Shown: in pieces, positions 1 to 64,000 of the stretch
Numbering within the stretch: the stretch's first letter is position 1
How the letters are laid out: every line of letters begins with the position of its first letter
Assembly: GCA_037447655.1 (NCBI GenBank)
Contig: JBBHKE010003504.1
Coordinates: forward strand, 124,001-188,000
Reading direction: 5' to 3'
Origin: Zygnema cylindricum
Taxonomy: Eukaryota > Streptophyta > Zygnematophyceae > Zygnematales > Zygnemataceae
DNA length: 64,000 nt
Made by a program: the position numbers and the translations under genes
The notes under the pieces: model-generated
What the model was told of the DNA's origin: nothing
Databases searched by the model: none
Seen by the model: the letters and a program-made list of their open reading frames with translations, nothing else

Positions 1-701
1 ACTACGTTGGTAATTTGAGCTGTGATCTCTTCTCGACAATTCGGAATTCGAAGGAGGTTGGAGCATCGCTGGGAGACCTTACGGATCGCGCCAGGTGAGT
101 AATCGGGTCCTTGTGGTTGGAGGCGCGTGATAGGTTGTTAAGCGCGATAACCTAGAGGGGTTAGGATCCGACCGAAGGCTGTGCCTTCCTTTTCGCATAG
201 GCATTGTGGTTGCATTTTCTTTAGATCTGACCGTGATTGGTCTTGGATAGCGACTTCTTGTCTATTACATTTGGCCTTGTTGGGCCAGGATAATTTCCTG
301 TTGTTATTACATATGGCCTTGTGGGCCTTGGATAGTTTCCTGTTTACTACATCTGGCCTTGTGGGCCTTGAATAGTTTTCTGTTTTATTAAATCTGGCCA
401 CAAGTGGCCTTGCATAGGTGACATGTTTCTTCTTAGAGTGGCTTCAAGTGACTTATTGTGGTATTGCTTAGATCTCGCTATGAACAGCCTTATTAGGGGT
501 ATTCACGATTAGACTAACCCTGGTGATACAGAATAGATCAAATCGTTTACGGGGGTGCTTGTTTGCGTGGGTGCTTGTTTGCGTGAATTTGAAGACTTAC
601 AGTGTGATTTGATTATTAGATCTGGCGGTGGGCATTTGCACACTGACCCTGGGTATGGTCTGGCATCTAGTTACATCCGGATAGGACGACTGTCTGTTTA
701 C
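1..701 (+). other. Gyp1 transcribed leader upstream of gag
   Basis: This stretch has no convincing coding sequence and precedes the gag ATG at 702. It is duplicated at 9471-11787 in Gyp2, where about 130 bp has been replaced by an inverted LTR insertion. It contains a short tandem repeat at 226-410. I could not identify a tRNA primer-binding site with confidence; TTGGTAATTTGAGC near position 7 starts with TGG after one base but matches no tRNA 3' end that I recognise. Confidence 0.5.
226..410 (+). repeat. Tandem minisatellite, about 40-43 bp units
   Basis: Imperfect units at 269-310, 311-350 and 351-391 share the core TGGCCTTGTGGGCCTTG followed by a TTTCCTGTT segment and a TATTAC-like end. 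Degenerate flanking units lie at 226-268 and 392-410. It sits in the Gyp1 leader. Most of the array is missing in Gyp2. Confidence 0.75.
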
Positions 702-2690
702 ATGCCAACGGACTGGAACAATTTAACATTTCCAGTGGGTACCACTAGAAGCTCCAGTTATTACCGTGGACCTTACCAGGATCTGATTCCCCCCCGCTCA
801 CCTCCTGTCCTGTTCCTAGGTCATACTGGTCATACCGCTCAGTCTCTGCTAACGGGTTCACCCGACTCTAGATCTGGTATTGCCACTACATATAGATCTA
901 CATCATCTGTCTCCTCATCCTCATCCCATAGCTGGGGCGAAGATTCGGACATGGACTCCCTTGATATCCGGGATCTAATTCTACCACCTTCGCTTTTTCC
1001 TTTGAGCGGAAATATACCCACTAACTCCGATTCCTATTTTCGGGATATGGCCTCGCCCATAGCCAACGGAGGAGGTATAAATCAATTTTGTTTTTCGGGT
1101 CTGAAGGACACTATGTCCTTGTCACATTTTCTAATGCTTTTTGATATCGAGATGCAATCTCGCATTCCGGTATCAAGACCGTTATGATTTACGGGTTGCT
1201 TTCTCGTTACTTGGGCGATACCTTAGGGGATTGGCCCTATCTCTATATACACGTAAATATGCGGCAGTTTGTGCAATGAGAGAAATGGCACCCGTATATT
1301 CTGGATCGTTGGCCATAACGGGCAGTCTAAAAATTCTTTTCCAAGCTGTTGTACTTGCAGTTTATGACTTTGTAGGTAACGAAATATTTCGTGAAATACC
1401 AGAGGTCCCTCATCAGTTCGCCGTTGCAGCTCCGCAGCAATTCCAGCTCGCCCTGCAATGCTGGTTCCTCTAAGGGATCTAGTATCGTTTGTCTTCGGTT
1501 TATTACAGGAAGAATACCGAATGCAGAATCTCGACCAGGTTAGAGAACTAATGAATTTTAAACATCGCCCAGGCGAAACCGCTCCGGCATTGCGAGCACG
1601 TATGGAAACATTACGTGAAGCACAGCCAGATCTCATGTGTGACGCAGAGGTAGTTCAGAAATTTGTGGGGCAATTTCCCACCCAATCTCAACGTTTCATT
1701 CAAAGCCATTTGACTGAGGCATATGGCCTCAAATTTACTTTCAAGCAGGCTGGAGAATACGCCGTACGGTATGAAATGTAGACCAGCTGGTGGGACGCTC
1801 ACGAGCGACCTAAGTCTTCTCCAATGCAAACCCGAATCCTAATCCTAACGCACGCAACCCATGGCCTAATCCGAGACCTCTAAGGGCTCCGGCCATCGGA
1901 ACATTACCAACAAACCCTGGTGTTCGTATATGTTTTCGATGTGGTAACACTGGTCATGACGCACGTAGCTGTCCAGATAAGACCGCCACGTGTACTCATT
2001 GTAATCAAACGGGTCATTATGTACATCGATGTCACATTAAAAATATCGATTTCAGTTATCAAAATCAAATCAAAAAAGGCGGTATACCTGCTCGCTTGGC
2101 AAAATTGGTCACTCCACCCAAAGGGGTAGAGAAAGACTACCCTCTAAAAATCAGCAGGAGGGACCGAGAGAAAGCCGAGATGCAGGCTACGGTAGCGGCT
2201 ATGATGAAGGAGCAGTTTGCCGCGCTTATGGCGCGGGTCAAACCGCAATTAACCGGAATGGCCCGAACTGTGGTCCATATGCCCTCTTTTGTTGGGCGAT
2301 CACTTCAAGAGTCCACTGTTCAACAGCGGGCAGCTCAGTTTAAAGGGACTCGCGATCACAATCGCGAGTCAAAATCCATTAACACACGAATCCCATTATC
2401 ATTTGCCAAAGAACCTCGCTCACCTATTCCAGAAAACAGCCTCAAGCATCACCGCTGAGGCATTAACTATTTTAGAGAGGAGGATACAAGACACATATAA
2501 GGTCAAAGAACGTTTGTCCATCCTGTCCACAATGCTTCTCGAGTTGGATAGCAACGAAAAAACTATAGATGTAACTCCTTCAGCAGTTGCGTTACAAGCA
2601 TTACAAAACCATCGTAATGCTCTCTCTCTTCAAGCTATTACTCTTGAAAAGCGGTCTACCTTCACTCCTCACATCAGTTTTCTAGATAAC
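702..2690 (+). pseudogene. Gyp1 gag (capsid plus double CCHC nucleocapsid), frameshifted
   Basis: The start is the ATG at 702 (MPTDWNNLTF), conserved as MPTDRNNLPF in Gyp2. The N-terminus is Ser-rich, followed by a capsid-like helical region containing LAFRYQDRYDLRV and, later, METLREAQPDLM. Two zinc knuckles follow in frame 2 near 1922-2045: CFRCGNTGHDARSC and CTHCNQTGHYVHRC, both with a complete C-x2-C-x4-H-x4-C pattern. The frame breaks near 1155 (two bases short compared with Gyp2), near 1433 (one base) and near 2440. The knuckles indicate genomic RNA packaging, as in other LTR elements. Neighbouring protease follows without a clear gap. Confidence 0.75.
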
Positions 2691-3105
2691 AAATTGGGCG
2701 TTTTTACGGTTTATGGGTTTGCTCCTGCACTTCCTCTCATGGATACAGGCGCAAAGCCAATTATCCTCGGTTTTTATTTGCCATCAAAATAGGTCTTACA
2801 GTAGATAAGCTACAACCCACTACCACACATCTATTGACTTCCGCAGGTACCACAGAGCTAGTCCTCGGTATTACGATAGACCCAATCTGTTTTCAGTTTC
2901 AGAGTCAGTCAGCGACGGATTTCGCAGAAATTTATGCTCACGCCTTGGTCACCAAGTGTAGTGACTATGAATGCTTGGTCGGTCAAGACGTTATCTTCCG
3001 AGTTGGGGGGGGGGGGTTGATATGCATGATCAAACATTTTCGTACAGACCTAACAATTTTCCGGAACTCAAAATTTGCTTACCCCTTATCTCGGCCGGAC
3101 AACCC
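2691..3105 (+). pseudogene. Gyp1 retropepsin-like aspartic protease, broken
   Basis: The catalytic triad is visible as LMDTGAKPIILG near 2737-2775. A second conserved part, YECLVGQDVIFRV near 2966-3003, resembles the flap/substrate-helix end of gypsy proteases. The frame stops at 2790, resumes in another frame from 2834, and is shifted again by an uninterrupted run of 12 G at 3005-3016. After the run the continuation (MHDQTFSYRP) lies in the frame of the downstream methyltransferase, which suggests one continuous ancestral polyprotein. Gyp2 preserves the beginning (IDTGAKRIILGSDFA) up to its disruption at 13862. Confidence 0.7.
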
Positions 3106-4227
3106 ATGCCTACTACGGCCCATTCGGCGCTGATCTTGCCAGCCTATGCCGCAGTTGGCATTGGTGTAGACATCCTAGTATCACTATTAGCGGATGAAAT
3201 CTCACCAGCTTCCCCGAGTTTACCAGAATTATTTAGTACACCCGGATTTACCATTGACTCTTCAGATTTTGACCGACTATATAAATTTACTATACCAATT
3301 CGTTTATTTAGTATTCCAGATCCACCCTCCGGTGCAATAGATCCTTCTGGGTTCTTGCCCATTAAGTGGACACCGGTCAACTTACAATCTCACCAAAACG
3401 GTCTCGTTATCTTAGACCTTTTTGCGGGAATAGGGACTTCACGTCTCTCTTGCCTTCGGAACGGTCTTCTGATAAAGCATTACTATTCTGTAGATATTTA
3501 TCCTTTAGCCAGCCGCGCTCAGTTGCACCACTCTCAAGTCTTGCACGAACAGTATCCTCATCTCTTACCCCAGTCTGCGTTCCACAATATGCATTCGGCG
3601 TTGCCACAGGATATCCGGCTAATAGGGAATCATCATTTAGTGGAATTGGAACTAATTGATCTCCTCTTTAACGGATGGGAATGTCAGGGTATGTCTAGGG
3701 CCGGGAAAGGTTTAGGTATTGCACATTCACGCACTAAGCTGTACTTCGAGGTGGTTTGTCTGATCCATTTCTTCCAAAAATTGGATCGTCCTTTTGGATA
3801 CATCTTAGAGAACGTAGCAGCTAACAATGACCCCCGACCTACGGTCCTCGCAGATTATAAACGCATTGAATCGTTAATTGGACCACCACTGATCATTGAT
3901 GCCGCACGCCACGGTTCACTGGCCCACCGGGTTCGTTCCAAGTGGACTAACCTGGTGGACATGGGTCGGCTCCGAGAAGCTAACCTCGCTGTCCGTCCAC
4001 CTAACCTTTCCATTCAGGATGCACTTCTTCCATTTCATAAGGTCCAGACATGTATACAGACAGACTATCCTCCTTCATTTGGTCTTAACATCCCGGGCCA
4101 ACCACTACGTGCATTGCCTACACTAGTTGCATATCCACATTCTCACGCATACTCCAACAATGGACCGGGCATGCTTCAGAATACTCATACAGGCAGCTTA
4201 GAAGAACCTACTGCCACAGAACAATAA
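2971..4227 (+). CDS. Gyp1 DNA cytosine-5 methyltransferase domain, DNMT3-like
   Basis: An open frame of 418 codons. The methyltransferase begins near 3385. Motif I is DLFAGIG (Asp at 3415, AdoMet binding). The motif II acidic residue is in YSVDIYPLA. The motif IV loop is GWECQGMS with the nucleophilic Cys at 3682-3684. Motif VI is ENV (3808-3816). A motif VIII-like block, AHRVRSKWTNL, lies near 3922 and resembles DNMT3 AHRARYFWGNL. Motifs are in canonical linear order, unlike the rearranged plant DRM enzymes. Past the stop, motif IX/X traces continue out of frame to about 4410 (LLGRVMDP). The usual Pro before the Cys is Glu here, which may abolish activity. The reaction of the family is 5-methylcytosine formation from AdoMet. 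The domain sits between protease and RT. I infer a polyprotein domain rather than a free-standing gene. Confidence 0.85.
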   Translation: MLGRSRRYLPSWGGGVDMHDQTFSYRPNNFPELKICLPLISAGQPMPTTAHSALILPAYAAVGIGVDILVSLLADEISPASPSLPELFSTPGFTIDSSDFDRLYKFTIPIRLFSIPDPPSGAIDPSGFLPIKWTPVNLQSHQNGLVILDLFAGIGTSRLSCLRNGLLIKHYYSVDIYPLASRAQLHHSQVLHEQYPHLLPQSAFHNMHSALPQDIRLIGNHHLVELELIDLLFNGWECQGMSRAGKGLGIAHSRTKLYFEVVCLIHFFQKLDRPFGYILENVAANNDPRPTVLADYKRIESLIGPPLIIDAARHGSLAHRVRSKWTNLVDMGRLREANLAVRPPNLSIQDALLPFHKVQTCIQTDYPPSFGLNIPGQPLRALPTLVAYPHSHAYSNNGPGMLQNTHTGSLEEPTATEQ

Positions 4228-4726
4228 CATCTCTTACATTTCATCTCAGGCACCACTGCTGCTCTGAGACTCACCGAGAGGCAGCGCTGCAACCTTACTT
4301 GGTCGTGTCATGGATCCCCAATCACTGTCATTCGTCTTAGGCATGGGGTTCGGCGCTGGTCGATACGCACACAACCATCCGTCTCAATCAGTTGAGGGGG
4401 GGCATACACCATTCAAACACAGAACTTCGAAGTCCTCACCTTCTCTTCGGGGTAAAATTTTTCAGCTTGCCCTTTTTCCTTTTCCCGCTAAGTCTGACAG
4501 AGATCACACTATTTATGATTTTTTGGAACCTAGTCACATGAGTTGGTCTCTCACAGCATACACGGCCGCTAGATCTCAAGTGTTGGTACGGGCATCACCA
4601 CACTGGACAGATGTATTTCCGTCTAGAAGTTGGCATCATGCAATAAATTGTTTGCATCAGCTTCTTGTCGAGTATGAGTTGTGACACTGTTTCATAGCAG
4701 ATGAACAGCTAGCATTTGCACAAGCC
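4228..4726 (+). other. Gyp1 DNMT C-terminal remnant and spacer before RT
   Basis: Downstream of the stop at 4225-4227, pieces in different frames match the end of the Gyp3 methyltransferase: an EQ...F..GTTAA-like stretch near 4215-4262 and LLGRVMDPQSLSFVLGMG near 4297-4350, equivalent to LIGQSMDLNAITWVTKHA in Gyp3. This is the probable motif IX/X end of the domain, broken by a frameshift. The remainder up to 4726 reads open (to 4684) but I recognise nothing in it. Confidence 0.5.
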
Positions 4727-6225
4727 ATGGAAGCCATGACCGTTAACACGCTTGAAAAACCGACATGGAAATTCGGAACTAGACTAACCGAAACTGAACA
4801 TGAACTGTTAGATGAAGTCATAAACCGAAACGTAGACGCATTTGCTTTCTCCATGAAAGACTTAGGTCGACACACCACTTACAAAATGTCTATTGACTTG
4901 GAAGATGACAGACCTATATTTAAGCCCAAGCATCGTCTATCCGAAACCGAATGGGAATCTGTAGACAAACGATGCGCAGAGTTAGAAGAGGCAGGTCTGA
5001 TTTATAGGTCCGATTCCACTTTTGCGGCACCCACCGTCATGCCTCGTAAAAAAGACGCGGAGGGGAATTTTACAGAACGCCGCATGTGTGGGGACTATCG
5101 AGAACTGAATTCACATACAATCCAGGACTGACATCCAATGCCGTTGGCCGAGGACATTTTTGATCACGTGGGCGGAGCTAAACATTTTTGATCACGTGGG
5201 CGGAGCTAAATATTTTAGCATCTTAGATTTGCGACAGGGATTTAATCAAATCGAAATAGATGAAAAAGATCGACACAAAACTGCATTTTGGGGTAGTGAC
5301 GGACGTTGGGAATGGGCGGTTATGCCTTTTGGACTGAAAAATACACCGGCAGTATTCCAAAAAGTCATGGACTCAGTCTTGGGGGGATGTGAGTTTGCCC
5401 GTTGCTATATTGACGATCTAATCATCGCTTTAGCCTCTATAGAGGAACATGCAGTGCATATAAAGTGGGTGTTAAAGGAATTAAAAAAGGTAGGACTTAC
5501 ATGTCATCCTGCCAAATGTACCTTTGGGGCCGAAGGGGTTCCATACTTTGGGCATTTTTATCTCATCTGAGGGAATTTCTCCGCTAGAAGTCAAAGTGGA
5601 AGCAATTAGTAAACTACCAGCACCAACTGATTTGACTAGCCTGCGTGCATTTCTAGGGTTAGCCAATTATTACCGGCGGTTTGTTCCTAGTTTCAGCACA
5701 CTTGCATCTCCATTGAATGAACTCTTGAAGAAGTCAGTCCCGTTCACGTGAGGGACCCTCTCAGATCGGGGCGTTTCGGGGATTAAAGGACGCACTGTCT
5801 ACCGCTCCCATCCTCCGTCCCCCAAATCATAAATTACCGTTTTGTCTACAGACTGACTTTGGTAAGCCCGGTATTGCCGCTATCCTAACTCAACGCGAAC
5901 TCACAGGTGAGGAATATGTGGTGGCTTACGCCAGTAGAAGCAACAATCAAGCGGAATCAAATTACAGTAGTTACGAGGGAGAATGCCTTGCCGCAGTTTG
6001 GGGTATTGTGCATTTCCGACATTATCTCTATGGCAAGCCTTTTACCCTTCTTACTGACCATCAACCATTGCATTGGCTCATGACCAATGACAAGTTATCC
6101 GGCAAATTAGCCCGTTGGGCTCTTATTTTACAAGAATATGACATGGAAATAATCCATCGACCCGGGCTCCTCAGTTTGAATGTCGACGGCCTCTCCAGGA
6201 ACCCTTTGCCCCACTCTAATGATAA
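4727..6225 (+). pseudogene. Gyp1 reverse transcriptase and RNase H, frameshifted
   Basis: RT fingers and palm are recognisable: MCGDYRELNS near 5083, LDLRQGFNQIEI near 5225, the catalytic YIDD near 5407, and the primer-grip/thumb region LRAFLGLANYYRRF near 5641. RNase H follows with TDFGKPGIAAIL, YASRSNNQAESNYS, TDHQPLHWL and LSRNPLP, covering the usual Asp/Glu/Asp positions. A 28-bp tandem duplication at 5161-5216, a stop at 5568 and another at 5748 break the frame. The product would copy the element RNA into cDNA in cytoplasmic particles. The order RT, RNase H, integrase identifies Ty3/gypsy. Confidence 0.85.
5161..5216 (+). repeat. 28-bp tandem duplication inside Gyp1 RT
   Basis: TGATCACGTGGGCGGAGCTA begins at 5161 and again at 5189, giving a period of 28 bp. 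The second copy has one visible difference (AAACAT versus AAATAT). As 28 is not a multiple of three, the duplication alone shifts the RT frame. It looks like a small slippage or repair duplication. Confidence 0.85.
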
Positions 6226-6396
6226 TGGTGTACGACAGGATTTTGATGACGAATCAGTTGCCTCCTTATCAGCTGGAGCACATCTGATTTACAGTTTTGC
6301 AGTACCTACAAACCACAAAACCGAACACGGTCCATGGCGATACAGTGCTTTAATTTTTTTTCTATCTACTCAATCTCTCTGACGCGCACCCTTACA

Positions 6397-7584
6397 ATGG
6401 AAGAGGAGCGAGTTCGTAAGAGAGCCCAAAATTACTTATGGATGGGGGGCTCACTTATTCGTCTTCTCTCAGATGGAAGTCACCCGCATGTCCTGCTACA
6501 AACGGAACGACTATCACTTATCAACCAAATTCATACTGACCTTGGACACTATGGCACCAAACAGACTTTGAGTTTGGTACAAGCACGATATTGGTGGTCT
6601 GGCATGCAGGCTGATGTGGCAGCTTTGTTGCAAGATTACAGCACATGTGAGCGGTTACGAACCTCAATTTCTAACAGGCTAACCACCCATCAACCCTTGC
6701 CCATTCGAGGGCTCTTCTACAGATGGTCGTCTAACTTGGCAGGTCCCTTTCCAATCTCTTGAAAAGGCAGGCAGTACATTATGATTATGATCAAAAATTT
6801 CAGCAAATGGGTGGAAGTTGTGGCCCTCTCGCAGAAAACTGCCAAACTCACCACTGCACGTTTCAAAGAGCATGTGCTTCTCCGATATGGAGCCCCCGCA
6901 TAAGTACTTACCGACGAAGGAACCGAGTTCCGCGGCGAATTTCAGGAGATGCTGGACGAGGCGTTTATCGACCACCGGCGGACAAGTCGAGATCGTCCTC
7001 AAGCAGACGGTTTGGCAAAGAGGGCGGTACAAACTTTTAAGCATGCTTTGCGTAAACATTGCTTAGAAAAACAGATTACAGTGTGGGATGAATCATTGGG
7101 ATATATTGTCATTGGTTATCGCATGTCGGTATAGGCCAGCCTGGCAAATTTCAGCCCCTATTATGTGTTGTTTGGTCGAAAACCACTACTAGGTTGGAAT
7201 GTACAAAAAGCCGCGAGCTTACCTCTACCTCTTATGTCTGATTCTCTGTTTCTCGAAGAACTAACTAACCGAGCGTTGCTTTTTGCTAGACAAATGCCCA
7301 TGGCATTCGAAAAATTGTGGATTGCTCAACATCGCGACTCCTTAGAGTTTGCAACGACTCGCAGTTGCAGCTACCGGCCACAACAAAAAGCCTTCCGGGT
7401 GGGGGATTATGATTATTTGCGACGACTAACGATTGACACACTCGACACGGATGTTTCAGCTCATATCTTGAGGATAACAAAAATCGACTCCAATGGACTA
7501 TTGAGCTTACAAGGGGCTGACAAGCGAACTTTGCGGGAGCATTCGAAAAATTGTGCCCCTTGCTATCTACCTGATCTTTCCCAC
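6397..7584 (+). pseudogene. Gyp1 integrase, frameshifted
   Basis: The zinc-binding HHCC region is HTDLGHYG...YSTCERLR near 6530-6655; the first Cys of the CxxC pair reads Tyr. The catalytic core continues in another frame with IKNFSKWVEVV near 6790, LTDEGTEF near 6907 and QADGLAKRAVQTF near 7000, so the Asp, Asp and Glu/Lys-containing blocks are only partly conserved (the usual AER reads AKR). A stop interrupts at 6901 and another at 7132. The C-terminal domain continues at 7165-7560 (LFGRKPLLGWN). The protein would insert cDNA into host DNA. A PHD finger follows directly. Confidence 0.75.
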
Positions 7585-7884
7585 TGTATGGACTCGTGGC
7601 GGATGCCGATTACCGAGGCCACAGAATGTCAGTTATGCCGCCGATCAGATGGAGAAACAACAATGATCTTCTGTGACTATTACAACCTTGGATTCCATAT
7701 GGAGTGTTTCGTTCCACCTCTGCACGCTATCCCAGCTGGACACTGGTTTTGCCACTTCTGTCGCGACCTACCGATTGTCCTTACCAACTCCCCGCAGGCT
7801 AAAGAGCTTGGTGGGGGGGAATTCCATCCTTACTTACTTGATATTGCTTTGTCTTTTATTTTCTTGGTAGGTCCATGTGTTTAG
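7585..7884 (+). pseudogene. Gyp1 C-terminal PHD finger, one zinc ligand lost
   Basis: Residues at 7627-7761 fit a PHD zinc finger: CQLC, IFCDYYN, FHMEC, then WFCHFC. The order C-x2-C, C-x2-(C), H-x2-C, C-x2-C and the hydrophobic/Trp positions match the family. The fourth ligand is Tyr (TAC) where Cys (TGC) is expected, a single transition. The domain is in the same frame as the integrase C-terminal region from 7165 and ends the polyprotein at 7882. PHD fingers usually read the histone H3 tail; in this position it could guide integration, as chromodomains do in chromoviruses. That role is inference. Confidence 0.75.
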
Positions 7885-9470
7885 AATAATTTGTTTTTCC
7901 GGGCAAATTCATTTATTGTTTCTTGCGTTATATATGCTTTGTACTCCGATTATGGTCACAAATACTGTACATATGTAATGGGCATTCATTTTCTGGTGTT
8001 TATCGGCGACCCACGCTGGATGTGATGCATGCCATTCACGGTTGAACTGTCATGCACGACAGTTGTCATGCCGTAAGACGTCAGCGGGTATTATGATTTA
8101 ATCGTGTACTAATTGATGTTTCGGTGACGTGACAGGTTCATATCCGAGAGTACAACTAAAGATACGTACGGGACAAAGGTCAGAATATACTCCCATACGG
8201 CACCACGAGAACACGTTGTAAAATCAGCGTGGAACTGGACCGCGGTACGGCATCAGACATCAGGAATTCAAGCGGCTACAAACCTGACAAGTGTCTAAAG
8301 TCATGAACCCTATGAGGTTCATGCATTATTTTTGCTTAGCTTAGGGAGGGTTTTCATCCTCGAGGTGTAGATGTAAGGCATTCCGAGGCGGCCACGTAGC
8401 GGTTGTCTCTAGAAACTGGCAGTGTTTGAACATAGAAACCTCCTTGCTCAAAGACAACTAGGAATTAGTGTAGCCGTACGGATTAGTGAAAACATAAGAT
8501 AAATGCCATTTGGCAAGATACGAACTCTTCCAAATTAAGTACGGGAATCCAACATTGGAAGGTTGTCGTTTTTTGACAAGCATTATTCTCGGGATTTGTC
8601 AAACTCTATCGTTAGGGTTTCACCTAAATATTTAGTGACAGGCTAGTTTTTGAGTTAGGGTTTTTCCTTTTTCACACCCATAGTTTCATGCTAGTAATTG
8701 TCTATGAGCTTCTCCTTCTCTTTGTACTAAGACCTTACCTAATCTACCGGCGCAAGGCATCCTGCAAGGATTCCCTCCAGAGTGTCTTTTACGTGGTGTG
8801 GTTGTTGAATTGCGTATGTGGACTTGGTGTTTCTTGTTGTCACAGCCCTGACTTTGCAGTCAAGCTCTAGTCTTGTCTTGCTTTGTGGGAATACCGGCTA
8901 TCTTGGCTCCTTTGTCCAATTAAGGAAGGGTTCTTATCTATTGGTTGGACTCCTCTAGAGAATATAAAAAGACTTCATAGCCTAGTGGCTACTGTCTCAA
9001 ATATTCTCGTACTTAATTTGCTTTGTTTTTAATTTTTTTTATTCCTCTTGTCAATTGGCTTCTTTATTTCTACTTTATTTTAATTTGTTATCTTTCTAAT
9101 TTTATTTATTCCTTGTATCAATTGTTTTCTTCCTGTCTAGTTTTTTCTGAATTTGTTGTAATTAAAAAAAAAAAACAAATATTTTTGTTATGCTTTGCTT
9201 CAATTTATTTGTTCTCTAGTTCGTTTTTGAATTGTTGAATCTGAGATTGTTGAACTGTCCAATATCGTTTTCTCTTCTTTCTTCCTACCGGATTAACTCA
9301 CTCAGAACACCTAGAAAACTTAAAAACTTAAAATTAACAAAAAAAAAAAACCTCAAATATATATCAATATATAAAGTAGGTTGCACGAATTATAACATCG
9401 AATTATCGTTGCTTTATAGACGGGTAGAGCGTGGCATAGTGCTGATACGCGTACCCTAACAGGCTACTAA
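7885..9470 (+). repeat. Gyp1/Gyp2 shared LTR-like noncoding region
   Basis: No coding sequence is supported in these 1.6 kb. The stretch contains a TATA box (8963), AT-rich and T-rich tracts (9010-9240) and ends just before the copy of the window-start sequence at 9471. A G-rich, purine-rich tract at 7809-7819 may be part of a polypurine tract, but no TG start follows it directly. I infer that most of the region is an LTR serving as 3' LTR of Gyp1 and 5' LTR of Gyp2. The exact start is not resolved because the other LTRs lie outside the window. Confidence 0.55.
8963..8969 (+). promoter_or_regulatory. TATA box of the Gyp LTR promoter
   Basis: TATAAAA in the context GAGAATATAAAAAGACTTC, about 500 bp upstream of the leader start. 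It is the best core-promoter candidate for the Gyp1/Gyp2 family; the start would be expected near 8990-9000. This rests on motif and position only. Confidence 0.5.
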
Positions 9471-9732
9471 CTACGTTGGTAATTTGAGCTGTGATCTCTT
9501 CTCGACAATACGGAATTGGAGAGAGGTTGCAGCATCACTGGGAGACCACCTTACAGATCGCTCTAGGTGAGTAGTCGGGTCCTTTTGGTTGCAGGCGCGC
9601 GATAGGTTGTTAAGCGCGGTAACCTAAAGGAGTTAGGATCCGACCGAAGGCTGTGCCTTCCTTTCCGCATAGGCATTGTGGTGGCATTTTCTTTAGATCT
9701 AACTGTGATTCGTCTTGGATAGCAACTTCTTG

Positions 9733-11480
9733 TGAAGCTCTGGGTGCTCCATTGCCCACAGAAATCGCAGATCCAAAAGAAACTAATCTAGATAGTGCCG
9801 ACTCCCAACTTGATATAAACCCAAATGACTGACCCCTTGACAGTCAAAACCCCAATACAGCTTCATCCTTGTGAAATAACACTTTCTGTGTGCTCAGTTC
9901 CACCACAGAATGCAAAGTTAGAATATGAGATTTGAACACATTCACCCACTTTGACTTTCCCTTAGAAATGCAGCCACCTTGGCAGACAAAAACTCTGACC
10001 GACTACACCGCTGTGTACCTTAGACTCCCCTGAGCCGGCAACAAAAAGAATCACTGAAAATAGTCAAGTAAATTGATAGTTATGGCTGCCCAAAGTTAGC
10101 CTTTTTATAGAAGGTGCTCTCACAAAGAGGCGACTACCTACCCAAAAAAAATTTAAGTCTTAAAACCCCTCTCTAAGCCCCCTAGTACTTAAAATTGGTC
10201 CAATCACAAGACTGTACCGTACAAGAAAGTACACGTGCCAAAGTACTTTCTATACGGTATCTTTACCGACATGTCTATAATGGTGACAATTGTCACATCC
10301 GAATTTGTCATCTTGCGTTCCGGAGATCGCGCAATCCTCCAGGATGCTGCCACGTGTCGTCCGGTGTCGGCGTGTCAAAAAACCGCCGGAATCACCATTC
10401 GGTACAATCGACTTAAACGGGAGCCGTTCGATTTTATTTCGTACTTTCAATCTCGACTGTCGAAACAAATGTCTTTGATATTTGTTTCCTGCGCTCCGTA
10501 TTATTATAGTGCGGTACCTTTCCACGTTAATTTAGTTTGGTTTCGCCGTTAAATGGATGATACCGGTATTTTACATTTTATTGCTTATTGAAACCACGTA
10601 TATGCATCGACCACCTCTAAACCTAGCGGATAAGGCGCGATATGAGAATCTGTACGGTCGTAGGTTGGATGGTCCTGGATCAATTCCAGGATTCTTCGGT
10701 TAACTTTTGGTAACGCCTAGACATACTCCCCTCTATCTTGTCTCCTTTGCTACTTAGACAGCTCCCTTCCAACCTGTCTCATTTGTAATTTAGGTAGCCA
10801 TGGCTATCTCAGTCTTCCAGTGACTATGACAAGTATGGATGACTAAGACAGACCAATACTAAGCAATTAGACCCTGTACTGATTACTCCAATGCGTTTTA
10901 ATAAATTGATATATTTGCGTATGCGTAGTCAAGCGCAACGTACAGAAAGATTACTGAATCTTTTGCGTAATAACGGAATTCAATTGAAGAATAGAATGTG
11001 GTTGGCAGAAACTCGCAACAGAACCATAGGATATAGTTGGAGAGATTTGTCATAGGACTTAGAAAATTTTGGGTAGGCAGCTGCCTCTCCCAGAGAGCAC
11101 CCTGTATAAATGGCAAACTTTGGGCAGCCATAACTATCAATTTACTTGACCATTTACAGTGATTCTTTTTGCTGCGGACTTAGGGGAGTCCACGCTACAC
11201 AGGGCTGTAGTCTGTCAGAGTTTTTGTCTGCCAGGGTGGTTGTATTTATAAGGGAAAGTCAAAGTGGGTGAATGTGTCCAAATCTCATATTCTAACTTTG
11301 CATTCTGTGGTGGAACTGAGCACACAGAAAGTGTTATTTCACAGGGGTGAATCTATATTGGAGTTTTGACTGTCAAGGGGTCAGTCATTTGGGTTTATAT
11401 CAAGTTGGAGTCGGCACTATCTAGATTTGCTTCTTTTGGATCTGCATACTCTGAGGGCCAATGGAGGTCTCAGAGTTTCA
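9733..11480. repeat. Inverted pair of copia LTRs in the Gyp2 leader
   Basis: The left arm starts TGAAGCTCTGGGTGCTCC and runs in minus LTR orientation for about 1.1 kb. The right arm ends GGAGGTCTCAGAGTTTCA in plus orientation and is the inverted copy of the outer 400 bp of the left arm. Matching blocks include the reverse complements at 9790-10030 and 11180-11430. Outer ends have the TG...CA of LTRs, but no target duplication flanks the unit (TCTTG left, AAGTG right). Compared with Gyp1, about 135 bp of host leader is missing at the site. Confidence 0.75.
10627..10690 (+). other. tRNA-like module inside a copia LTR
   Basis: AGCGGATAAGGCGCG at 10625-10639 resembles the D-arm and A box of plant tRNA-Arg, which I recall as containing TGGATAAGGCGC. 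CCTGGATCAATTCCAGG at 10674-10690 forms a perfect 5-bp stem with a 7-nt loop like a T-arm, and contains the B-box-like GGATCAATTCC. A TTTT run follows near 10705. No acceptor stem pairs, so this is not a functional tRNA gene. It runs antisense to the LTR. The related LTRs of Cop4 and Cop6 carry GGATCAAATCC at the same relative place. Confidence 0.4.
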
Positions 11481-11787
11481 AAGTGGCCTTGCATAGGTGA
11501 CATGTTTCTTCTTGGAGTGGCTTGAAGTGACTTATTGTGGTATTGCTTAGATTTGGCTGAGAACAGCCTTGTTAGGGGTGTTCACGATAAGACTAACCCC
11601 GGTGATACAGAATAGATAAAATCGTTTCGGGGGTGCCTGTTTGCGTGGGTGCCTCTTTGCGTGAATTTGAAGACTTTTTGTGTGATTTGATCGGTAGATC
11701 TGGCAGTGGGCATATGTCCACTAACCCTGAGTAGGGTCTGGCATCTAGTTGCATCCGGATAGGACGACACGACGACTGTCTGTTTAC

Positions 11788-13862
11788 ATGCCAACAGATA
11801 GGAACAATTTACCGTTTCCATCTGGTACCACTAGAAGCTCCAGTCTTTACCGTAGACCGGATCAGGATTTCATTCCCGCCCGCTCTCAATTTCAGCTTAC
11901 GGGTTCACCCGACTCTAAATCTGGTATTACCACCATGTATAGATCTACATCATCTGTCTCCTCATCCTCTTCCCATAGCTGGGGGGAAGATTTGGACATA
12001 GACTCCCTTGATATCCGGGATCTAAATCTACCACCTTCGCTTTTTCCTTTGAGCGGAAATATAGACACTTACTCCGATTCCTTATTGTGGACATGGCCTC
12101 GTCCATAAACACCAGAGGAGGTAGAAATCAGTTTTGTTTTTCGGGTCTCAAGGACACCATGTCCTTGTCACATTTCCGCATGTTTTTTGATACCGAGATG
12201 CGCGATCTCGCATTCCGATATCAAGACCGTTATGATTTACGGGTTGTTTTTTTGTTACTTGGGCGATACCTTAGAGGATCTGCCCTATCACTATATACAC
12301 GGAAATATGCGGAAATTTGTGCTATGACAAAAATGGCACCCGCATATTTAGGATCTTTAGCCAAAACAGGCAGTCCAGAAGTTCTTTTCCAAGTTGTGGT
12401 ACCCGCAGTTTATGACTCTGCAGGTAACAAAATTTCACCGGAAATACCTGAGATCCCTCATCAGTTCGCCGTTGCGGCTTGGGCAGCAATTCCAGCTCGC
12501 CTTGCAATGCTGGTTCCTCTAAGGGATCCGGTATCATTTGTCTTCAGCTTATTACAGGAAGAGTACCGAATGCACAATCTCGATCAGGTTAAAGAACTAA
12601 TGAATTTTGAACGTCGCCCAAGCGAAACGGCTCCGGCATTGCGAGCACGTATGGAAACATTACGTGAAGCACTGCCAGATCTCATGTCAGACGAAGAGGC
12701 AGTTCAAAAATTTTTGGGGCAATTTCTCACCCAATCTTGACGTTTCATTCAAAGCCATTTGATTGAGACATATGGCCTCAAATTTACCTTCGAGCATGCT
12801 GCAGAGTATGCCGTACGATATAAAATGTAGACCAGCTGGTGGGACGCTGATGAGCGACCCAAATATTCTCCTAATGCAAACCCGAATCCTAATCCTAATC
12901 CACACAACCCATGGCCTAATTAGAGACCCCCAAGGGCTCCTGCCATGGGAACTTTACCAACAACCCTTGGTGTCCGTATATGCTTTCGATGTGGTAACAG
13001 CGATCACGACGCACGCGGCTTTCCGGATAAGACTGCCACGTGTACTCATTGTAATCAAACGGGTGATTATGTACATCAATGTCACATTAAGAATCCCGAT
13101 TCTAGTTATCAAAATCAAATCAATAACGGAGATATACTTCCTCGCTCGACGAAATTGGTCACTCCACCCAAGGGGGTAGAGAAAGACAACCCTCCAAAAA
13201 TCAGTAGGAGGGACCGAGAGAAAACGGAGATGCAAGCTACCGTTGCGGCCATGATGAAGAAGCAGTTTGCCGCGCTTATGGCGCAATTCAAACCACTATT
13301 AACAAGAATGGCTCGAACTTTGGTCCAAATGCCCTCTTTCGCTGGGCAATCTCTTCGGGAGTCCACTGTTCAACAGCGGGCGGTTAATTTAAAGGGACTC
13401 CCGATCATAATCGCGAGTCAAAACCCATTAACACACGTATCCCATTATCATTTGCTAAAGATTCCCGCTCACCTATTCTAGAATCCGCCTCTAGCATCAC
13501 CGCTGAAGTTTTAACAATCCTAGAGAGGAGCATACAAGACACCTATAAAGTCAAAGAACGTTTGTCAATCATGTCCACCATGCTCCCCGAGTTGGATAGC
13601 AAAAAAAAAAATGTAGATCTTACTCCTTCAGCAGATGCGTTACAGGCATTACAAAACCATCGGCATGCTCTCTCTCTTCAAGCTATTACTCTTGAAGAGC
13701 GTTCTAGCCTCAATCCTCACATCAATTTTCTAGATAACCAATTGGGCGTGTTCACAGTTAATGGGTTTGCTCTAGCACTTTTTCTCATCGATACAGGCGC
13801 AAAGCGAATTATCCTCGGTTCAGATTTTGCAATCAAAATAGGTCTTACAAAAAATAAGCTAC
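11788..13862 (+). pseudogene. Gyp2 gag and protease start, decayed
   Basis: ATG at 11788 begins MPTDRNNLPF, collinear with Gyp1. The capsid region is open from 12087 to 12740 (DLAFRYQDRYDLRV, LGRYLRG, METLREALPDLM) and ends in a TGA at 12738 where Gyp1 has a sense codon. The knuckles near 12965-13085 are damaged: in the first, the third Cys reads Phe and the Gly-His reads Asp-His, and in the second the His reads Asp (CTHCNQTGDYVHQC). Protease begins with IDTGAKRIILGSDFA near 13790. The damage shows long inactivity. Confidence 0.75.
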
Positions 13863-14744
13863 TGTTGTTTTGAAAGCTTTAGTCCTCACTAAGCTTCATA
13901 GGTGAGGGGAGTGTTTTCTCATTACTTATAATATTTTGTGAAAGTCTGGTTCGGTATGTACCAGAATTAATGTCACAATGAACAGTGAGGGAGTTCACGG
14001 TGTGACACACTTTAAGACACGCGTTGGTAATTGAGGCACGCTACAAAGATCCGTTCGTACTATTGAGACTTACCATAAAGACCGAGGCGTCACATAAAAG
14101 TTTCATCTTGGATGAAACTTCGAAATGATTAACGGTGAAGATTTGCTGCCATCGGAAGGTGGTCATCCGGGACCACGTCTGTAATTATCTGACGTGTTTA
14201 TACATGGTGTATTGTGACGTTACTTATCCCTAGTTTGTACAGAAGCGTGTTTTGTTTGATTAGTGTCTCAATTCAGATTCATTCTGTATGACATACCTTG
14301 ACATATTCAGGTATCCTCTTTTAGATAGTAGATATTATTGATGCATGGTTGGTATGCTTCCTTTGCTTAGTTAGGGCAATAAGTGGTTACTAGCTCTTAG
14401 AAGAATAGATCTTTTAGGTATAAGAATAGGACTTAGCCATCTCAGAATTAGGAACTTGTTGTATCAAAATTATGCTGTGACATTTTTTGATATCTTTAAC
14501 TGACAATATCTCTCAGATCTCTTTGAAAATTTCTGTGTAAATTTGCACTTGTGTTCTTTTTTGTATTATCTGCATTATGTCAAATTTGTAGGCCATTTGG
14601 TTGCCTAAATTATCTTTGGCTGTGTTCCAAAGTTGTGTGTATTTTTTCTGAGCATCTGTGAGAGCTTCTTGCTTATCTGAATTCTGTGATGTCTACTCCA
14701 CCATCATCTTCATCTTCAGTTAGTGTAGCAATCACAGAACAACA
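13863..14744 (+). repeat. Cop1 5' LTR
   Basis: It starts TGTTGTTTTGAAAGC and ends CACAGAACAACA, immediately before the primer-binding site. The Gag ATG lies at 14689, so the last 56 nt of the LTR are coding. The same ATG exists in the 3' LTR. Confidence 0.9.
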
Positions 14745-15638
14745 GGTCACGGGCCCACCCTCACGGATCCCAATTTTTTATGGAAGGAAATACATCTATT
14801 GGTCTAATCTGGTTGAGTCTTATTTCACTCAAGTTAAATTGTTTGATGTAGTTGATGGCAGCCTTGCTAAAACTGAAGCATCCTATAATGGGAAAAATCA
14901 GCAAGCTCTGCATTTGTTGAAGTTAATGATCTCATGAGATCTACTTATGTCACATATCAAAATGAAAAAGGCATCAGAAATCAAGTTTTCCTTGAAACCA
15001 TCTATTTGAAAGCTAATGATCACCATGAAATTATCACGAATATTTATGATTATTGGTAGCATGGCTGAATATTGTAATGGTCTTAGGCGTTTTTTGGCAG
15101 AAAATTCGTTTTCAGGGGGGAACTTCTCCCCTTATCATCAGGCTATGATTCTTATGCGAGGTCTTCCTGAGGAATATAAAGGAGCCTCGGCAAATTTGAG
15201 AAAGTTGGATAAGTCAGCTTGGAACCTAGCAACAGCTATAGAACTAGTGTTAGAGGAGGAATCCACTGTTGCAGCTTTTAATCCAGGAAAATCATCTGTA
15301 GCTTTTAATGCACAGTATCAAGGAAACAGATCTCAGGGGTACCAAGGTTTTCAGCCTTATAACAAGTGTGTCTACTGTTATAATCAAGGACATCTGTACA
15401 AACAGTGTCCTAAGTTTCTTAAAGCCTGTGAGACAGGTATGTTCAGAAATGGATGGAGGCCAAGAGGAATCTACACGCCCCAAAAGACACCACACACACC
15501 ACCGACTCTTCCTTCTAAAACCGAAGCATTTTCAGCTGATACACCGGGATCGGAATCACTTAACAAAAGGAAGGCGCCAGATATAGTCAGTTTTTTCCAA
15601 AAACTGATGACAAAGAATTCTTTGCCTTTGCAAAACTG
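14689..15638 (+). pseudogene. Cop1 gag with CCHC knuckle, interrupted
   Basis: Starts at the LTR-located ATG (MSTPPSSSSSVSV), followed by VTGPPSRIPIFYGRKYIYW, typical of the plant copia Gag start. The frame ends at 14935, and stops and a shift follow up to about 15060. It is then open to 15638 with MAEYCNGLRRF, ILMRGLPEEYKGAS and the knuckle CVYCYNQGHLYKQC near 15370. The N-terminal part would form the particle and the knuckle would bind RNA. The protease continues in frame 3 from 15639. Confidence 0.8.
14745..14759 (+). promoter_or_regulatory. Cop1 primer-binding site for half initiator tRNA-Met
   Basis: GGTCACGGGCCCACC directly follows the LTR. It is complementary, with two mismatches, to GGUGGGCCCAUAACC of the plant initiator tRNA-Met anticodon stem-loop. 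The perfect version is seen in Cop4. It lies inside the Gag frame (codons for VTGPPS). Confidence 0.75.
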
Positions 15639-18600
15639 ATGGATGGAGACAAAGACCACGGGTGGATTATGGACTCAGGAAGCTCATCTCATATGTGCTG
15701 GAACAAAGCTTCCTTCACACATCTGCAACCTATTCCAACAAGGCAGATCTATTATGCTTGTGGTGCCACAGTTGAAGCAAAGGCTCAAGGGACTGTCATC
15801 CTTATGTGTGAGATAGATGGATAGGCAGTTCCTAGAACTCTCTATGATGTATTGTATGTTCCTCAGTTCAAAAACAACTTGTTTTCTACCTCAGTTGCAG
15901 AAAGTAAAGGTTTTGAAATACTTCAGAAACAAGGAAAGAAAATAGTCAGCAAAGAGGGAAGGGTAGCCGTAAGGGGAACTAGAGGCCCAAATAATTTGTA
16001 CCGGATGGACCTGGTGAATACATCTTGTTTTGCTTACTCTAATGTCTTATCTGATAATGTTTTGTGGCATAAGAGGTTGGGTCATGTTCATTATGACAGA
16101 TTGGAAAAGACGGTCAAAAATGATATGGTAGAAGGAGTTAAGCTTGGTCAGCAACAGTCAAGTATTTATGATGATTGTGCATTGGGCAAACTTCATAAAC
16201 TTCCCTTACCCCAAGCTGCAGATTTCAGAGCGACTAATATCTTAGAACTTGTTCATTCAGATGTGTGGGGACCCTCCAAAGTACCATCTTTTGCTAGCAA
16301 CAAATACTTTGTCACATTCACATATGACTTCTCCAAATTCAGCAGAATCTATTTTATAAAGGAGAAAAAAGAGGTCTTCACCCACTTGAAACACTTTCGG
16401 ATCTGGGCGGAGAAACTTCATAGTAGATCAATTCTCTCCTTAAGATCTGATAATGGAGGTGAATATACTTCCAATGAGTTTGCTGATTATTTAAAAGAAA
16501 ATGGTATATCTCACCAGTTCACTGTGCCTTACACTCCTGAGCAGAATGGAGTCTCAGAAAGGCTAAACAGAACTCTAACTGAGAGTGTCAAATCTATGAT
16601 GGCTGATAAAGGAATAGATGTTAAATTTTGGGCTGAAGCTTACCAAACTGCAACGTATATTAGGAACAGATTAGAAACTAGATCTGTTCAGGGAATGACA
16701 CCTTATGAAGTGTGGACTGGCAGAAAACCAGATGTCAGTCACTTCAGAGTTTTTGGTAGCAAGTGCTTTGTACTAGATAATCTACCAAACTGGAAACTGA
16801 GTCCAAAGTCTAAGCCTGGAATCTTAATGGGATATGATGATGAATCTGTGGGATATAGAATTTATTGTCCTCAGAAACATACCATCCAGATTGCTAGAAA
16901 TATTCAAGTAAAGGATGAGAGTGAGTCCATAGACGTATTTAGTATGGATGAGAATGAGAAGAAAGAAAAACTGCAAGAATATGTCATCTTGGATCAGATT
17001 CCCTTTCAGTCTGCTGCAACTTCTACTTCTTCTTCTACTGGAGTGCAAAATACTGGAGTACCATCAGCTACTGAACAACAAACAGCAGCTGATCCTCATC
17101 TTCCAAGACCTCAAGGTGGAGCTCGGTATCCAACAGTTCCAGCCTCAGATTTTCCGGGGGGAAGAAGACAGAGTTCTCGTTTAAGGGGAGAACAAGTTCA
17201 ATATGCTTTTTCTACAAGCACCGGGGAGCCTCTTACCATTCAGGAGGCATTTTCTTTTCCTGAAAAGGATCATTGGATCTCAGCTGCAAATGATAAGATG
17301 AGATCGATCATGGAAGCCCAAACGTGGGAACTTGTGGAGCTTCCACCGGATCGGAAAGCCATTGGCTGCAAGTGGGTCTTCAAAGTGAAGCTCAACCCAG
17401 ACAACACCATTGAAAGGTATAAAGCTCGTCTGGTTGCAAAGGGTTTTAGTCAAAAGGAAGGAATAGACTATGAGGAAACCTTCTCTCCTGTTGTCAAGTT
17501 TCCTACGGTCAGAGTCTTGTTGTCCCTAGCTGCAATTGAGAATATGGAATTGCATCAAATGGATGTTAAAACTGCTTTCTTGCATGGAGATTTAGAGGAA
17601 GTAATCTATATGAAACAACCTGAAGGTTATGTAGAAAAAGGAAAGGAAAATCTAGTCTGTAAACTGTTGAAATCATTGTATGGATTGAAACAGGCTCCAC
17701 GACAGTGGAATTTGAAGTTGGATGAGTTTCTTACCAGCTTGGGCTTTACAATGATCAACTCAGATCAATCTGTTTATTTCATGGAAGTAGATGATGGTGT
17801 GATTTATGTAGCAATGTATATAGATGATCTGCTGCTAATCAGCAAATCATTGAATGAGATAAATAAGATAAAAGTAGTTCTGAATGCCAGGTTTGAAATG
17901 AAAGACTTATGTGAAGCTAAGTATATCCTAGGCATTCAAGTAGAGAGAGATAGGAGTCAAAGAGTTATTTACCCCACCCAGAGAGAGGCCATTGGAAATG
18001 TACTTGAAAGATTTGGCATGGAAGATGCAAAAGGGAGTGCCACTCCTATGGAGTTCAGGCAAAAGGTGGAAGGAAAGGAGACACATGGAGGAATGACTCT
18101 CGAAGATGATATGGAACCAGGGGAGTCAGACTTCATGTCCACAATTCCCTACCGACAAATTGTTAGAAGTCTTATCTACTTTATGAACTGCACTCGTTTG
18201 GATATTGCAGCGACTCTTGGAGCTCTGAGTCGAAGTCTTCAGAATCCGAAGAAATCAGATTGGGAGGCAGCAAAACGAGTTCTGAGATACCTTGCAGGAA
18301 AACACAACATCTCCGACTGTCTCTTGGAGGAGATGAAGTGAAGATCAGCACCTGGAGCGATGCGAGTTATAATGATATGCCAAGCCGATGTTTTACCACA
18401 GGATTCATTTTGAAAATCGGTAATGGTACTTGCTGCAGGACAAGCAAGCTCCAAAAGGTGACTGCTCAGTCAACCATGGAAGCTGAATACATGGCAACTA
18501 GCTCAGCTGATAAGGAACTTCTTTGGGTAAAGTTTCTTTTACAATAACTGAAATTTATGCAGTCGGGTCCTCAGGTCATTTGGTGTGACAATCAAGCTGC

Positions 18601-18805
18601 TATTGCTATTGCTTCCAATCCCAGTCATCATTTCAAAAGCAAGCATATTGAAATTAAGTTACACTTTGTGAGGGAAAAGGTGATGGCCAGAATTCTGAAA
18701 CTCATCTACTTACCTGATGAGAAAATGTTGGCAGATATGATGACAAAACCCTTACCTGCCCCAAAATTGAAATTCTATAGAGAGGGATGTGGTTTAAGTG
18801 GTTAG
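15639..18805 (+). pseudogene. Cop1 pol: protease, integrase, RT, RNase H
   Basis: Protease has GWIMDSGSSSHMC near 15660. A TAG at 15822 interrupts, then an 829-codon frame (15852-18341) carries the GAG-pre-integrase zinc region (LWHKRLGHVH), the integrase core (HSDVWGP, LRSDNGGEY, PEQNGVSERLNRT) and RT (WVFKVKLNPDNTIERYKARL, LHQMDVKTAFLHG, MYIDDLLLI). RNase H continues in another frame from about 18300 (TWSDASYND, MEAEYMA, CDNQAAIAI) and ends at the TAG at 18803, with a further TAA at 18545. Catalytic residues of integrase and RT are present. About one frameshift and two stops separate it from an intact gene. Confidence 0.88.
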
Positions 18806-18820
18806 CTGAGTCTAAAGCTT

Positions 18821-18828
18821 TAGGGGAG
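18821..18828 (+). promoter_or_regulatory. Cop1 polypurine tract
   Basis: TAGGGGAG abuts the 3' LTR start at 18829. AGGGGAG is found at the same place in Cop2, Cop4, Cop5 and Cop6, as expected for the plus-strand primer. Confidence 0.8.
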
Positions 18829-19710
18829 TGTTGTTTTGAAAGCTTTAGTCCTCACTAAGCTTCATAGGCGAGGGTAGTGTTTTCTCAGTACTTAGAATAT
18901 TTTGTGAAAAGTCTGGTTCAGTATGTACCAGAATTAATGTTACAGTGAACAGTGAGGGAGTTCGCGGTGTGACACACTTTAGGACACGCGTCGGTAAATG
19001 AGACACTCTACAAAGATACGTCCGTACTATTTAGACTTACCATAAAGACCGAAGTGTAACATAAAAGTCTAACCTTTGATGAAACTTCGAAATGATGGAC
19101 GGTGAAGATTTGCTGCCGACGGAAGGTGATCATCCGGGACCATGTCTGTAATTATCTGACGTGTTTATACATGGTGTATTGTGACATTACGTATCTCTGG
19201 TTTGTAGAGAAGCGTGTTTTGTTTGATTAGTGTCTCAGTTCAGATTCATTCTGTATGACATACCTTGAGATATTTAGGTATCCTCTCTTAGATAGTAGAT
19301 ATTATTGATGCATGGCTGGTATGCTTCCTTTGCTTAGTTAGGGCAATAAGTGGCTGCTAGCTCTTAGAAGAATAGATCTTTTAGGTATAAGAATAGGACT
19401 TAGCCATCTCAGAATTAGGAACTTGTTGTATCAAAATTATGCTGTGACATTTTTGATATCTTTGACTGAGAATATCTCTCAGATCTGTTTGCAGATTTCT
19501 GTGTAAATTTGCACTTGTGTTCTTTTGTGTATTATCTGCGTTGTGTCAGATTTGTAGGCCATTTGGTTGACTAAATTATCTTTGACTGTGTTTCAAAGTT
19601 GTATGTTTTTTTTTTGAGCATATGTGGGAGCTTCTTGCTTATCTAAATTCTGTGATGTCTACCCCAGCATCATCTTCATCTTCAGTTGGTGTAGCAGTCA
19701 CAGAACAACA
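18829..19710 (+). repeat. Cop1 3' LTR
   Basis: Same ends and the same 882-bp length as the 5' LTR, with scattered substitutions, for example GGCGAGGGTAG versus GGTGAGGGGAG near the start. Confidence 0.9.
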
Positions 19711-20515
19711 TGGGACGGCCTGTACATGGAAATAGATTAGGTCGCACAAGTTCTGTACCGCACGGAATTAACAAAACGACACTTTATTTAAACGACCAAT
19801 ATTAAATGATGGTCTTCATCGAACGGCCGTGGTGCCTGCCGGGATTCTGGAGTGGACGACTTGGCGTTTTTGGGCACCATCACTCCGGATGACATATGGC
19901 AAGATCCGGGAGGATTCCCGGATTTCCGAAACGCGAGATGATAATTGCGGATGTGACAAATATCACATTATAGTGATGTTGTACATGGACCGTACAGAAA
20001 GTACGACGGTACTTGTACTTTCTTGTATCTCACGGTCTTACGATTGGTCTATATCTCAGTACTAGGGAGCTTAGAGAGGGGTTTTAGGACTTAGAAGAAT
20101 TTTGGTAGGTAGTCACCTCTCTCCCAAAGAGCATCTGTATAAATGGGCAAACTTTGCCATTTACTTACAACTCATTTGGTTGACCAAATCAGTGATTATT
20201 TTTTGTTGCGGACTCAAGGGAGTCCAGGCTACACAGGGGTGTAGTCGGTCAGAGTTTTTGTCTACTAGGGTGGTTGCATTTCTAAGGGAAAGTCAAAGTG
20301 GGTGAATGTGTCCAAATCTCATATTCTAACTTAGGATTCTGTTGTGGAACTGAGCACACAGAAAGTGTTATTTCACAGGGGTGAAGTTGTATTGGGTTTC
20401 TGACTGTCAAGGGGTCAGTCATTTGGGTTTATATCAAGTTGGAGTCGGCACTGCCTTGATTAGCTTCTTTTTGGATTTGCCTACTTTGAGGGCCAATGGA
20501 GGTCTCAGAGTTTCA
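19711..20515 (+). repeat. Copia LTR fragment, same family as the inverted pair
   Basis: The last 500 bp match the right arm of 9733-11480 closely: CTGTATAAATGGGCAAAC (TATA region), GGGGTCAGTCATTTGGG and the GGAGGTCTCAGAGTTTCA end at 20515. The 5' end is not recognisable and the length (805 bp) is shorter than full LTRs of about 1050 bp. No internal element sequence accompanies it and no target duplication is visible. Confidence 0.7.
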
Positions 20516-21049
20516 AAGGACAGTTTTGTGCCTCGGGCCCAACACTACATTCCGATGGCCGAATGGCCTAAACATTGGAGGTACGGTGAACCTCGCTCCT
20601 TAAACCCGAGGGAATATCTCCGTCCGTAAATTCTAGACATCCTCCCGAATGTTCTCGTTCATGCGACGTGGCTGTTCATCAACGGTGACGACCGAGGCTC
20701 GACGTTCGCCCATATGCGCCAATTTGATCCGGCAGATCTACGCCATACGTGGATTGTTCACGACGACCGCTGTTTTCGGGTGAATGTTCCCCACTTACTG
20801 CGGCTTTACCATCCGTGGGACCCCCGTCTATACGCCATCCTAAAGTATTATCGAAAAAATCCCAAGGTAATGGCTTTGCGTGAGGCTCGTACCTTGGTTC
20901 TGTATAAGTTCCGAAATGTTCATGCTAGGTGGCCCCGTTTATGCGAAATCCCACGGGTTCGGCGTCTAATCACCCCACCTCTACCACCGACAAAAGAGGA
21001 ATGGCGACGAATAATCGAGGCACTCATTGAGCAATTGGCCGCCAAATAA
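20516..21049 (+). pseudogene. Unrecognised protein with YHPWD motif, fragment
   Basis: One frame runs from the LTR junction to the TAA at 21047, with a single internal TAA at 20627. Recognisable landmarks are AEWPKHWRYGEP, VPHLLRLYHPWDPRLYAIL and a Lys/Arg-rich C-terminus ending IIEALIEQLAAK. The same landmarks occur in the extra ORF of Gyp4 (SEWPATWRTGKP and RGLLRRYHPWDVRLHDII at about 50000-50150, minus strand). This shows a conserved family. The N-terminal half is missing here. I do not recognise the function; it may be the third ORF of a chromodomain gypsy lineage or a host protein captured by one. Confidence 0.6.
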
Positions 21050-21315
21050 GAACAAGTGGCGATGCTCATTCGGGAGTTGTCTAAAAAAAAAATGCGATAA
21101 TCGGTATGTATGTGATTTGCAAATTATTCATTCTTTTCTTATATTATTCTCTTGTCGTCGCTAACCCACACACTTAAAAAGTTTTTTTTTTAATTGGTCG
21201 GGCATGTTCAATTTAGCGACGTCAGAGGTTCATCCGTAAGCAGCGACAAATTTCAGTCGTCGTTGAACCATGATTCTTAGGGGAGTCATGTTTTACGTAT
21301 AATTCAGTGACGAGA

Positions 21316-21354
21316 CCTAATTCAGCGACGAGTAGCTGTCGTCGCTGAATTAGG
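21316..21354. repeat. Perfect 16-bp hairpin in the transposon left subterminal region
   Basis: CCTAATTCAGCGACGA (21316-21331) and its exact complement (21339-21354) are separated by GTAGCTG. Further GCGACGA or CGTCGCT copies lie at 21155, 21240, 21262 and 21353-21377. The right end has GCGACGAGA/TCTCGTCGC at 37071-37091. Confidence 0.8.
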
Positions 21355-21482
21355 CGACGACAATCTGTCGTCGCTAATTTAGTGACGACCTGCCTGATTT
21401 AGTTATTCCTTATCATAATAATTCAGTCACTAATTTTTTTTTCTTTCCTTACTCCAATCGCAGAGTACCAAAAGGCGAGGCG

Positions 21483-22323
21483 GTGGTGGGTAGAAAGGGT
21501 GGCGCTACTCTAAGAGATAAGGGAGATTACTCTCACCTTATCTTCCCCGGGATTTGGAAAGAGAAGTGTGGCGATAACAAAGGCGTTACCGAGAAGAGGA
21601 AGGAAAGAGTTACCATGGGTTGTCAAGGTTCACGAGGAACTAGTGGACGAATTCTTCCGATTCCAAAAGGCGGGATTGAAATGTCGACTGTCATTGTGGG
21701 AAAAATGGCAAATCACCTCATCGCCGAAATGAAGGAGGAGGGTGCGCCGAAATTTACCCACGACAATGGTGTGAGGTCAAGCCAAAAATCACTCGGCGTT
21801 GGATTCAACGTTTTTTTGAGAAACATAGCATCGTCGCCAGAGCTCAAAAGGGCAACCTACAACTAAGTCCGGAGAAGGAGGAATACATTGAAAGATCCAT
21901 GGCATATCACATGGGCGTACTAAAAAGGGGATTCCAATTGGGTAAGATTCAAATTTCCCTTCCATTTCTTGTTTTTTGTCATATAAAGTTTTGTATTTTG
22001 TTTCCTCTTTTATTGTACTTTCTTGTATTTTATTTCCTTTTGCTTTTCTCTATTTTTATGGTGGATAATAGGTCTCTTTGACGAGGATTTGGTGGAGAAC
22101 ATGGACGAGACGCATTTGATTGTGAATATGAACAATTATAAAACTTTAGGCTTTCGTGGCGACGAGGTTGTTAGATACGCGGACGTTGCGGGCGGCGGAG
22201 AGTCCATGACATTGATGGTATGACTCACAAGGGGAGTGAACGCCCGAATAGAGGCTCCAATGTTAATATTAACGAACCGCGCTCAAAATTACCCAATTAA
22301 AGGCTTTCCCGACGACATACCGG
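21483..22323 (+). pseudogene. Pogo-like transposase exons 1 and 2 (DNA-binding and first catalytic Asp)
   Basis: The best exon 1 end reads RRWIQRFFEKHSIVARA near 21790, a CENP-B/helix-turn-helix type region, then ERSMAYHMGVLKRGFQLG. It is spliced at 21941 with donor GTAAGA; the acceptor AG is at 22070-22071. Exon 2 has VENMDETHLIVNMNNY with the first catalytic Asp, GDEVVRYADVAGGG, a TGA at 22221 where Arg is expected, and ends PDDIPG at 22323 followed by GTAAGTT. The true start is unclear; the open frame 21483-21866 lies in a different frame from the exon 1 end, so a frameshift lies between. The function would be cut-and-paste transposition. Confidence 0.65.
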
Positions 22324-22535
22324 GTAAGTTACATTAAAATTTAAATCCTTGACATTTTGTTCATCTCCCTTATTTTCCTCTAATCTTTACGTAATCCTCT
22401 CCATGAATACGTGTTTTACAGTTTCCTATTGGTTTATAATGCTTCCTCATTTTCCCTTTACCCCTCACTCACTATTTCTCCCTCTCCCCCCCCCTCGCCC
22501 TTCCTCATTCTCTCCCCCTCAAGTAATTCACACCC
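22324..22535 (+). other. Transposase intron 2, left part
   Basis: It begins GTAAGTTACATT and is T/C-rich. It is interrupted at 22536 by the TG start of the Gyp3 LTR. The right part of the intron (about 35823-35839, ending TTTTTTCCTATTGTAG) lies 13.3 kb away. Exon 2 and exon 3 join in frame as P-G-V-C-Y-R. Confidence 0.7.
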
Positions 22536-23839
22536 TGTCAAGCTCGAGTGCTTTTCAGGCACCCCTTTTATTTACTGAGGATTTCCGTACCTTTCCTACC
22601 CGTACTGTTCTCAGACTTCGGAGAAGCAAGCACAACCAGCCGGAAGGATTATCGGATTTCCTCTACGGAACAAGACGCACTTTATTTCGTGCCTAACGGA
22701 GGCCGGACGACAAAGTTCTACCGTCTGAAAGATCGCAGTTCCGTTACATAACACTAGCTTCCACCAGCCCTAGTGGGGGGTACATTGGGGATTGCCACGT
22801 AGACTTCCAGACTGTAATCTAGATTATGCTGTTAGCTGTCTGTAGCAATTCAGTTCAGGTTTAGCTGACCAGTGGGTCATTTATTACATTAAGTCAAAGC
22901 TTGGCACTTCCGTGTCCTTTTAGTACTTTGTCTTAAAAGCTATGGAACAAATAATAACTTCCGGCCGTGGATCTAGCCGTAGTCAGAGGTCCAACTTTTT
23001 GCCCCAAGTGTAGTACACATTATTTTGTCTTATGTCAGTTCGGTTGCCGTTGCTGGCCGCTCATTGGCTAATAGCGTAGGTTTGACTTTTGGACCTGAAA
23101 CTGGACAAGCTTTTGCTGTATAAGGCACTTGGGGCCGAAGGAGACAGGTTGCTTTTCAGTACTGTCTCCTGTGAAAACCCTCAGAAAATCCAACAAACTT
23201 TCTTTTGGAAGAATCTTTGTTTTGTTTGACTCTATTGCCATCTTTGTTTTGGATCTGTCCATTGTGGGAATCATAGTTCGGGCTGGTAGTTGGCACTATC
23301 GTCCCTTTGGGTGATTTTTGGATCTTTCGCTGCTTGAAACTGAGAAGAGTCCGGTCGGTTCCGAACTGCGGACACCGAGGGTTGAAGGAGTACCATACCT
23401 ATTTACACTACCATCGGGAGAGAGTTCGCCCTTGTCTCTTTGTCCTCGTAAATTGTCGGGGTATGTTAAGCTTGCTTCGCCATCTTTTATATCTTCCATC
23501 TTATATTTTATTTCTTTGGTCAAGGTGATATTGTTAAATCTGAAACAACCATTCCTATTTATTTTCTATGTGTCCACGTGGTATTGCATTTATGTATTCG
23601 CTTGTAGTTTCTTTTGCTTTGGCGTGAACTCCCCGGAGTAAAACTACCTCTTCTTTGTATTGAAACAGTGGGTTTTGAGGGAACAAATGCTGTAGACTTC
23701 CCGTGAATAAGTACAGTACTGAAAAGCCACCTGTCTCCTTCCGATTAGAGGGGATAGGAGTTTTTGACTTTATAAGCCCGCCCGGCGTAAGCGAGTTTTG
23801 TTTACTTTCGTTTCTTCTTCTTTCGAGACCTTTGTCATC
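22536..23839 (+). repeat. Gyp3 5' LTR and leader
   Basis: Starts TGTCAAGCTCGAGTGC. Copies occur at 33384-34480 and 34845-35822. A TATA-like TATAAGG is conserved in all three. The LTR end is not resolved; TGGTAGTTGGCACTATC near 23285 may border it. A near-perfect inverted repeat (23135-23165 with 23713-23743) frames part of the leader. The Gag ATG follows at 23840. Confidence 0.7.
23119..23125 (+). promoter_or_regulatory. TATA box of the Gyp3 LTR
   Basis: TATAAGG in GCTGTATAAGGCACTTGGGG. It is preserved in the LTR copies near 33967 and 35428, which supports a functional core promoter rather than a chance match. Confidence 0.5.
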
Positions 23840-26800
23840 ATGGGGGGAGGCGAAGCCCAAGATAAGAATCTCTCCGGTGCCCGGCCGGAAGAACGGGCGA
23901 ATCAAGAAGCGGTGGCACCAGAAGAAGAGTCACATGTTCCCGAAGAATCTGTTTCTTTCACCTCGTCGGCAAACATAGAGCGGTTTCTCCAGGGGATGAT
24001 GCCTGAGCCTGTTAGAGTTGAGACTTCTCCAAAACCGCTCGAACCGCAAACTTCGCCCCCTTTCCCTCCTAGCCTCACTCCTCAACATTTTCCCTCCTTG
24101 GCGGAGGCCTCCCGAACCTTTGCCCCTCTTCCCAAGGAAGAACCTTCCCCAACGCTGGCGCCAGTCTCCACCGAGAGGTCTTCCCTTATGGCACACCATG
24201 TTCGCCCTGACGGAGGGTTCTGGCGACCCGAACACACTGAACTAAAGGTTCCAGAAACCGAACCGGAAGAGTTGTCCAAGGGATTGTGGAGAGCCAGGCC
24301 TACAGATCTAGAAATTCTAGGAGCAGGGATAGCTGATCTGACCGGAGTAGTGGAAAGGGCTAAAGAGCTAGTGAGAATTTTGAAATCTCAGGGCCACGCT
24401 ACGGCGGGGGCTGGACCCGTCACCGTAGATTGGGAGGCTTTGGAGGAAGAACGGAGAAAGTTGTGGGAGCAGGAATTGAACCTCATCCGGGAAGCTCGGC
24501 GGAGGTCAAGTGGGATCCTCCGTGGGCGGATTCCTCAAATACCAGTAGTGGAACCCCCGTCCGGAGCTCAACCTCAGGCTCCTTCCTCGGAGACTGGTCA
24601 GGAACCTCCTCTTCAGCTGAAAAAAGGGACAGACACAAGACCTAATATTGGGTGTTTGGGTGCAGATTCACCGTCTGAATTCGCAGCAGCTCCACGGGGA
24701 GAGCCTACTTTTGTTTTGGTGGAGGTTTCTGAAGCTGTTGAGGCCTTAGTGGAGTTGCGACCAGACGAAAGAATTCAGATACCCTTGAGACCGCCTACAC
24801 CTCCTTCCCCTCCACCTAGACTGTCCCCTGATCCTCCTCATCCTTCTACCTTTCACTCCCAAGATCCGGCAGCAGAACCCCGGGCCAATCCCATCTCCTC
24901 TCCCTCACCTTCCGTTTCCCTTACGGGAGCAGACCGTGGGTCACCAGGTCCTCTGAATTTACCCTACAAGTCAGACGTCTATTCTCCTCCTCACCGGCGT
25001 TCCCCATCCTGTAGTTCCGGAACTCCGCCCCCTGAAACCTCCCGAAGACGGTCCCGGAAACAGACCCCTTTCCGGAGAAGAACTCCTTCTCCTTAGAACA
25101 GGCCTTCGTCGTCTTCTTCTCCATCCCTGCCCAGAGATCAACCTTTGAACAAACCTCGGATCCACATCCCTTCAGAGGAGGAGGTTCTTAGGGACGAAAG
25201 GTATTCCCGTGGATATCGAGGAGTGGACGAAGGGGAGTGGGCCCTTCCTTCTGCGACACCAGACGAGACAAGTCTTTCGACGCAGCTACCATCTCCACCC
25301 AAGAGGCCAGGAGTTCTTCCCGAGAGGAATACCCTTCCTCCAGCCATCCTTTCAGGGGTTGGTACTTCCTCGACGGGAGGAGGATCCACACCTCGCAGAG
25401 CAGCACCTCCTACCAGAGGAGAAGGCGGTCCCGGTCCTGAAAAAGAGGACAAAGGGGTCACTTCGCCGGCATAGTTCGTCAATCCCACCAGCATTTCCTT
25501 TTCTCAGTTCACCCAATCAGCGGAAGAAAAGAAAGAAATGGAGGATATTCGAATAATTACAGGGGACAGCTCGGGGATCGCTTTCTCAGATTTCGAGTTG
25601 TTGTGGAAATCGTTCACCCAATCAGAAATCAATAAGTGTCGGGGAGGAGCGGTGCCGGATGACTTCGAGACGACCCTCTTCCCCATGATGGTCAACTACC
25701 TCTCTGGAGGGGCGTTGGCAGACTTTTAGGAGCGTCAACCTCTTTTGATGGCTCCTAGCATCAAGATATCTGATCCCACTCTCGATGCGGCCGTTTTTCA
25801 AGCGGAGGCTGACTTGGCTTCAGCGGCGGCCACATCGTGACAACCACATTCACCGATGATATGAAATTGCAGGCCCAAGGAAGGGCCTATGTTAACCAGC
25901 TGCAAGCTATTCAGGCAGCTCGGGCGGCAACACGCATGGTTGCTAATCCCACCCCTTGTACCACTCTTCTGAATATCTGGCGACTCCTCTACACCGAGAG
26001 GAACGAATCGGCCATCAAGCAATTCACAGATTTCCGATGCCTAAAGAGCGAGAAACCCCAAACTCTCTTCAATCGTCTATCAAGCCTGTGCCAGAAAACT
26101 AAGCTGTCGACCATTGATCTTCCTGCAATGGCCACGAAGTGTTTCATTGCTGTCCGTAATTCCTTCGAACCGACAGGGCAGACTGCCTTGGATAACTGGA
26201 TTGCAGGACAGGCAATCCAGGACATAAATCCCACGGCCAAGGACATTTCCTTGGTGGCCATGAAGTTATACGACCACTTCGTTCACAGTGAGGCTAGGGA
26301 AAAAGCCGTGACCGGCAAGGCAAGAGCAAATTTTGCAGGGTTCGCCGGAGAGACTTCCTTAAGTGGGGAAGAACAAGCGGAACTCCAAGCTTTGCGGAAG
26401 CTTAAAGAGAAACAAACTGTGGACAGCGGGCCCGAACCTGCAATGGGGGCAGACGATCGGGTAATTCTGTATAATTGCCTAAATTGTCAACAACCGAACA
26501 TGGATGGAAACGCTGCAGCAGGAAACTCAAACCAGAGCTAGCCCTCAAGCTGAAAGAATGGGATGTAGAGCGTTCAGAAAGGAGCCAGAAGCAGCATGAA
26601 GAACGGCTCAAAGGAGCTGGGGGGGGGGGAGGGAACACCGGTCACTAAGAACAATTACCGACCCACTCCACGGAGCGAAACTTCAAAAATGTCCCAGTCT
26701 CAACTGCGGCAAATCAAACTGCCCAAGTTTGACGATGCTCAGATCTCCAACGAGATTCGGAGCAAGTATACCAGCGAGGGTCACAAATGCGAGGCCTGTG

Positions 26801-26853
26801 GTTTTATGGGGCACAAGGAGGGGCAATGTTTCCGGAAGAACGAGATCGCGTAG
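23840..26853 (+). pseudogene. Gyp3 gag, long Pro-rich N-terminus and one CCHC knuckle
   Basis: ATG at 23840 (MGGGEAQDKNLSG). Frame 2 is open to a TAG at 25094 and continues with only TAG stops at 25472 and 25727 to about 25835. This part is rich in Pro, Ser, Glu and Arg and looks disordered. The capsid-like part follows in frame 1 from about 25837 (LQAIQAARAATRM, LFNRLSSLCQKTKL). Another frameshifted stretch lies near 26500-26620, ending at a run of 11 G (26619-26629). The knuckle CEACGFMGHKEGQC is at 26788-26829. A TAG at 26851 precedes the next open frame in the same phase. Confidence 0.7.
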
Positions 26854-26856
26854 GAA

Positions 26857-28470
26857 ATGATGCAATTTGCTCTGTTCACGGGAGGAGGAGAGACTGTCGT
26901 TAACCCTCTTCCCCTACAACTTCTTTACCCTTGGGAGCGCCCAGTGCTGCCTACACCAGTAACACTAGAACAATTAACAACTGCCCCAGCAAGACTGACA
27001 CCGGAGATAATAATCCAACAGCAGAGTCAGCAGATGGCTGCCATGGCTGCAGAATTGGCTGCTCTTCGTTTGGGATCGACTTACTGGCCTGCTCCTCTTA
27101 CTGCAGTGCAACGACTCCAAAGACAAAAGCAAGAGTTACTACAAAAGCTAGCGGAGCTTGAGCTTCAAAGCACATCGGGTCCTAACGAAGATGATATGAT
27201 GGGCTGGGATTTGGAACCCCCAAATGCCCACCATGCAAGCAGTTTACTTCACGGAGCGTGGAATGTGGGAGTGGGAGATGGTCGTAGACAACTCCGCTTT
27301 TCAACCTCTGATCAGAGGAGAGACAGGCAGAAAATGAGCAAGGAGGACCACAACCAGAAGGCCACCGGGCCTTTATCTTTCAAGCCCCGGGCAGTAGTGC
27401 TGAACAATGACACAGGTCTTGGAATCAAGCCCACCCAACCTCCTCCTCCTCCTCTTAAGCCTAAACTGTCTCCCGGTTTCGAGAATTACAAGAGCGAGAA
27501 ACTACAGCAGGAGAAGAAATCACTGGAAGAGGACAAACTGAGCACTCAGGACTGGTTTGAGCGGTTCCTGGCCGAACGTCCGGACGAGGAGGCACCCAAA
27601 ACCCCACCAATGCCCGATTCCGGTTCGGAAAGTGATTACAACGAGGGGAACGAAAAGGAACTGGAGCCAGATTCGCCGGCTTCCTCTCCGAGAGTCCCAC
27701 TCCCTTATTCAAAGCCTGCTGTCATGCTAGTACGGCACCTTATGCCATACGCCTTGACTCATGTTAAGACCCTCGCTTCCTCCCATAATCTGCCCGAAGA
27801 TATCCTCATTCAGGCCTTGGGAGAAGAAATTCATTCTGGCAAGAACAAAGTCAACCGGGCAACACCAACCACGACGGTATATTTGTCAGCAGAGCCTAAA
27901 ACTCCTATGGTGGATAGGGACTACAAAACCTTGTCTGTAGCGCTCATTCTAAACCGGACGGGCAACTTCAAGCTTAATATGTACGGCGTGTACCAAGATG
28001 CTGTGGTCGACACCGGAGCACTTCCAAACCTTATTACCACTTCCGCACTGCAGAAAATGCCGGGTGAACTCAGACCCCAAATCTGCCCAAGTAACATCTG
28101 CTTAAGCACGGTCAGCAGCGGCAGTCAACCCGTCCATGGAATCATCAAAGCCATGAACATTGAATTCTCCAATGATGTAGGACAGAAGGTGAAAATTGAA
28201 CTTCTTTTCTTAGTGGTAGAGGGGAATCAGTTTGAAATCATGTTGGGAATGGCTACTTGGACACGGATGAATATGAGTTTAAGTGTTTGGAAAAAGAAAT
28301 GTACAGTTTGGGACCTAGGAAATCCCGAAGGCACCAAAGTTGTGATTCCTTTGGATTTATGGAACCGAGGGAAGACCAATGTTCCGGTGTCTGGCGGTTA
28401 TCCAGTGTATTCCACTTCCTCTCCGGCGGAGTTGTTCGCCAGTTCAATAGATATCGCAGGAGACATCTAG
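26857..28470 (+). CDS. Gyp3 linker and aspartic protease, 537-codon open frame
   Basis: Continuous with Gag except for one TAG. The first 350 residues are Gln-, Pro- and charge-rich, including a Q-rich helical stretch (QQQSQQMAAMAAELAALR). The protease core is VVDTGALPNLIT with the catalytic Asp at 28009-28011. A second conserved segment, GNQFEIMLGMATW, lies near 28225 and corresponds to the region before the C-terminal helix of gypsy proteases. The frame ends with TAG at 28468. The protein would process the polyprotein inside particles. Its separation from DNMT by about 180 bp with stops is probably decay. Confidence 0.75.
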   Translation: MMQFALFTGGGETVVNPLPLQLLYPWERPVLPTPVTLEQLTTAPARLTPEIIIQQQSQQMAAMAAELAALRLGSTYWPAPLTAVQRLQRQKQELLQKLAELELQSTSGPNEDDMMGWDLEPPNAHHASSLLHGAWNVGVGDGRRQLRFSTSDQRRDRQKMSKEDHNQKATGPLSFKPRAVVLNNDTGLGIKPTQPPPPPLKPKLSPGFENYKSEKLQQEKKSLEEDKLSTQDWFERFLAERPDEEAPKTPPMPDSGSESDYNEGNEKELEPDSPASSPRVPLPYSKPAVMLVRHLMPYALTHVKTLASSHNLPEDILIQALGEEIHSGKNKVNRATPTTTVYLSAEPKTPMVDRDYKTLSVALILNRTGNFKLNMYGVYQDAVVDTGALPNLITTSALQKMPGELRPQICPSNICLSTVSSGSQPVHGIIKAMNIEFSNDVGQKVKIELLFLVVEGNQFEIMLGMATWTRMNMSLSVWKKKCTVWDLGNPEGTKVVIPLDLWNRGKTNVPVSGGYPVYSTSSPAELFASSIDIAGDI

Positions 28471-28646
28471 CAATTCCTGATTTCCAAGCGGTGGGAATGG
28501 GAATACACAAATAGATTATCGCAGGTGGCAAAACTCCGGCGGGGAGTAGATCAAGCTTTCTCAGCCTTATTATTACTGAAACAGATTCGACAACCTGGTC
28601 AAATGTTTTCCAAACCAAGCCTGGTAACGAGGACTTCAATCGACAA

Positions 28647-29645
28647 GTGGTGTCATTGACAGTTCCCGACACCGGACTTCGTATTTTATCTTTATTTTTA
28701 GGAATTAGTTCCGACTTGGAAGCAGTTTTGAAATCAGGATATCGGGTGGAGTCATATACAGCAGTGGAGATTTCGCCGGGAGCACGGGCTGTCAGCGAAC
28801 ATCACCTTCATCAGCTGCACCGCCTATATCCTCAACAGCTCCCAGTGTTTTCCATTTCCAAAGCTCACCGGAGTCTTCCCCTGAATGTGGATAACATTAT
28901 GGCACCCTATTTAGCTAATCTGGGCAGAATTGATCTGGTTGTGGCAGGATGGCCTTGTCAAGGATACTCCCTCGCACGACAAGGAAAAGGGCATCAAGAC
29001 CGCAGGAGTAGCACCTTTTACCAAATGATTACAATAATATCGTGGATTCAGCAGCTCCAGGACACACCAGTGGGGTACATCATGGAGAACGTCCACCCGG
29101 GGGATGATAAACGAATACAGGTTGCAGACAGCTAGAAACAAATAACCTGGACTTTGGGAGCTCCTTTGGTTTTTGACGCTGCTCAGATAGGATCTCGAGC
29201 ACACAGACTCCGGGCATATCGGACCAATATGATCTCGCTTCCGGTACTCCGGCAACTGTTGGATAAACAGACCCCCAACCCTCAGACTTCCGTATAACAC
29301 ATACTTGGAGAAGGGAGACTAGCCACACCTGTAACCAAACCAGATCGTCCTCCTTTCTTCCAATGCAACACACCCGGAACTCCTCGCTGAGCCCTCCTCA
29401 CGTTGGTATCTTTTCCTCACAGTCATGCCTACAGAAACGGAGCAGCTGGGATGATTTTTGACAGCAAGGACGGAATTTGGACGACACCGACAATTTAGGA
29501 ACAAGAACAAGCCATAGGATTCCATCCGGGAACGACGGCCGCACCAGGTATTTCAGACCTGCAAAGATACAGCTTAATCGGGCAGAGCATGGATTTGAAT
29601 GCCATTACCTGGGTTACAAAACACGCTCTAGCATATTCCAGTCTC
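28647..29645 (+). pseudogene. Gyp3 DNA cytosine-5 methyltransferase, nonsense-interrupted
   Basis: A single frame covers the domain. The motif I region is LSLFLGIS (expected DLFxGxG, so the Asp is not conserved). Motif IV is AGWPCQGYS with the catalytic Cys at 28956-28958. Motif VI is ENV at 29085-29093. The motif VIII-like block SRAHRLRAYRTNM near 29190 matches Gyp1 and the DNMT3 pattern. LLTLVSFPHSHAY near 29393 matches Gyp1 LPTLVAYPHSHAY. Motif IX/X is EQEQAIGFHPGTT and LIGQSMDL (29505-29600). Stops at 29133, 29295, 29388 and 29496 interrupt it, with no frameshift. Unlike Gyp1 it keeps the Pro-Cys dipeptide. It lies between protease and RT, as in Gyp1. Confidence 0.85.
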
Positions 29646-31400
29646 CATTCTCCTGATTCCCGCAGAAGTTACCTTCAAGCTCCAAAATTGTTCTCAATGC
29701 AAGCCACTTTGCAGCTTAAAGGGGGGAGACAGAGGAGAAAAATTCTACACCCAGGAATTCCTTCAGTGGGGGGGAAAAGTAGTTCAGAAAGGGACAGCTT
29801 AGCAGAAGTTGTCAGCAGTAAAGTATTATCCGAAGGAGTAGATGCGGATCCACCGGTTGGGCTAGAGTTCGATATTAATCTTTGGGGGAGATCACCGGAA
29901 GCCTGGGCCGCAGTTGAGCCGGGAAAGATGGACTGGACTCTGGGGGAGCAGCTGGACCCTGAGCAGAAAGAACAGCTAACGGAACTCTTGGCCAAAAACA
30001 ATCAGGTTTTCTCTTGGTCAGAGACCGATGTCGGAATATACAAAGGAACCCCCTTTCGTATTGACCTGATCAACGAATCCGCAACTGTTTGGCAGAAACA
30101 GTACCCTCTCAGCTTCAAGGAGAAGGAGTTTATCACCGCAAAGGTCCAAACTTTGGTAGACGCCGGGTTGGTTCAGGAAAGCATAGGAAACCATGGGTTT
30201 GCTTCCCCAACAGTTCTCCCTCCTAAGAAGGATTCATCTGGGAAAAATGTAGATTTTCGTATGTGTGGAGATTACCGCATGCTGAACACGGCCACCATTC
30301 CTGACCGTTATCCAATGCCAACCTTGGAAGATATTTTCGACTCTCTTGCCGGGGCCACCATCTTCTCCACACTGGATATGAAGAATGGATTTCACCAAAT
30401 TGCCATGGAACCAAAACACCGGGAGAGAACGACATTCTGGGCCGGATCCAGACTTTATGAGTGGCTTTATATGCCCTTCAGACTGAAGAATGCACCAGCC
30501 AAGTTCCAACGAGCCATAGACAAAGCGTTCCGAGGAATTGATTGTGCCCGGTGCTACATCGACGATGTGATAATATTCTCAAAGACCTTTGAGGAACACC
30601 TGGAGCATATCCAGATCATTCTCCGGGCCCTTCAAGCAGCGGGCTTGAAATGTCACCCGGGCAAAAGTATTTTTGGGGTGCAGAAAATTATTTACCTCGG
30701 ACATAAGGTGACTCCTGGGACAGTGGGTCCTCATATAGTTAAGGTTGCAGCCCTTGACGCTCTTCCTCCCTCGCAGGACATTTCTGCCTTGCGCACCTTT
30801 CTCGGCCTGGCCAACTACTAGCGCATGTTTATTCCTGAGTTCAGTAGTCACGCCCAGACCCTAAATAAGCTATTGCGGAAAGATCAAGAATGGCTGTGGG
30901 CCGAGGAACAGTAGATCGCTTTCCAGTTCTTGTAAGATGCCCTGAAGGAACACCCAGTGCTCCGGATGCCTGATCACCTGAGACCTTTCCTTCTTTACAG
31001 TGATTGGAGCAGGTTTGGATTGGGTGCGGTTTTGGCCCAAGTTGACGACGCCGGAGCCGAGTATGTGGTGGCTTATGCCAGCCGGAGCAACAACCGAGCT
31101 GAGGGGAATTATAACAATTACCATGGAGAGCTTTTGGCAGCTGTGTGAGCCATCCAGCATTTCATGCCCTATTTGTACGGGGTCCCTTTCACACTAATAA
31201 CCAACCACCAACCCCTGAAATGGATCATGGAGAATGACAAGTTGACTGGCAAACTCGCCAGATGGGTGCTTATCCTGCAAGAATATGATTTCAGCATCGT
31301 TCACCGGGCAGGGGAAATCCATGGGAATGCCGACAAACTTAGCCGAAACCCTGATCCTTCTACGCTGGATTCCACCGGCGCTCGGCATGACGAAGACCCG
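29646..31400 (+). pseudogene. Gyp3 reverse transcriptase and RNase H
   Basis: RT landmarks are FRMCGDYRMLNTATIPDRY near 30257, LDMKNGFHQIAM near 30373, YIDDVIIF near 30556 and LRTFLGLANY before a TAG at 30819. RNase H continues in the same frame with YSDWSRFGLGAVLAQ, YASRSNNRAEGNYN, TNHQPLKWIM and LSRNPDPS. Nonsense codons at 30819, 30912, 30933 and 31146 (TGA where Trp is expected) are the only breaks. The catalytic YIDD and most RNase H positions survive. The N-terminal spacer 29646-29990 is Lys/Arg- and Gly-rich without a recognised fold. Confidence 0.88.
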
Positions 31401-32820
31401 GAAATCAGTTTGGGACTCATTCGAGCATCCTCTGCTTTAATTTGGCTTCCTCCATCGAGGGGGGCACTGACCACCTTTGCAACAGATGTTGAGGGGCAGG
31501 CACCCATTGGATCCAGACGGAAAGACATCTGGAACGACTTTGAGGCTCTCCAATCCATCCAGCAGGGGTCCCCTCTTCCCCATTTGGCTGGAGGTCAATT
31601 GTCCCGAGTGCAGACCCGGATGGCGGCGTATGAATGGGACCGAGGTGTTCTCCTCCGGAAATGGTCAGACGGTACGAGGAAAGTGGTTCCTCCCCCATCA
31701 GATCGAGAAACTCTGATTACTAATCTCCACAAGCAATGTGGACACTGCGGGCAGAAGCGGACCACTTCCCTAGTTACAGGCTCGTATTCGTGGCATGGGT
31801 TGCGGGCCCAAGTCAACCGAATCGTACAGACTTGCTCTTCCTGCGATCGAGTTAAGGCCTCCTTTGACAAAAAAGGCGGGACTGAGCTGCATTCTCTCCC
31901 TATCCGGGGGATGTTTTATCGGTGGTCTTTGGATCTTTTAGGACCTCTTCCGACTAGCAGACGTGGGAATCGTTTCGTCCTTGTCATGATTAAACATTTC
32001 TCAAAATGGATAGAGCTTGTGGTTTTGCCCCAAAAGGAGTCCAAGTCCATCGCCGATGCTTTCTTGCAGAGGATCTTGTCACAATTTGGAGCGCCCGCAG
32101 AGGTCCTGACAGACCAGGGATCGGAATTCGCCGGAGAATTTACAAATCTTTTGGAGAAATGCCTCATCGACCATCGACTTACCAGTCACGACCACCCTCA
32201 AGCCGACGGTTTGGCCGAAAGGTGCGTACAAACAGTGAAGCGGTCACTACGGAAATATGCCGTGGAAGAGGACTTAGGAGAATGGGACAAATGGGTACCT
32301 TGGATTGCCATGGGATACAGATTCAGCAGACAGGCTTTCCTCCACTCCTATAGTCCTTACTTCATCTTATTCGGACGGCATCCCATTCTGCCCGGGGCTG
32401 CCTCGGCCTAAGCTGTGGTCCTCTCGGAAATGGATCAAAAAGGGACTGTCGAAAAATTGATCGCCGATCCTGCCAAGATCTTCCACCGAGAGATGCCTCT
32501 CGCCATGGGGAATTTACAGGCGGCACAACACTGGGATCAATTGTGGTATTCCCAGCGCCGGAACGGGGATTATGTGCCTAGACAGCGACGGATTATGCCG
32601 GGAGATTTTGTATATCGAATGCAACAGAAAAAGGACACGCTTGACATTTCTGCCGGGCGGGTGATTTTGAAAGTGGTGGAAGTCTCAAACAAGGGAGTTC
32701 TGACTTTGGAGGGGAAAGATGGTCGAAGAATTAAAGAGAATCAGATCAATGTGGCTCCTTGCCATCTCCGAGGATTGGAAGACGAACCCACTTTCCACAT
32801 GACTTACTTTGCCGATCCCC
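31401..32820 (+). pseudogene. Gyp3 integrase
   Basis: The zinc domain HKQCGHCG...CSSCDRVK near 31730-31857 has all ligands. The catalytic core has SLDLLGPLP, LTDQGSEF and GLAERCVQT, so Asp, Asp and Glu are all present. The C-terminal part LFGRHPILPG is followed by TAA at 32409 and continues in frame with FHREMPLAMGNLQAA and a basic, beta-rich tail that corresponds to Gyp1. The TAA is the only disruption seen. A PHD finger follows. Confidence 0.85.
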
Positions 32821-32999
32821 CTTTCTGTTCTTCATCATGTAACTTGTCCTACCAGCAGCACGACATCTTGGTCTGCAACCATGCGGCCAGTGTTGGCATC
32901 CATCTTGTCTCCCCTCCTCGTGGGAATCCCGCTCTCCATCCCCTAGTCCATGGTTCTGCGGGAACTGTGAATTGGGCGGGTAACTATTTCTTTTCTTAG
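32821..32999 (+). pseudogene. Gyp3 C-terminal PHD finger, frameshifted
   Basis: Frame 3 gives CSSSC and DILVCN (32826-32877). After a shift near 32880 another frame reads CGQCWHPSC and then WFCGNC, ending at 32968. Together they supply the zinc-ligand order of a PHD finger, with C-x3-C in place of the first C-x2-C. The match to Gyp1 in position (directly after integrase) and pattern makes common ancestry likely, although the sequence is short and decayed. Confidence 0.6.
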
Positions 33000-33077
33000 T
33001 CAAGGCTGACTAAGAGCGGTGGAAATAGGAGGACCGACCCGATTACCGAGTACCCAAATCCCTTTCCCTGGCCTAAT

Positions 33078-33100
33078 GGGAAAGGAAGGGGGAAGGAAAG
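33078..33100 (+). promoter_or_regulatory. Gyp3 polypurine tract
   Basis: The all-purine run GGGAAAGGAAGGGGGAAGGA and its continuation end at 33100, about 110 bp after the PHD finger. An LTR should begin directly after it. Instead a copia integrase fragment starts within the last purines (GAAAGACTAAAT). Confidence 0.65.
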
Positions 33101-33383
33101 ACTAAATAGAACTCTCACGGAGAGCTCTAGGTCGATGCTTGCAGACAAAAATGTGGATCCGAAATTCTGGGCTAAGGCTCTAAATTATGCAGTTTATATT
33201 AAGAATAGGATACGATCAAGGTCGGTAGAAACTACTCCTTATGAGATCTGGACAAGTAGCAAACCTGATGTTAGTCATTTCAAAGTCTTTGGGAGTAAAT
33301 GTTTTATCTTAGATACATCTACAGATAGATGGAAAATTGAACCGAAGGGATTACCAGGTATTTTGTTAGGATATGAAGATCAC
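33101..33383 (+). pseudogene. Copia integrase C-terminal fragment
   Basis: The frame reads RLNRTLTESSRSMLADKN, FWAKALNYAVYIKNRI, TTPYEIWTSSKPDVSHFKV and GILLGYEDH, the C-terminal half of a copia integrase core similar to Cop5. It has no LTR or other copia sequence around it. It lies exactly between the Gyp3 polypurine tract and an LTR copy, in the same orientation. Confidence 0.8.
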
Positions 33384-34480
33384 TCTCAAGCTCGAGTGCT
33401 TTTCAGGCACCCCTTTTATTTACCGAGGATTTCCGTACCTTTCCTACCCGTACTGTTCTCAGACTTCGAAGAAGCAAGCACAACCAGTCACAAGGATTAT
33501 GGGATTTCCTCTACGGAACAAGACACACTTTATTTCGTGCCTAACCGAGGCCGGACGACAAAGTTCTACCGTCTAAAAGATCGCAGTTCAGTTACATAGC
33601 ACTAGCTTCCACCAGCCCTAGTGGGGGGTACATTGTGGATTGCCACGTAGACTTCCGGACTGTAATCTAGATTATGATGTTAGCTGTCTGTAGCAATTCA
33701 GTTCAGGTTCAGCTGACCAGTGGGTCATTTATTACATTAAGTCAAAGCTTGGCACTTCCGTGTCCTTTTAGTACTTTGTCTTAAAAGCTATGGAACAAAT
33801 AATAACTTCCGGCCGCGGATCTAGCCGTAGTCAGAGGTCCAACTTTTTGCCCTGAGTGTAGTACTGTCTGTTTTGTCTTATGTCCGTACGATAACGATGG
33901 CTGGCCACTCATTGGCTTGTCATATTGCTTTGACTTTGGAACTTGCAGTAGGACAAACTCTGGTTGTATAAGGCACTTAGGGCCGAAGGAGACAGGTTGC
34001 TTTTTCAGTACTGTCTCTTGAGAAAACCCCCAGAGAATTATATCAATCTTTCTGTTGGAGAACGGTTGCATTGTGTCGTTGACTCTATTGCCATCTCTGT
34101 TTTGGATTGTCTTTGTGGAGACCATAGCACGGGTGGGTAGTTGGCACTATCTCCTCTTTGGGTGGTTTGGACTTTCGCTGTTTGAAACTAAGAAGAGTCT
34201 TGTCGGATCCTTGCGGTGGAACCGAGAGGGTTGAGGGAGACTCATACCTGACTTCAGGCCATTGGGAGAGGTTTTCTTCTGCTGAGTTTGGTCATCGTTG
34301 CACTCAGGGGTATGTGAATTCGCTTCACCATTATCATTCATTTCTATCTTTAATTCCATTCCCTGGGGCAAGGTGATATTGTTTAATCTGAAAAGCCAAT
34401 ATTTGTTATTTCTACATTTCTGCGTGGGAGTTATTTGCACACTCTTGTGGTCATCTTTGGGTTTGTCCGGAGTTTTTGCG
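33384..34480 (+). repeat. Gyp3-type LTR/leader copy 2
   Basis: Near-identical to the start of the Gyp3 LTR for about 450 bp, then more diverged, but alignable through AAGGTGATATTGTT to about 34480. Its first two bases are TC instead of TG. It could be the 3' LTR of Gyp3 or part of another copy; it extends into leader sequence, which favours another copy. Confidence 0.7.
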
Positions 34481-34844
34481 GAAAGGATCGGACGACTCTC
34501 ATTTCCTTCCTATTCTTTGGAGAGTAGCTCGGAGTGTGGCCTTTCGTGGGCTTCCAGCGGAGCAGCACAGGGGAAATCTAGGGGGGTACAGTGCACCTTT
34601 CTTTTCCACTCCATTCCTCCTTACTATCTATGCATATCCCTGGGGGGGGGGTAATGAACAGAGATGGGCATTATCACGGATCCAAGGGAGCATCAGCATT
34701 TGGGGTGGATTACAGGTTTCTCATGCACACCTCCTTGGACATATAACCTGGACCTCCCGGTTACTAGGCACGCTCGACAAATCCGAGGCCAACTACCCCG
34801 GGCTGTAGGCCCTTCCCTGGGGATTCTCGGGCACGCTCGACAGC
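34481..34844 (+). other. Spacer between two Gyp3-type LTR copies
   Basis: I see no convincing gene. It contains a run of 10 G at 34642-34651 and the repeated motif CACGCTCGACA (near 34771 and 34832). It may derive from the internal part of a Gyp3 relative. Confidence 0.35.
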
Positions 34845-35822
34845 TGTCAAGCTCGAGTGCTTTTCAGGCACCCCTTTTATTTACCGAGGATTTCTGTACC
34901 TTTCCTACTTGTACTGTTCTCAGACTTCGGAGAAGCAAGCACAACCAGCCGGAAGGATTATCGGATTTCCTCTACGGAACAAGACGCACTTTATTTCGTG
35001 CCTAACGGAGGCCGGGCGACAAAGTTCTACCGTCTGAAAGATTGCAGTTCCGTTACATAACACTAGCTTCCACCAGCCCTAGTGGGGGGTACATTGGGGA
35101 TTGCCACGTAGACTTCCGGACTGTAATCTAGATTATGCTGTTAGCTGTCTGTAGCAATTCAGTTCAGGTTTAGCTGACCAGTGGGTCATTTATTACAATT
35201 AGTCAAAGCTTGGCACTTCCGTGTCCTTTTAGTACTTTGTCTTAAAAGCTATGGAACAAATAATAACTTCAGGCCGCGGATCCAGCCGTAGTCAGAGGTC
35301 CAACTTTTTGCCCTAAGTGTAGTACACATTATTTTGTCTTATGTCAGTTCGGTTGCCGTTGCTGGCCGCTCATTGGCTAATAGCGTAGGTTTGACTTTTG
35401 GACCTGAAACTGGACAAGCTTTTGTTGTATAAGGCACTTGGGGCCGAAGGAGACAGGTTGCTTTTCAGTACTGTCTCCTATGAAAACCCTCAGAAAATCC
35501 AACAAAATTTCTTTTGGAAGAATCTTTGTTTTGTTTGACTCTATTGCCATCTTTGTTTTGGATCTGTCCATTGTTGGAATCATAGTTCGGGCTGGTAGTT
35601 GGCATTATCGTCCCTTTGGGTGATTTTTGGATCTTTCGCTGTTTGAAACTGAGAAGAGTCCGGTCGGTGTCGAACTGCGGACACCGAGGGTTTAAGGAGT
35701 ACCATACCTATTTACAATACCATCGGGAGAGAGTTCGCCCTTGTCTCTTTGTCCTCGTAAATTGCCGGGGTATGTTCAGCTTGCTTCGCCATCTTTTATA
35801 TGTTCCATGTTATATTTTATTT
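34845..35822 (+). repeat. Gyp3-type LTR/leader copy 3, truncated
   Basis: Starts TGTCAAGCTCGAG and follows copy 1 very closely for about 975 bp, until the sequence passes at 35822 into the transposase intron end (TTTTTTCCTATTGTAG). Its identity to copy 1 is higher than that of copy 2, so copy 1 and copy 3 may be the original flanking pair around the whole insertion. Confidence 0.7.
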
Positions 35823-35839
35823 ATTTTTTCCTATTGTAG

Positions 35840-36522
35840 GAGTTTGCTACCGAACTGGCCCTAAAGGATGGAATGATAAAACCGCATTCCTGCAATGGAT
35901 AGAGGAGCGGAGGTCTTACCAAAGAGACCGCGAAAGACGTGAAAATATTATAATCCTCGACAATTGTGGCGGTCACAACAATTCCGAGGAGTTGAGCCGA
36001 GTCTTACTCGCCAAGAGAACTATACTACACTTCTTTCCTCCTTTAGCAACTTACCTCGTGCAACCCGCCCACTCCTTCGTCATTTCGAAAATTAAGGAGG
36101 TTTGGTCGCGGAAATGGGAGGATTGGAAAATGAACCGGATCGAGAAGCATGCCTGGTCCCAACCGAGTGGCAAGGGTTGGTCCGGGAAGCTAGTTGGTCC
36201 CGGGAAGGCTTTCTTCCTTACGTTGGCTCGCGATTAAATTCGCTAAGTCAACGCAATGAAGGACAACAATGGAATGGGTTACGCACGTAAAGCTATGATC
36301 CAGTGCGGATTGTCGTTGAAGGACAAGAAATGGGAGGAGAGCATGCTCACCCCGGATTTACAAATTATCATCATGAAATGGCGGTGCCATTTCAAAGGCG
36401 ATGAGGTGCGAATTCCCTCTATAGTGGCACGAGACTTTGTCCAAGGCATTCAAGATGCCAACACTCAGGAGGATGGAGTCCTCGATGACACGGCCGCTGA
36501 ATGGGAGACCGAAGATTTTTGA
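35840..36522 (+). pseudogene. Pogo-like transposase exon 3 (rest of DDE domain)
   Basis: The acceptor AG is at 35838-35839. The exon begins V-C-Y-R-T-G-P-K-G-W-N-D after the split Gly codon. The second catalytic Asp is in IIILDNCGGHNN near 35955. The expected third Asp in QPADSF reads QPAHSF (His codon at 36070-36072). Two TAA codons interrupt near 36234 and 36243, then the frame continues (GMGYARKAMIQCGL) to TGA at 36520. The residue change and the stops show an inactive transposase. The continuation of exons 1 and 2 across 13.5 kb supports one gene. Confidence 0.75.
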
Positions 36523-36652
36523 GTCCTTTCATAGAGAAGTGGTGTAGTGTGTGAAGAGGAGGACAAGGTTTAGCATAAAATTATAGAACTAGTGTTGATT
36601 TCATATAGTTTTTTATTTCTATTTTTGGATGGATGGTGTGCTAATTGTACTT
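36523..36652 (+). other. 3' untranslated part of the DNA transposon
   Basis: AT-rich sequence after the transposase stop, without coding potential. It leads into the tandem repeat at 36653. Confidence 0.5.
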
Positions 36653-36905
36653 AGCGTTTGCCAAAAAATGTTGGGAAAATTGTATCCTTGATGATTTCAA
36701 TATAATCGTATCCTTCTTGTTGTTTCATTTTGAAGTTTTTTACTGAAAATCATGTATTGAAAAAGACTTCGATGACTTAACGTTTGTCAAAGTATGTCGG
36801 ATAAATTGTATCCTTTATGAATTGAATATAATAGTATGTTTTTTTGTATTTCGTTTTGAATTTTGTAACTGAAAATGATGTATGGAAAAAGACATTGATG
36901 ACATT
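36653..36905 (+). repeat. Imperfect tandem duplication, about 126 bp units
   Basis: Two diverged units (36653-36779 and 36780-36905) share CGTTTG.CAAA..ATGT.GG, AATTGTATCCTT, TTTTGAA and GGAAAAAGAC-like blocks in the same order. It lies in the 3' region of the DNA transposon. Confidence 0.7.
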
Positions 36906-37740
36906 AGATGTTACACATGTTTTCAATGTGTTTAAGGCTTCATGGATTACACGTTATATTCCCGAGATGGGGACAAATACAGTCCATTACTAGATCAATC
37001 GCGACTTCAGACAGTTTTAGCGACAACACAGTTTCATCACTGAAGTGTAGAAAGTCGACACGATAATCCGGCGACGAGAACGTCTCGTCGCTCAATGGTA
37101 ATTTTGATAGTAAACTAGGCTTTACCATTCAACGACGAAAAAATATCGTGGCTTAAAGATATAACTTTGACTCTAATATAGATAGAAGGTATACAAAGTA
37201 GTGTTAAAAGTTCTATCCCATAAATAACTTGTGTGTCATGCGCATAACGCAAAGTCTTATAAAAAAATAAATAAAAAAAATCCCAAGCAATCTTTTTCTT
37301 CGTTAATAATATAAAAATCAAACTCTTCTCCCCTTAAGCTTGGTCCACCGAAATCACAAACAAGAATCAAAATTCATTTTTGTTTCTTGTATTTTTTATT
37401 TTATTTCAATTTTAAAATGTTTTTTTTTTATCTCGTTATCAAAATAACCTCCGATCATAACTTTTTAACAAGAAAAAACACATTTTAGAAACGTAGATCA
37501 AACTAATATATAAGATACAAAAATAAAAAAACACAAATAAAAAACATAAACAAAAATATGAATAATATAAATTCAAACCATAAACAACCGACTCGTTGTT
37601 TTATATTGCTTTTACGAGGCACATAACAAATGTACAAAAGTTGGAAATGTATATATAAATTAGTTCAAAACTGAACAAACAAAATCATATTTTATAAAAT
37701 TACCGAATGTACAACCCAAAAAAAACACAAAAGATTATTG
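36906..37740. other. Transposon right end and AT-rich gap
   Basis: 36950-37145 holds the right subterminal GCGACGA-type repeats, including the hairpin 37071-37091. 37150-37740 is strongly AT-rich with A and T runs and no supported gene. It may be intergenic host sequence or decayed element. Confidence 0.5.
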
Positions 37741-38739
37741 TGTTGTTCTACAAACACAATTGCAGGTGGAGGTCCACCAGTAGTAGTAGATGTAGACATA
37801 AACTTCAGCTAAAGCTACCAGAAATCGTATCAAACAACCAGCTTTGATATAACACAGAGAGCATTCCAAGTGTCCAAATAACACAAAAATCCACACTAAT
37901 ACAATATCACATACAATCTGTCAATTCCCAAAATTGCAGCCCAATTGAACCAGTATACCATAAGATGTATCACTTGGAAGTTTCCCAAAAACTGTCCATA
38001 GGGAGTTAGATCTCAATACTGGATTATACAAAATTGAATAAGTCCTAAACTTTATACTCACAGAGAGTATCTACTGAGAACTAACTAATCAGATGTCTAC
38101 ACCTGGAACAACAATACTGTACTATACTACGACAAAGTACCGAATCAGTACGCTATTGTACTGTGAGTACGTCCAAACCCTATTTGACTACTAGACAAAA
38201 ATATGCTTACTGGAACACTAAATTCTAATACGCTACGCAACAAACTACCGTGTTTCGGATATGCAAATACTTTTCCCGTACAGAAGTGTTCCAAGTGCTT
38301 AGTCAGCAGTGGATACTAGAGTCCAATTGACTGTCGATCAAGTGGTCCATGCCACTTGAGGTCGTACAGATTGATGAGTCATTTTGTGGTCCCGCGTGAA
38401 TCTCGTCTGTTGACTCGCTTCACAACTACGATCATCGATGAATGTTGTAGTACCATTCTCCTAGATAACTGGTTGAGTCCACGTTTATCCGATTTTTCAA
38501 CATTATTCGTTTGATGTGTGATGCGTGGTAAAGTATGTCGGCGCCTTTCCGAAAAACCTGTATGATGTTCATATTCTTACGCTTGTCCCTGTAGAAGTAG
38601 AATACACTCAAAAATACTAATGCTAATGTCACACTAATTGAGGTAAGTATTACAATTTTTCTTAGACCAAAAATATTCTAAGTACTTGGTCTCTTCTCAC
38701 AACGCTATCTAGTGAGTATTAAGATTTATTATTTCAACA
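37741..38739 (-). repeat. Cop2 LTR
   Basis: In minus orientation it starts TGTTGAAATAATAAATC (after the polypurine tract TTAGGGGAG) and ends GTAGAACAACA. It contains the Gag ATG at 37797-37799, 59 nt before its end. It is homologous to the Cop5 LTR (54630-55826) and more distantly to the Cop1 LTR. Confidence 0.75.
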
Positions 38740-39394
38740 CTCCCCTAAATCTTTAGACCCACTTTCTCACTTAACCCAATAGACTCTCTGCAATACTGCA
38801 ACTTAGGAGCTGGAAAAGCTTTAGTTAGCATATCAGCCAGCATATTTCCATCTGGTAAATAGCTCATTTTTATCACTCTTCCAAGCACATTTTCTCTCAC
38901 AAAGTGTAGTCAGACATCCATATGTTTGCTCTTAAAATGATGACTGGGGTTAGAGGCAATAGCAATGGCTGTCAGGTTATCACACCAGATAACTTGAGGA
39001 CCGATTTGCGTATACCCAAGTTTTTGCAAAGTGGCCTTAACCCATAGAAGTTCGATAAGGGCAGAACTGGCTGCCATATATTCCGAGTCCATCGTAGACT
39101 GAGCTGTGACTTTCTGTCATTTGCTGCTCTTACAGCAAGTACCATTCCCAATCTTTAAAACGAAACCGGTTGTTGATTTTCGGCTTGGGATATCTCCTTA
39201 GCTAGAATCGCTCCAAGTCTGTAATTTTACATCTCCTCCTCCGAGTGTAAGTTTGAGGTTTCGGGAACCTGCCAGGTATCTCAGAACCCTCTTTGCTCTT
39301 TCCCAATCTGCTCTTTTACGATTTTGAAGACTCCTACGGCTGTAGCAATATCACGTCTCGTAGAATTCATAAAATAAATAAGAATCCCCATTAT
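38740..39394 (-). pseudogene. Cop2 RT end and RNase H remnant
   Basis: Minus-strand frames give MAASSALIELLWVKATLQKL, VIWCDNLTAIAIASNP and SHHFKSKHMDV (38910-39092), plus decayed pieces of the RT end up to 39394 (YFMNSTRRDIATAVGV). The Cop3 LTR then truncates it. Several frames are broken. It is the same family as Cop5. Confidence 0.75.
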
Positions 39395-41202
39395 TGTTGA
39401 TTTTGGAAAGCTTTAAGTCTTAGAAAAATAGTGTGATGACCAGAATATGAATCTACACGGACACGCGTCGTCACCTAAAGCACATTAGAAGTATTTTGGA
39501 GTGGCACTTACATCCACATACACATGTCACACATCGGGTGGGACAACGCAGCTGCGATGCAGCAACGTAACTACGATGCAGCAACGCAGCTGCTATGCAG
39601 TCAGAACAATGCAGCTGCGACTAAGGTAAGACAATGCAACTGCAATTACATTTAATATGTTCCGTACAGGCAACGTAGCTGCGGATATTCTAAATGATTT
39701 AGAGCAGCTGCGATAGATACGAATCTAGCTAGCTTAGTGGTAGTTTAATGGTAGCTCACTAGTACTTTGACCGATTAGTATAAGCTTGGCGGTTTGACGT
39801 ACCTCTCATGTACACTGGCAACGTCGGTACAACACAAGTATAAGACTTAGGACTCACAACACATACTCTGTAGAAACTAATGGTTTTATTAGTATTTTCT
39901 AGGTTTGAAAAGAAATATAGAAGTCGAGGCAGTCTATCTCTAACTTCTCTCTCCAACTCTCAAACTTGTCGCAGTCACTGAGAAATTGGAGAGGAAGCTA
40001 GAGCCATGGCTACCTTGGCTATCCTGAGGTTTACGGGAATTTTATATTAGGGTTTATATATTTAATTAAAATGTATGTGCCGGCGGTAGGATTTGATCCT
40101 TGTACCTGCCGGCCGGCAGACACAATGTAGCCGGTAGCCTTAGCCGTTTCGTCTAGCGGTAGTGTTACATAGCATATAGGTTGATAATTATTTATATATG
40201 TATACAAGCGATAAACCATTTAACTAGAATTAATTACGGGATACATAGATCCAGTAATATGTAATGTACGACTTACGGTACGGACATAAATCAGTACCGC
40301 GCATTTGTTTCGTAAATGAAACAAATACCGCGCATGTATTTATTACGGCTACGATTAAAGCCGAATTTTATCGGACAGCCGGGATTAGCGCCGAGATCGC
40401 GGAGGAAGATTTCGGCGGTTTGTGGCCATCGCCACATCGGATGACGTGTGGCAAAATTCCGTTGGATTGTGGAAACTCCGGAGATTATGGCACCGAATCC
40501 GGATTTGACATGTGTCGACATTTTGGCCATGTCGTACAATGTCCGTACATAAAGTACACCGGCAGCTGTACTTTTGCGTACGGAACTCAATTCTGATTGG
40601 TTCCGTACATCAGAAGATAGAGTCTGTGAGAGAGATAGGACTTAGAAAAATTAGAAGATAGGACCCCCTCTCCCAGAGAGCTTCTGTACAAAAGGTCAAC
40701 TTTGACCCTCCATAACTTACTCTCAGGGGAGCAAATTTAGAGATTCTTTTTGCTATCGACTCAGGGGAGTCTTGTCTTCACAGGGGTGAAGTTGGTCAGA
40801 GTTTTTGTCTGCCAGGGTGGCAGATATTTTTGCTTAAACACAAAGGGGTCATGATTATCCTAGAGGCTTCTTGGAAGCTGTCCACTCTGAGGACTTATGG
40901 AGGTCTCAGAGTTTCATATCCAGACTTCCAAGTAGTAAAACTGCAAAAAGTTTTTGGGAAACTTCTGAGTATTATATCTTGAGTGTTGTCAGGTCAATTG
41001 TACTGAAACTTTGGTAGTTGTCAGTGTTTTTGCTGCTCTATATTGTGAGAGAGCTTTGTGAAGTTTGGATGCTTGTATAAGATTCGGTGAGCACTTGTAA
41101 ACAGCTGTTTGGTAGGATTCTTGATAGCTTCTGAGAGTGTATCATGTCTACTTCTACTACTAGTGCTGCTCCTCCACCTGCAACGATGGTTGTGAAACAA
41201 CA
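39395..41202 (+). repeat. Cop3 5' LTR, interrupted by another LTR
   Basis: Starts TGTTGATTTTGGAAAGC, like Cop1, and ends GAAACAACA directly before the primer-binding site GGTTATGGGCC at 41203. About 760 bp remain after removing the nested LTR at 39869-40916. GCAGCTGCG-type short repeats lie at 39545-39710. Confidence 0.65.
39869..40916 (+). repeat. Solo LTR of the Cop4 family
   Basis: It starts TGTAGAAACTAATGG and ends CAGAGTTTCA, with 1048 bp. It is the reverse complement of the Cop4 LTRs with high identity. No internal sequence accompanies it. Flanks TACTC and TATCC are not a clean target duplication. Confidence 0.85.
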
Positions 41203-41964
41203 GGTTATGGGCCTGTCATCAATAATTCCTATCTTTTCCGAGGAAAAGTATGTTTACTCGGCAGATATGGTTGAGACTCATTTTGAGAATATAAACCTTT
41301 TGAATATTTTGGATTGTTCGTAGAATGAATGTGATCCATCGTGGTCTATGAAAAACACACAGGCTTGTCCATTTTAAATTTATGTATATATGAGGACTTA
41401 GCTATGTCTAGGAAAAAAATAAAAAGGGCAACAGATATCTGGAGGTCTCTCAAAAATGATTATGAGAAAGCTAATGTCCACGAATAGCTTCTCTTGGCTA
41501 GAAAAATTTGGGACTATATGTACACTAGTGGTACGATGGCTGAATATGCTAACAAATTTCGCATCCTTCTAGATACACATGCTTGTGCAAGTGGCACGTT
41601 TCCTCAATTTCAAGAGGCACCATTACTAATCTGGGGTCTCCCTTGTAGTATGAAAAGAGCGTCAGATATGCTCAAACACAAAGACAAGGCTAGCTGGACA
41701 TTACAGTTAGCGATCAATATTTTACTAGAAGAGGAGGCTACTTCTCAAATTCTGAGTTCTGAGCATGTCGAGGCTTTTAATTCAAACTTTGAGAGAAAAG
41801 GACAGTTTAATCAGCAGAGAAATCAGTTTGATCAAAAGAATCAATTCAGAAAGTTTAATCAGGGTGGAAATAGACAATCAAACAATGCATGTTTCTATTG
41901 CAGTGAAAGAGGTCATGGACATAAATTCTGTCCTAAGCTTAAGAAGGCTAACGATACAGGTTAA
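41144..41964 (+). pseudogene. Cop3 gag
   Basis: ATG at 41144 lies in the LTR (MSTSTTSAAPPPATMV), followed by QVMGLSSIIPIFSEEKYVY. After stops near 41320-41490 the frame is open to 41964 with MAEYANKFRILLDTH, LIWGLPCSMKRAS and the knuckle CFYCSERGHGHKFC near 41890. It is typical copia Gag, with the N-terminal part decayed. Confidence 0.75.
41203..41213 (+). promoter_or_regulatory. Cop3 primer-binding site, half initiator tRNA-Met
   Basis: GGTTATGGGCC follows the LTR end and is an exact complement of GGCCCAUAACC in the initiator tRNA-Met anticodon loop. The next bases (TGTC) diverge from the longer match in Cop4. Confidence 0.7.
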
Positions 41965-42060
41965 TACAGGCCGAGATGGCAACAAAGTCAATTTTATTTA
42001 AACTTTACAAGGCCAACACCTCATGGAAATGCACTGTTTTTGGCTTCTTCGTCACTCTAA

Positions 42061-42425
42061 AAGGAGACTCTCACTTTTTATGAGGAGGGGGAAACGGATC
42101 TATTTGCAATGGCGGCAGCGATGGAGGGCCCGAAGGACCCTAGATAGATAATAGATACAGGGGCATCAACCCACGTGTGCTGGAACAAGGCTATCTTCAA
42201 AAATCTAAAACCAACGGCGAAGAAAAATATTTATTATGCTTGTGGAATGAGTGTTCAGACTTGTGCTGTGGGTGATGTATCTTTCATGATTGATACAGAG
42301 AGAAAAGCAATTGAAAGGACCCTTCACAATGTCTTATTTGTGCTTGACTTTAAAAAAAAATATGTTTTCTACGCCCTTGGTAGAAAGTAAAGGTTTTGAG
42401 GTCAATTTGAAGATTGGTTGTCAAG
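42061..42425 (+). pseudogene. Cop3 protease and start of integrase region
   Basis: It reads MAAAMEGPKDPR, a TAG where Trp is expected, then IIDTGASTHVCWNKAIF with the catalytic Asp near 42150. TERKAIERTLHNVLFVLDFK follows in one frame to 42390. The sequence breaks at Cop4 and resumes at 48881. Confidence 0.75.
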
Positions 42426-43474
42426 TGAAACTCTGAGACCTCCATAAGTCCTTAGAGTGGACAGCTTCCAAGAAGCCTCTAGGATAATCCTGACCCCTTT
42501 GTGTTTAAGCAAAAATAACTGCCACCCTGGCAGACAAAAACTCTGACCAACTTCACCCCTGTGAAGACAAGACTCCCCTGAGTCGATAGCAAAAAGAATC
42601 TCTGAATTTGCTCCCCTGAGCAGTAAGTTATGGAGGGTCAAAGTTGACCTTTTGTATAGAAGCTCTCTGGGAGAGGGGGTCCTATTTTCTAATTTTTCTA
42701 AGTCCTATCTCTCTCACAGACTCTATCTACTGATGTACGGAACCAATCAGAATTGAGTTCCGTACGCAAAAGTACAGCTGCCGGTGTACTTTATGTACGG
42801 ACACTGTACGACATGGCCAAAATGTCGACACATGTCAAATCCGGATTCGGTGCCATAATCTCCGGAGTTTCCACAATCCAACGGAATTTTGCCACGCGTC
42901 ATCTGATGTGGCGATGGCTACAAACCGCCGAAATCTTCCTCCGCGATCTCGGCGCTAATCCCGGCCGTCCGATTAAATTCGGCTTTAATCGTGGCCGTAA
43001 TAAATACATGCGCGGTATTTGTTTCATTTACGAAACAAATGCGCGGTACTGATTTATGTCCGTACCGTAAGTCGTACATTACATATTACTGGATCTATGT
43101 ATCCCGTAATTAATTCTAGTTAAATGGTTTATCGCTTGTATACATAGCTAAATAATTATCAAACTATATGGTTGGTAACACTTACGCTAGATGAAACGGC
43201 TAAGGCTACCGGCTACTTCGTGTCTGCCGGCCGGCAGGTACAAGGATCAAATCCTGCCGCCGGCACATACCTTTTAATTAAATAAATAAACCCTAATATA
43301 AAATTCCCGTAAACCTCAGGATAGCCAAGGTAGCCATGGCTCTAGCTTCCTCTCCAATTTCTCAGTGACTGCGACAAGTTTGAGAGTTGGAGAGAGAAGT
43401 TAGAGATAGACTGCCTCGACTTCTATATTTCTTTTCAGACCTAGAAAATACTAATAAAACCATTAGTTTCTACA
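42426..43474 (-). repeat. Cop4 3' LTR
   Basis: Downstream LTR in element orientation. Preceded by the polypurine tract AAAATAAGGGGAG at 43475-43487. It contains the palindrome TGCCGGCCGGCA at 43225-43236 and the B-box-like GGATCAAATCC at 43244-43254 on the plus strand. Confidence 0.95.
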
Positions 43475-43487
43475 CTCCCCTTATTTT
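43475..43487 (-). promoter_or_regulatory. Cop4 polypurine tract
   Basis: On the minus strand AAAATAAGGGGAG immediately precedes the LTR start TGTAGAAAC. It follows the polyprotein stop (TAG at 43488-43490) directly. Confidence 0.85.
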
Positions 43488-46400
43488 CTAGTCAATCTTT
43501 AATTTCAGACCACACTTCTCCCTGCAAAAAATTAGTTTAGGGGAAGGCACAGATTTGGTCATCATATCTGCTACCATCTCACTATCTGGTCTGTACTCTA
43601 AACTGATTATTTTGTTTTCTACTTTCTCTCTAACAAAGCTGAGTCTGATGTCCATGTGTTTGGCTTTAAAATAGTGTTTAGGATTGGCAGAAATAGCGAT
43701 TGCTGCCTGATTATCACAAAATATTTTCTGCACACCACTCTTAAGGTGACCAAGCTCACCAAGCAAAGACTTGACCCACATCAATTCTTTTACAGCAGAG
43801 CAAGAGGCCATATACTCAGCCTCCATGGTGGACTGAGCAATAACCTTTTGCTGTTTGCTACTCCAACAGCAAGCCCCATCACCCACATATAATACATATC
43901 CAGAAGTACATCTCCTCATCGGAGCATCACCATAACTGGCATCACTCCAAGTAGTGATGTCAGTATTCTCCCCACCCAAATGCAACCATAGATCTCTAGT
44001 TCCTACCAAGTATCTAAGAACTCCCTTAGCTGCCTCCCAATCCTTCTTAGTGGGAGCATTTAGACTTCTACTCAGCACTCCTACAGCTGCAGCTAAATCC
44101 GGCCGGGTACAATTCATAAAATAGATTAGACTTCCCACTACTTGCCTGTAAGGAATAGTCTGCATGAACTTCTGTTCTTCAGGAGATAATTCCTCGTCTA
44201 AGACTATGACTCCTTCTTCCTCACTCCCCTCACTTCCCTTCTTCAATTCCATTGGAGTTGTACAACTATTAGCTTTATCCATTTGAAATTTTTCAAGCAT
44301 GTTCCCTATTGCTTCCTTTTGAGTCAATCTTATAATTTTTCTTTTTCGGTCTCTCTCTACTTGAATTCCCAAAATATATTTTGCTTCCCCCATATCCTTC
44401 ATTTCAAATCTCCCCTTAAGATTGGTTTTCAGTTTATTAATTTTTTCCATTGATTTACTTAAAACAAGCAAATCATCAACATAAATTGCAATAAATATAA
44501 AACCTTCCTCATCTTCGAAAACATAGATTGAGTGATCTGAGCTGATCGGAATATATCCTAGACCGGTAAGAAACTCATCAAGCTTCTTATTCCACTGTCG
44601 GGGCGCCTGTTTCAAACCATAAAGAGATTTAATCAGCCGGCATACCTTACTCTCCATTCCTTCTTCCACAAACCCTTCGGGTTGTCGCATGAAGATCTCC
44701 TCTTCTAATTCTCCATGCAAAAAGGCTGTTTTGATGTCCATCTGGTGCACTTCCATGTCTTCCGCCGCTGCTAAACTGAGAAGTATGCGGACGGAGGGAA
44801 ATCTGACCACCGGGGCAAAGGTTTCTTCGTAGTCAATTCCTTCTTTTTGTGTAAATCCCTTTGCCACTAATCTGGCCTTGTAGCGCTCGATTGTGTTATC
44901 TGGGTTCAGTTTTAGTTTGAAAACCCACTTACAACCGATTGGTTTTCGGTTAGGTGGACAGTCCACCAGCTCCCAAGTATCAGCTGCCATGATTGAAGCC
45001 ATCTCCTCATTGATGGCTGTCTTCCACCGGTTTCTTTCTGGACAAGTCATCGCCTCTCGATAAGTTTGAGGTTCATCTTGATGAGATAGTTTAGTTACCT
45101 TGTTATTAACCTGTTTTTCTTGCAGTCTTTTGCTACTTCTCCTCCCTCCCTCAAAATCTGAGGCCGGAATAGATGGTTCTCGTGGATTCTTTCGAACAAA
45201 CTCGGCTTCTCCCCTATCCCTTGATTCCGAATCAATTTCCACCACGTCTTCCGCTTCGAGTAGAGTTGTCACTGGAGTTTCCACAGCCGAGTCCTTTTCG
45301 GTCTGATTTGTTCCTGCAAGAATGTCATCGTCTCTAAAACCTGGATAGTTAGGAAGCTCAAAGTCATCAGTATTTTATGACTCAAATCTGATTTTTACTG
45401 ACTTTGTATATTTGAAGGGATCCACAGACTTTCCTTCATCCATAACTACTAGATGCTTTACCAAGATTATATCTTCTCTTTTTAGATCATAAACTCTATA
45501 TCCTTTAACATCCTCATCATATCCTAATAAGTATCCCGGTTTTCCTTTAGGATCTAGCTTCCAATTGGACCGATCAGTATCTAGACTGAATACTTGACTG
45601 CCGAAAACCTTTAAATGAGATAAGTCTGGTTTCCGGCCTGTCCATCTCTCATAAGGTGTTTGATCTTTTATAGCTGAAGTAAGAACTCTATTTTTGAGGT
45701 AATTAGCACAGTTCATTGCTTCTGCCCAAAACCTTTTTCCTATCTTCTTATCCGACAACATACTTCTAGCACTATCACTTAGTGTTCTATTTAACCTTTC
45801 AGCTACCCCATTCTGTTCGGGATTTTCTGGCACTGTCTTTTGGTGTTGAACCCCATCTTCCCTCAAAAAATCCTCAAACTGGTTAGAAGTATACTCTCCA
45901 CCATTGTCACTCCTTACTCTCTTGATTGGAGTTTCATGGAGTTTTTCGCTCCATGCTTTATATTGTCTAAAACAGTCCTCAGCCTCTGACTTGTTTTTCA
46001 AAAAATATACTCGGGAATACCGAGACCAATCATCAGTTATAATCATCATAAATCTCTTCCCCCCCGGTGAGGGCACTCTAGCCGGTCCCCAAATATCTGT
46101 GTGTACTAGATCTAGAAGTTTTTCTCCCTTGTAGGTGGCTGTTTTTGGAAAGGGTAATCTGTGTGCTTTACCTTGAGCACACCCACTACAATCACTTATA
46201 TCATCACTCTCACTGAACTGAATCCCTTCCACCACTCCCATCTTTTTCATCTCTCTTAACTTATCTAGATTCACATGCCCAAGCCTCTTATGCCACATCA
46301 TAATATCATGAACACCAGCATAATAAAGTTTCTTCGTTTCATTACTTAAGATCAGCCTAAACATCCCATGGCTACCTTTCTCAGCAATGAAATAGACATC

Positions 46401-47846
46401 CTCCTCAAAACTAGCAGTAAAGACTCCTTCCCTAGTGCTAGTGAAAAAACCCTTATCATCTAATACTGATGTAGAGATAAGATTTTTGTTCAGCTCCGGA
46501 ATAAACAATACATCGCAGAATGTTAATATGGATGTCTTTCCTTCTACTAACACTTTCAGATCTACTGATCCTACAAGAGTAGTGGTGACTATCCTCCCAT
46601 CCCCGTACTCTATCTCTACGGTGGGAATCTTTCTTATCTTAGTGAACAGGTGTCTATCCTTACACATGTGCATTGAGGCACCTGAATCTATAATCCAGCC
46701 TGCTTCACCTTTCAATCCACCGTAAGCACATTTCTGCCTTCGTGGAATTTCAACCTCAGTTTTCGCCTCCAACTCCTCATCCAAAAGGAGCTCATCGTCC
46801 TCGTCCTCGGATTCCGCCTCAAGTACCTGTGTGACAAGGGCCTTTTTCTTTCCTCTCGGGGTACCACCGGTCTGCCCCTCCTTTAACCGAAGCTCGGTAA
46901 TCTTGGTGCACTCTGCCATATAGTGCCCCGGTTTCTTACAAAAATGACATAAACCTTTGGGAGCCCTTGGTTCGAACTCGCCAACCTGTTTTTTCTGCTC
47001 CTTACCCCCATAATTTCCGACTGGTTTCCGGGAATCCTTGTTCCTCCAATCGGTCGCTGTTGCCAAGGCTTGGCCACTCTTTCCTCCCCTTCGGATCTCA
47101 ATCGTATTCTCTTGAACGAGAATCATCCCTACCACTGAGTTCCATATCCACCTTGAGTCTGGCAAGTCCTGCACACGGTTGACTATGTTCTCGAACTCAT
47201 CAGGTAACTTCATTAGTAAACAGTTAACTTTTTCTTTTTCACTAAAAACTTTACCCGCACTCTCTAGCTCCATGAAGAGTGTAGCAAGCTCATTGCAAAA
47301 ATCCAACATATTTCCCCCTTTGTATACATACTCCTTAACTTTCTGATCAGCCAACTGTTGTTGCTGAATCGTACCACTTCGGTACATTTCTATGAGAGCC
47401 ATCCAAAGATCGGATGCCCTCTCTACCTGCAAATGAGGACATGCAAGTCCTTGAGTGAGATGGCGTAGGATGAAGTGTTTTGCCGCCATATTGTTGAAGT
47501 CCCAGGTTTCAGTATCATTCTCCTCGTTCCTCGGAATAGGTGACATGAATGCTAAACCAGTTGCTATTGGTGTGGTCGCCTCCTTCTCCTTTCCTTTGTC
47601 CACCACCTCTCCTTCCTTTGTTTCCTCCGTTGAAGGTGAATCCTCTTTCCTGGTGAATCTGCTTCCTTTAAACCCTGGAGGAATTCCAAGACTTGATGGA
47701 CGCCCCAATCGTCCACTCACTATCCCCCAAAACCTTTTTTCGCATAGAGCTCCTATCATCATACTTTCCCAGTATATGAAGCCAGTTCCATTAAAGATTG
47801 GTACCCTAGAGGGTGGGCCCATAACCTGAAACTCTGAGACCTCCAT
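43488..47846 (-). pseudogene. Cop4 Gag-Pol polyprotein, one in-frame stop
   Basis: From the ATG at 47846 to the TAG at 43488 one frame of 1452 codons contains a single stop, TAA at 45375-45377, where the sister copy Cop6 has GAA. Domains in order: Gag start VMGPPSRVPIFNGTGF; capsid; knuckle CHFCKKPGHYMAEC; protease WIIDSGASMHMC; GAG-pre-integrase MMWHKRLGHVN; integrase core HTDIWGP, VRSDNGGEY, PEQNGVAERLNRT; RT PIGCKWVFKLKLNPDNT, HQMDIKTAFLHG, YVDDLLVL; RNase H WSDASYGDAP, MEAEYMA, CDNQAAIAI. All catalytic residues are visible. The ATG lies 20 bp inside the 5' LTR. One G-to-T change explains the inactivation. Confidence 0.93.
47812..47826 (-). promoter_or_regulatory. Cop4 primer-binding site, perfect half initiator tRNA-Met match
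   Basis: On the minus strand GGTTATGGGCCCACC touches the 5' LTR. It is the exact 15-nt complement of GGUGGGCCCAUAACC in the plant initiator tRNA-Met as I know it. The match is to the anticodon stem-loop, not the CCA end. This is the mode known for Drosophila copia and yeast Ty5. It also encodes Gag residues VMGPP. Confidence 0.85.
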
Positions 47847-48875
47847 AAGTCCTCAGAGTGGACAGCTTCCAAGAAGCCTCTAGGATAATCCTGACCCCTT
47901 TGTGTTTAAGCAAAAATAACTGCCACCCTGGCAGACAAAAACTCTGACCAACTTCACCCCTGTGAAGACAAGACTCCCCTGAGTCGATAGCAAAAAGAAT
48001 CTCTGAATTTGCTCCCCTGAGCAGTAAGTTATGGAGGGTCAAAGTTGACCTTTTGTACAGAAGCTCTCTGGGAGAGGGGGTCCTATCTTCTAATTTTTCT
48101 AAGTCCTATCTCTCTCACAGACTCTATCTACTGATGTACGGAACCAATCAGAATTGAGTTCCGTACGCAAAAGTACAGCTGCCGGTGTACTTTATGTACG
48201 GACACTGTACGACATGGCCAAAATGTCGACACATGTCAAATCCGGATTCGGTGCCATAATCTCCGGAGTTTCCACAATCCAACGGAATTTTGCCACGCGT
48301 CATCCGATGTGGCGATGGCTACAAACCGCCGAAATCTTCCTCCGCGATCTCGGCGCTAATCCCGGCCGTCCGATTAAATTCGGCTTTAATCGTGGCCGTA
48401 ATAAATACATGCGCGGTATTTGTTTCATTTACGAAACAAATGCGCGGTACTGATTTATGTTCGTACCGTAAGTCGTACATTACATATTACTGGATCTATG
48501 TATCCCGTAATTAATTCTAGTTAAATGGTTTATCGCTTGTATACATAGCTAAATAATTATCAAACTATATGCTTGGCAACACTTACGCTAGATAAAACGG
48601 CTAAGGCTACCGGCTACTTCGTGTCTGCCGGCCGGCAGGTACAAGGATCAAATCCTGCCGCCGGCACATACCTTTTAATAAAATAAATAAACCCTAATAT
48701 AAAATTCCCGTAAACCTCAGGATAGCCAAGGTAGCCATGGCTCTAGCTTCCTCTCCAATTTCTCAGTGACTGCGACAAGTTTGAGAGTTGGAGAGAGAAG
48801 TTAGAGATAGACTGCCTCGACTTCTATATTTCTTTTCAGACCTAGAAAATACTAATAAAACCATTAGTTTCTACA
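47827..48875 (-). repeat. Cop4 5' LTR
   Basis: Upstream LTR in element orientation, 1049 bp. It carries the Gag start codon (ATG at 47844-47846) close to its downstream end. Confidence 0.95.
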
Positions 48876-48880
48876 TCAAG

Positions 48881-49020
48881 TTGTTAGCAAAAATGGCAAG
48901 GTTGCAGTTATAGGTGCATAGACAGCAACAAGATGTACCGCATGGATATGGCTAATACGAAGGAGAATGATGTTTTGTACTTTGGTGTTTTGCATTCAGA
49001 TGAGTTGTGGTGTAAAAGGG
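48881..49020 (+). pseudogene. Cop3 continuation after Cop4 (pre-integrase region)
   Basis: VSKNGKVAVIG, MYRMDMANTKENDVLYF and SDELWCKR correspond to Cop5 VSKLGKIAV, MYRMDMAECKEKDVLYS and SENELWHKR. It stops near 49020 in the middle of the zinc region, where Gyp4 sequence begins. Confidence 0.8.
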
Positions 49021-49500
49021 ACAAGGATTATAGGCAACTCAATACACCACAATGCACAGCGGAAAGCTTCAAGGATCCTCCCGTAGCAAAAGCAGGTGCA
49101 CACAGCAGTGTCAGACAAGATGGCGCTTTATTACTCAGGAGAGGATTATAAGATTTAGCGCGCGAGAGTCTACTCAAAGAGTCTATCTCGTACTATGTCT
49201 GTCTTACTATTTAAACTAACTAACTGCTAGTCAACCCAATACTGTACAAATGTACACGTGGACCTTCGCGGTCAACCGAGATCTATCCACAATATTCTTC
49301 TAGAACTATACAGTAAAATCTACATTCAACGGCGTTGCTATACTGCTACGCTGCGTTGCTATGCTGCGCTATGTTATTCTACTAAGTTGCTATGCTGCTA
49401 TGTTGCGCTAATCTGGAATCGCAGCTGCGCTGCTCTGCAACCGCAACTATAGCAGCCTACTTTCTAGCCACTTAGAACTCAACCCTGTAACCGTGTTACA
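49021..49500 (-). repeat. Gyp4 3' LTR (probable)
   Basis: On the minus strand it starts TGTAACACGGTTACAGGG at 49500, directly after the purine-rich AGTGGGAGGCAC. It extends to the Cop3 junction near 49020 (about 480 bp). It contains repeated GTTGCTATGCTGC-type words at 49330-49450. The other LTR is not in the window, so the downstream end is approximate. Confidence 0.5.
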
Positions 49501-49651
49501 GTGCCTCCCACTAATAATTCAGCGTCCCGCTGAACTTTGCTTACTCAGGGTACTGTAATTTCCGGAGTATACCGTATGTTTCCTCACAGTACTCCTGGAA
49601 TACCTGTGGTAGGGTGTCAAGTTGATTATGGAGCTGCTCGCAACGTGTCTC
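49501..49651 (-). other. Gyp4 polypurine tract and 3' untranslated spacer
   Basis: The minus strand has TTAGTGGGAGGCAC adjacent to the LTR. No coding sequence is seen between this and the stop of the extra ORF at 49652. Confidence 0.5.
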
Positions 49652-50753
49652 CTACAGTGCTATATGATGGTCCGCTGCTGCCAAGCGTCTCCGAGTGATT
49701 CGCTCCCGAACCCCGTCCTTCCCTTCCTCCAGTGCCTCTGCTGGTGCCTCAGGTTGCAGCGGAATGGCTGCCGGTGCAGATTCTTCAGGTGCCGGGGCTT
49801 GGGCAGCTTCGGGTTCCTCGGCTTGCTGTGCCCTATATGCTACCCCCTCTGCCTGTTCCCACCGCGGTACTTGCCTCAATTTGAAGGAGATGTGTTTCTT
49901 GGCAGCTGGAGCCCGCTGCAGAGCGTTCTTTCGGGTCAACTTGAGTGCCCGTACCTCGGTTGTAACCTCTGCCCGAGAGATGATGTCATGCAGACGAACA
50001 TCCCACGGGTGGTAACGGCGGAGTAACCCGCGAACGTGCACCTTGTACCGATAGTGCTCTTCAACTACCTCCACAAATGGCAGGGCATGAGGGTTTTGTC
50101 GTACGTAACCCTTATGGTTGTTCCCCAGGTTTTCCTGTGCGCCACGTTGCAGGCCACTCCGAAGGGTCCCAGTACAGGCGCTTGGCGAAGTTGAAAGTAA
50201 GGTCAGGATGCCGAGTGTCGATAGGAGATGGAAAGAGATAATCGGGGATTTCTTCTTCCTGCTCGCTTTCCCTGACCGTGTCCCCTCTTTCCCTTTCGAG
50301 GAGAAATACCTCGTCACCACTAGGGTATTGTGCTTCCGCCTTCTTCTCCGAGCTTTCCGAGGACTGCTCGTCCGCGGTGCTCTCCTTGTTAGGGTCCCTC
50401 ATCACCTCCAGATCAAGGGCACGCTCCTCAATTTGCGGGGGTGTCGGTTCTCGTTCTGGCTCCTCCGCATCCGAAATCACATGGTCTTCCTCATCCTCCT
50501 GATCCCCTTCCTAGATTGGGTTGTACTCGGGGTCTTGTGAATTTTCTGACCCCTCTCCTCCGCTGGTCTCCGCTAGGCCTGCCCCATTACTAGATGTCTT
50601 CTCTGGTTCAGAGACTGCCTCTACCTCCCTCCTCCTGTCTGCCTCTACCATGGCCTCTGCCTCCTCTAACAATCTACCCGGGCGGGGTACATCTCCTCGC
50701 CCTACTCGACCCAGTCGCCGTCTTTTTGGCGGTGGAGAAGACGACGATGCCAT
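49652..50753 (-). pseudogene. Gyp4 extra ORF, acidic/basic protein with YHPWD motif
   Basis: The likely ATG is at 50751-50753 (MASSSSPPPKRRRLGR, with a nuclear-localisation-like basic cluster). The next 130 residues are strongly acidic. The frame has a TAG at 50511 and continues to FAKRLYWDPSEWPATWR. After a frameshift near 50120 it continues with RGLLRRYHPWDVRLHDII and a basic stretch LKLTRKNALQRAPAAKKH, ending at 49652. The EWPxxWR and YHPWDxRL landmarks recur at 20560-20850. It occupies the position of an env or accessory ORF in gypsy elements but shows no signal peptide or membrane segment. I do not recognise the function. Confidence 0.6.
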
Positions 50754-51269
50754 GGATGTTGTGGCGTCGGATAATTCTTGTAGTGCGAGAAGGGAGGGTA
50801 AGCTGGCTGTGCAGAGTGAAGCACTCTTTAAGCCGCATGGACTAGGCTGGGCGCGAGGGCGGATGGCTGCGTTATTACAAAGGGTTGAGGGTTTCACATT
50901 TGGACTTTGTGAAGCGTCGCAGTGTGCGAGGGTATCACAGCGTCCAACATTTATAAAACTGCCCTGCTGCGGCGAAACCGAGGGTTCCTTGTCACCAATG
51001 TGGTGACACACAATTGCGCCGTTGCGCTTTCCTGTCAGTGCAGCGGTGGCGCTGCGTTCCTCCGATGGTACCGTATCCGTGCTGCGATGCGGTGGCTGCG
51101 ACGCTGTATCGCCGAAGTGAGGTAACCTCGTCGCTGCGTTTCTTCGCCGCGTCCCTAATATAATTGCAATGGTTGCGACACTGCGCTTCGTTCCTTTACC
51201 GCGACCGCTGCGATTGCCCCTCCGGTGAAGTTGAGTGTCCTCACTCATCTGAAACCGGCGCAGCAACGC
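50754..51269 (-). other. Linker between chromodomain and extra ORF, open in the same frame
   Basis: The reading frame is open from 51902 to 50513 and joins the chromodomain to the extra ORF without a stop. The translated linker is Ser/Thr/Arg-rich and shows no domain. It could be untranslated sequence that happens to be open, or a true fusion. Confidence 0.4.
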
Positions 51270-52920
51270 AGGAGAACGCAGATCCTCCTCGTTCACCCAA
51301 GAGTCGTCCTCAACGCCGTAGCCCTTCCAACGCACCAGATACTGGTTGGCGTTGGAATGTTGAGAGTGACGCGACTGAAGTATCTCCTCCACCTCATACT
51401 CGTTCGAGGTACTGTGAACGGGGGGCAAATGAGTAGTTTGCCGTCGATAAGGGAACATTGAATCAGGGTTTTTGAACGGTTTAAGCTGGGAAACATGGAA
51501 GACATTGTGGATGTGCCACTCCGTCGGAATATCCAATTTGAAAAGCCACCTCTCCCACACATGATAGTACCGTGAATGGGCGCGTGAATTTTGGTGCCAA
51601 TTTCTTAGAGAGGGCGCCCGGTAAGGAGAGGTTTGCCATATTGAGGCGAACCTTATCACCCACGCGAAAGGCGGTTTCCTTCCGGTGAGAATCAGCCTTT
51701 GACTTTTGTCGATCCTTTGCCAGTTGGAGCGCCTTCGCCGCTTTTTCCAAGTTCCCTTGCAACGTTGTGGCAAAATCCAGAGCTGCCGGTGTAGAGCAGT
51801 CCACGACCAATAAGTTTTGGGGAAGGGTGGGCTGTCGTTTATTGAGGGAGAATGGCGTAGCATTCGTGGACGAGTGCACCGCACTGTTGTATGCCACCTC
51901 AATCTCTGTGAGATGGTTCACCCAATCCGTTTGGTGCACCGAAACATAAGCCCGTAACACCTCCTCTAATGTCCGATTCACCCTTTCAGTTTGACCATCT
52001 GTATGAGGGTGGTAAGCTGTGGACATCGCCAGTTGCGTCCCACATAGCTCGAACAGACTTCTCCAAAAGTGACTCACAAATTTCCGATCCCGGTCGCTGA
52101 CGATCCTCTTTAGGAGTGTGTGATGGCGGAATACCTCTCGAAAGAATAAGTATGCCACATCTCGCACTGTGGCGGTGGTTGTCGTGGGTAAGAAATGAGC
52201 CATTTTTGTCAGGTAATCCACGACGACGAAAATAGAGTCATAACCTTCCCTGGTTAACGGGAGAGCAACGATGAAGTCCATCGAAATCGCTTCCCAAGGA
52301 ACAGATGGTATCGAAAGGTGTTGTAACAGACCTTGGTGACTCGATTCCGCTTTGTTTCTTTTACAAGAGTCACACGTCTGGACATACTCCGCAATGTCCC
52401 GAGTCATGTTTGGCCAATAATACGCCTCAGCGACACGTGCGGTTGTTTTATCCCGGCCGAAGTGTCCACTGAGTAGTTCATCATGACTTAATTTCAGTAT
52501 CGAATGACGTAGCTCGTGGTTTGTCGGTACGTAAAGTCTCGTTGTTTGACTTGGTCTGTATCGCCACATACCATTGGCGGTCTGAACCAATACCTTCCTT
52601 TTTATCAGTTCTTTTAATGTCTCGTCTTCGTCATATGCTGCCTTGATTCTACTTAGCCACTGCTCGTCCACTTGCACCGTACTGGTGACTGCGCTGAGTT
52701 TCGAATCTTGCGCTGTGGCCGCCGCTGCGGTGTTCTTCTTCACAAAGCTAACGTCGACATCCTGCGATGTGTGCGATCGTTGCTCCGCCACTGGAGCAGC
52801 GAATCCGGGTCTTCTCGACAGCCCATCTGCCGGATTCGTCTTGCCCGGCTTGTATTCAATGAAAAGTTCCAGCCCGAAGGTCTGGAGAAACGTCATCCAG
52901 CGCACTTGTTTCTTGGACAA
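51270..52920 (-). pseudogene. Gyp4 integrase with C-terminal chromodomain
   Basis: HDELLSGHFGRDKT and CDSCKRNK form the HHCC zinc domain. The catalytic core has SMDFIVALP, IVSDRDRKF and GQTERVNRTLEEV with all three acidic residues. It continues to RVGDKVRLNMANL. A one-base shift near 51550 moves to the frame of EWHIHNVFHVSQLKPF. The chromodomain (51270-51405) reads EYEVEEILQSR, QYLVRWKGYGVEDDSWVNEE, including the aromatic-cage positions. Chromodomains bind methylated histone H3 and steer such elements toward heterochromatin. Apart from the shift the integrase looks complete. Confidence 0.88.
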
Positions 52921-54020
52921 TTTCGGCTCTGTTTGCAGGTACTCCTAGGCGTGGTGATCCGTGATAACTGTGATCCGCTTTCCCTGAACGTAACATTTCC
53001 AAACCTCCAGCGCATTGATTATCACTATTGTCTCCTTTTCATGGGTGGCCCAGTTAAGCTGCGCTGTCCTTAGTTTTCGACTGTCGTAGGCAATGGGTTG
53101 TATGCCTTTGCCGTGATCCTGCATATGGATCGCTCCAATAGCCGTATCGCTGGCGTCTGTAATTATCGTAGAAGGTAAGTCCGGGTCGGGAACAGCTAAC
53201 ACAGGGGCGGTAACCAACCGTTCCTTTAGCGTGTTAAAAGCTGCCCCTTGCGCCGATGTACACTCATAGGGCACGTCATTCTTAAGTAATTCCGTGAGTG
53301 GTGCAGCGATTTTGGCGAAACCTTCGACAAATCGTCGATAATAGGAGCATAATCCCAGAAAGCTCTGTAACTCCGTAATGTTCACCGGCTGTCACCATTC
53401 CTTCATTGCCCTCGTTTTGTTCGGATCCACTGCGATTCCGTCTCGGCTCACCACATGGCCCAAAAAATCAATTTTCTCGTTCAAGAAGTCACATTTGCTC
53501 CTCTTTGCGTACAACTTATTTTCTCGAAGAACTTGTAGGACAGTTCGTAGGTACTTCATGTGTTCCTCCAACGTTCTGCTATACACGAAGATGTCGTCTA
53601 AAAAGACGATTACAAATGCGTCCAAATATTGTCGAAAGATGGAGTTCATCAGATGCATAAAAGTCGCCGGCGCATTGGTTAACCCAAACAACATTACCAA
53701 AAACTACTAATGACCATACCGAGTTCTAAACGCCGTCTTTTCCACATCCTCGTCAGCAATTCTAATCTGGTGATAGCCGCTCCGCAGATCTATCTTTGAG
53801 AAATATTTAGCACCTCGAAGTCGGTCTAACAATTCGTCTATTTTCAGTAAGGGGTACGCATTCTTGATCGTTAACTTGTTAAGCTCTTGGTAGTCCACAC
53901 ACATACGGAAACCTCCATCTTTTTTATTCACGAAAAGAACGGGGGCTCCATACGGTCACTTGCTTGGTTCTATTGCTCCGGCTTTGACCAACTCCGCGAG
54001 TTGCTTTTTGAGTTCGTCTT
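52921..54020 (-). pseudogene. Gyp4 RT and RNase H
   Basis: [22 protein letters not shown] and [14 protein letters not shown] (53707-53931), then stops, then [17 protein letters not shown] and [10 protein letters not shown] (53392-53700), then ITELQSFLGLCSYYRRFVEG (52945-53385). RNase H: IITDASDTAIGAIHMQD, LNWATHEKETIVIINAL and ITDHHA. Nonsense codons at 53707-53712 and 52945, and a stop at 53392, separate the open pieces. Catalytic FLDD is kept. Confidence 0.85.
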
Positions 54021-54629
54021 ATTCGGTGTAACTCGTCTTGTACAACCGATTAGCCGGGGGTGCCGCTCCGGGAACAAGTTCTATCTTGTGGTCTACTTCG
54101 CGCTTCGGAGGTAAGCCCTCGAGGAGCTTCGGGGGAAAAACATCTACGTACTCCTCGAGAAGTTTTGTCGGGGGAAAAACATCTACGTACTCCTCGAGAA
54201 GTTTTGTTACGACTTCCGGGGCCTCTTCGGAAGTCTTTCCAGTGTCTTCACTTTCTTTTGAGTTGAAGTCGGGATCCTTCTTCTACCATTCCTTCGGAAT
54301 CTCCTCTTTCGCCTCCTCCATGGGCTGGACGATCCCTACACTAATAGTTTCCCCTCTTCTGAGTGCCCTCTTAAGCTGTAAAGCCGAAAGTAGGCGTCCC
54401 TCTTCGGATCCTTTACCAGCCGCTCCCGCTTTTACCTCAAACTCTTCTTCGCCCTTCTTCACTCTCATGGCCCCACTTCTCCAATCGATCGTCGGATTCC
54501 ATTTTTGCAGCCACGGCTTCCCCAAGATTACCTCATGGTTCCCAAGAGGTAATACATGAAGAGTGTCGTACCATCGGAATCTCCCAATGCCGACGCGTAA
54601 CCTCAAAGTACGATGGGTAATGGAGAAGG
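54021..54629 (-). pseudogene. Gyp4 protease end and protease-RT linker
   Basis: LPLGNHEVILGKPWLQKWNP near 54510 is the end of a gypsy protease. An acidic linker follows with EEYVDVFPP, the usual RT entry motif, present twice because of a 39-bp tandem duplication. The catalytic DTG part is cut off at 54630 by the Cop5 LTR. Confidence 0.75.
54131..54208. repeat. 39-bp tandem duplication in the Gyp4 protease-RT linker
   Basis: GGGGGAAAAACATCTACGTA starts at 54131 and again at 54170. The period of 39 bp keeps the frame and doubles 13 residues around EEYVDVFPP. Confidence 0.9.
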
Positions 54630-55826
54630 TATTGTTCTACAACCACAGTTGCAGGTGGAGGTCCACCTGTAGTAGTGGATGTAGACATAGACTTCAGCAA
54701 AAGCTACCAGAAATCCTATCAAACAACCAACTTTGATATAGCACAAAAAGTGCTCACAATTACCAAATATCACCAAATTCCACAATAATACAGTATCACA
54801 TGCACTCTGCCAATTCCCAAAATTGCAGCCCAATTGAACCAGTATACCATAAGATACAACACTTGGAAGTTTTTCAAAAACTGTCCCTTAGAGAGTTAGA
54901 TCTCAATACTAAATACTTACAATTTTGGCTAAGTCCTAACTTTATACTCACAGAGAGTATCTACTGAAAACTAACTAATCCGATGTCTACACCTGGAACA
55001 ACAGTACTGTACTACACTACGACAAGGTACCGAATCAGTACACTATTTGTACTATGAGTACGTCAAAAACCTATTTAACTACTAAACAAAAATATACTTA
55101 GTGGAACGCTACACCTTGAATCGTTATTAGCGTATAGAAATTATTAGTGTAAAGAAAAAATTAGTGTCATTCATTCTAATTTAGTGTCAGGAGACATGGC
55201 AGATTATGGTCCACGTCCTTAAATAGTGTAGTTTATTATATTTAAGGTATCAATGTCAAAATTTTGGGGTGCCGATATAGCGTACATAAGGCTAATAACG
55301 ATTCACGGTGTACATTCTAATTCGCTAAGTAAAGACTACTATGTTTCAGATATGCAAATAGATTCCCGTACAGTAGTGTTGAGGGTACTTATTCAGCAGT
55401 GGATGCTAGCGTCCAGCCGATTGTTGATCAAGTGCTCCAAGTAACCTGAGATCGTACAAAGTGATGAGTCATTTGTGGTCCCACGTGAATCTCGTCCGTT
55501 CACTCGATTCGCATCTACGGTTGTCATTGAATGTTGTACCACTATCTTCGCGGATAATCGGTTGAGTCTCCGTCCGTCCGATTCTTCAACAGTATTCGTT
55601 CGATGTGTGACGCGTTGTAAAGTGTGTCGGCGCTTTACCAAAAACCCGTATGATGTTTATTTTCTGACGCGTGTCACTCTAGAAGTACAATACATTTCAA
55701 AAGTATTACTGCTACTGTCACACTAAATGAGGTAAGTATTACAACTTATCTAGACCAAAATATTCTAAGTACTTGGTCTCTCCTCACAGCTTTGTTTAGT
55801 GAGTATTAAGATTTCTTATTTCAACA
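54630..55826 (-). repeat. Cop5 3' LTR
   Basis: On the minus strand it starts TGTTGAAATAAG and ends GTAGAACAATA (the final CA has mutated; compare GTAGAACAACA in Cop2). It holds the Gag ATG at 54686-54688 with MSTSTTTGGPPPATVV. Polypurine tract TTTAGGGGAG at 55827-55836. Confidence 0.8.
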
Positions 55827-58800
55827 CTCCCCTAAATCTTTCGACTCGCTTACTCACTGAACCCCACAGACTCTCTGCAATACTTCAACTTAGGAGCTGT
55901 TAGAGCTTCAGTCATCATATCAGCCACCATCTTTTCATCTGGTAAATAACTCATTTTTATCACTCTTGCAAGCACATTTTCTCTCACAAAGTGTAGTCAA
56001 CATCCATGTGTTTGCTTTTAAAATGATGACTAGGGTTAGAGGGAATGGCAATTGCTGCCTGATTTTCACACCAGATAACCTGAGGACCGGTTTGCATATA
56101 CCCAAGTTCCTGCAAAGTGGCCTTAACCCATAAGAGTACCTTGAGGGCAGAGCTGGCTGCCATATATTGCGACTCCATCGTGAACTAAGCCGTAACCTTT
56201 TGTAATTTGCTGCTCCAGCAGCAAGTTCCATTCCCAATTTTCAGAACGAAGCTGGTTGTTGATTTCCGTCTTGGCATATTCCATAGGTGGCATCGCTCCA
56301 AGTCTCTAATTTTACCTCTCCTCCACTGAGTATAAGCTTGAGGTTTTGGGTACTTGCCAGGTATCTCAGAACCCTCTTTGCTGCTTCCCAATCTGCTCTT
56401 TTAGGATTCTGAAGACTCCTACTTAAGACTCCTACAGCTGTAGCGATGTCAGGCCTCGTACAATTCATAAAATAAATAAGACTTCCCACTACTTGTCGGT
56501 ATGGCTTTGTAGCCATAAACTCTTCCTCCCCTGACTCTAAGCTTTTACTAACCATTATGCCTGAGTATGATTCACTTCCCTCCAACTTCTGCCTAGCTTC
56601 CATGGGAGTTACAAATCCTTTCACATCTTTCATCTCAAATTTTTCCAGCATGTTCCCTATTGCTTCTTTCTGGGTTAGCATAATCAATCTGTTATCTCTG
56701 TCTCTTTCAACTTGTATGCCCATAATATATTTAGCCTCACCGACGTCTTTCATTTCAAATTTAGACCTCAAAGCTGCTTTAATACGGTTTATTTCATCTA
56801 TGGATTTGCTTATTAGTAAAAGATCATCCACATATACAGTGATATAAAGAATTCCATCTTCCACTTATAAGACATATACTAAGTGATTTGAGCTAATTAT
56901 TTTGAATCCTAGACTAGTCAAAAATTCATCTAGCTTTAGATTCCATTGTCTGGGGGCTTGTTTCAGCCCATACAGAGATTTTATCATTTTACAGACTAAG
57001 TTTTTTTTTCCTTTCTCTTCATACATTTCAGGTTGCTGCATATAAATAGTTTCTTCTAACTCTCCATGCAAAAAGGTTGTCTTAACATCCATCTGATGAA
57101 TTTCCATTTTTTCTATAGCAGCTATACTCAACAAAATTTTGACAGTAGGAAATCTGACGACTGGGGAGAAGGTTTCGTCAAAGTCAATACCTTCTTTCTG
57201 GTTGTACCCTTTGGCCACAAGTCTGGCCTTATATCTTTCGATAGTGTTATCCGGATTTAGTTTGACTTTGAATACCCACTTGCTTCCAATGGCTTTCCTC
57301 CTCGGAGGCAGGTCTACCAGCTCCCATGTTTGTGCCTCCATAATCGACTTCATCTCATCGTTGGCCGCCTCAATCCAGTGATTTCTCTCCGGTGATGAGA
57401 AGGCCTCTTTGATAGTCATAGGCTCCCTTGATGCTGTAGAAAAAGCAAGGTGAGAATTGGTTTGCAGACGACTGCTAGATCTTCTTCCCCCGGGAAATTC
57501 AAAGGCTGAAATGGTCGCCAATCTCCGATTTAGTGGTGTTGAAACTGCCGCAGGATCCGAAGGTGTAGCAGTTTGGTCCTCCGGAGTTTGATACAATGGA
57601 GGAGCAACCGTAGCAGGAACAAGCGGTGTAATAGCAGAAGGTGTTATGGGATGGAGTTGCACCGGAAAATTCACCTGATGGTGATGGTGAAAGATGACAT
57701 ACTCCTGTGTCTTGTTTTCTGTCGCCTCATCTGTGACTTTGAAGAGATCAGCCGCATCCTGTTCATCTTTAATCTGAATGTTCTGAGACACAAAGATTTT
57801 TTGTTTATCTAAGACATACACTCTATACCCCTTTGCATTATCATCATACCCCAAGAGAATTCCTGCTAAGCCTTTGGCTTCCATTTTCCACTTATCTGGG
57901 GAGTTATCTAAAATATAGCATTTACTCCCAAACACTTGAAAGTGACTAACATGTGGTACCTTTCCTGTCCACAGCTCATAAGGTGTAGTGCTGATAGATC
58001 TAGATGCTACTCTATTCTTGATATAGACCGCGCAGTTTAGTGCTTCAGCCCAGAATTTCAGATCTACACCTTTTTCAGCAAGCATAGACCTAACAACCTC
58101 TGTTACTGTCCTGTTTAATCTTTCAGAAACTCCATTCTGCTCAGGTGTATATGGAACCGTCAGATTGTGACTTATACCTTCATCAAGTAGAAATTGCTTA
58201 AATTCGTTAGAGGTGTATTCACCTCCATTATCCGATCTGAACGCCAAGATTGGCACTCCGTGTAGTTTCTCAGCCCAAACTTTATAGTGCTTGAAGTAAG
58301 TGAGCACTTCACTCTTGTTCCTCATAAAATAGACTTTTGTGTACCTGGAGAAATCATCAGTGAAAGTGACCATGTACTGTACTCCTCCAGCCGACTGTAC
58401 TTGGGATGGGCCGAGGACATCCAAATGAACGAGCTGTAGAACTTTTGTAGATCTGTTTTCCGATTCCTGTGGGAATGGCAATTTATGAATTTTGCGTAGT
58501 GAGCAGCCATCGCAGGTTTTTACAGGCTGAGATGTGAGAGAAACACCCTTAACTTTCCCAACATTCACCATTTTTCTCAAACTTTCATAATTGATATGTC
58601 CTAACCTCTTATGCCATAACTCATTCTCAGATGACACACTGGAATACAAAACATCTTTTTCTTTGCATTCAGCCATGTCCATCCTATACATCTTACTGAC
58701 ATCTCTTGTTCCTGTTACTGCTATTTTTCCTAGCTTACTAACAACCCGTCTCCCCCCTTTAAGGGTGACCTCAAATCCCTTACTCTCTACTAAAGACATA

Positions 58801-59060
58801 GAAAAGAGATTCTTTTTAAAATCTGGAACATGTAAAACATTGTGGAGAGTTCTTTCTACAGACTTCCCCCCCACATCTACCATTAGAGATACATCCCCGC
58901 GGGCCGATGACTGGACACTCATGCCACAAGCATAGTAGATATTTTTCGGAGGTGTATGCTTCAAATTTGTAAAAGCGGCTTTGTCCCAGCACATGTGGGC
59001 AGATGCCCTGGTCTCCATGATCCATCCACCGTCTTTAGGACCCTCCATCGCTGTCGCCAT
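55827..59060 (-). pseudogene. Cop5 pol: protease, integrase, RT, RNase H
   Basis: 59060-56865 is one open frame: protease GGWIMETRASAHMCWDKAAF, zinc region LWHKRLGHINYE, integrase LVHLDVLGPS, FRSDNGGEYTSNEF and PEQNGVSERLNRT, then RT WVFKVKLNPDNTIERYKARL and HQMDVKTTFLHG. A TAA at 56865 is followed in frame by VYVDDLLLI and the RT end to 56241. RNase H continues in other frames (SSKLQKVTA; MAASSALKVLLWVKA; VIWCENQAAIAI) to about 55880. The protease triad DSG reads ETR, which removes the catalytic Asp. Integrase and RT residues are kept. Confidence 0.88.
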
Positions 59061-59743
59061 AGCAAATAACTCCGCATCCTCTTCATCATTGAAGCTCAGA
59101 GATGAATCTGCATCATCTGCAAAGGCTGAAAAAAGTGCATTCCCTCGTGATGGATTGCCAGAAAAGCCTTGGTGAAACTGGCTTTGTTGCCATCCGGGTC
59201 TGTATAAACCAGTTTCATTTGCCTTTTTCGGTTTTTGACAGTGCCTATAACCATATCCCCTTTCAGAACAATAAAAACAAGCGTTAGAATACTGTTTTTT
59301 GGCCTTTGACTTCCTTGATTAAATTAGGTCTGATTCTGATTAAACTAGTTTTGAGTCTAGTTAAATTGGTTTCTATTTTGATTAAACAAATTTTTTCTTT
59401 CAAACTCTGTACTAAAATCCTCTACTTTCTTTTCACCATCAAGGACCTTACTTGTAGACTCTTCTTCTAGTATAAGATTGTAAGCTAACTGAAAAGTCTA
59501 ACTAGACTTACTATGCCCTTTCAAAGTTGCGGACACTCCCTTCATATGACTAGGGAGACCTCTAATAAGTTAGGCAGCTTGCTGGAACTCTGAAAAACTT
59601 CCACCAGCTGAAGAGTGTGCATCAATGAGTTCCCTAAACTTATCATAATACTCAATCATAGATCCCCTCGAGTATTTGTAGTCCCAGATCCGGCCAGCCA
59701 CTAGAAGCTCCTCCTGGACGTTGCATTTTTTGTGGGAATTTTT
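59061..59743 (-). pseudogene. Cop5 gag remnant
   Basis: The minus strand gives the knuckle CFYCSERGYGYRHC near 59240-59283, in which the expected Gly-His reads Gly-Tyr, and further upstream IWDYKYSRGSMIEYYDKF and SSAGGSFSEFQQAA (59570-59720). The Cop6 LTR cuts it at 59744. Confidence 0.7.
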
Positions 59744-60799
59744 TGAAACTCTGAGACCTCCATAAGTCCTCAGAGTGGACAGCTTCCAAGAAGCCTCTAG
59801 GATAACACTGACCCCTTTGTGTTCCAGCAAAAACAATTACAACCATGGCAGACAATAACTCTGACCAACTTCACCCCTGCGAAGGGAAGACTCCCCTGAG
59901 TCGATAGGAAAAAGAATCTCTGAATTTACTCCCCTGAGCAGTAAGTTATGGAGGGTCAAAGTTGACATTTTGTACAGAAGCTCTCTGGGAGAGAGGGTCC
60001 TATCTCCTAATTTTTCTAAGTCCTATCTCTCTCATAGACTCTATCTACTGATGTACGGAGCCAATCAGAATACAGCTCCGTACATAAAAGTACAGCTGCC
60101 GGTGTACTTTCTGTACGAACATTGTACAACATGACCTAAATGTCGACACGTGGTATGTCCGGATTCGTTCCCGTAATCCTCGGAGATGCCGCGATCCAAT
60201 GTTATTCCGCCAAGTGTCATCCGATGTGGCGATGTCCATAAACCGCCGAAATCCTCTTTCGCGATCTCGGCGTTAATTCCAGCCGTCCGATTAAATTCAT
60301 ATTTAATTGTAGCCGTAATAAATACATGTGCGATATTCATTCCTATATAGAAACAAATCCGCGGTATTGGTTTCTTATCCGTACCGCTATCCGTACTTTT
60401 ACAATTATGGATCTATGTCTTCCGTAATCAGTTATAGTTAAATGAATTTTCCTACTCAATAACATTTAAATAAATACCATACCCTATATTACGTAACATT
60501 CGATGAAGACTAAACGGTTAAAGCTACCGTCTACCGGCTGCCTGACGGTCGGAAGGTACAAGGATCAAATCCTGTAGCCGGCACCATATCTTTTTAGTAA
60601 TAAAACCCCTAACTAATATATAATCCCGTAAACTTCTGGTTAGCCTAGGTAGCCATGGCTCTAGCTCCCTCTCCAATTTCTCAGTGACTGCGACAAGTTT
60701 GAGAGTTGGAGAGAGAATTTAGAGGTAGACTGCCTCGGCTTCTTTCTATATTTCAATTTAGACCTAGAAAATACTTTAAATGGATCATTAATTTCTACA
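59744..60799 (-). repeat. Cop6 3' LTR
   Basis: 1056 bp. It starts TGTAGAAATTAATG on the minus strand and ends CTCAGAGTTTCA. It aligns with the Cop4 LTRs along its whole length with many substitutions. The tRNA-like core (GGATCAAATCC at about 60563) is kept. Polypurine tract AAAAAGGGGAG at 60800-60810. Confidence 0.9.
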
Positions 60800-63700
60800 C
60801 TCCCCTTTTTTTCTAGTCAATCTTTAATTTCAGACCACACTTCTCCCTGCAGAAAATTAGCTTAGGGGAAGGCATAGGTTTGGTCATCATATCTGCTAAC
60901 ATCTCACTATCTGGTCGGTACTCTAAACTGATTAATTTGTTTTTTACTTTCTCTTTAACAAAGCTGAGTCTGATGTCCATGTGTTTGGCTTTAAAATGAT
61001 GTTTAGGATTGGCAGAAATAGCGATTGCTGCCTGATTATCACAAAATATTTTCTGCACACCACTCTTAAGGTTACCAAGCTCCCGAAGCAAAGACTTGAC
61101 CCACATCAATTATTTTACAGCAGAGCAAGAGGCCATATACTCAGCCTCCATGGTGGACTGAGCAATAACTTTTTGTTGTTTGCTACTCCAACAGCAAGCC
61201 CCATCACCCACATATAATACATATCCAGAAGTGCATCTCTTCATCGGAGCATCACCATAACTGGCATCACTCCAAGTAGTGATATCAGTATTCTCCCCAC
61301 CCAAATGCAACCATAGATCCCTAGTCCCTATCAAATATCTGAGGACTCTCTTAGCTGCCTCCTAATCCCTCTTAGTGGGAGCATTTAGACTTCTACTCAG
61401 CACTCCCAAAGCTGCAGCTAAATCCGGCCCGGTACAATTCATAAAATAGATTAGACTTCCCACTACTTGCCTATAAGGAATAGTCTGCATAAACTTCTGT
61501 TTTTCAAGAGATAAATCCTCGTCTAAGACTATGACTCCTTCTTCCTCACTCCCCTCACTTCCCTTCTTCAACTCCATTAAAGTTGTACAACTATTAGCTT
61601 TATCCATTTGAAATTTTTCAAGCATGTTCCCTATTGCTTCCTTTTGAGTCAATCTTATAATTTTTCTTTTTCGGTCTCTCTCTACTTGAATTCCCAAAAT
61701 ATATTTTGCTTCCCCCATATCCTTCATTTCAAATCTCCCTTTAAGATCGGTTTTCAGTTTATTAATATTTTCCATTGATTTACTTAAGACAAGCAAATCA
61801 TCAACATAAATTGCAATAAATATAAAACCTTCTTCATCTTCGAAAACATAGATTGAGTGATCCGGATATATCCCAGACCGGTAAGAAACTCATCAAGCTT
61901 CTTATTCCACAGTCGAGGCGCCTGTTTCAAACCATAAAGAGATTTAATCAGCCGGCATACCTTACTCTCCTCTCCTTCCTCCACAAACCCTTCGCGTTGT
62001 CATATGAAGATCTCCTCTTCCAATTCTCCATGCAAAAAAGTTGTCTTGATGTCCATCTGGTGTAATTCCATGTCTTCCGCTGTTGCCAGGCTGAGAAGTA
62101 TGCGGACAAAGGGAAATCTGACCACCGGGGCAAAGGTTTCCTCGTAGTCAATTCCCTCTTTTTGTGTAAATCCCTTTGCCACTAATTTGGCCTTGTAGCG
62201 CTCGATTGTGTTATCTGGGTTCAGTTTTAATTTGAAAACCCACTTACAACCGATTGGTTTTCGGTTAGGTGGACAATCCACTAGCTCCCAAGTATCGGCT
62301 GCCATAATTGAGGCCATCTCCTCATTGATGGTTGTCTTCCACCGGTTTCTTTCTGGACAAGTCATCGCCTCTCCATAAGTTTGAGGTTCATCTTGATGAG
62401 ATAGTTTAGTTACCTTGTTATTAACCTGTTTTTCTAGTAGTCTTTTGCTACTTCTCCTTCCCCCCTCAAAATCTGAGGGCGGAATAGATGGTTCTCGTGG
62501 ATTCTTTCGAACAAACTCGGCTTCTCCCCTATCCTTTGATTCCAAATCAATTTCCACCACGTCTTTCGCTTCAGGTAGAGTTGTCAATGGAGTTTCCACA
62601 GCCGAGTCCTTTTCGGTCTAATTTAGACCTGTAAGAATGTCATCTTCTCTAAAACCTGGATAGTTACGAAGCTCAAAGTCATCGGAATTTTCTGACTCAA
62701 ATCTGATTTTTACTGACTTTGTATATTTAAAGGGATCCACAGACTTTCTCTCATCCATAACTACTAGATGCTTTACTAAGATTATATCTTCCCTTTTTAG
62801 ATCATAAACTCTATATCTTTTAACATCCTCATCATATCCTAATAATTATCCCGGTTTTCCTTTAGGATCTAGCTTCCAATTAGACCGAACTGTATCTAAG
62901 ACTGAATACTTGACTGCCGAAAACCTTTAAGTGAGATATGTCTGGTTTCCGGCCTGTCTATCTCTCATAAGTTGTTTGATCTTTTATAGCTAAAGTAAGA
63001 TCTCTATTTTTGAGGTAATTAGCACAGTTCATTGCTTCTGCCCAAAACCTTTTTCCTATCTTCTTATCTGACAACATACTTCTAGCACTATCACTTAGTG
63101 TTCTATTTAACCTTTCAGCTACCCTATTCTGTTCCGGGTTTTCTGGAACTGTCTTTAGGTGTTGGACCAAATCTTCCTTTAGAAAATCCTCAAACTGGTT
63201 AGAAGTATACTCTCCACCATTGTCACTCCTTACTCTCTTGATTGGAGTTTCATGGAGTTTTTCGCTCCATGCTTTATATTGTCTAAAACAATCTTGAGTT
63301 TCGGACTTGTTTTTCAAAAAATACACTCGCGAATACCGAGACCAATCATCAGTGATAGTCATCATAAATCTCTTCCCCCCCGGTGAGGGCACTTTAGCCG
63401 GTCCCTAAATATCCGTGTGTACTAGATCTAGAATTTTTTCTCCCTTATAGGTGGCTGTTTTAGGAAAGGGTAATCTGTGTGTTTTACCTTGAGCACATCC
63501 ACTACAATCACTTATATTATCCTTCTCACTAAACTTAATCCCTTCCACCACTCCCATCTTTTTCATCTCTCTTTAATTGTCTAGATTCACATGCCCAAGC
63601 CTCTTATGCCACATATAATATCATGAACACCAGCATAATAAAGTTTCTTCTTTTCATTACTTAAAACCAGCCTAAACATTCCATGGCTACCTTTTTCAGC

Positions 63701-64000
63701 AATGAAATAGACATCCTCCTCAAAACTAGCAGTAAAGACTCCTTCCCTAGTGCTAGTAAAAAAACCCTTATCATCTAATACGGATGTAGAGATGAGGTTT
63801 TGTTCAACTCCGGAATAAACAATACATCGGAGAATGTTATTATGGATGTCTTTCCTTCTACTAACACTTTCAAATCTACCGATCCTACAAGAGTAGTGGT
63901 GACTATCCTCCCATCCCCGTACTCTATCTCTACGGTGGGAAAATTTCTTATCTTAGTGAACAGGTGCCTATCCTTACACATGTGCATGGAGGCACCTGAA
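60800..64000 (-). pseudogene. Cop6 pol, multiply disrupted
   Basis: Pieces collinear with Cop4: protease end (63775-63987, SMHMCKDRHLFTKI), integrase core (62958-63392, VRSDNGGEYTSNQF), RT N-terminus (62000-62599, IGCKWVFKLKLNPDNT), RT middle (61784-61984, IKSLYGLKQAPR), RT end (61362-61796), RNase H (60813-61334, WSDASYGDAPMKR, CDNQAAIAI). A deletion of about 10 bp near 61862 and several single-base changes break the frame. It supplies the GAA codon that shows where Cop4 was mutated to TAA. Confidence 0.88.

Follow-up and report, generated by a model that had tools for sequence, protein, structure and literature searches.

A DNMT3-like methyltransferase domain in a decayed Ty3/gypsy retrotransposon of Zygnema cylindricum and in a clade of PHD-bearing relatives

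Hosts use DNA methyltransferases (DNMTs) to silence transposons. A gypsy element that itself carries a DNMT is already known, KnitGypsy-Dnmt3 of Klebsormidium nitens (de Mendoza et al. 2018, PMC5890265); in the available text of that paper, a figure legend gives the repeat order A-coding-B-A-B, and the domain showed no activity in yeast, a result its authors regarded as inconclusive. The same text describes SymbioDIRS-Dnmt3 and SymbioLINE-Dnmt of Symbiodinium, in line with the statement, in an earlier note on the DNA analysed here, that retrotransposon-borne DNMTs occur in dinoflagellates and charophytes. In a literature search with most subscription journals and bioRxiv preprints outside its scope, no gypsy element with both a DNMT and a PHD finger was found by titles and the starts of abstracts, the name KnitGypsy was found in PMC5890265 only, and nothing was found for the combination of chlorophyte, Gypsy, DNMT3 and retrotransposon.

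The window, a stretch of 64 000 nucleotides from Zygnema cylindricum (C2623:124001-188000 of a 352.8-Mb assembly), contains an element of this type, Gyp1 (Table 1). The earlier note had described C5-methyltransferase motifs in canonical order, with a resemblance to DNMT3, in one open frame between the protease and the reverse transcriptase (RT) of a gypsy polyprotein. The open frame at 2971-4227 was confirmed in the ORF list of the window and its translation matched PF00145 above the curated cut-off (39.8 bits against 22). Motif sites were located at 3415-3435 (DLFAGIG), 3673-3696 (GWECQGMS), 3802-3816 (ILENV) and 3922-3942 (AHRVRSK), as the note had them ordered, and DNMT3A/3B was the best relative among solved families, both by profile and by predicted fold. 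The order I-IV-VI-VIII-X, without DRM-type rearrangement, was found in an undamaged copy (C1344) and in the relatives P0002 and P0004. The single frame stood in part: motifs I to VIII do lie in 2971-4227, between protease and RT, but the protease, motif X and RT are in other frames, and a single polyprotein rests on the C1344 copy. On its sequence, the domain can be firmly assigned as a DNMT3-like C5-methyltransferase domain. The identity of Gyp1 is firm, and the interpretation in the earlier note is supported; the mechanism we infer.

The motif IV loop reads GWECQ instead of the usual G-x-PCQ, and thus lacks the Pro-Cys pair of PF00145 enzymes. Pro-Cys at this place is near-invariant among C5-cytosine methyltransferases. 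Among the 14 copies of the Gyp1 family in which the loop was found (Gyp1 included), 13 have WEC and one (C2293) has WVC; no match to the loop pattern was detected in C1974 or C1864.

Gyp1 in the window is a fossil copy of a Ty3/gypsy element, as its DNMT, RT, integrase and PHD pieces are frame-broken, interrupted by stops or damaged at a zinc-binding Cys (Tyr replaces the fourth zinc Cys of the PHD finger). Its gag is split across several frames (537-2458). Placement of pieces of the undamaged copy on the window assigned 2971-3360 to the protease end and a linker (the latter at 3007-3360), with the catalytic domain starting near 3361. The DNMT frame ends at a stop (4225-4227), and the DNMT end plus the next stretch of the undamaged relative map to 4292-4681, in a different frame. 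Comparison with the C1344 copy places repeat A1 upstream of the window start. After repeat A2, where B2 would be expected, the leader of a second, tandem copy begins instead, and similarity to A plus leader continues as far as 9056. Positions 9470-9733 repeat 1-261; this pair was considered as the LTRs of Gyp1 and dropped, since the C1344 comparison points to leader sequence. The tandem copy is partial, consisting of the leader from 9004 and then 11481-13862 (85.7 % identical to 402-2813), and is interrupted by a copia element at 13863-19718.

Table 1. Features of the two DNMT-bearing gypsy elements, in window coordinates
Feature	Position	Strand	Evidence
Gyp1 Gag zinc-knuckle frame	1814..2458	+	PF00098 E 5.4e-5
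Gyp1 aspartic protease region, two frames (3 and 2)	2535..2983	+	tblastn with undamaged-copy protease piece, 92-93 % identity
Gyp1 DNMT domain with motifs I to VIII plus target-recognition part, frame 1	3361..4224	+	PF00145 E 4.9e-10; DNMT3A/3B
Gyp1 motif IV loop GWECQGMS, catalytic Cys present, Glu replaces usual Pro	3673..3696	+	
Gyp1 DNMT motif X LLGRVMDPQSLSFVLGMGF, frame 2 (ORF 4268-4684)	4295..4351	+	joined to DNMT in undamaged copy
Gyp1 reverse transcriptase, frames 2 and 3, one stop	4847..5558	+	RVT_1 E 1.8e-26 on 5109-5567; undamaged-copy match
Gyp1 RNase H	5753..6166	+	RT_RNaseH E 8.4e-36; undamaged-copy match
Gyp1 integrase (H2C2 and rve), three stops	6436..7155	+	H2C2 E 5.3e-13; 87.5 % to undamaged copy
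Gyp1 PHD finger, integrase C-terminus	7606..7791	+	PF00628 E 1.8e-8; undamaged-copy match
Gyp1 terminal repeat B1	7817..8061	+	87 % to repeat B of C1344 copy
Gyp1 terminal repeat A2	8064..9003	+	87 % to repeat A of C1344 copy
Gyp2, second DNMT-bearing gypsy, different sublineage	25813-32777 (about 25.8-32.8 kb)	+	
Gyp2 DNMT N-terminal part to first in-frame stop, GWPCQGYS	28515..29132	+	PF00145 E 1.8e-9
Gyp2 DNMT C-terminal part, same frame	29133..29870	+	tblastn with P0003, 28623-29861, frame +3
Gyp2 RT, RNase H, integrase and integrase C-terminal region	30015..32777	+	

Nine stops interrupt the frame of the second element, Gyp2, between 28515 and 32411, those in the C-terminal part of its DNMT being at 29133, 29295, 29388 and 29496; 29499-29870 alone had no Pfam match. 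Unlike Gyp1, it has Pro-Cys in motif IV (GWPCQ), and its RT is nearest to P0031 (SH-aLRT 100). Putative frame-shifted remnants of its PHD finger were seen by eye near 32800-32990. Three 1-kb direct repeats (22535-23545, 33383-34393 and 34844-35826, with 35761-36237 listed alongside) were considered as Gyp2 LTRs and set aside; a DDE_1 transposase frame (E 3.1e-10) overlaps one end of one of them. The window also contains a gypsy element with a chromodomain on the minus strand (50514-54009; PF00385 E 4.7e-12) and a copia element at 42426-48875, the LTRs of which are 99.1 % identical, indicating a recent insertion.

A DNMT search of the 352.8-Mb genome gave 101 matches, comprising the window's own place and at least 99 others (one in two pieces); this is a lower bound because scoring covered 100 of the 2120 first-look candidates. 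The matched stretch was free of stops in 16 of 101 (counting the window's own match and a partial piece). In C1344, a single 2395-aa frame reads zf-CCHC-PR-DNMT-RT-RH-H2C2-rve-PHD (the matches to zf-CCHC, E 0.0086, and to the protease, E 0.012, fall below curated cut-offs), which confirms that a gypsy polyprotein holds the DNMT, with RT in the same frame. The DNMT was present in all 15 copies compared, all of which had been picked through the DNMT search, and the PHD finger in 11; of the four without it, three are at loci that stop short of this part, and C1864 lacked RT to PHD in the stretch examined.

Pairwise dN/dS (NG86) had a median of 0.195 for the DNMT (63 pairs, range 0.045–0.649), with medians of 0.167 for RT (45 pairs), 0.189 for integrase (28 pairs), 0.069 for RNase H (28 pairs) and 0.075 for the integrase C-terminus plus PHD (38 pairs); the stretches before and after the DNMT had medians of 0.293 (60 pairs) and 0.283 (36 pairs). 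These values are rough because pairs share branches, broken copies were included, and pairs that were too short, too close or saturated were dropped. The substitution pattern indicates that the DNMT of the Gyp1 family is under purifying selection. The earlier note had allowed for a chance insertion unique to this locus; this did not hold, given the at least 99 further places, the relatives in Closterium and Klebsormidium and the purifying selection. Selection, the many copies and the one deep clade described below show that the DNMT is a functional component of the element that selection maintains.

CpG was not depleted in copies of the Gyp1 family (o/e 0.83–0.92), and self-methylation as read from CpG loss was therefore unsupported for this family. 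Elsewhere in the window, CpG o/e was 0.67 for Gyp2, only 0.36 for the copia element that interrupts the tandem Gyp1 copy, 0.62 and 0.66 for the other two copia elements and 1.05 for the chromodomain gypsy; four N-free 5-kb stretches of the genome ranged from 0.62 to 1.05, a fifth being nearly half N. Differences between repeat copies showed no clear pattern in C context. PF00016 (RuBisCO large subunit) had no match in the assembly, which says nothing about host photosynthesis because the plastid genome may be missing.

The terminal repeats of the C1344 copy are A1 (85514-86444), B1 (94737-94978), A2 (94981-95911) and B2 (95912-96154), with 100 % identity between A1 and A2 over 931 bp and 99.6 % between B1 and B2. 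The order A-coding-B-A-B was found in C1344, C449 and C232. Repeat A begins TGTCATGC and repeat B finishes GCACGACA; GC separates B1 from A2, giving a palindrome, GACAGCTGTC (C1344:94970-94990), that resembles a joint between two cDNA ends. A G-rich tract lies upstream of B1. Exact 4-bp target duplications flank two of four copies (TTGG in C1344, CCAT in C232), and no exact duplication was found in the flanks of C449 and C605. The C1344 frame has the order PR-RT-RH-IN with a DDE integrase (the protease again below its cut-off); a tyrosine recombinase profile is absent from the 2395 aa and rve is present. The DDE integrase would insert the element in the form of a TG...CA molecule, duplicating 4 bp of the target, despite the DIRS-like repeat order.

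Relatives were searched for in several ways. The DNMT alone gave 13 matches, including proteins of Closterium NIES-53/54 and Klebsormidium, and the DNMT profile gave 14, among which P0025 and P0026 look by eye like ordinary bacterial methylases. In one frame with the DNMT, P0016 has a Pfam protease before it, and P0013 and P0024 have a Pfam RT after it. P0002, a DNMT of this retrotransposon type, is filed under a Candidatus Obscuribacterales MAG; its contig is perhaps eukaryotic and put into the wrong bin. In IMG/VR, 10 stretches matched a pattern and none was confirmed as a relative. A query running from RT to PHD in the undamaged frame, with the DNMT excluded, gave 569 matches among candidates of 0.55-1.75 times the query length, of which 120 were listed. 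Although absent from the query, the DNMT was detected with our own profile in 107 of these 120. Our own PHD profile detected the finger in 98 of the 120, and both domains were present in 94 and neither in nine, PHD counts being biased upward because the query contained this domain. Named hosts with the DNMT by our profile were Klebsormidium, Closterium, Pleodorina, Tetrabaena (36 to 101 bits, catalytic motifs unaligned), Pseudoscourfieldia (only 27 bits) and Tetraselmis, which we take to be the meaning of a code in one partial record; named rows without it were Cordylochernes and Haematococcus.

A phylogenetic tree was reconstructed by a quick method from RT and integrase columns, leaving out DNMT and PHD, for 124 rows (the 120 listed relatives, P0013 and three from the Z. 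cylindricum genome). One clade (SH-aLRT 99) contained 114 rows, in which the Gyp1 copies were sister to P0027 and Gyp2 to P0031. The DNMT was present in 107 of the 110 listed rows of this clade, or 111 of 114 with the four added rows, which had been chosen as DNMT carriers; P0029, P0065 and P0086 lacked it. DNMT presence required four changes on the tree and PHD presence ten. In 28 rows (24 listed) the DNMT precedes RT (first order), and in 83 it lies between RT and integrase (second order; one, P0028, uncertain), with a single switch of position on the tree. Many of the 107 DNMT calls rest on our own profile, because PF00145 was weak or absent in the four second-order relatives scanned (P0061 and P0075 scored 19.1 and 16.2 bits, under the cut-off of 22, and neither P0068 nor P0059 matched); four first-order relatives exceeded the cut-off.

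In a DNMT tree of 109 rows (11 short or weak rows omitted), a single branch (SH-aLRT 88) set the second-order type apart from all other rows; P0008, which has no known context, fell within that type. Second-order domains nested inside the first-order type when the tree was rooted on two bacterial rows; DNMT3A was the only eukaryotic outgroup, and long branches meet there. The split between Glu and Pro types was weakly supported in the first DNMT tree (74/80). The nesting and the single positional switch fit one capture of the DNMT followed by one move within the polyprotein; with these outgroups, there may instead have been two captures from related hosts.

Motif IV could be aligned in 98 of the 107 DNMT rows and was EC in 59, PC in 23, SC in seven, DC in two, AC in two and another pair in five, the catalytic Cys being present in 93 of 98. 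The EN of motif VI was retained in 93 of 107. One group (P0059 of Pleodorina, P0067 and P0069) has GWCWHD or SWCWHD at motif IV and VCE in place of ENV, and the whole domain still scores 170-184 bits. We infer a loss of catalysis in this group; it is not firm because a Cys sits one place earlier than the catalytic one. The C4HC3 pattern fitted 80 of the 98 PHD fingers; among the rest, several finish with a His variant and one is truncated. At the place that is presumably that of the H3K4me3-cage Trp, 79 of these 80 have Gly and one has Ala. PHD matches in the PDB include BAZ2A, KDM5B, PHF21A and AIRE, readers of unmodified H3K4, all of which are outranked by PHF12 and ORC1B; plant ORC1 is an H3K4me3 reader.

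The best explanation, which we put at a probability of roughly 0.55, is that a selected DNMT marks the cDNA or the landing site, the PHD finger guides integration and the resulting copies are tolerated. The released DNMT would be carried by the particle alongside RT and integrase, placing 5-methylcytosine on new cDNA or on the landing site, so that either the element's DNA or its target may be marked; the PHD finger would steer integration to chromatin with unmodified H3K4, and new copies would be tolerated as already silent, self-like DNA. Against this stand the two of four copies without an exact target duplication, PHF12 and ORC1B as top PHD matches, and several observations that favour a mainly non-catalytic, DNMT3L-like domain, which would bind nucleic acid or host DNMTs and chromatin, hold cDNA or recruit host methylation while its active site was free to drift. 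The Pro before the catalytic Cys is gone in Gyp1 and most aligned relatives (Glu in 59 of 98), motifs IV and VI are degenerate in P0059, P0067 and P0069 although the domain as a whole persists, CpG is not depleted in the Gyp1 family, and the K. nitens domain was inactive in yeast, inconclusively so for its authors (available text of PMC5890265). Yet drift would leave fewer than the 93 of 98 rows with the Cys and the 93 of 107 with EN; PC-type domains are also still present (23 of 98), and in the Pleodorina group the displaced Cys makes the loss of catalysis itself a probable rather than a firm reading. A mainly non-catalytic domain is possible but rather unlikely.

Methylation of RNA, for example the genomic RNA in the particle, instead of DNA appears improbable: the closest relatives are DNMT3 and not DNMT2, even though the DNMT adjoins RT in the particle protein and Glu-Cys is unlike that of every DNA C5-methyltransferase known to us. 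RNA is also raised by de Mendoza et al. for the LINE type (PMC5890265, available text). The broken window copy could suggest a passenger without a role, picked up a single time by Gyp1 as a fragment of a host DNMT3, but purifying selection, at least 99 further genome places and presence across the polyprotein clade leave this with hardly any probability, and for the family as a whole it is already refuted. Returning to a selected DNMT that marks DNA, a broader joint reading is proposed tentatively and with some doubt. An ancient gypsy clade of streptophytes and chlorophytes would have captured a DNMT3-type domain once, moved it once within the polyprotein and combined it with a PHD finger that reads H3K4me0, so rebuilding the animal DNMT3 reader-writer pair (ADD plus catalytic domain) in an integration machine; its active site would be mostly Glu-Cys, and the volvocine branch would hold a dead, DNMT3L-like cofactor.

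A clade that carries a DNMT together with a histone-reading finger lets one ask whether a transposon gains by marking itself, selection on the DNMT being seen where it was tested, in the Z. cylindricum family. With Glu-Cys in the active site, a near-invariant catalytic motif would take on a new form, and the degenerate-motif DNMTs provide a natural comparison with DNMT3L. If there was one capture, the 2018 picture from K. nitens shifts from acquisition in a single lineage to an old, widely spread element clade.

Compared with known systems, KnitGypsy-Dnmt3 shares with Gyp1 the gypsy domain set, a DNMT3-like domain in the Pol frame and purifying selection on the DNMT, and shares the A-coding-B-A-B repeats with the Gyp1 family (available text of PMC5890265). 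The K. nitens protein P0070 belongs to the same RT-IN clade and has its DNMT before RT, but with Pro-Cys where Gyp1 has Glu-Cys. Gyp1 has a PHD finger at its integrase end, whereas the word PHD is absent from the main text of PMC5890265, a contrast that is affected by P0070 being a partial record ending in the integrase C-terminal region. The Gyp1 clade also has more hosts than KnitGypsy-Dnmt3, chlorophytes included, and a second domain order. SymbioDIRS-Dnmt3 has the repeat order of the Gyp1 family, but the Symbiodinium types, as described in the available text of PMC5890265, have a tyrosine recombinase or a LINE endonuclease, in contrast to the DDE integrase of Gyp1 and the 4-bp target duplications in two of four copies. 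Chromoviruses and brown-algal chromodomain/Tudor gypsy elements resemble Gyp1 in having a chromatin reader at the integrase C-terminus (available text of PMC12477816), whereas the reader in Gyp1 is a PHD finger and occurs together with a DNMT. The catalytic domain of human DNMT3A/3B agrees with that of Gyp1 in motif order and predicted fold, but Gyp1 has only about 24 % identity over the aligned part, Glu-Cys for Pro-Cys and a position within a Pol polyprotein. Beyond the gypsy-borne DNMT known since 2018, Gyp1 and its relatives thus add the pairing with PHD, the breadth of hosts, two domain orders, the Glu-Cys site and versions with degenerate motifs.
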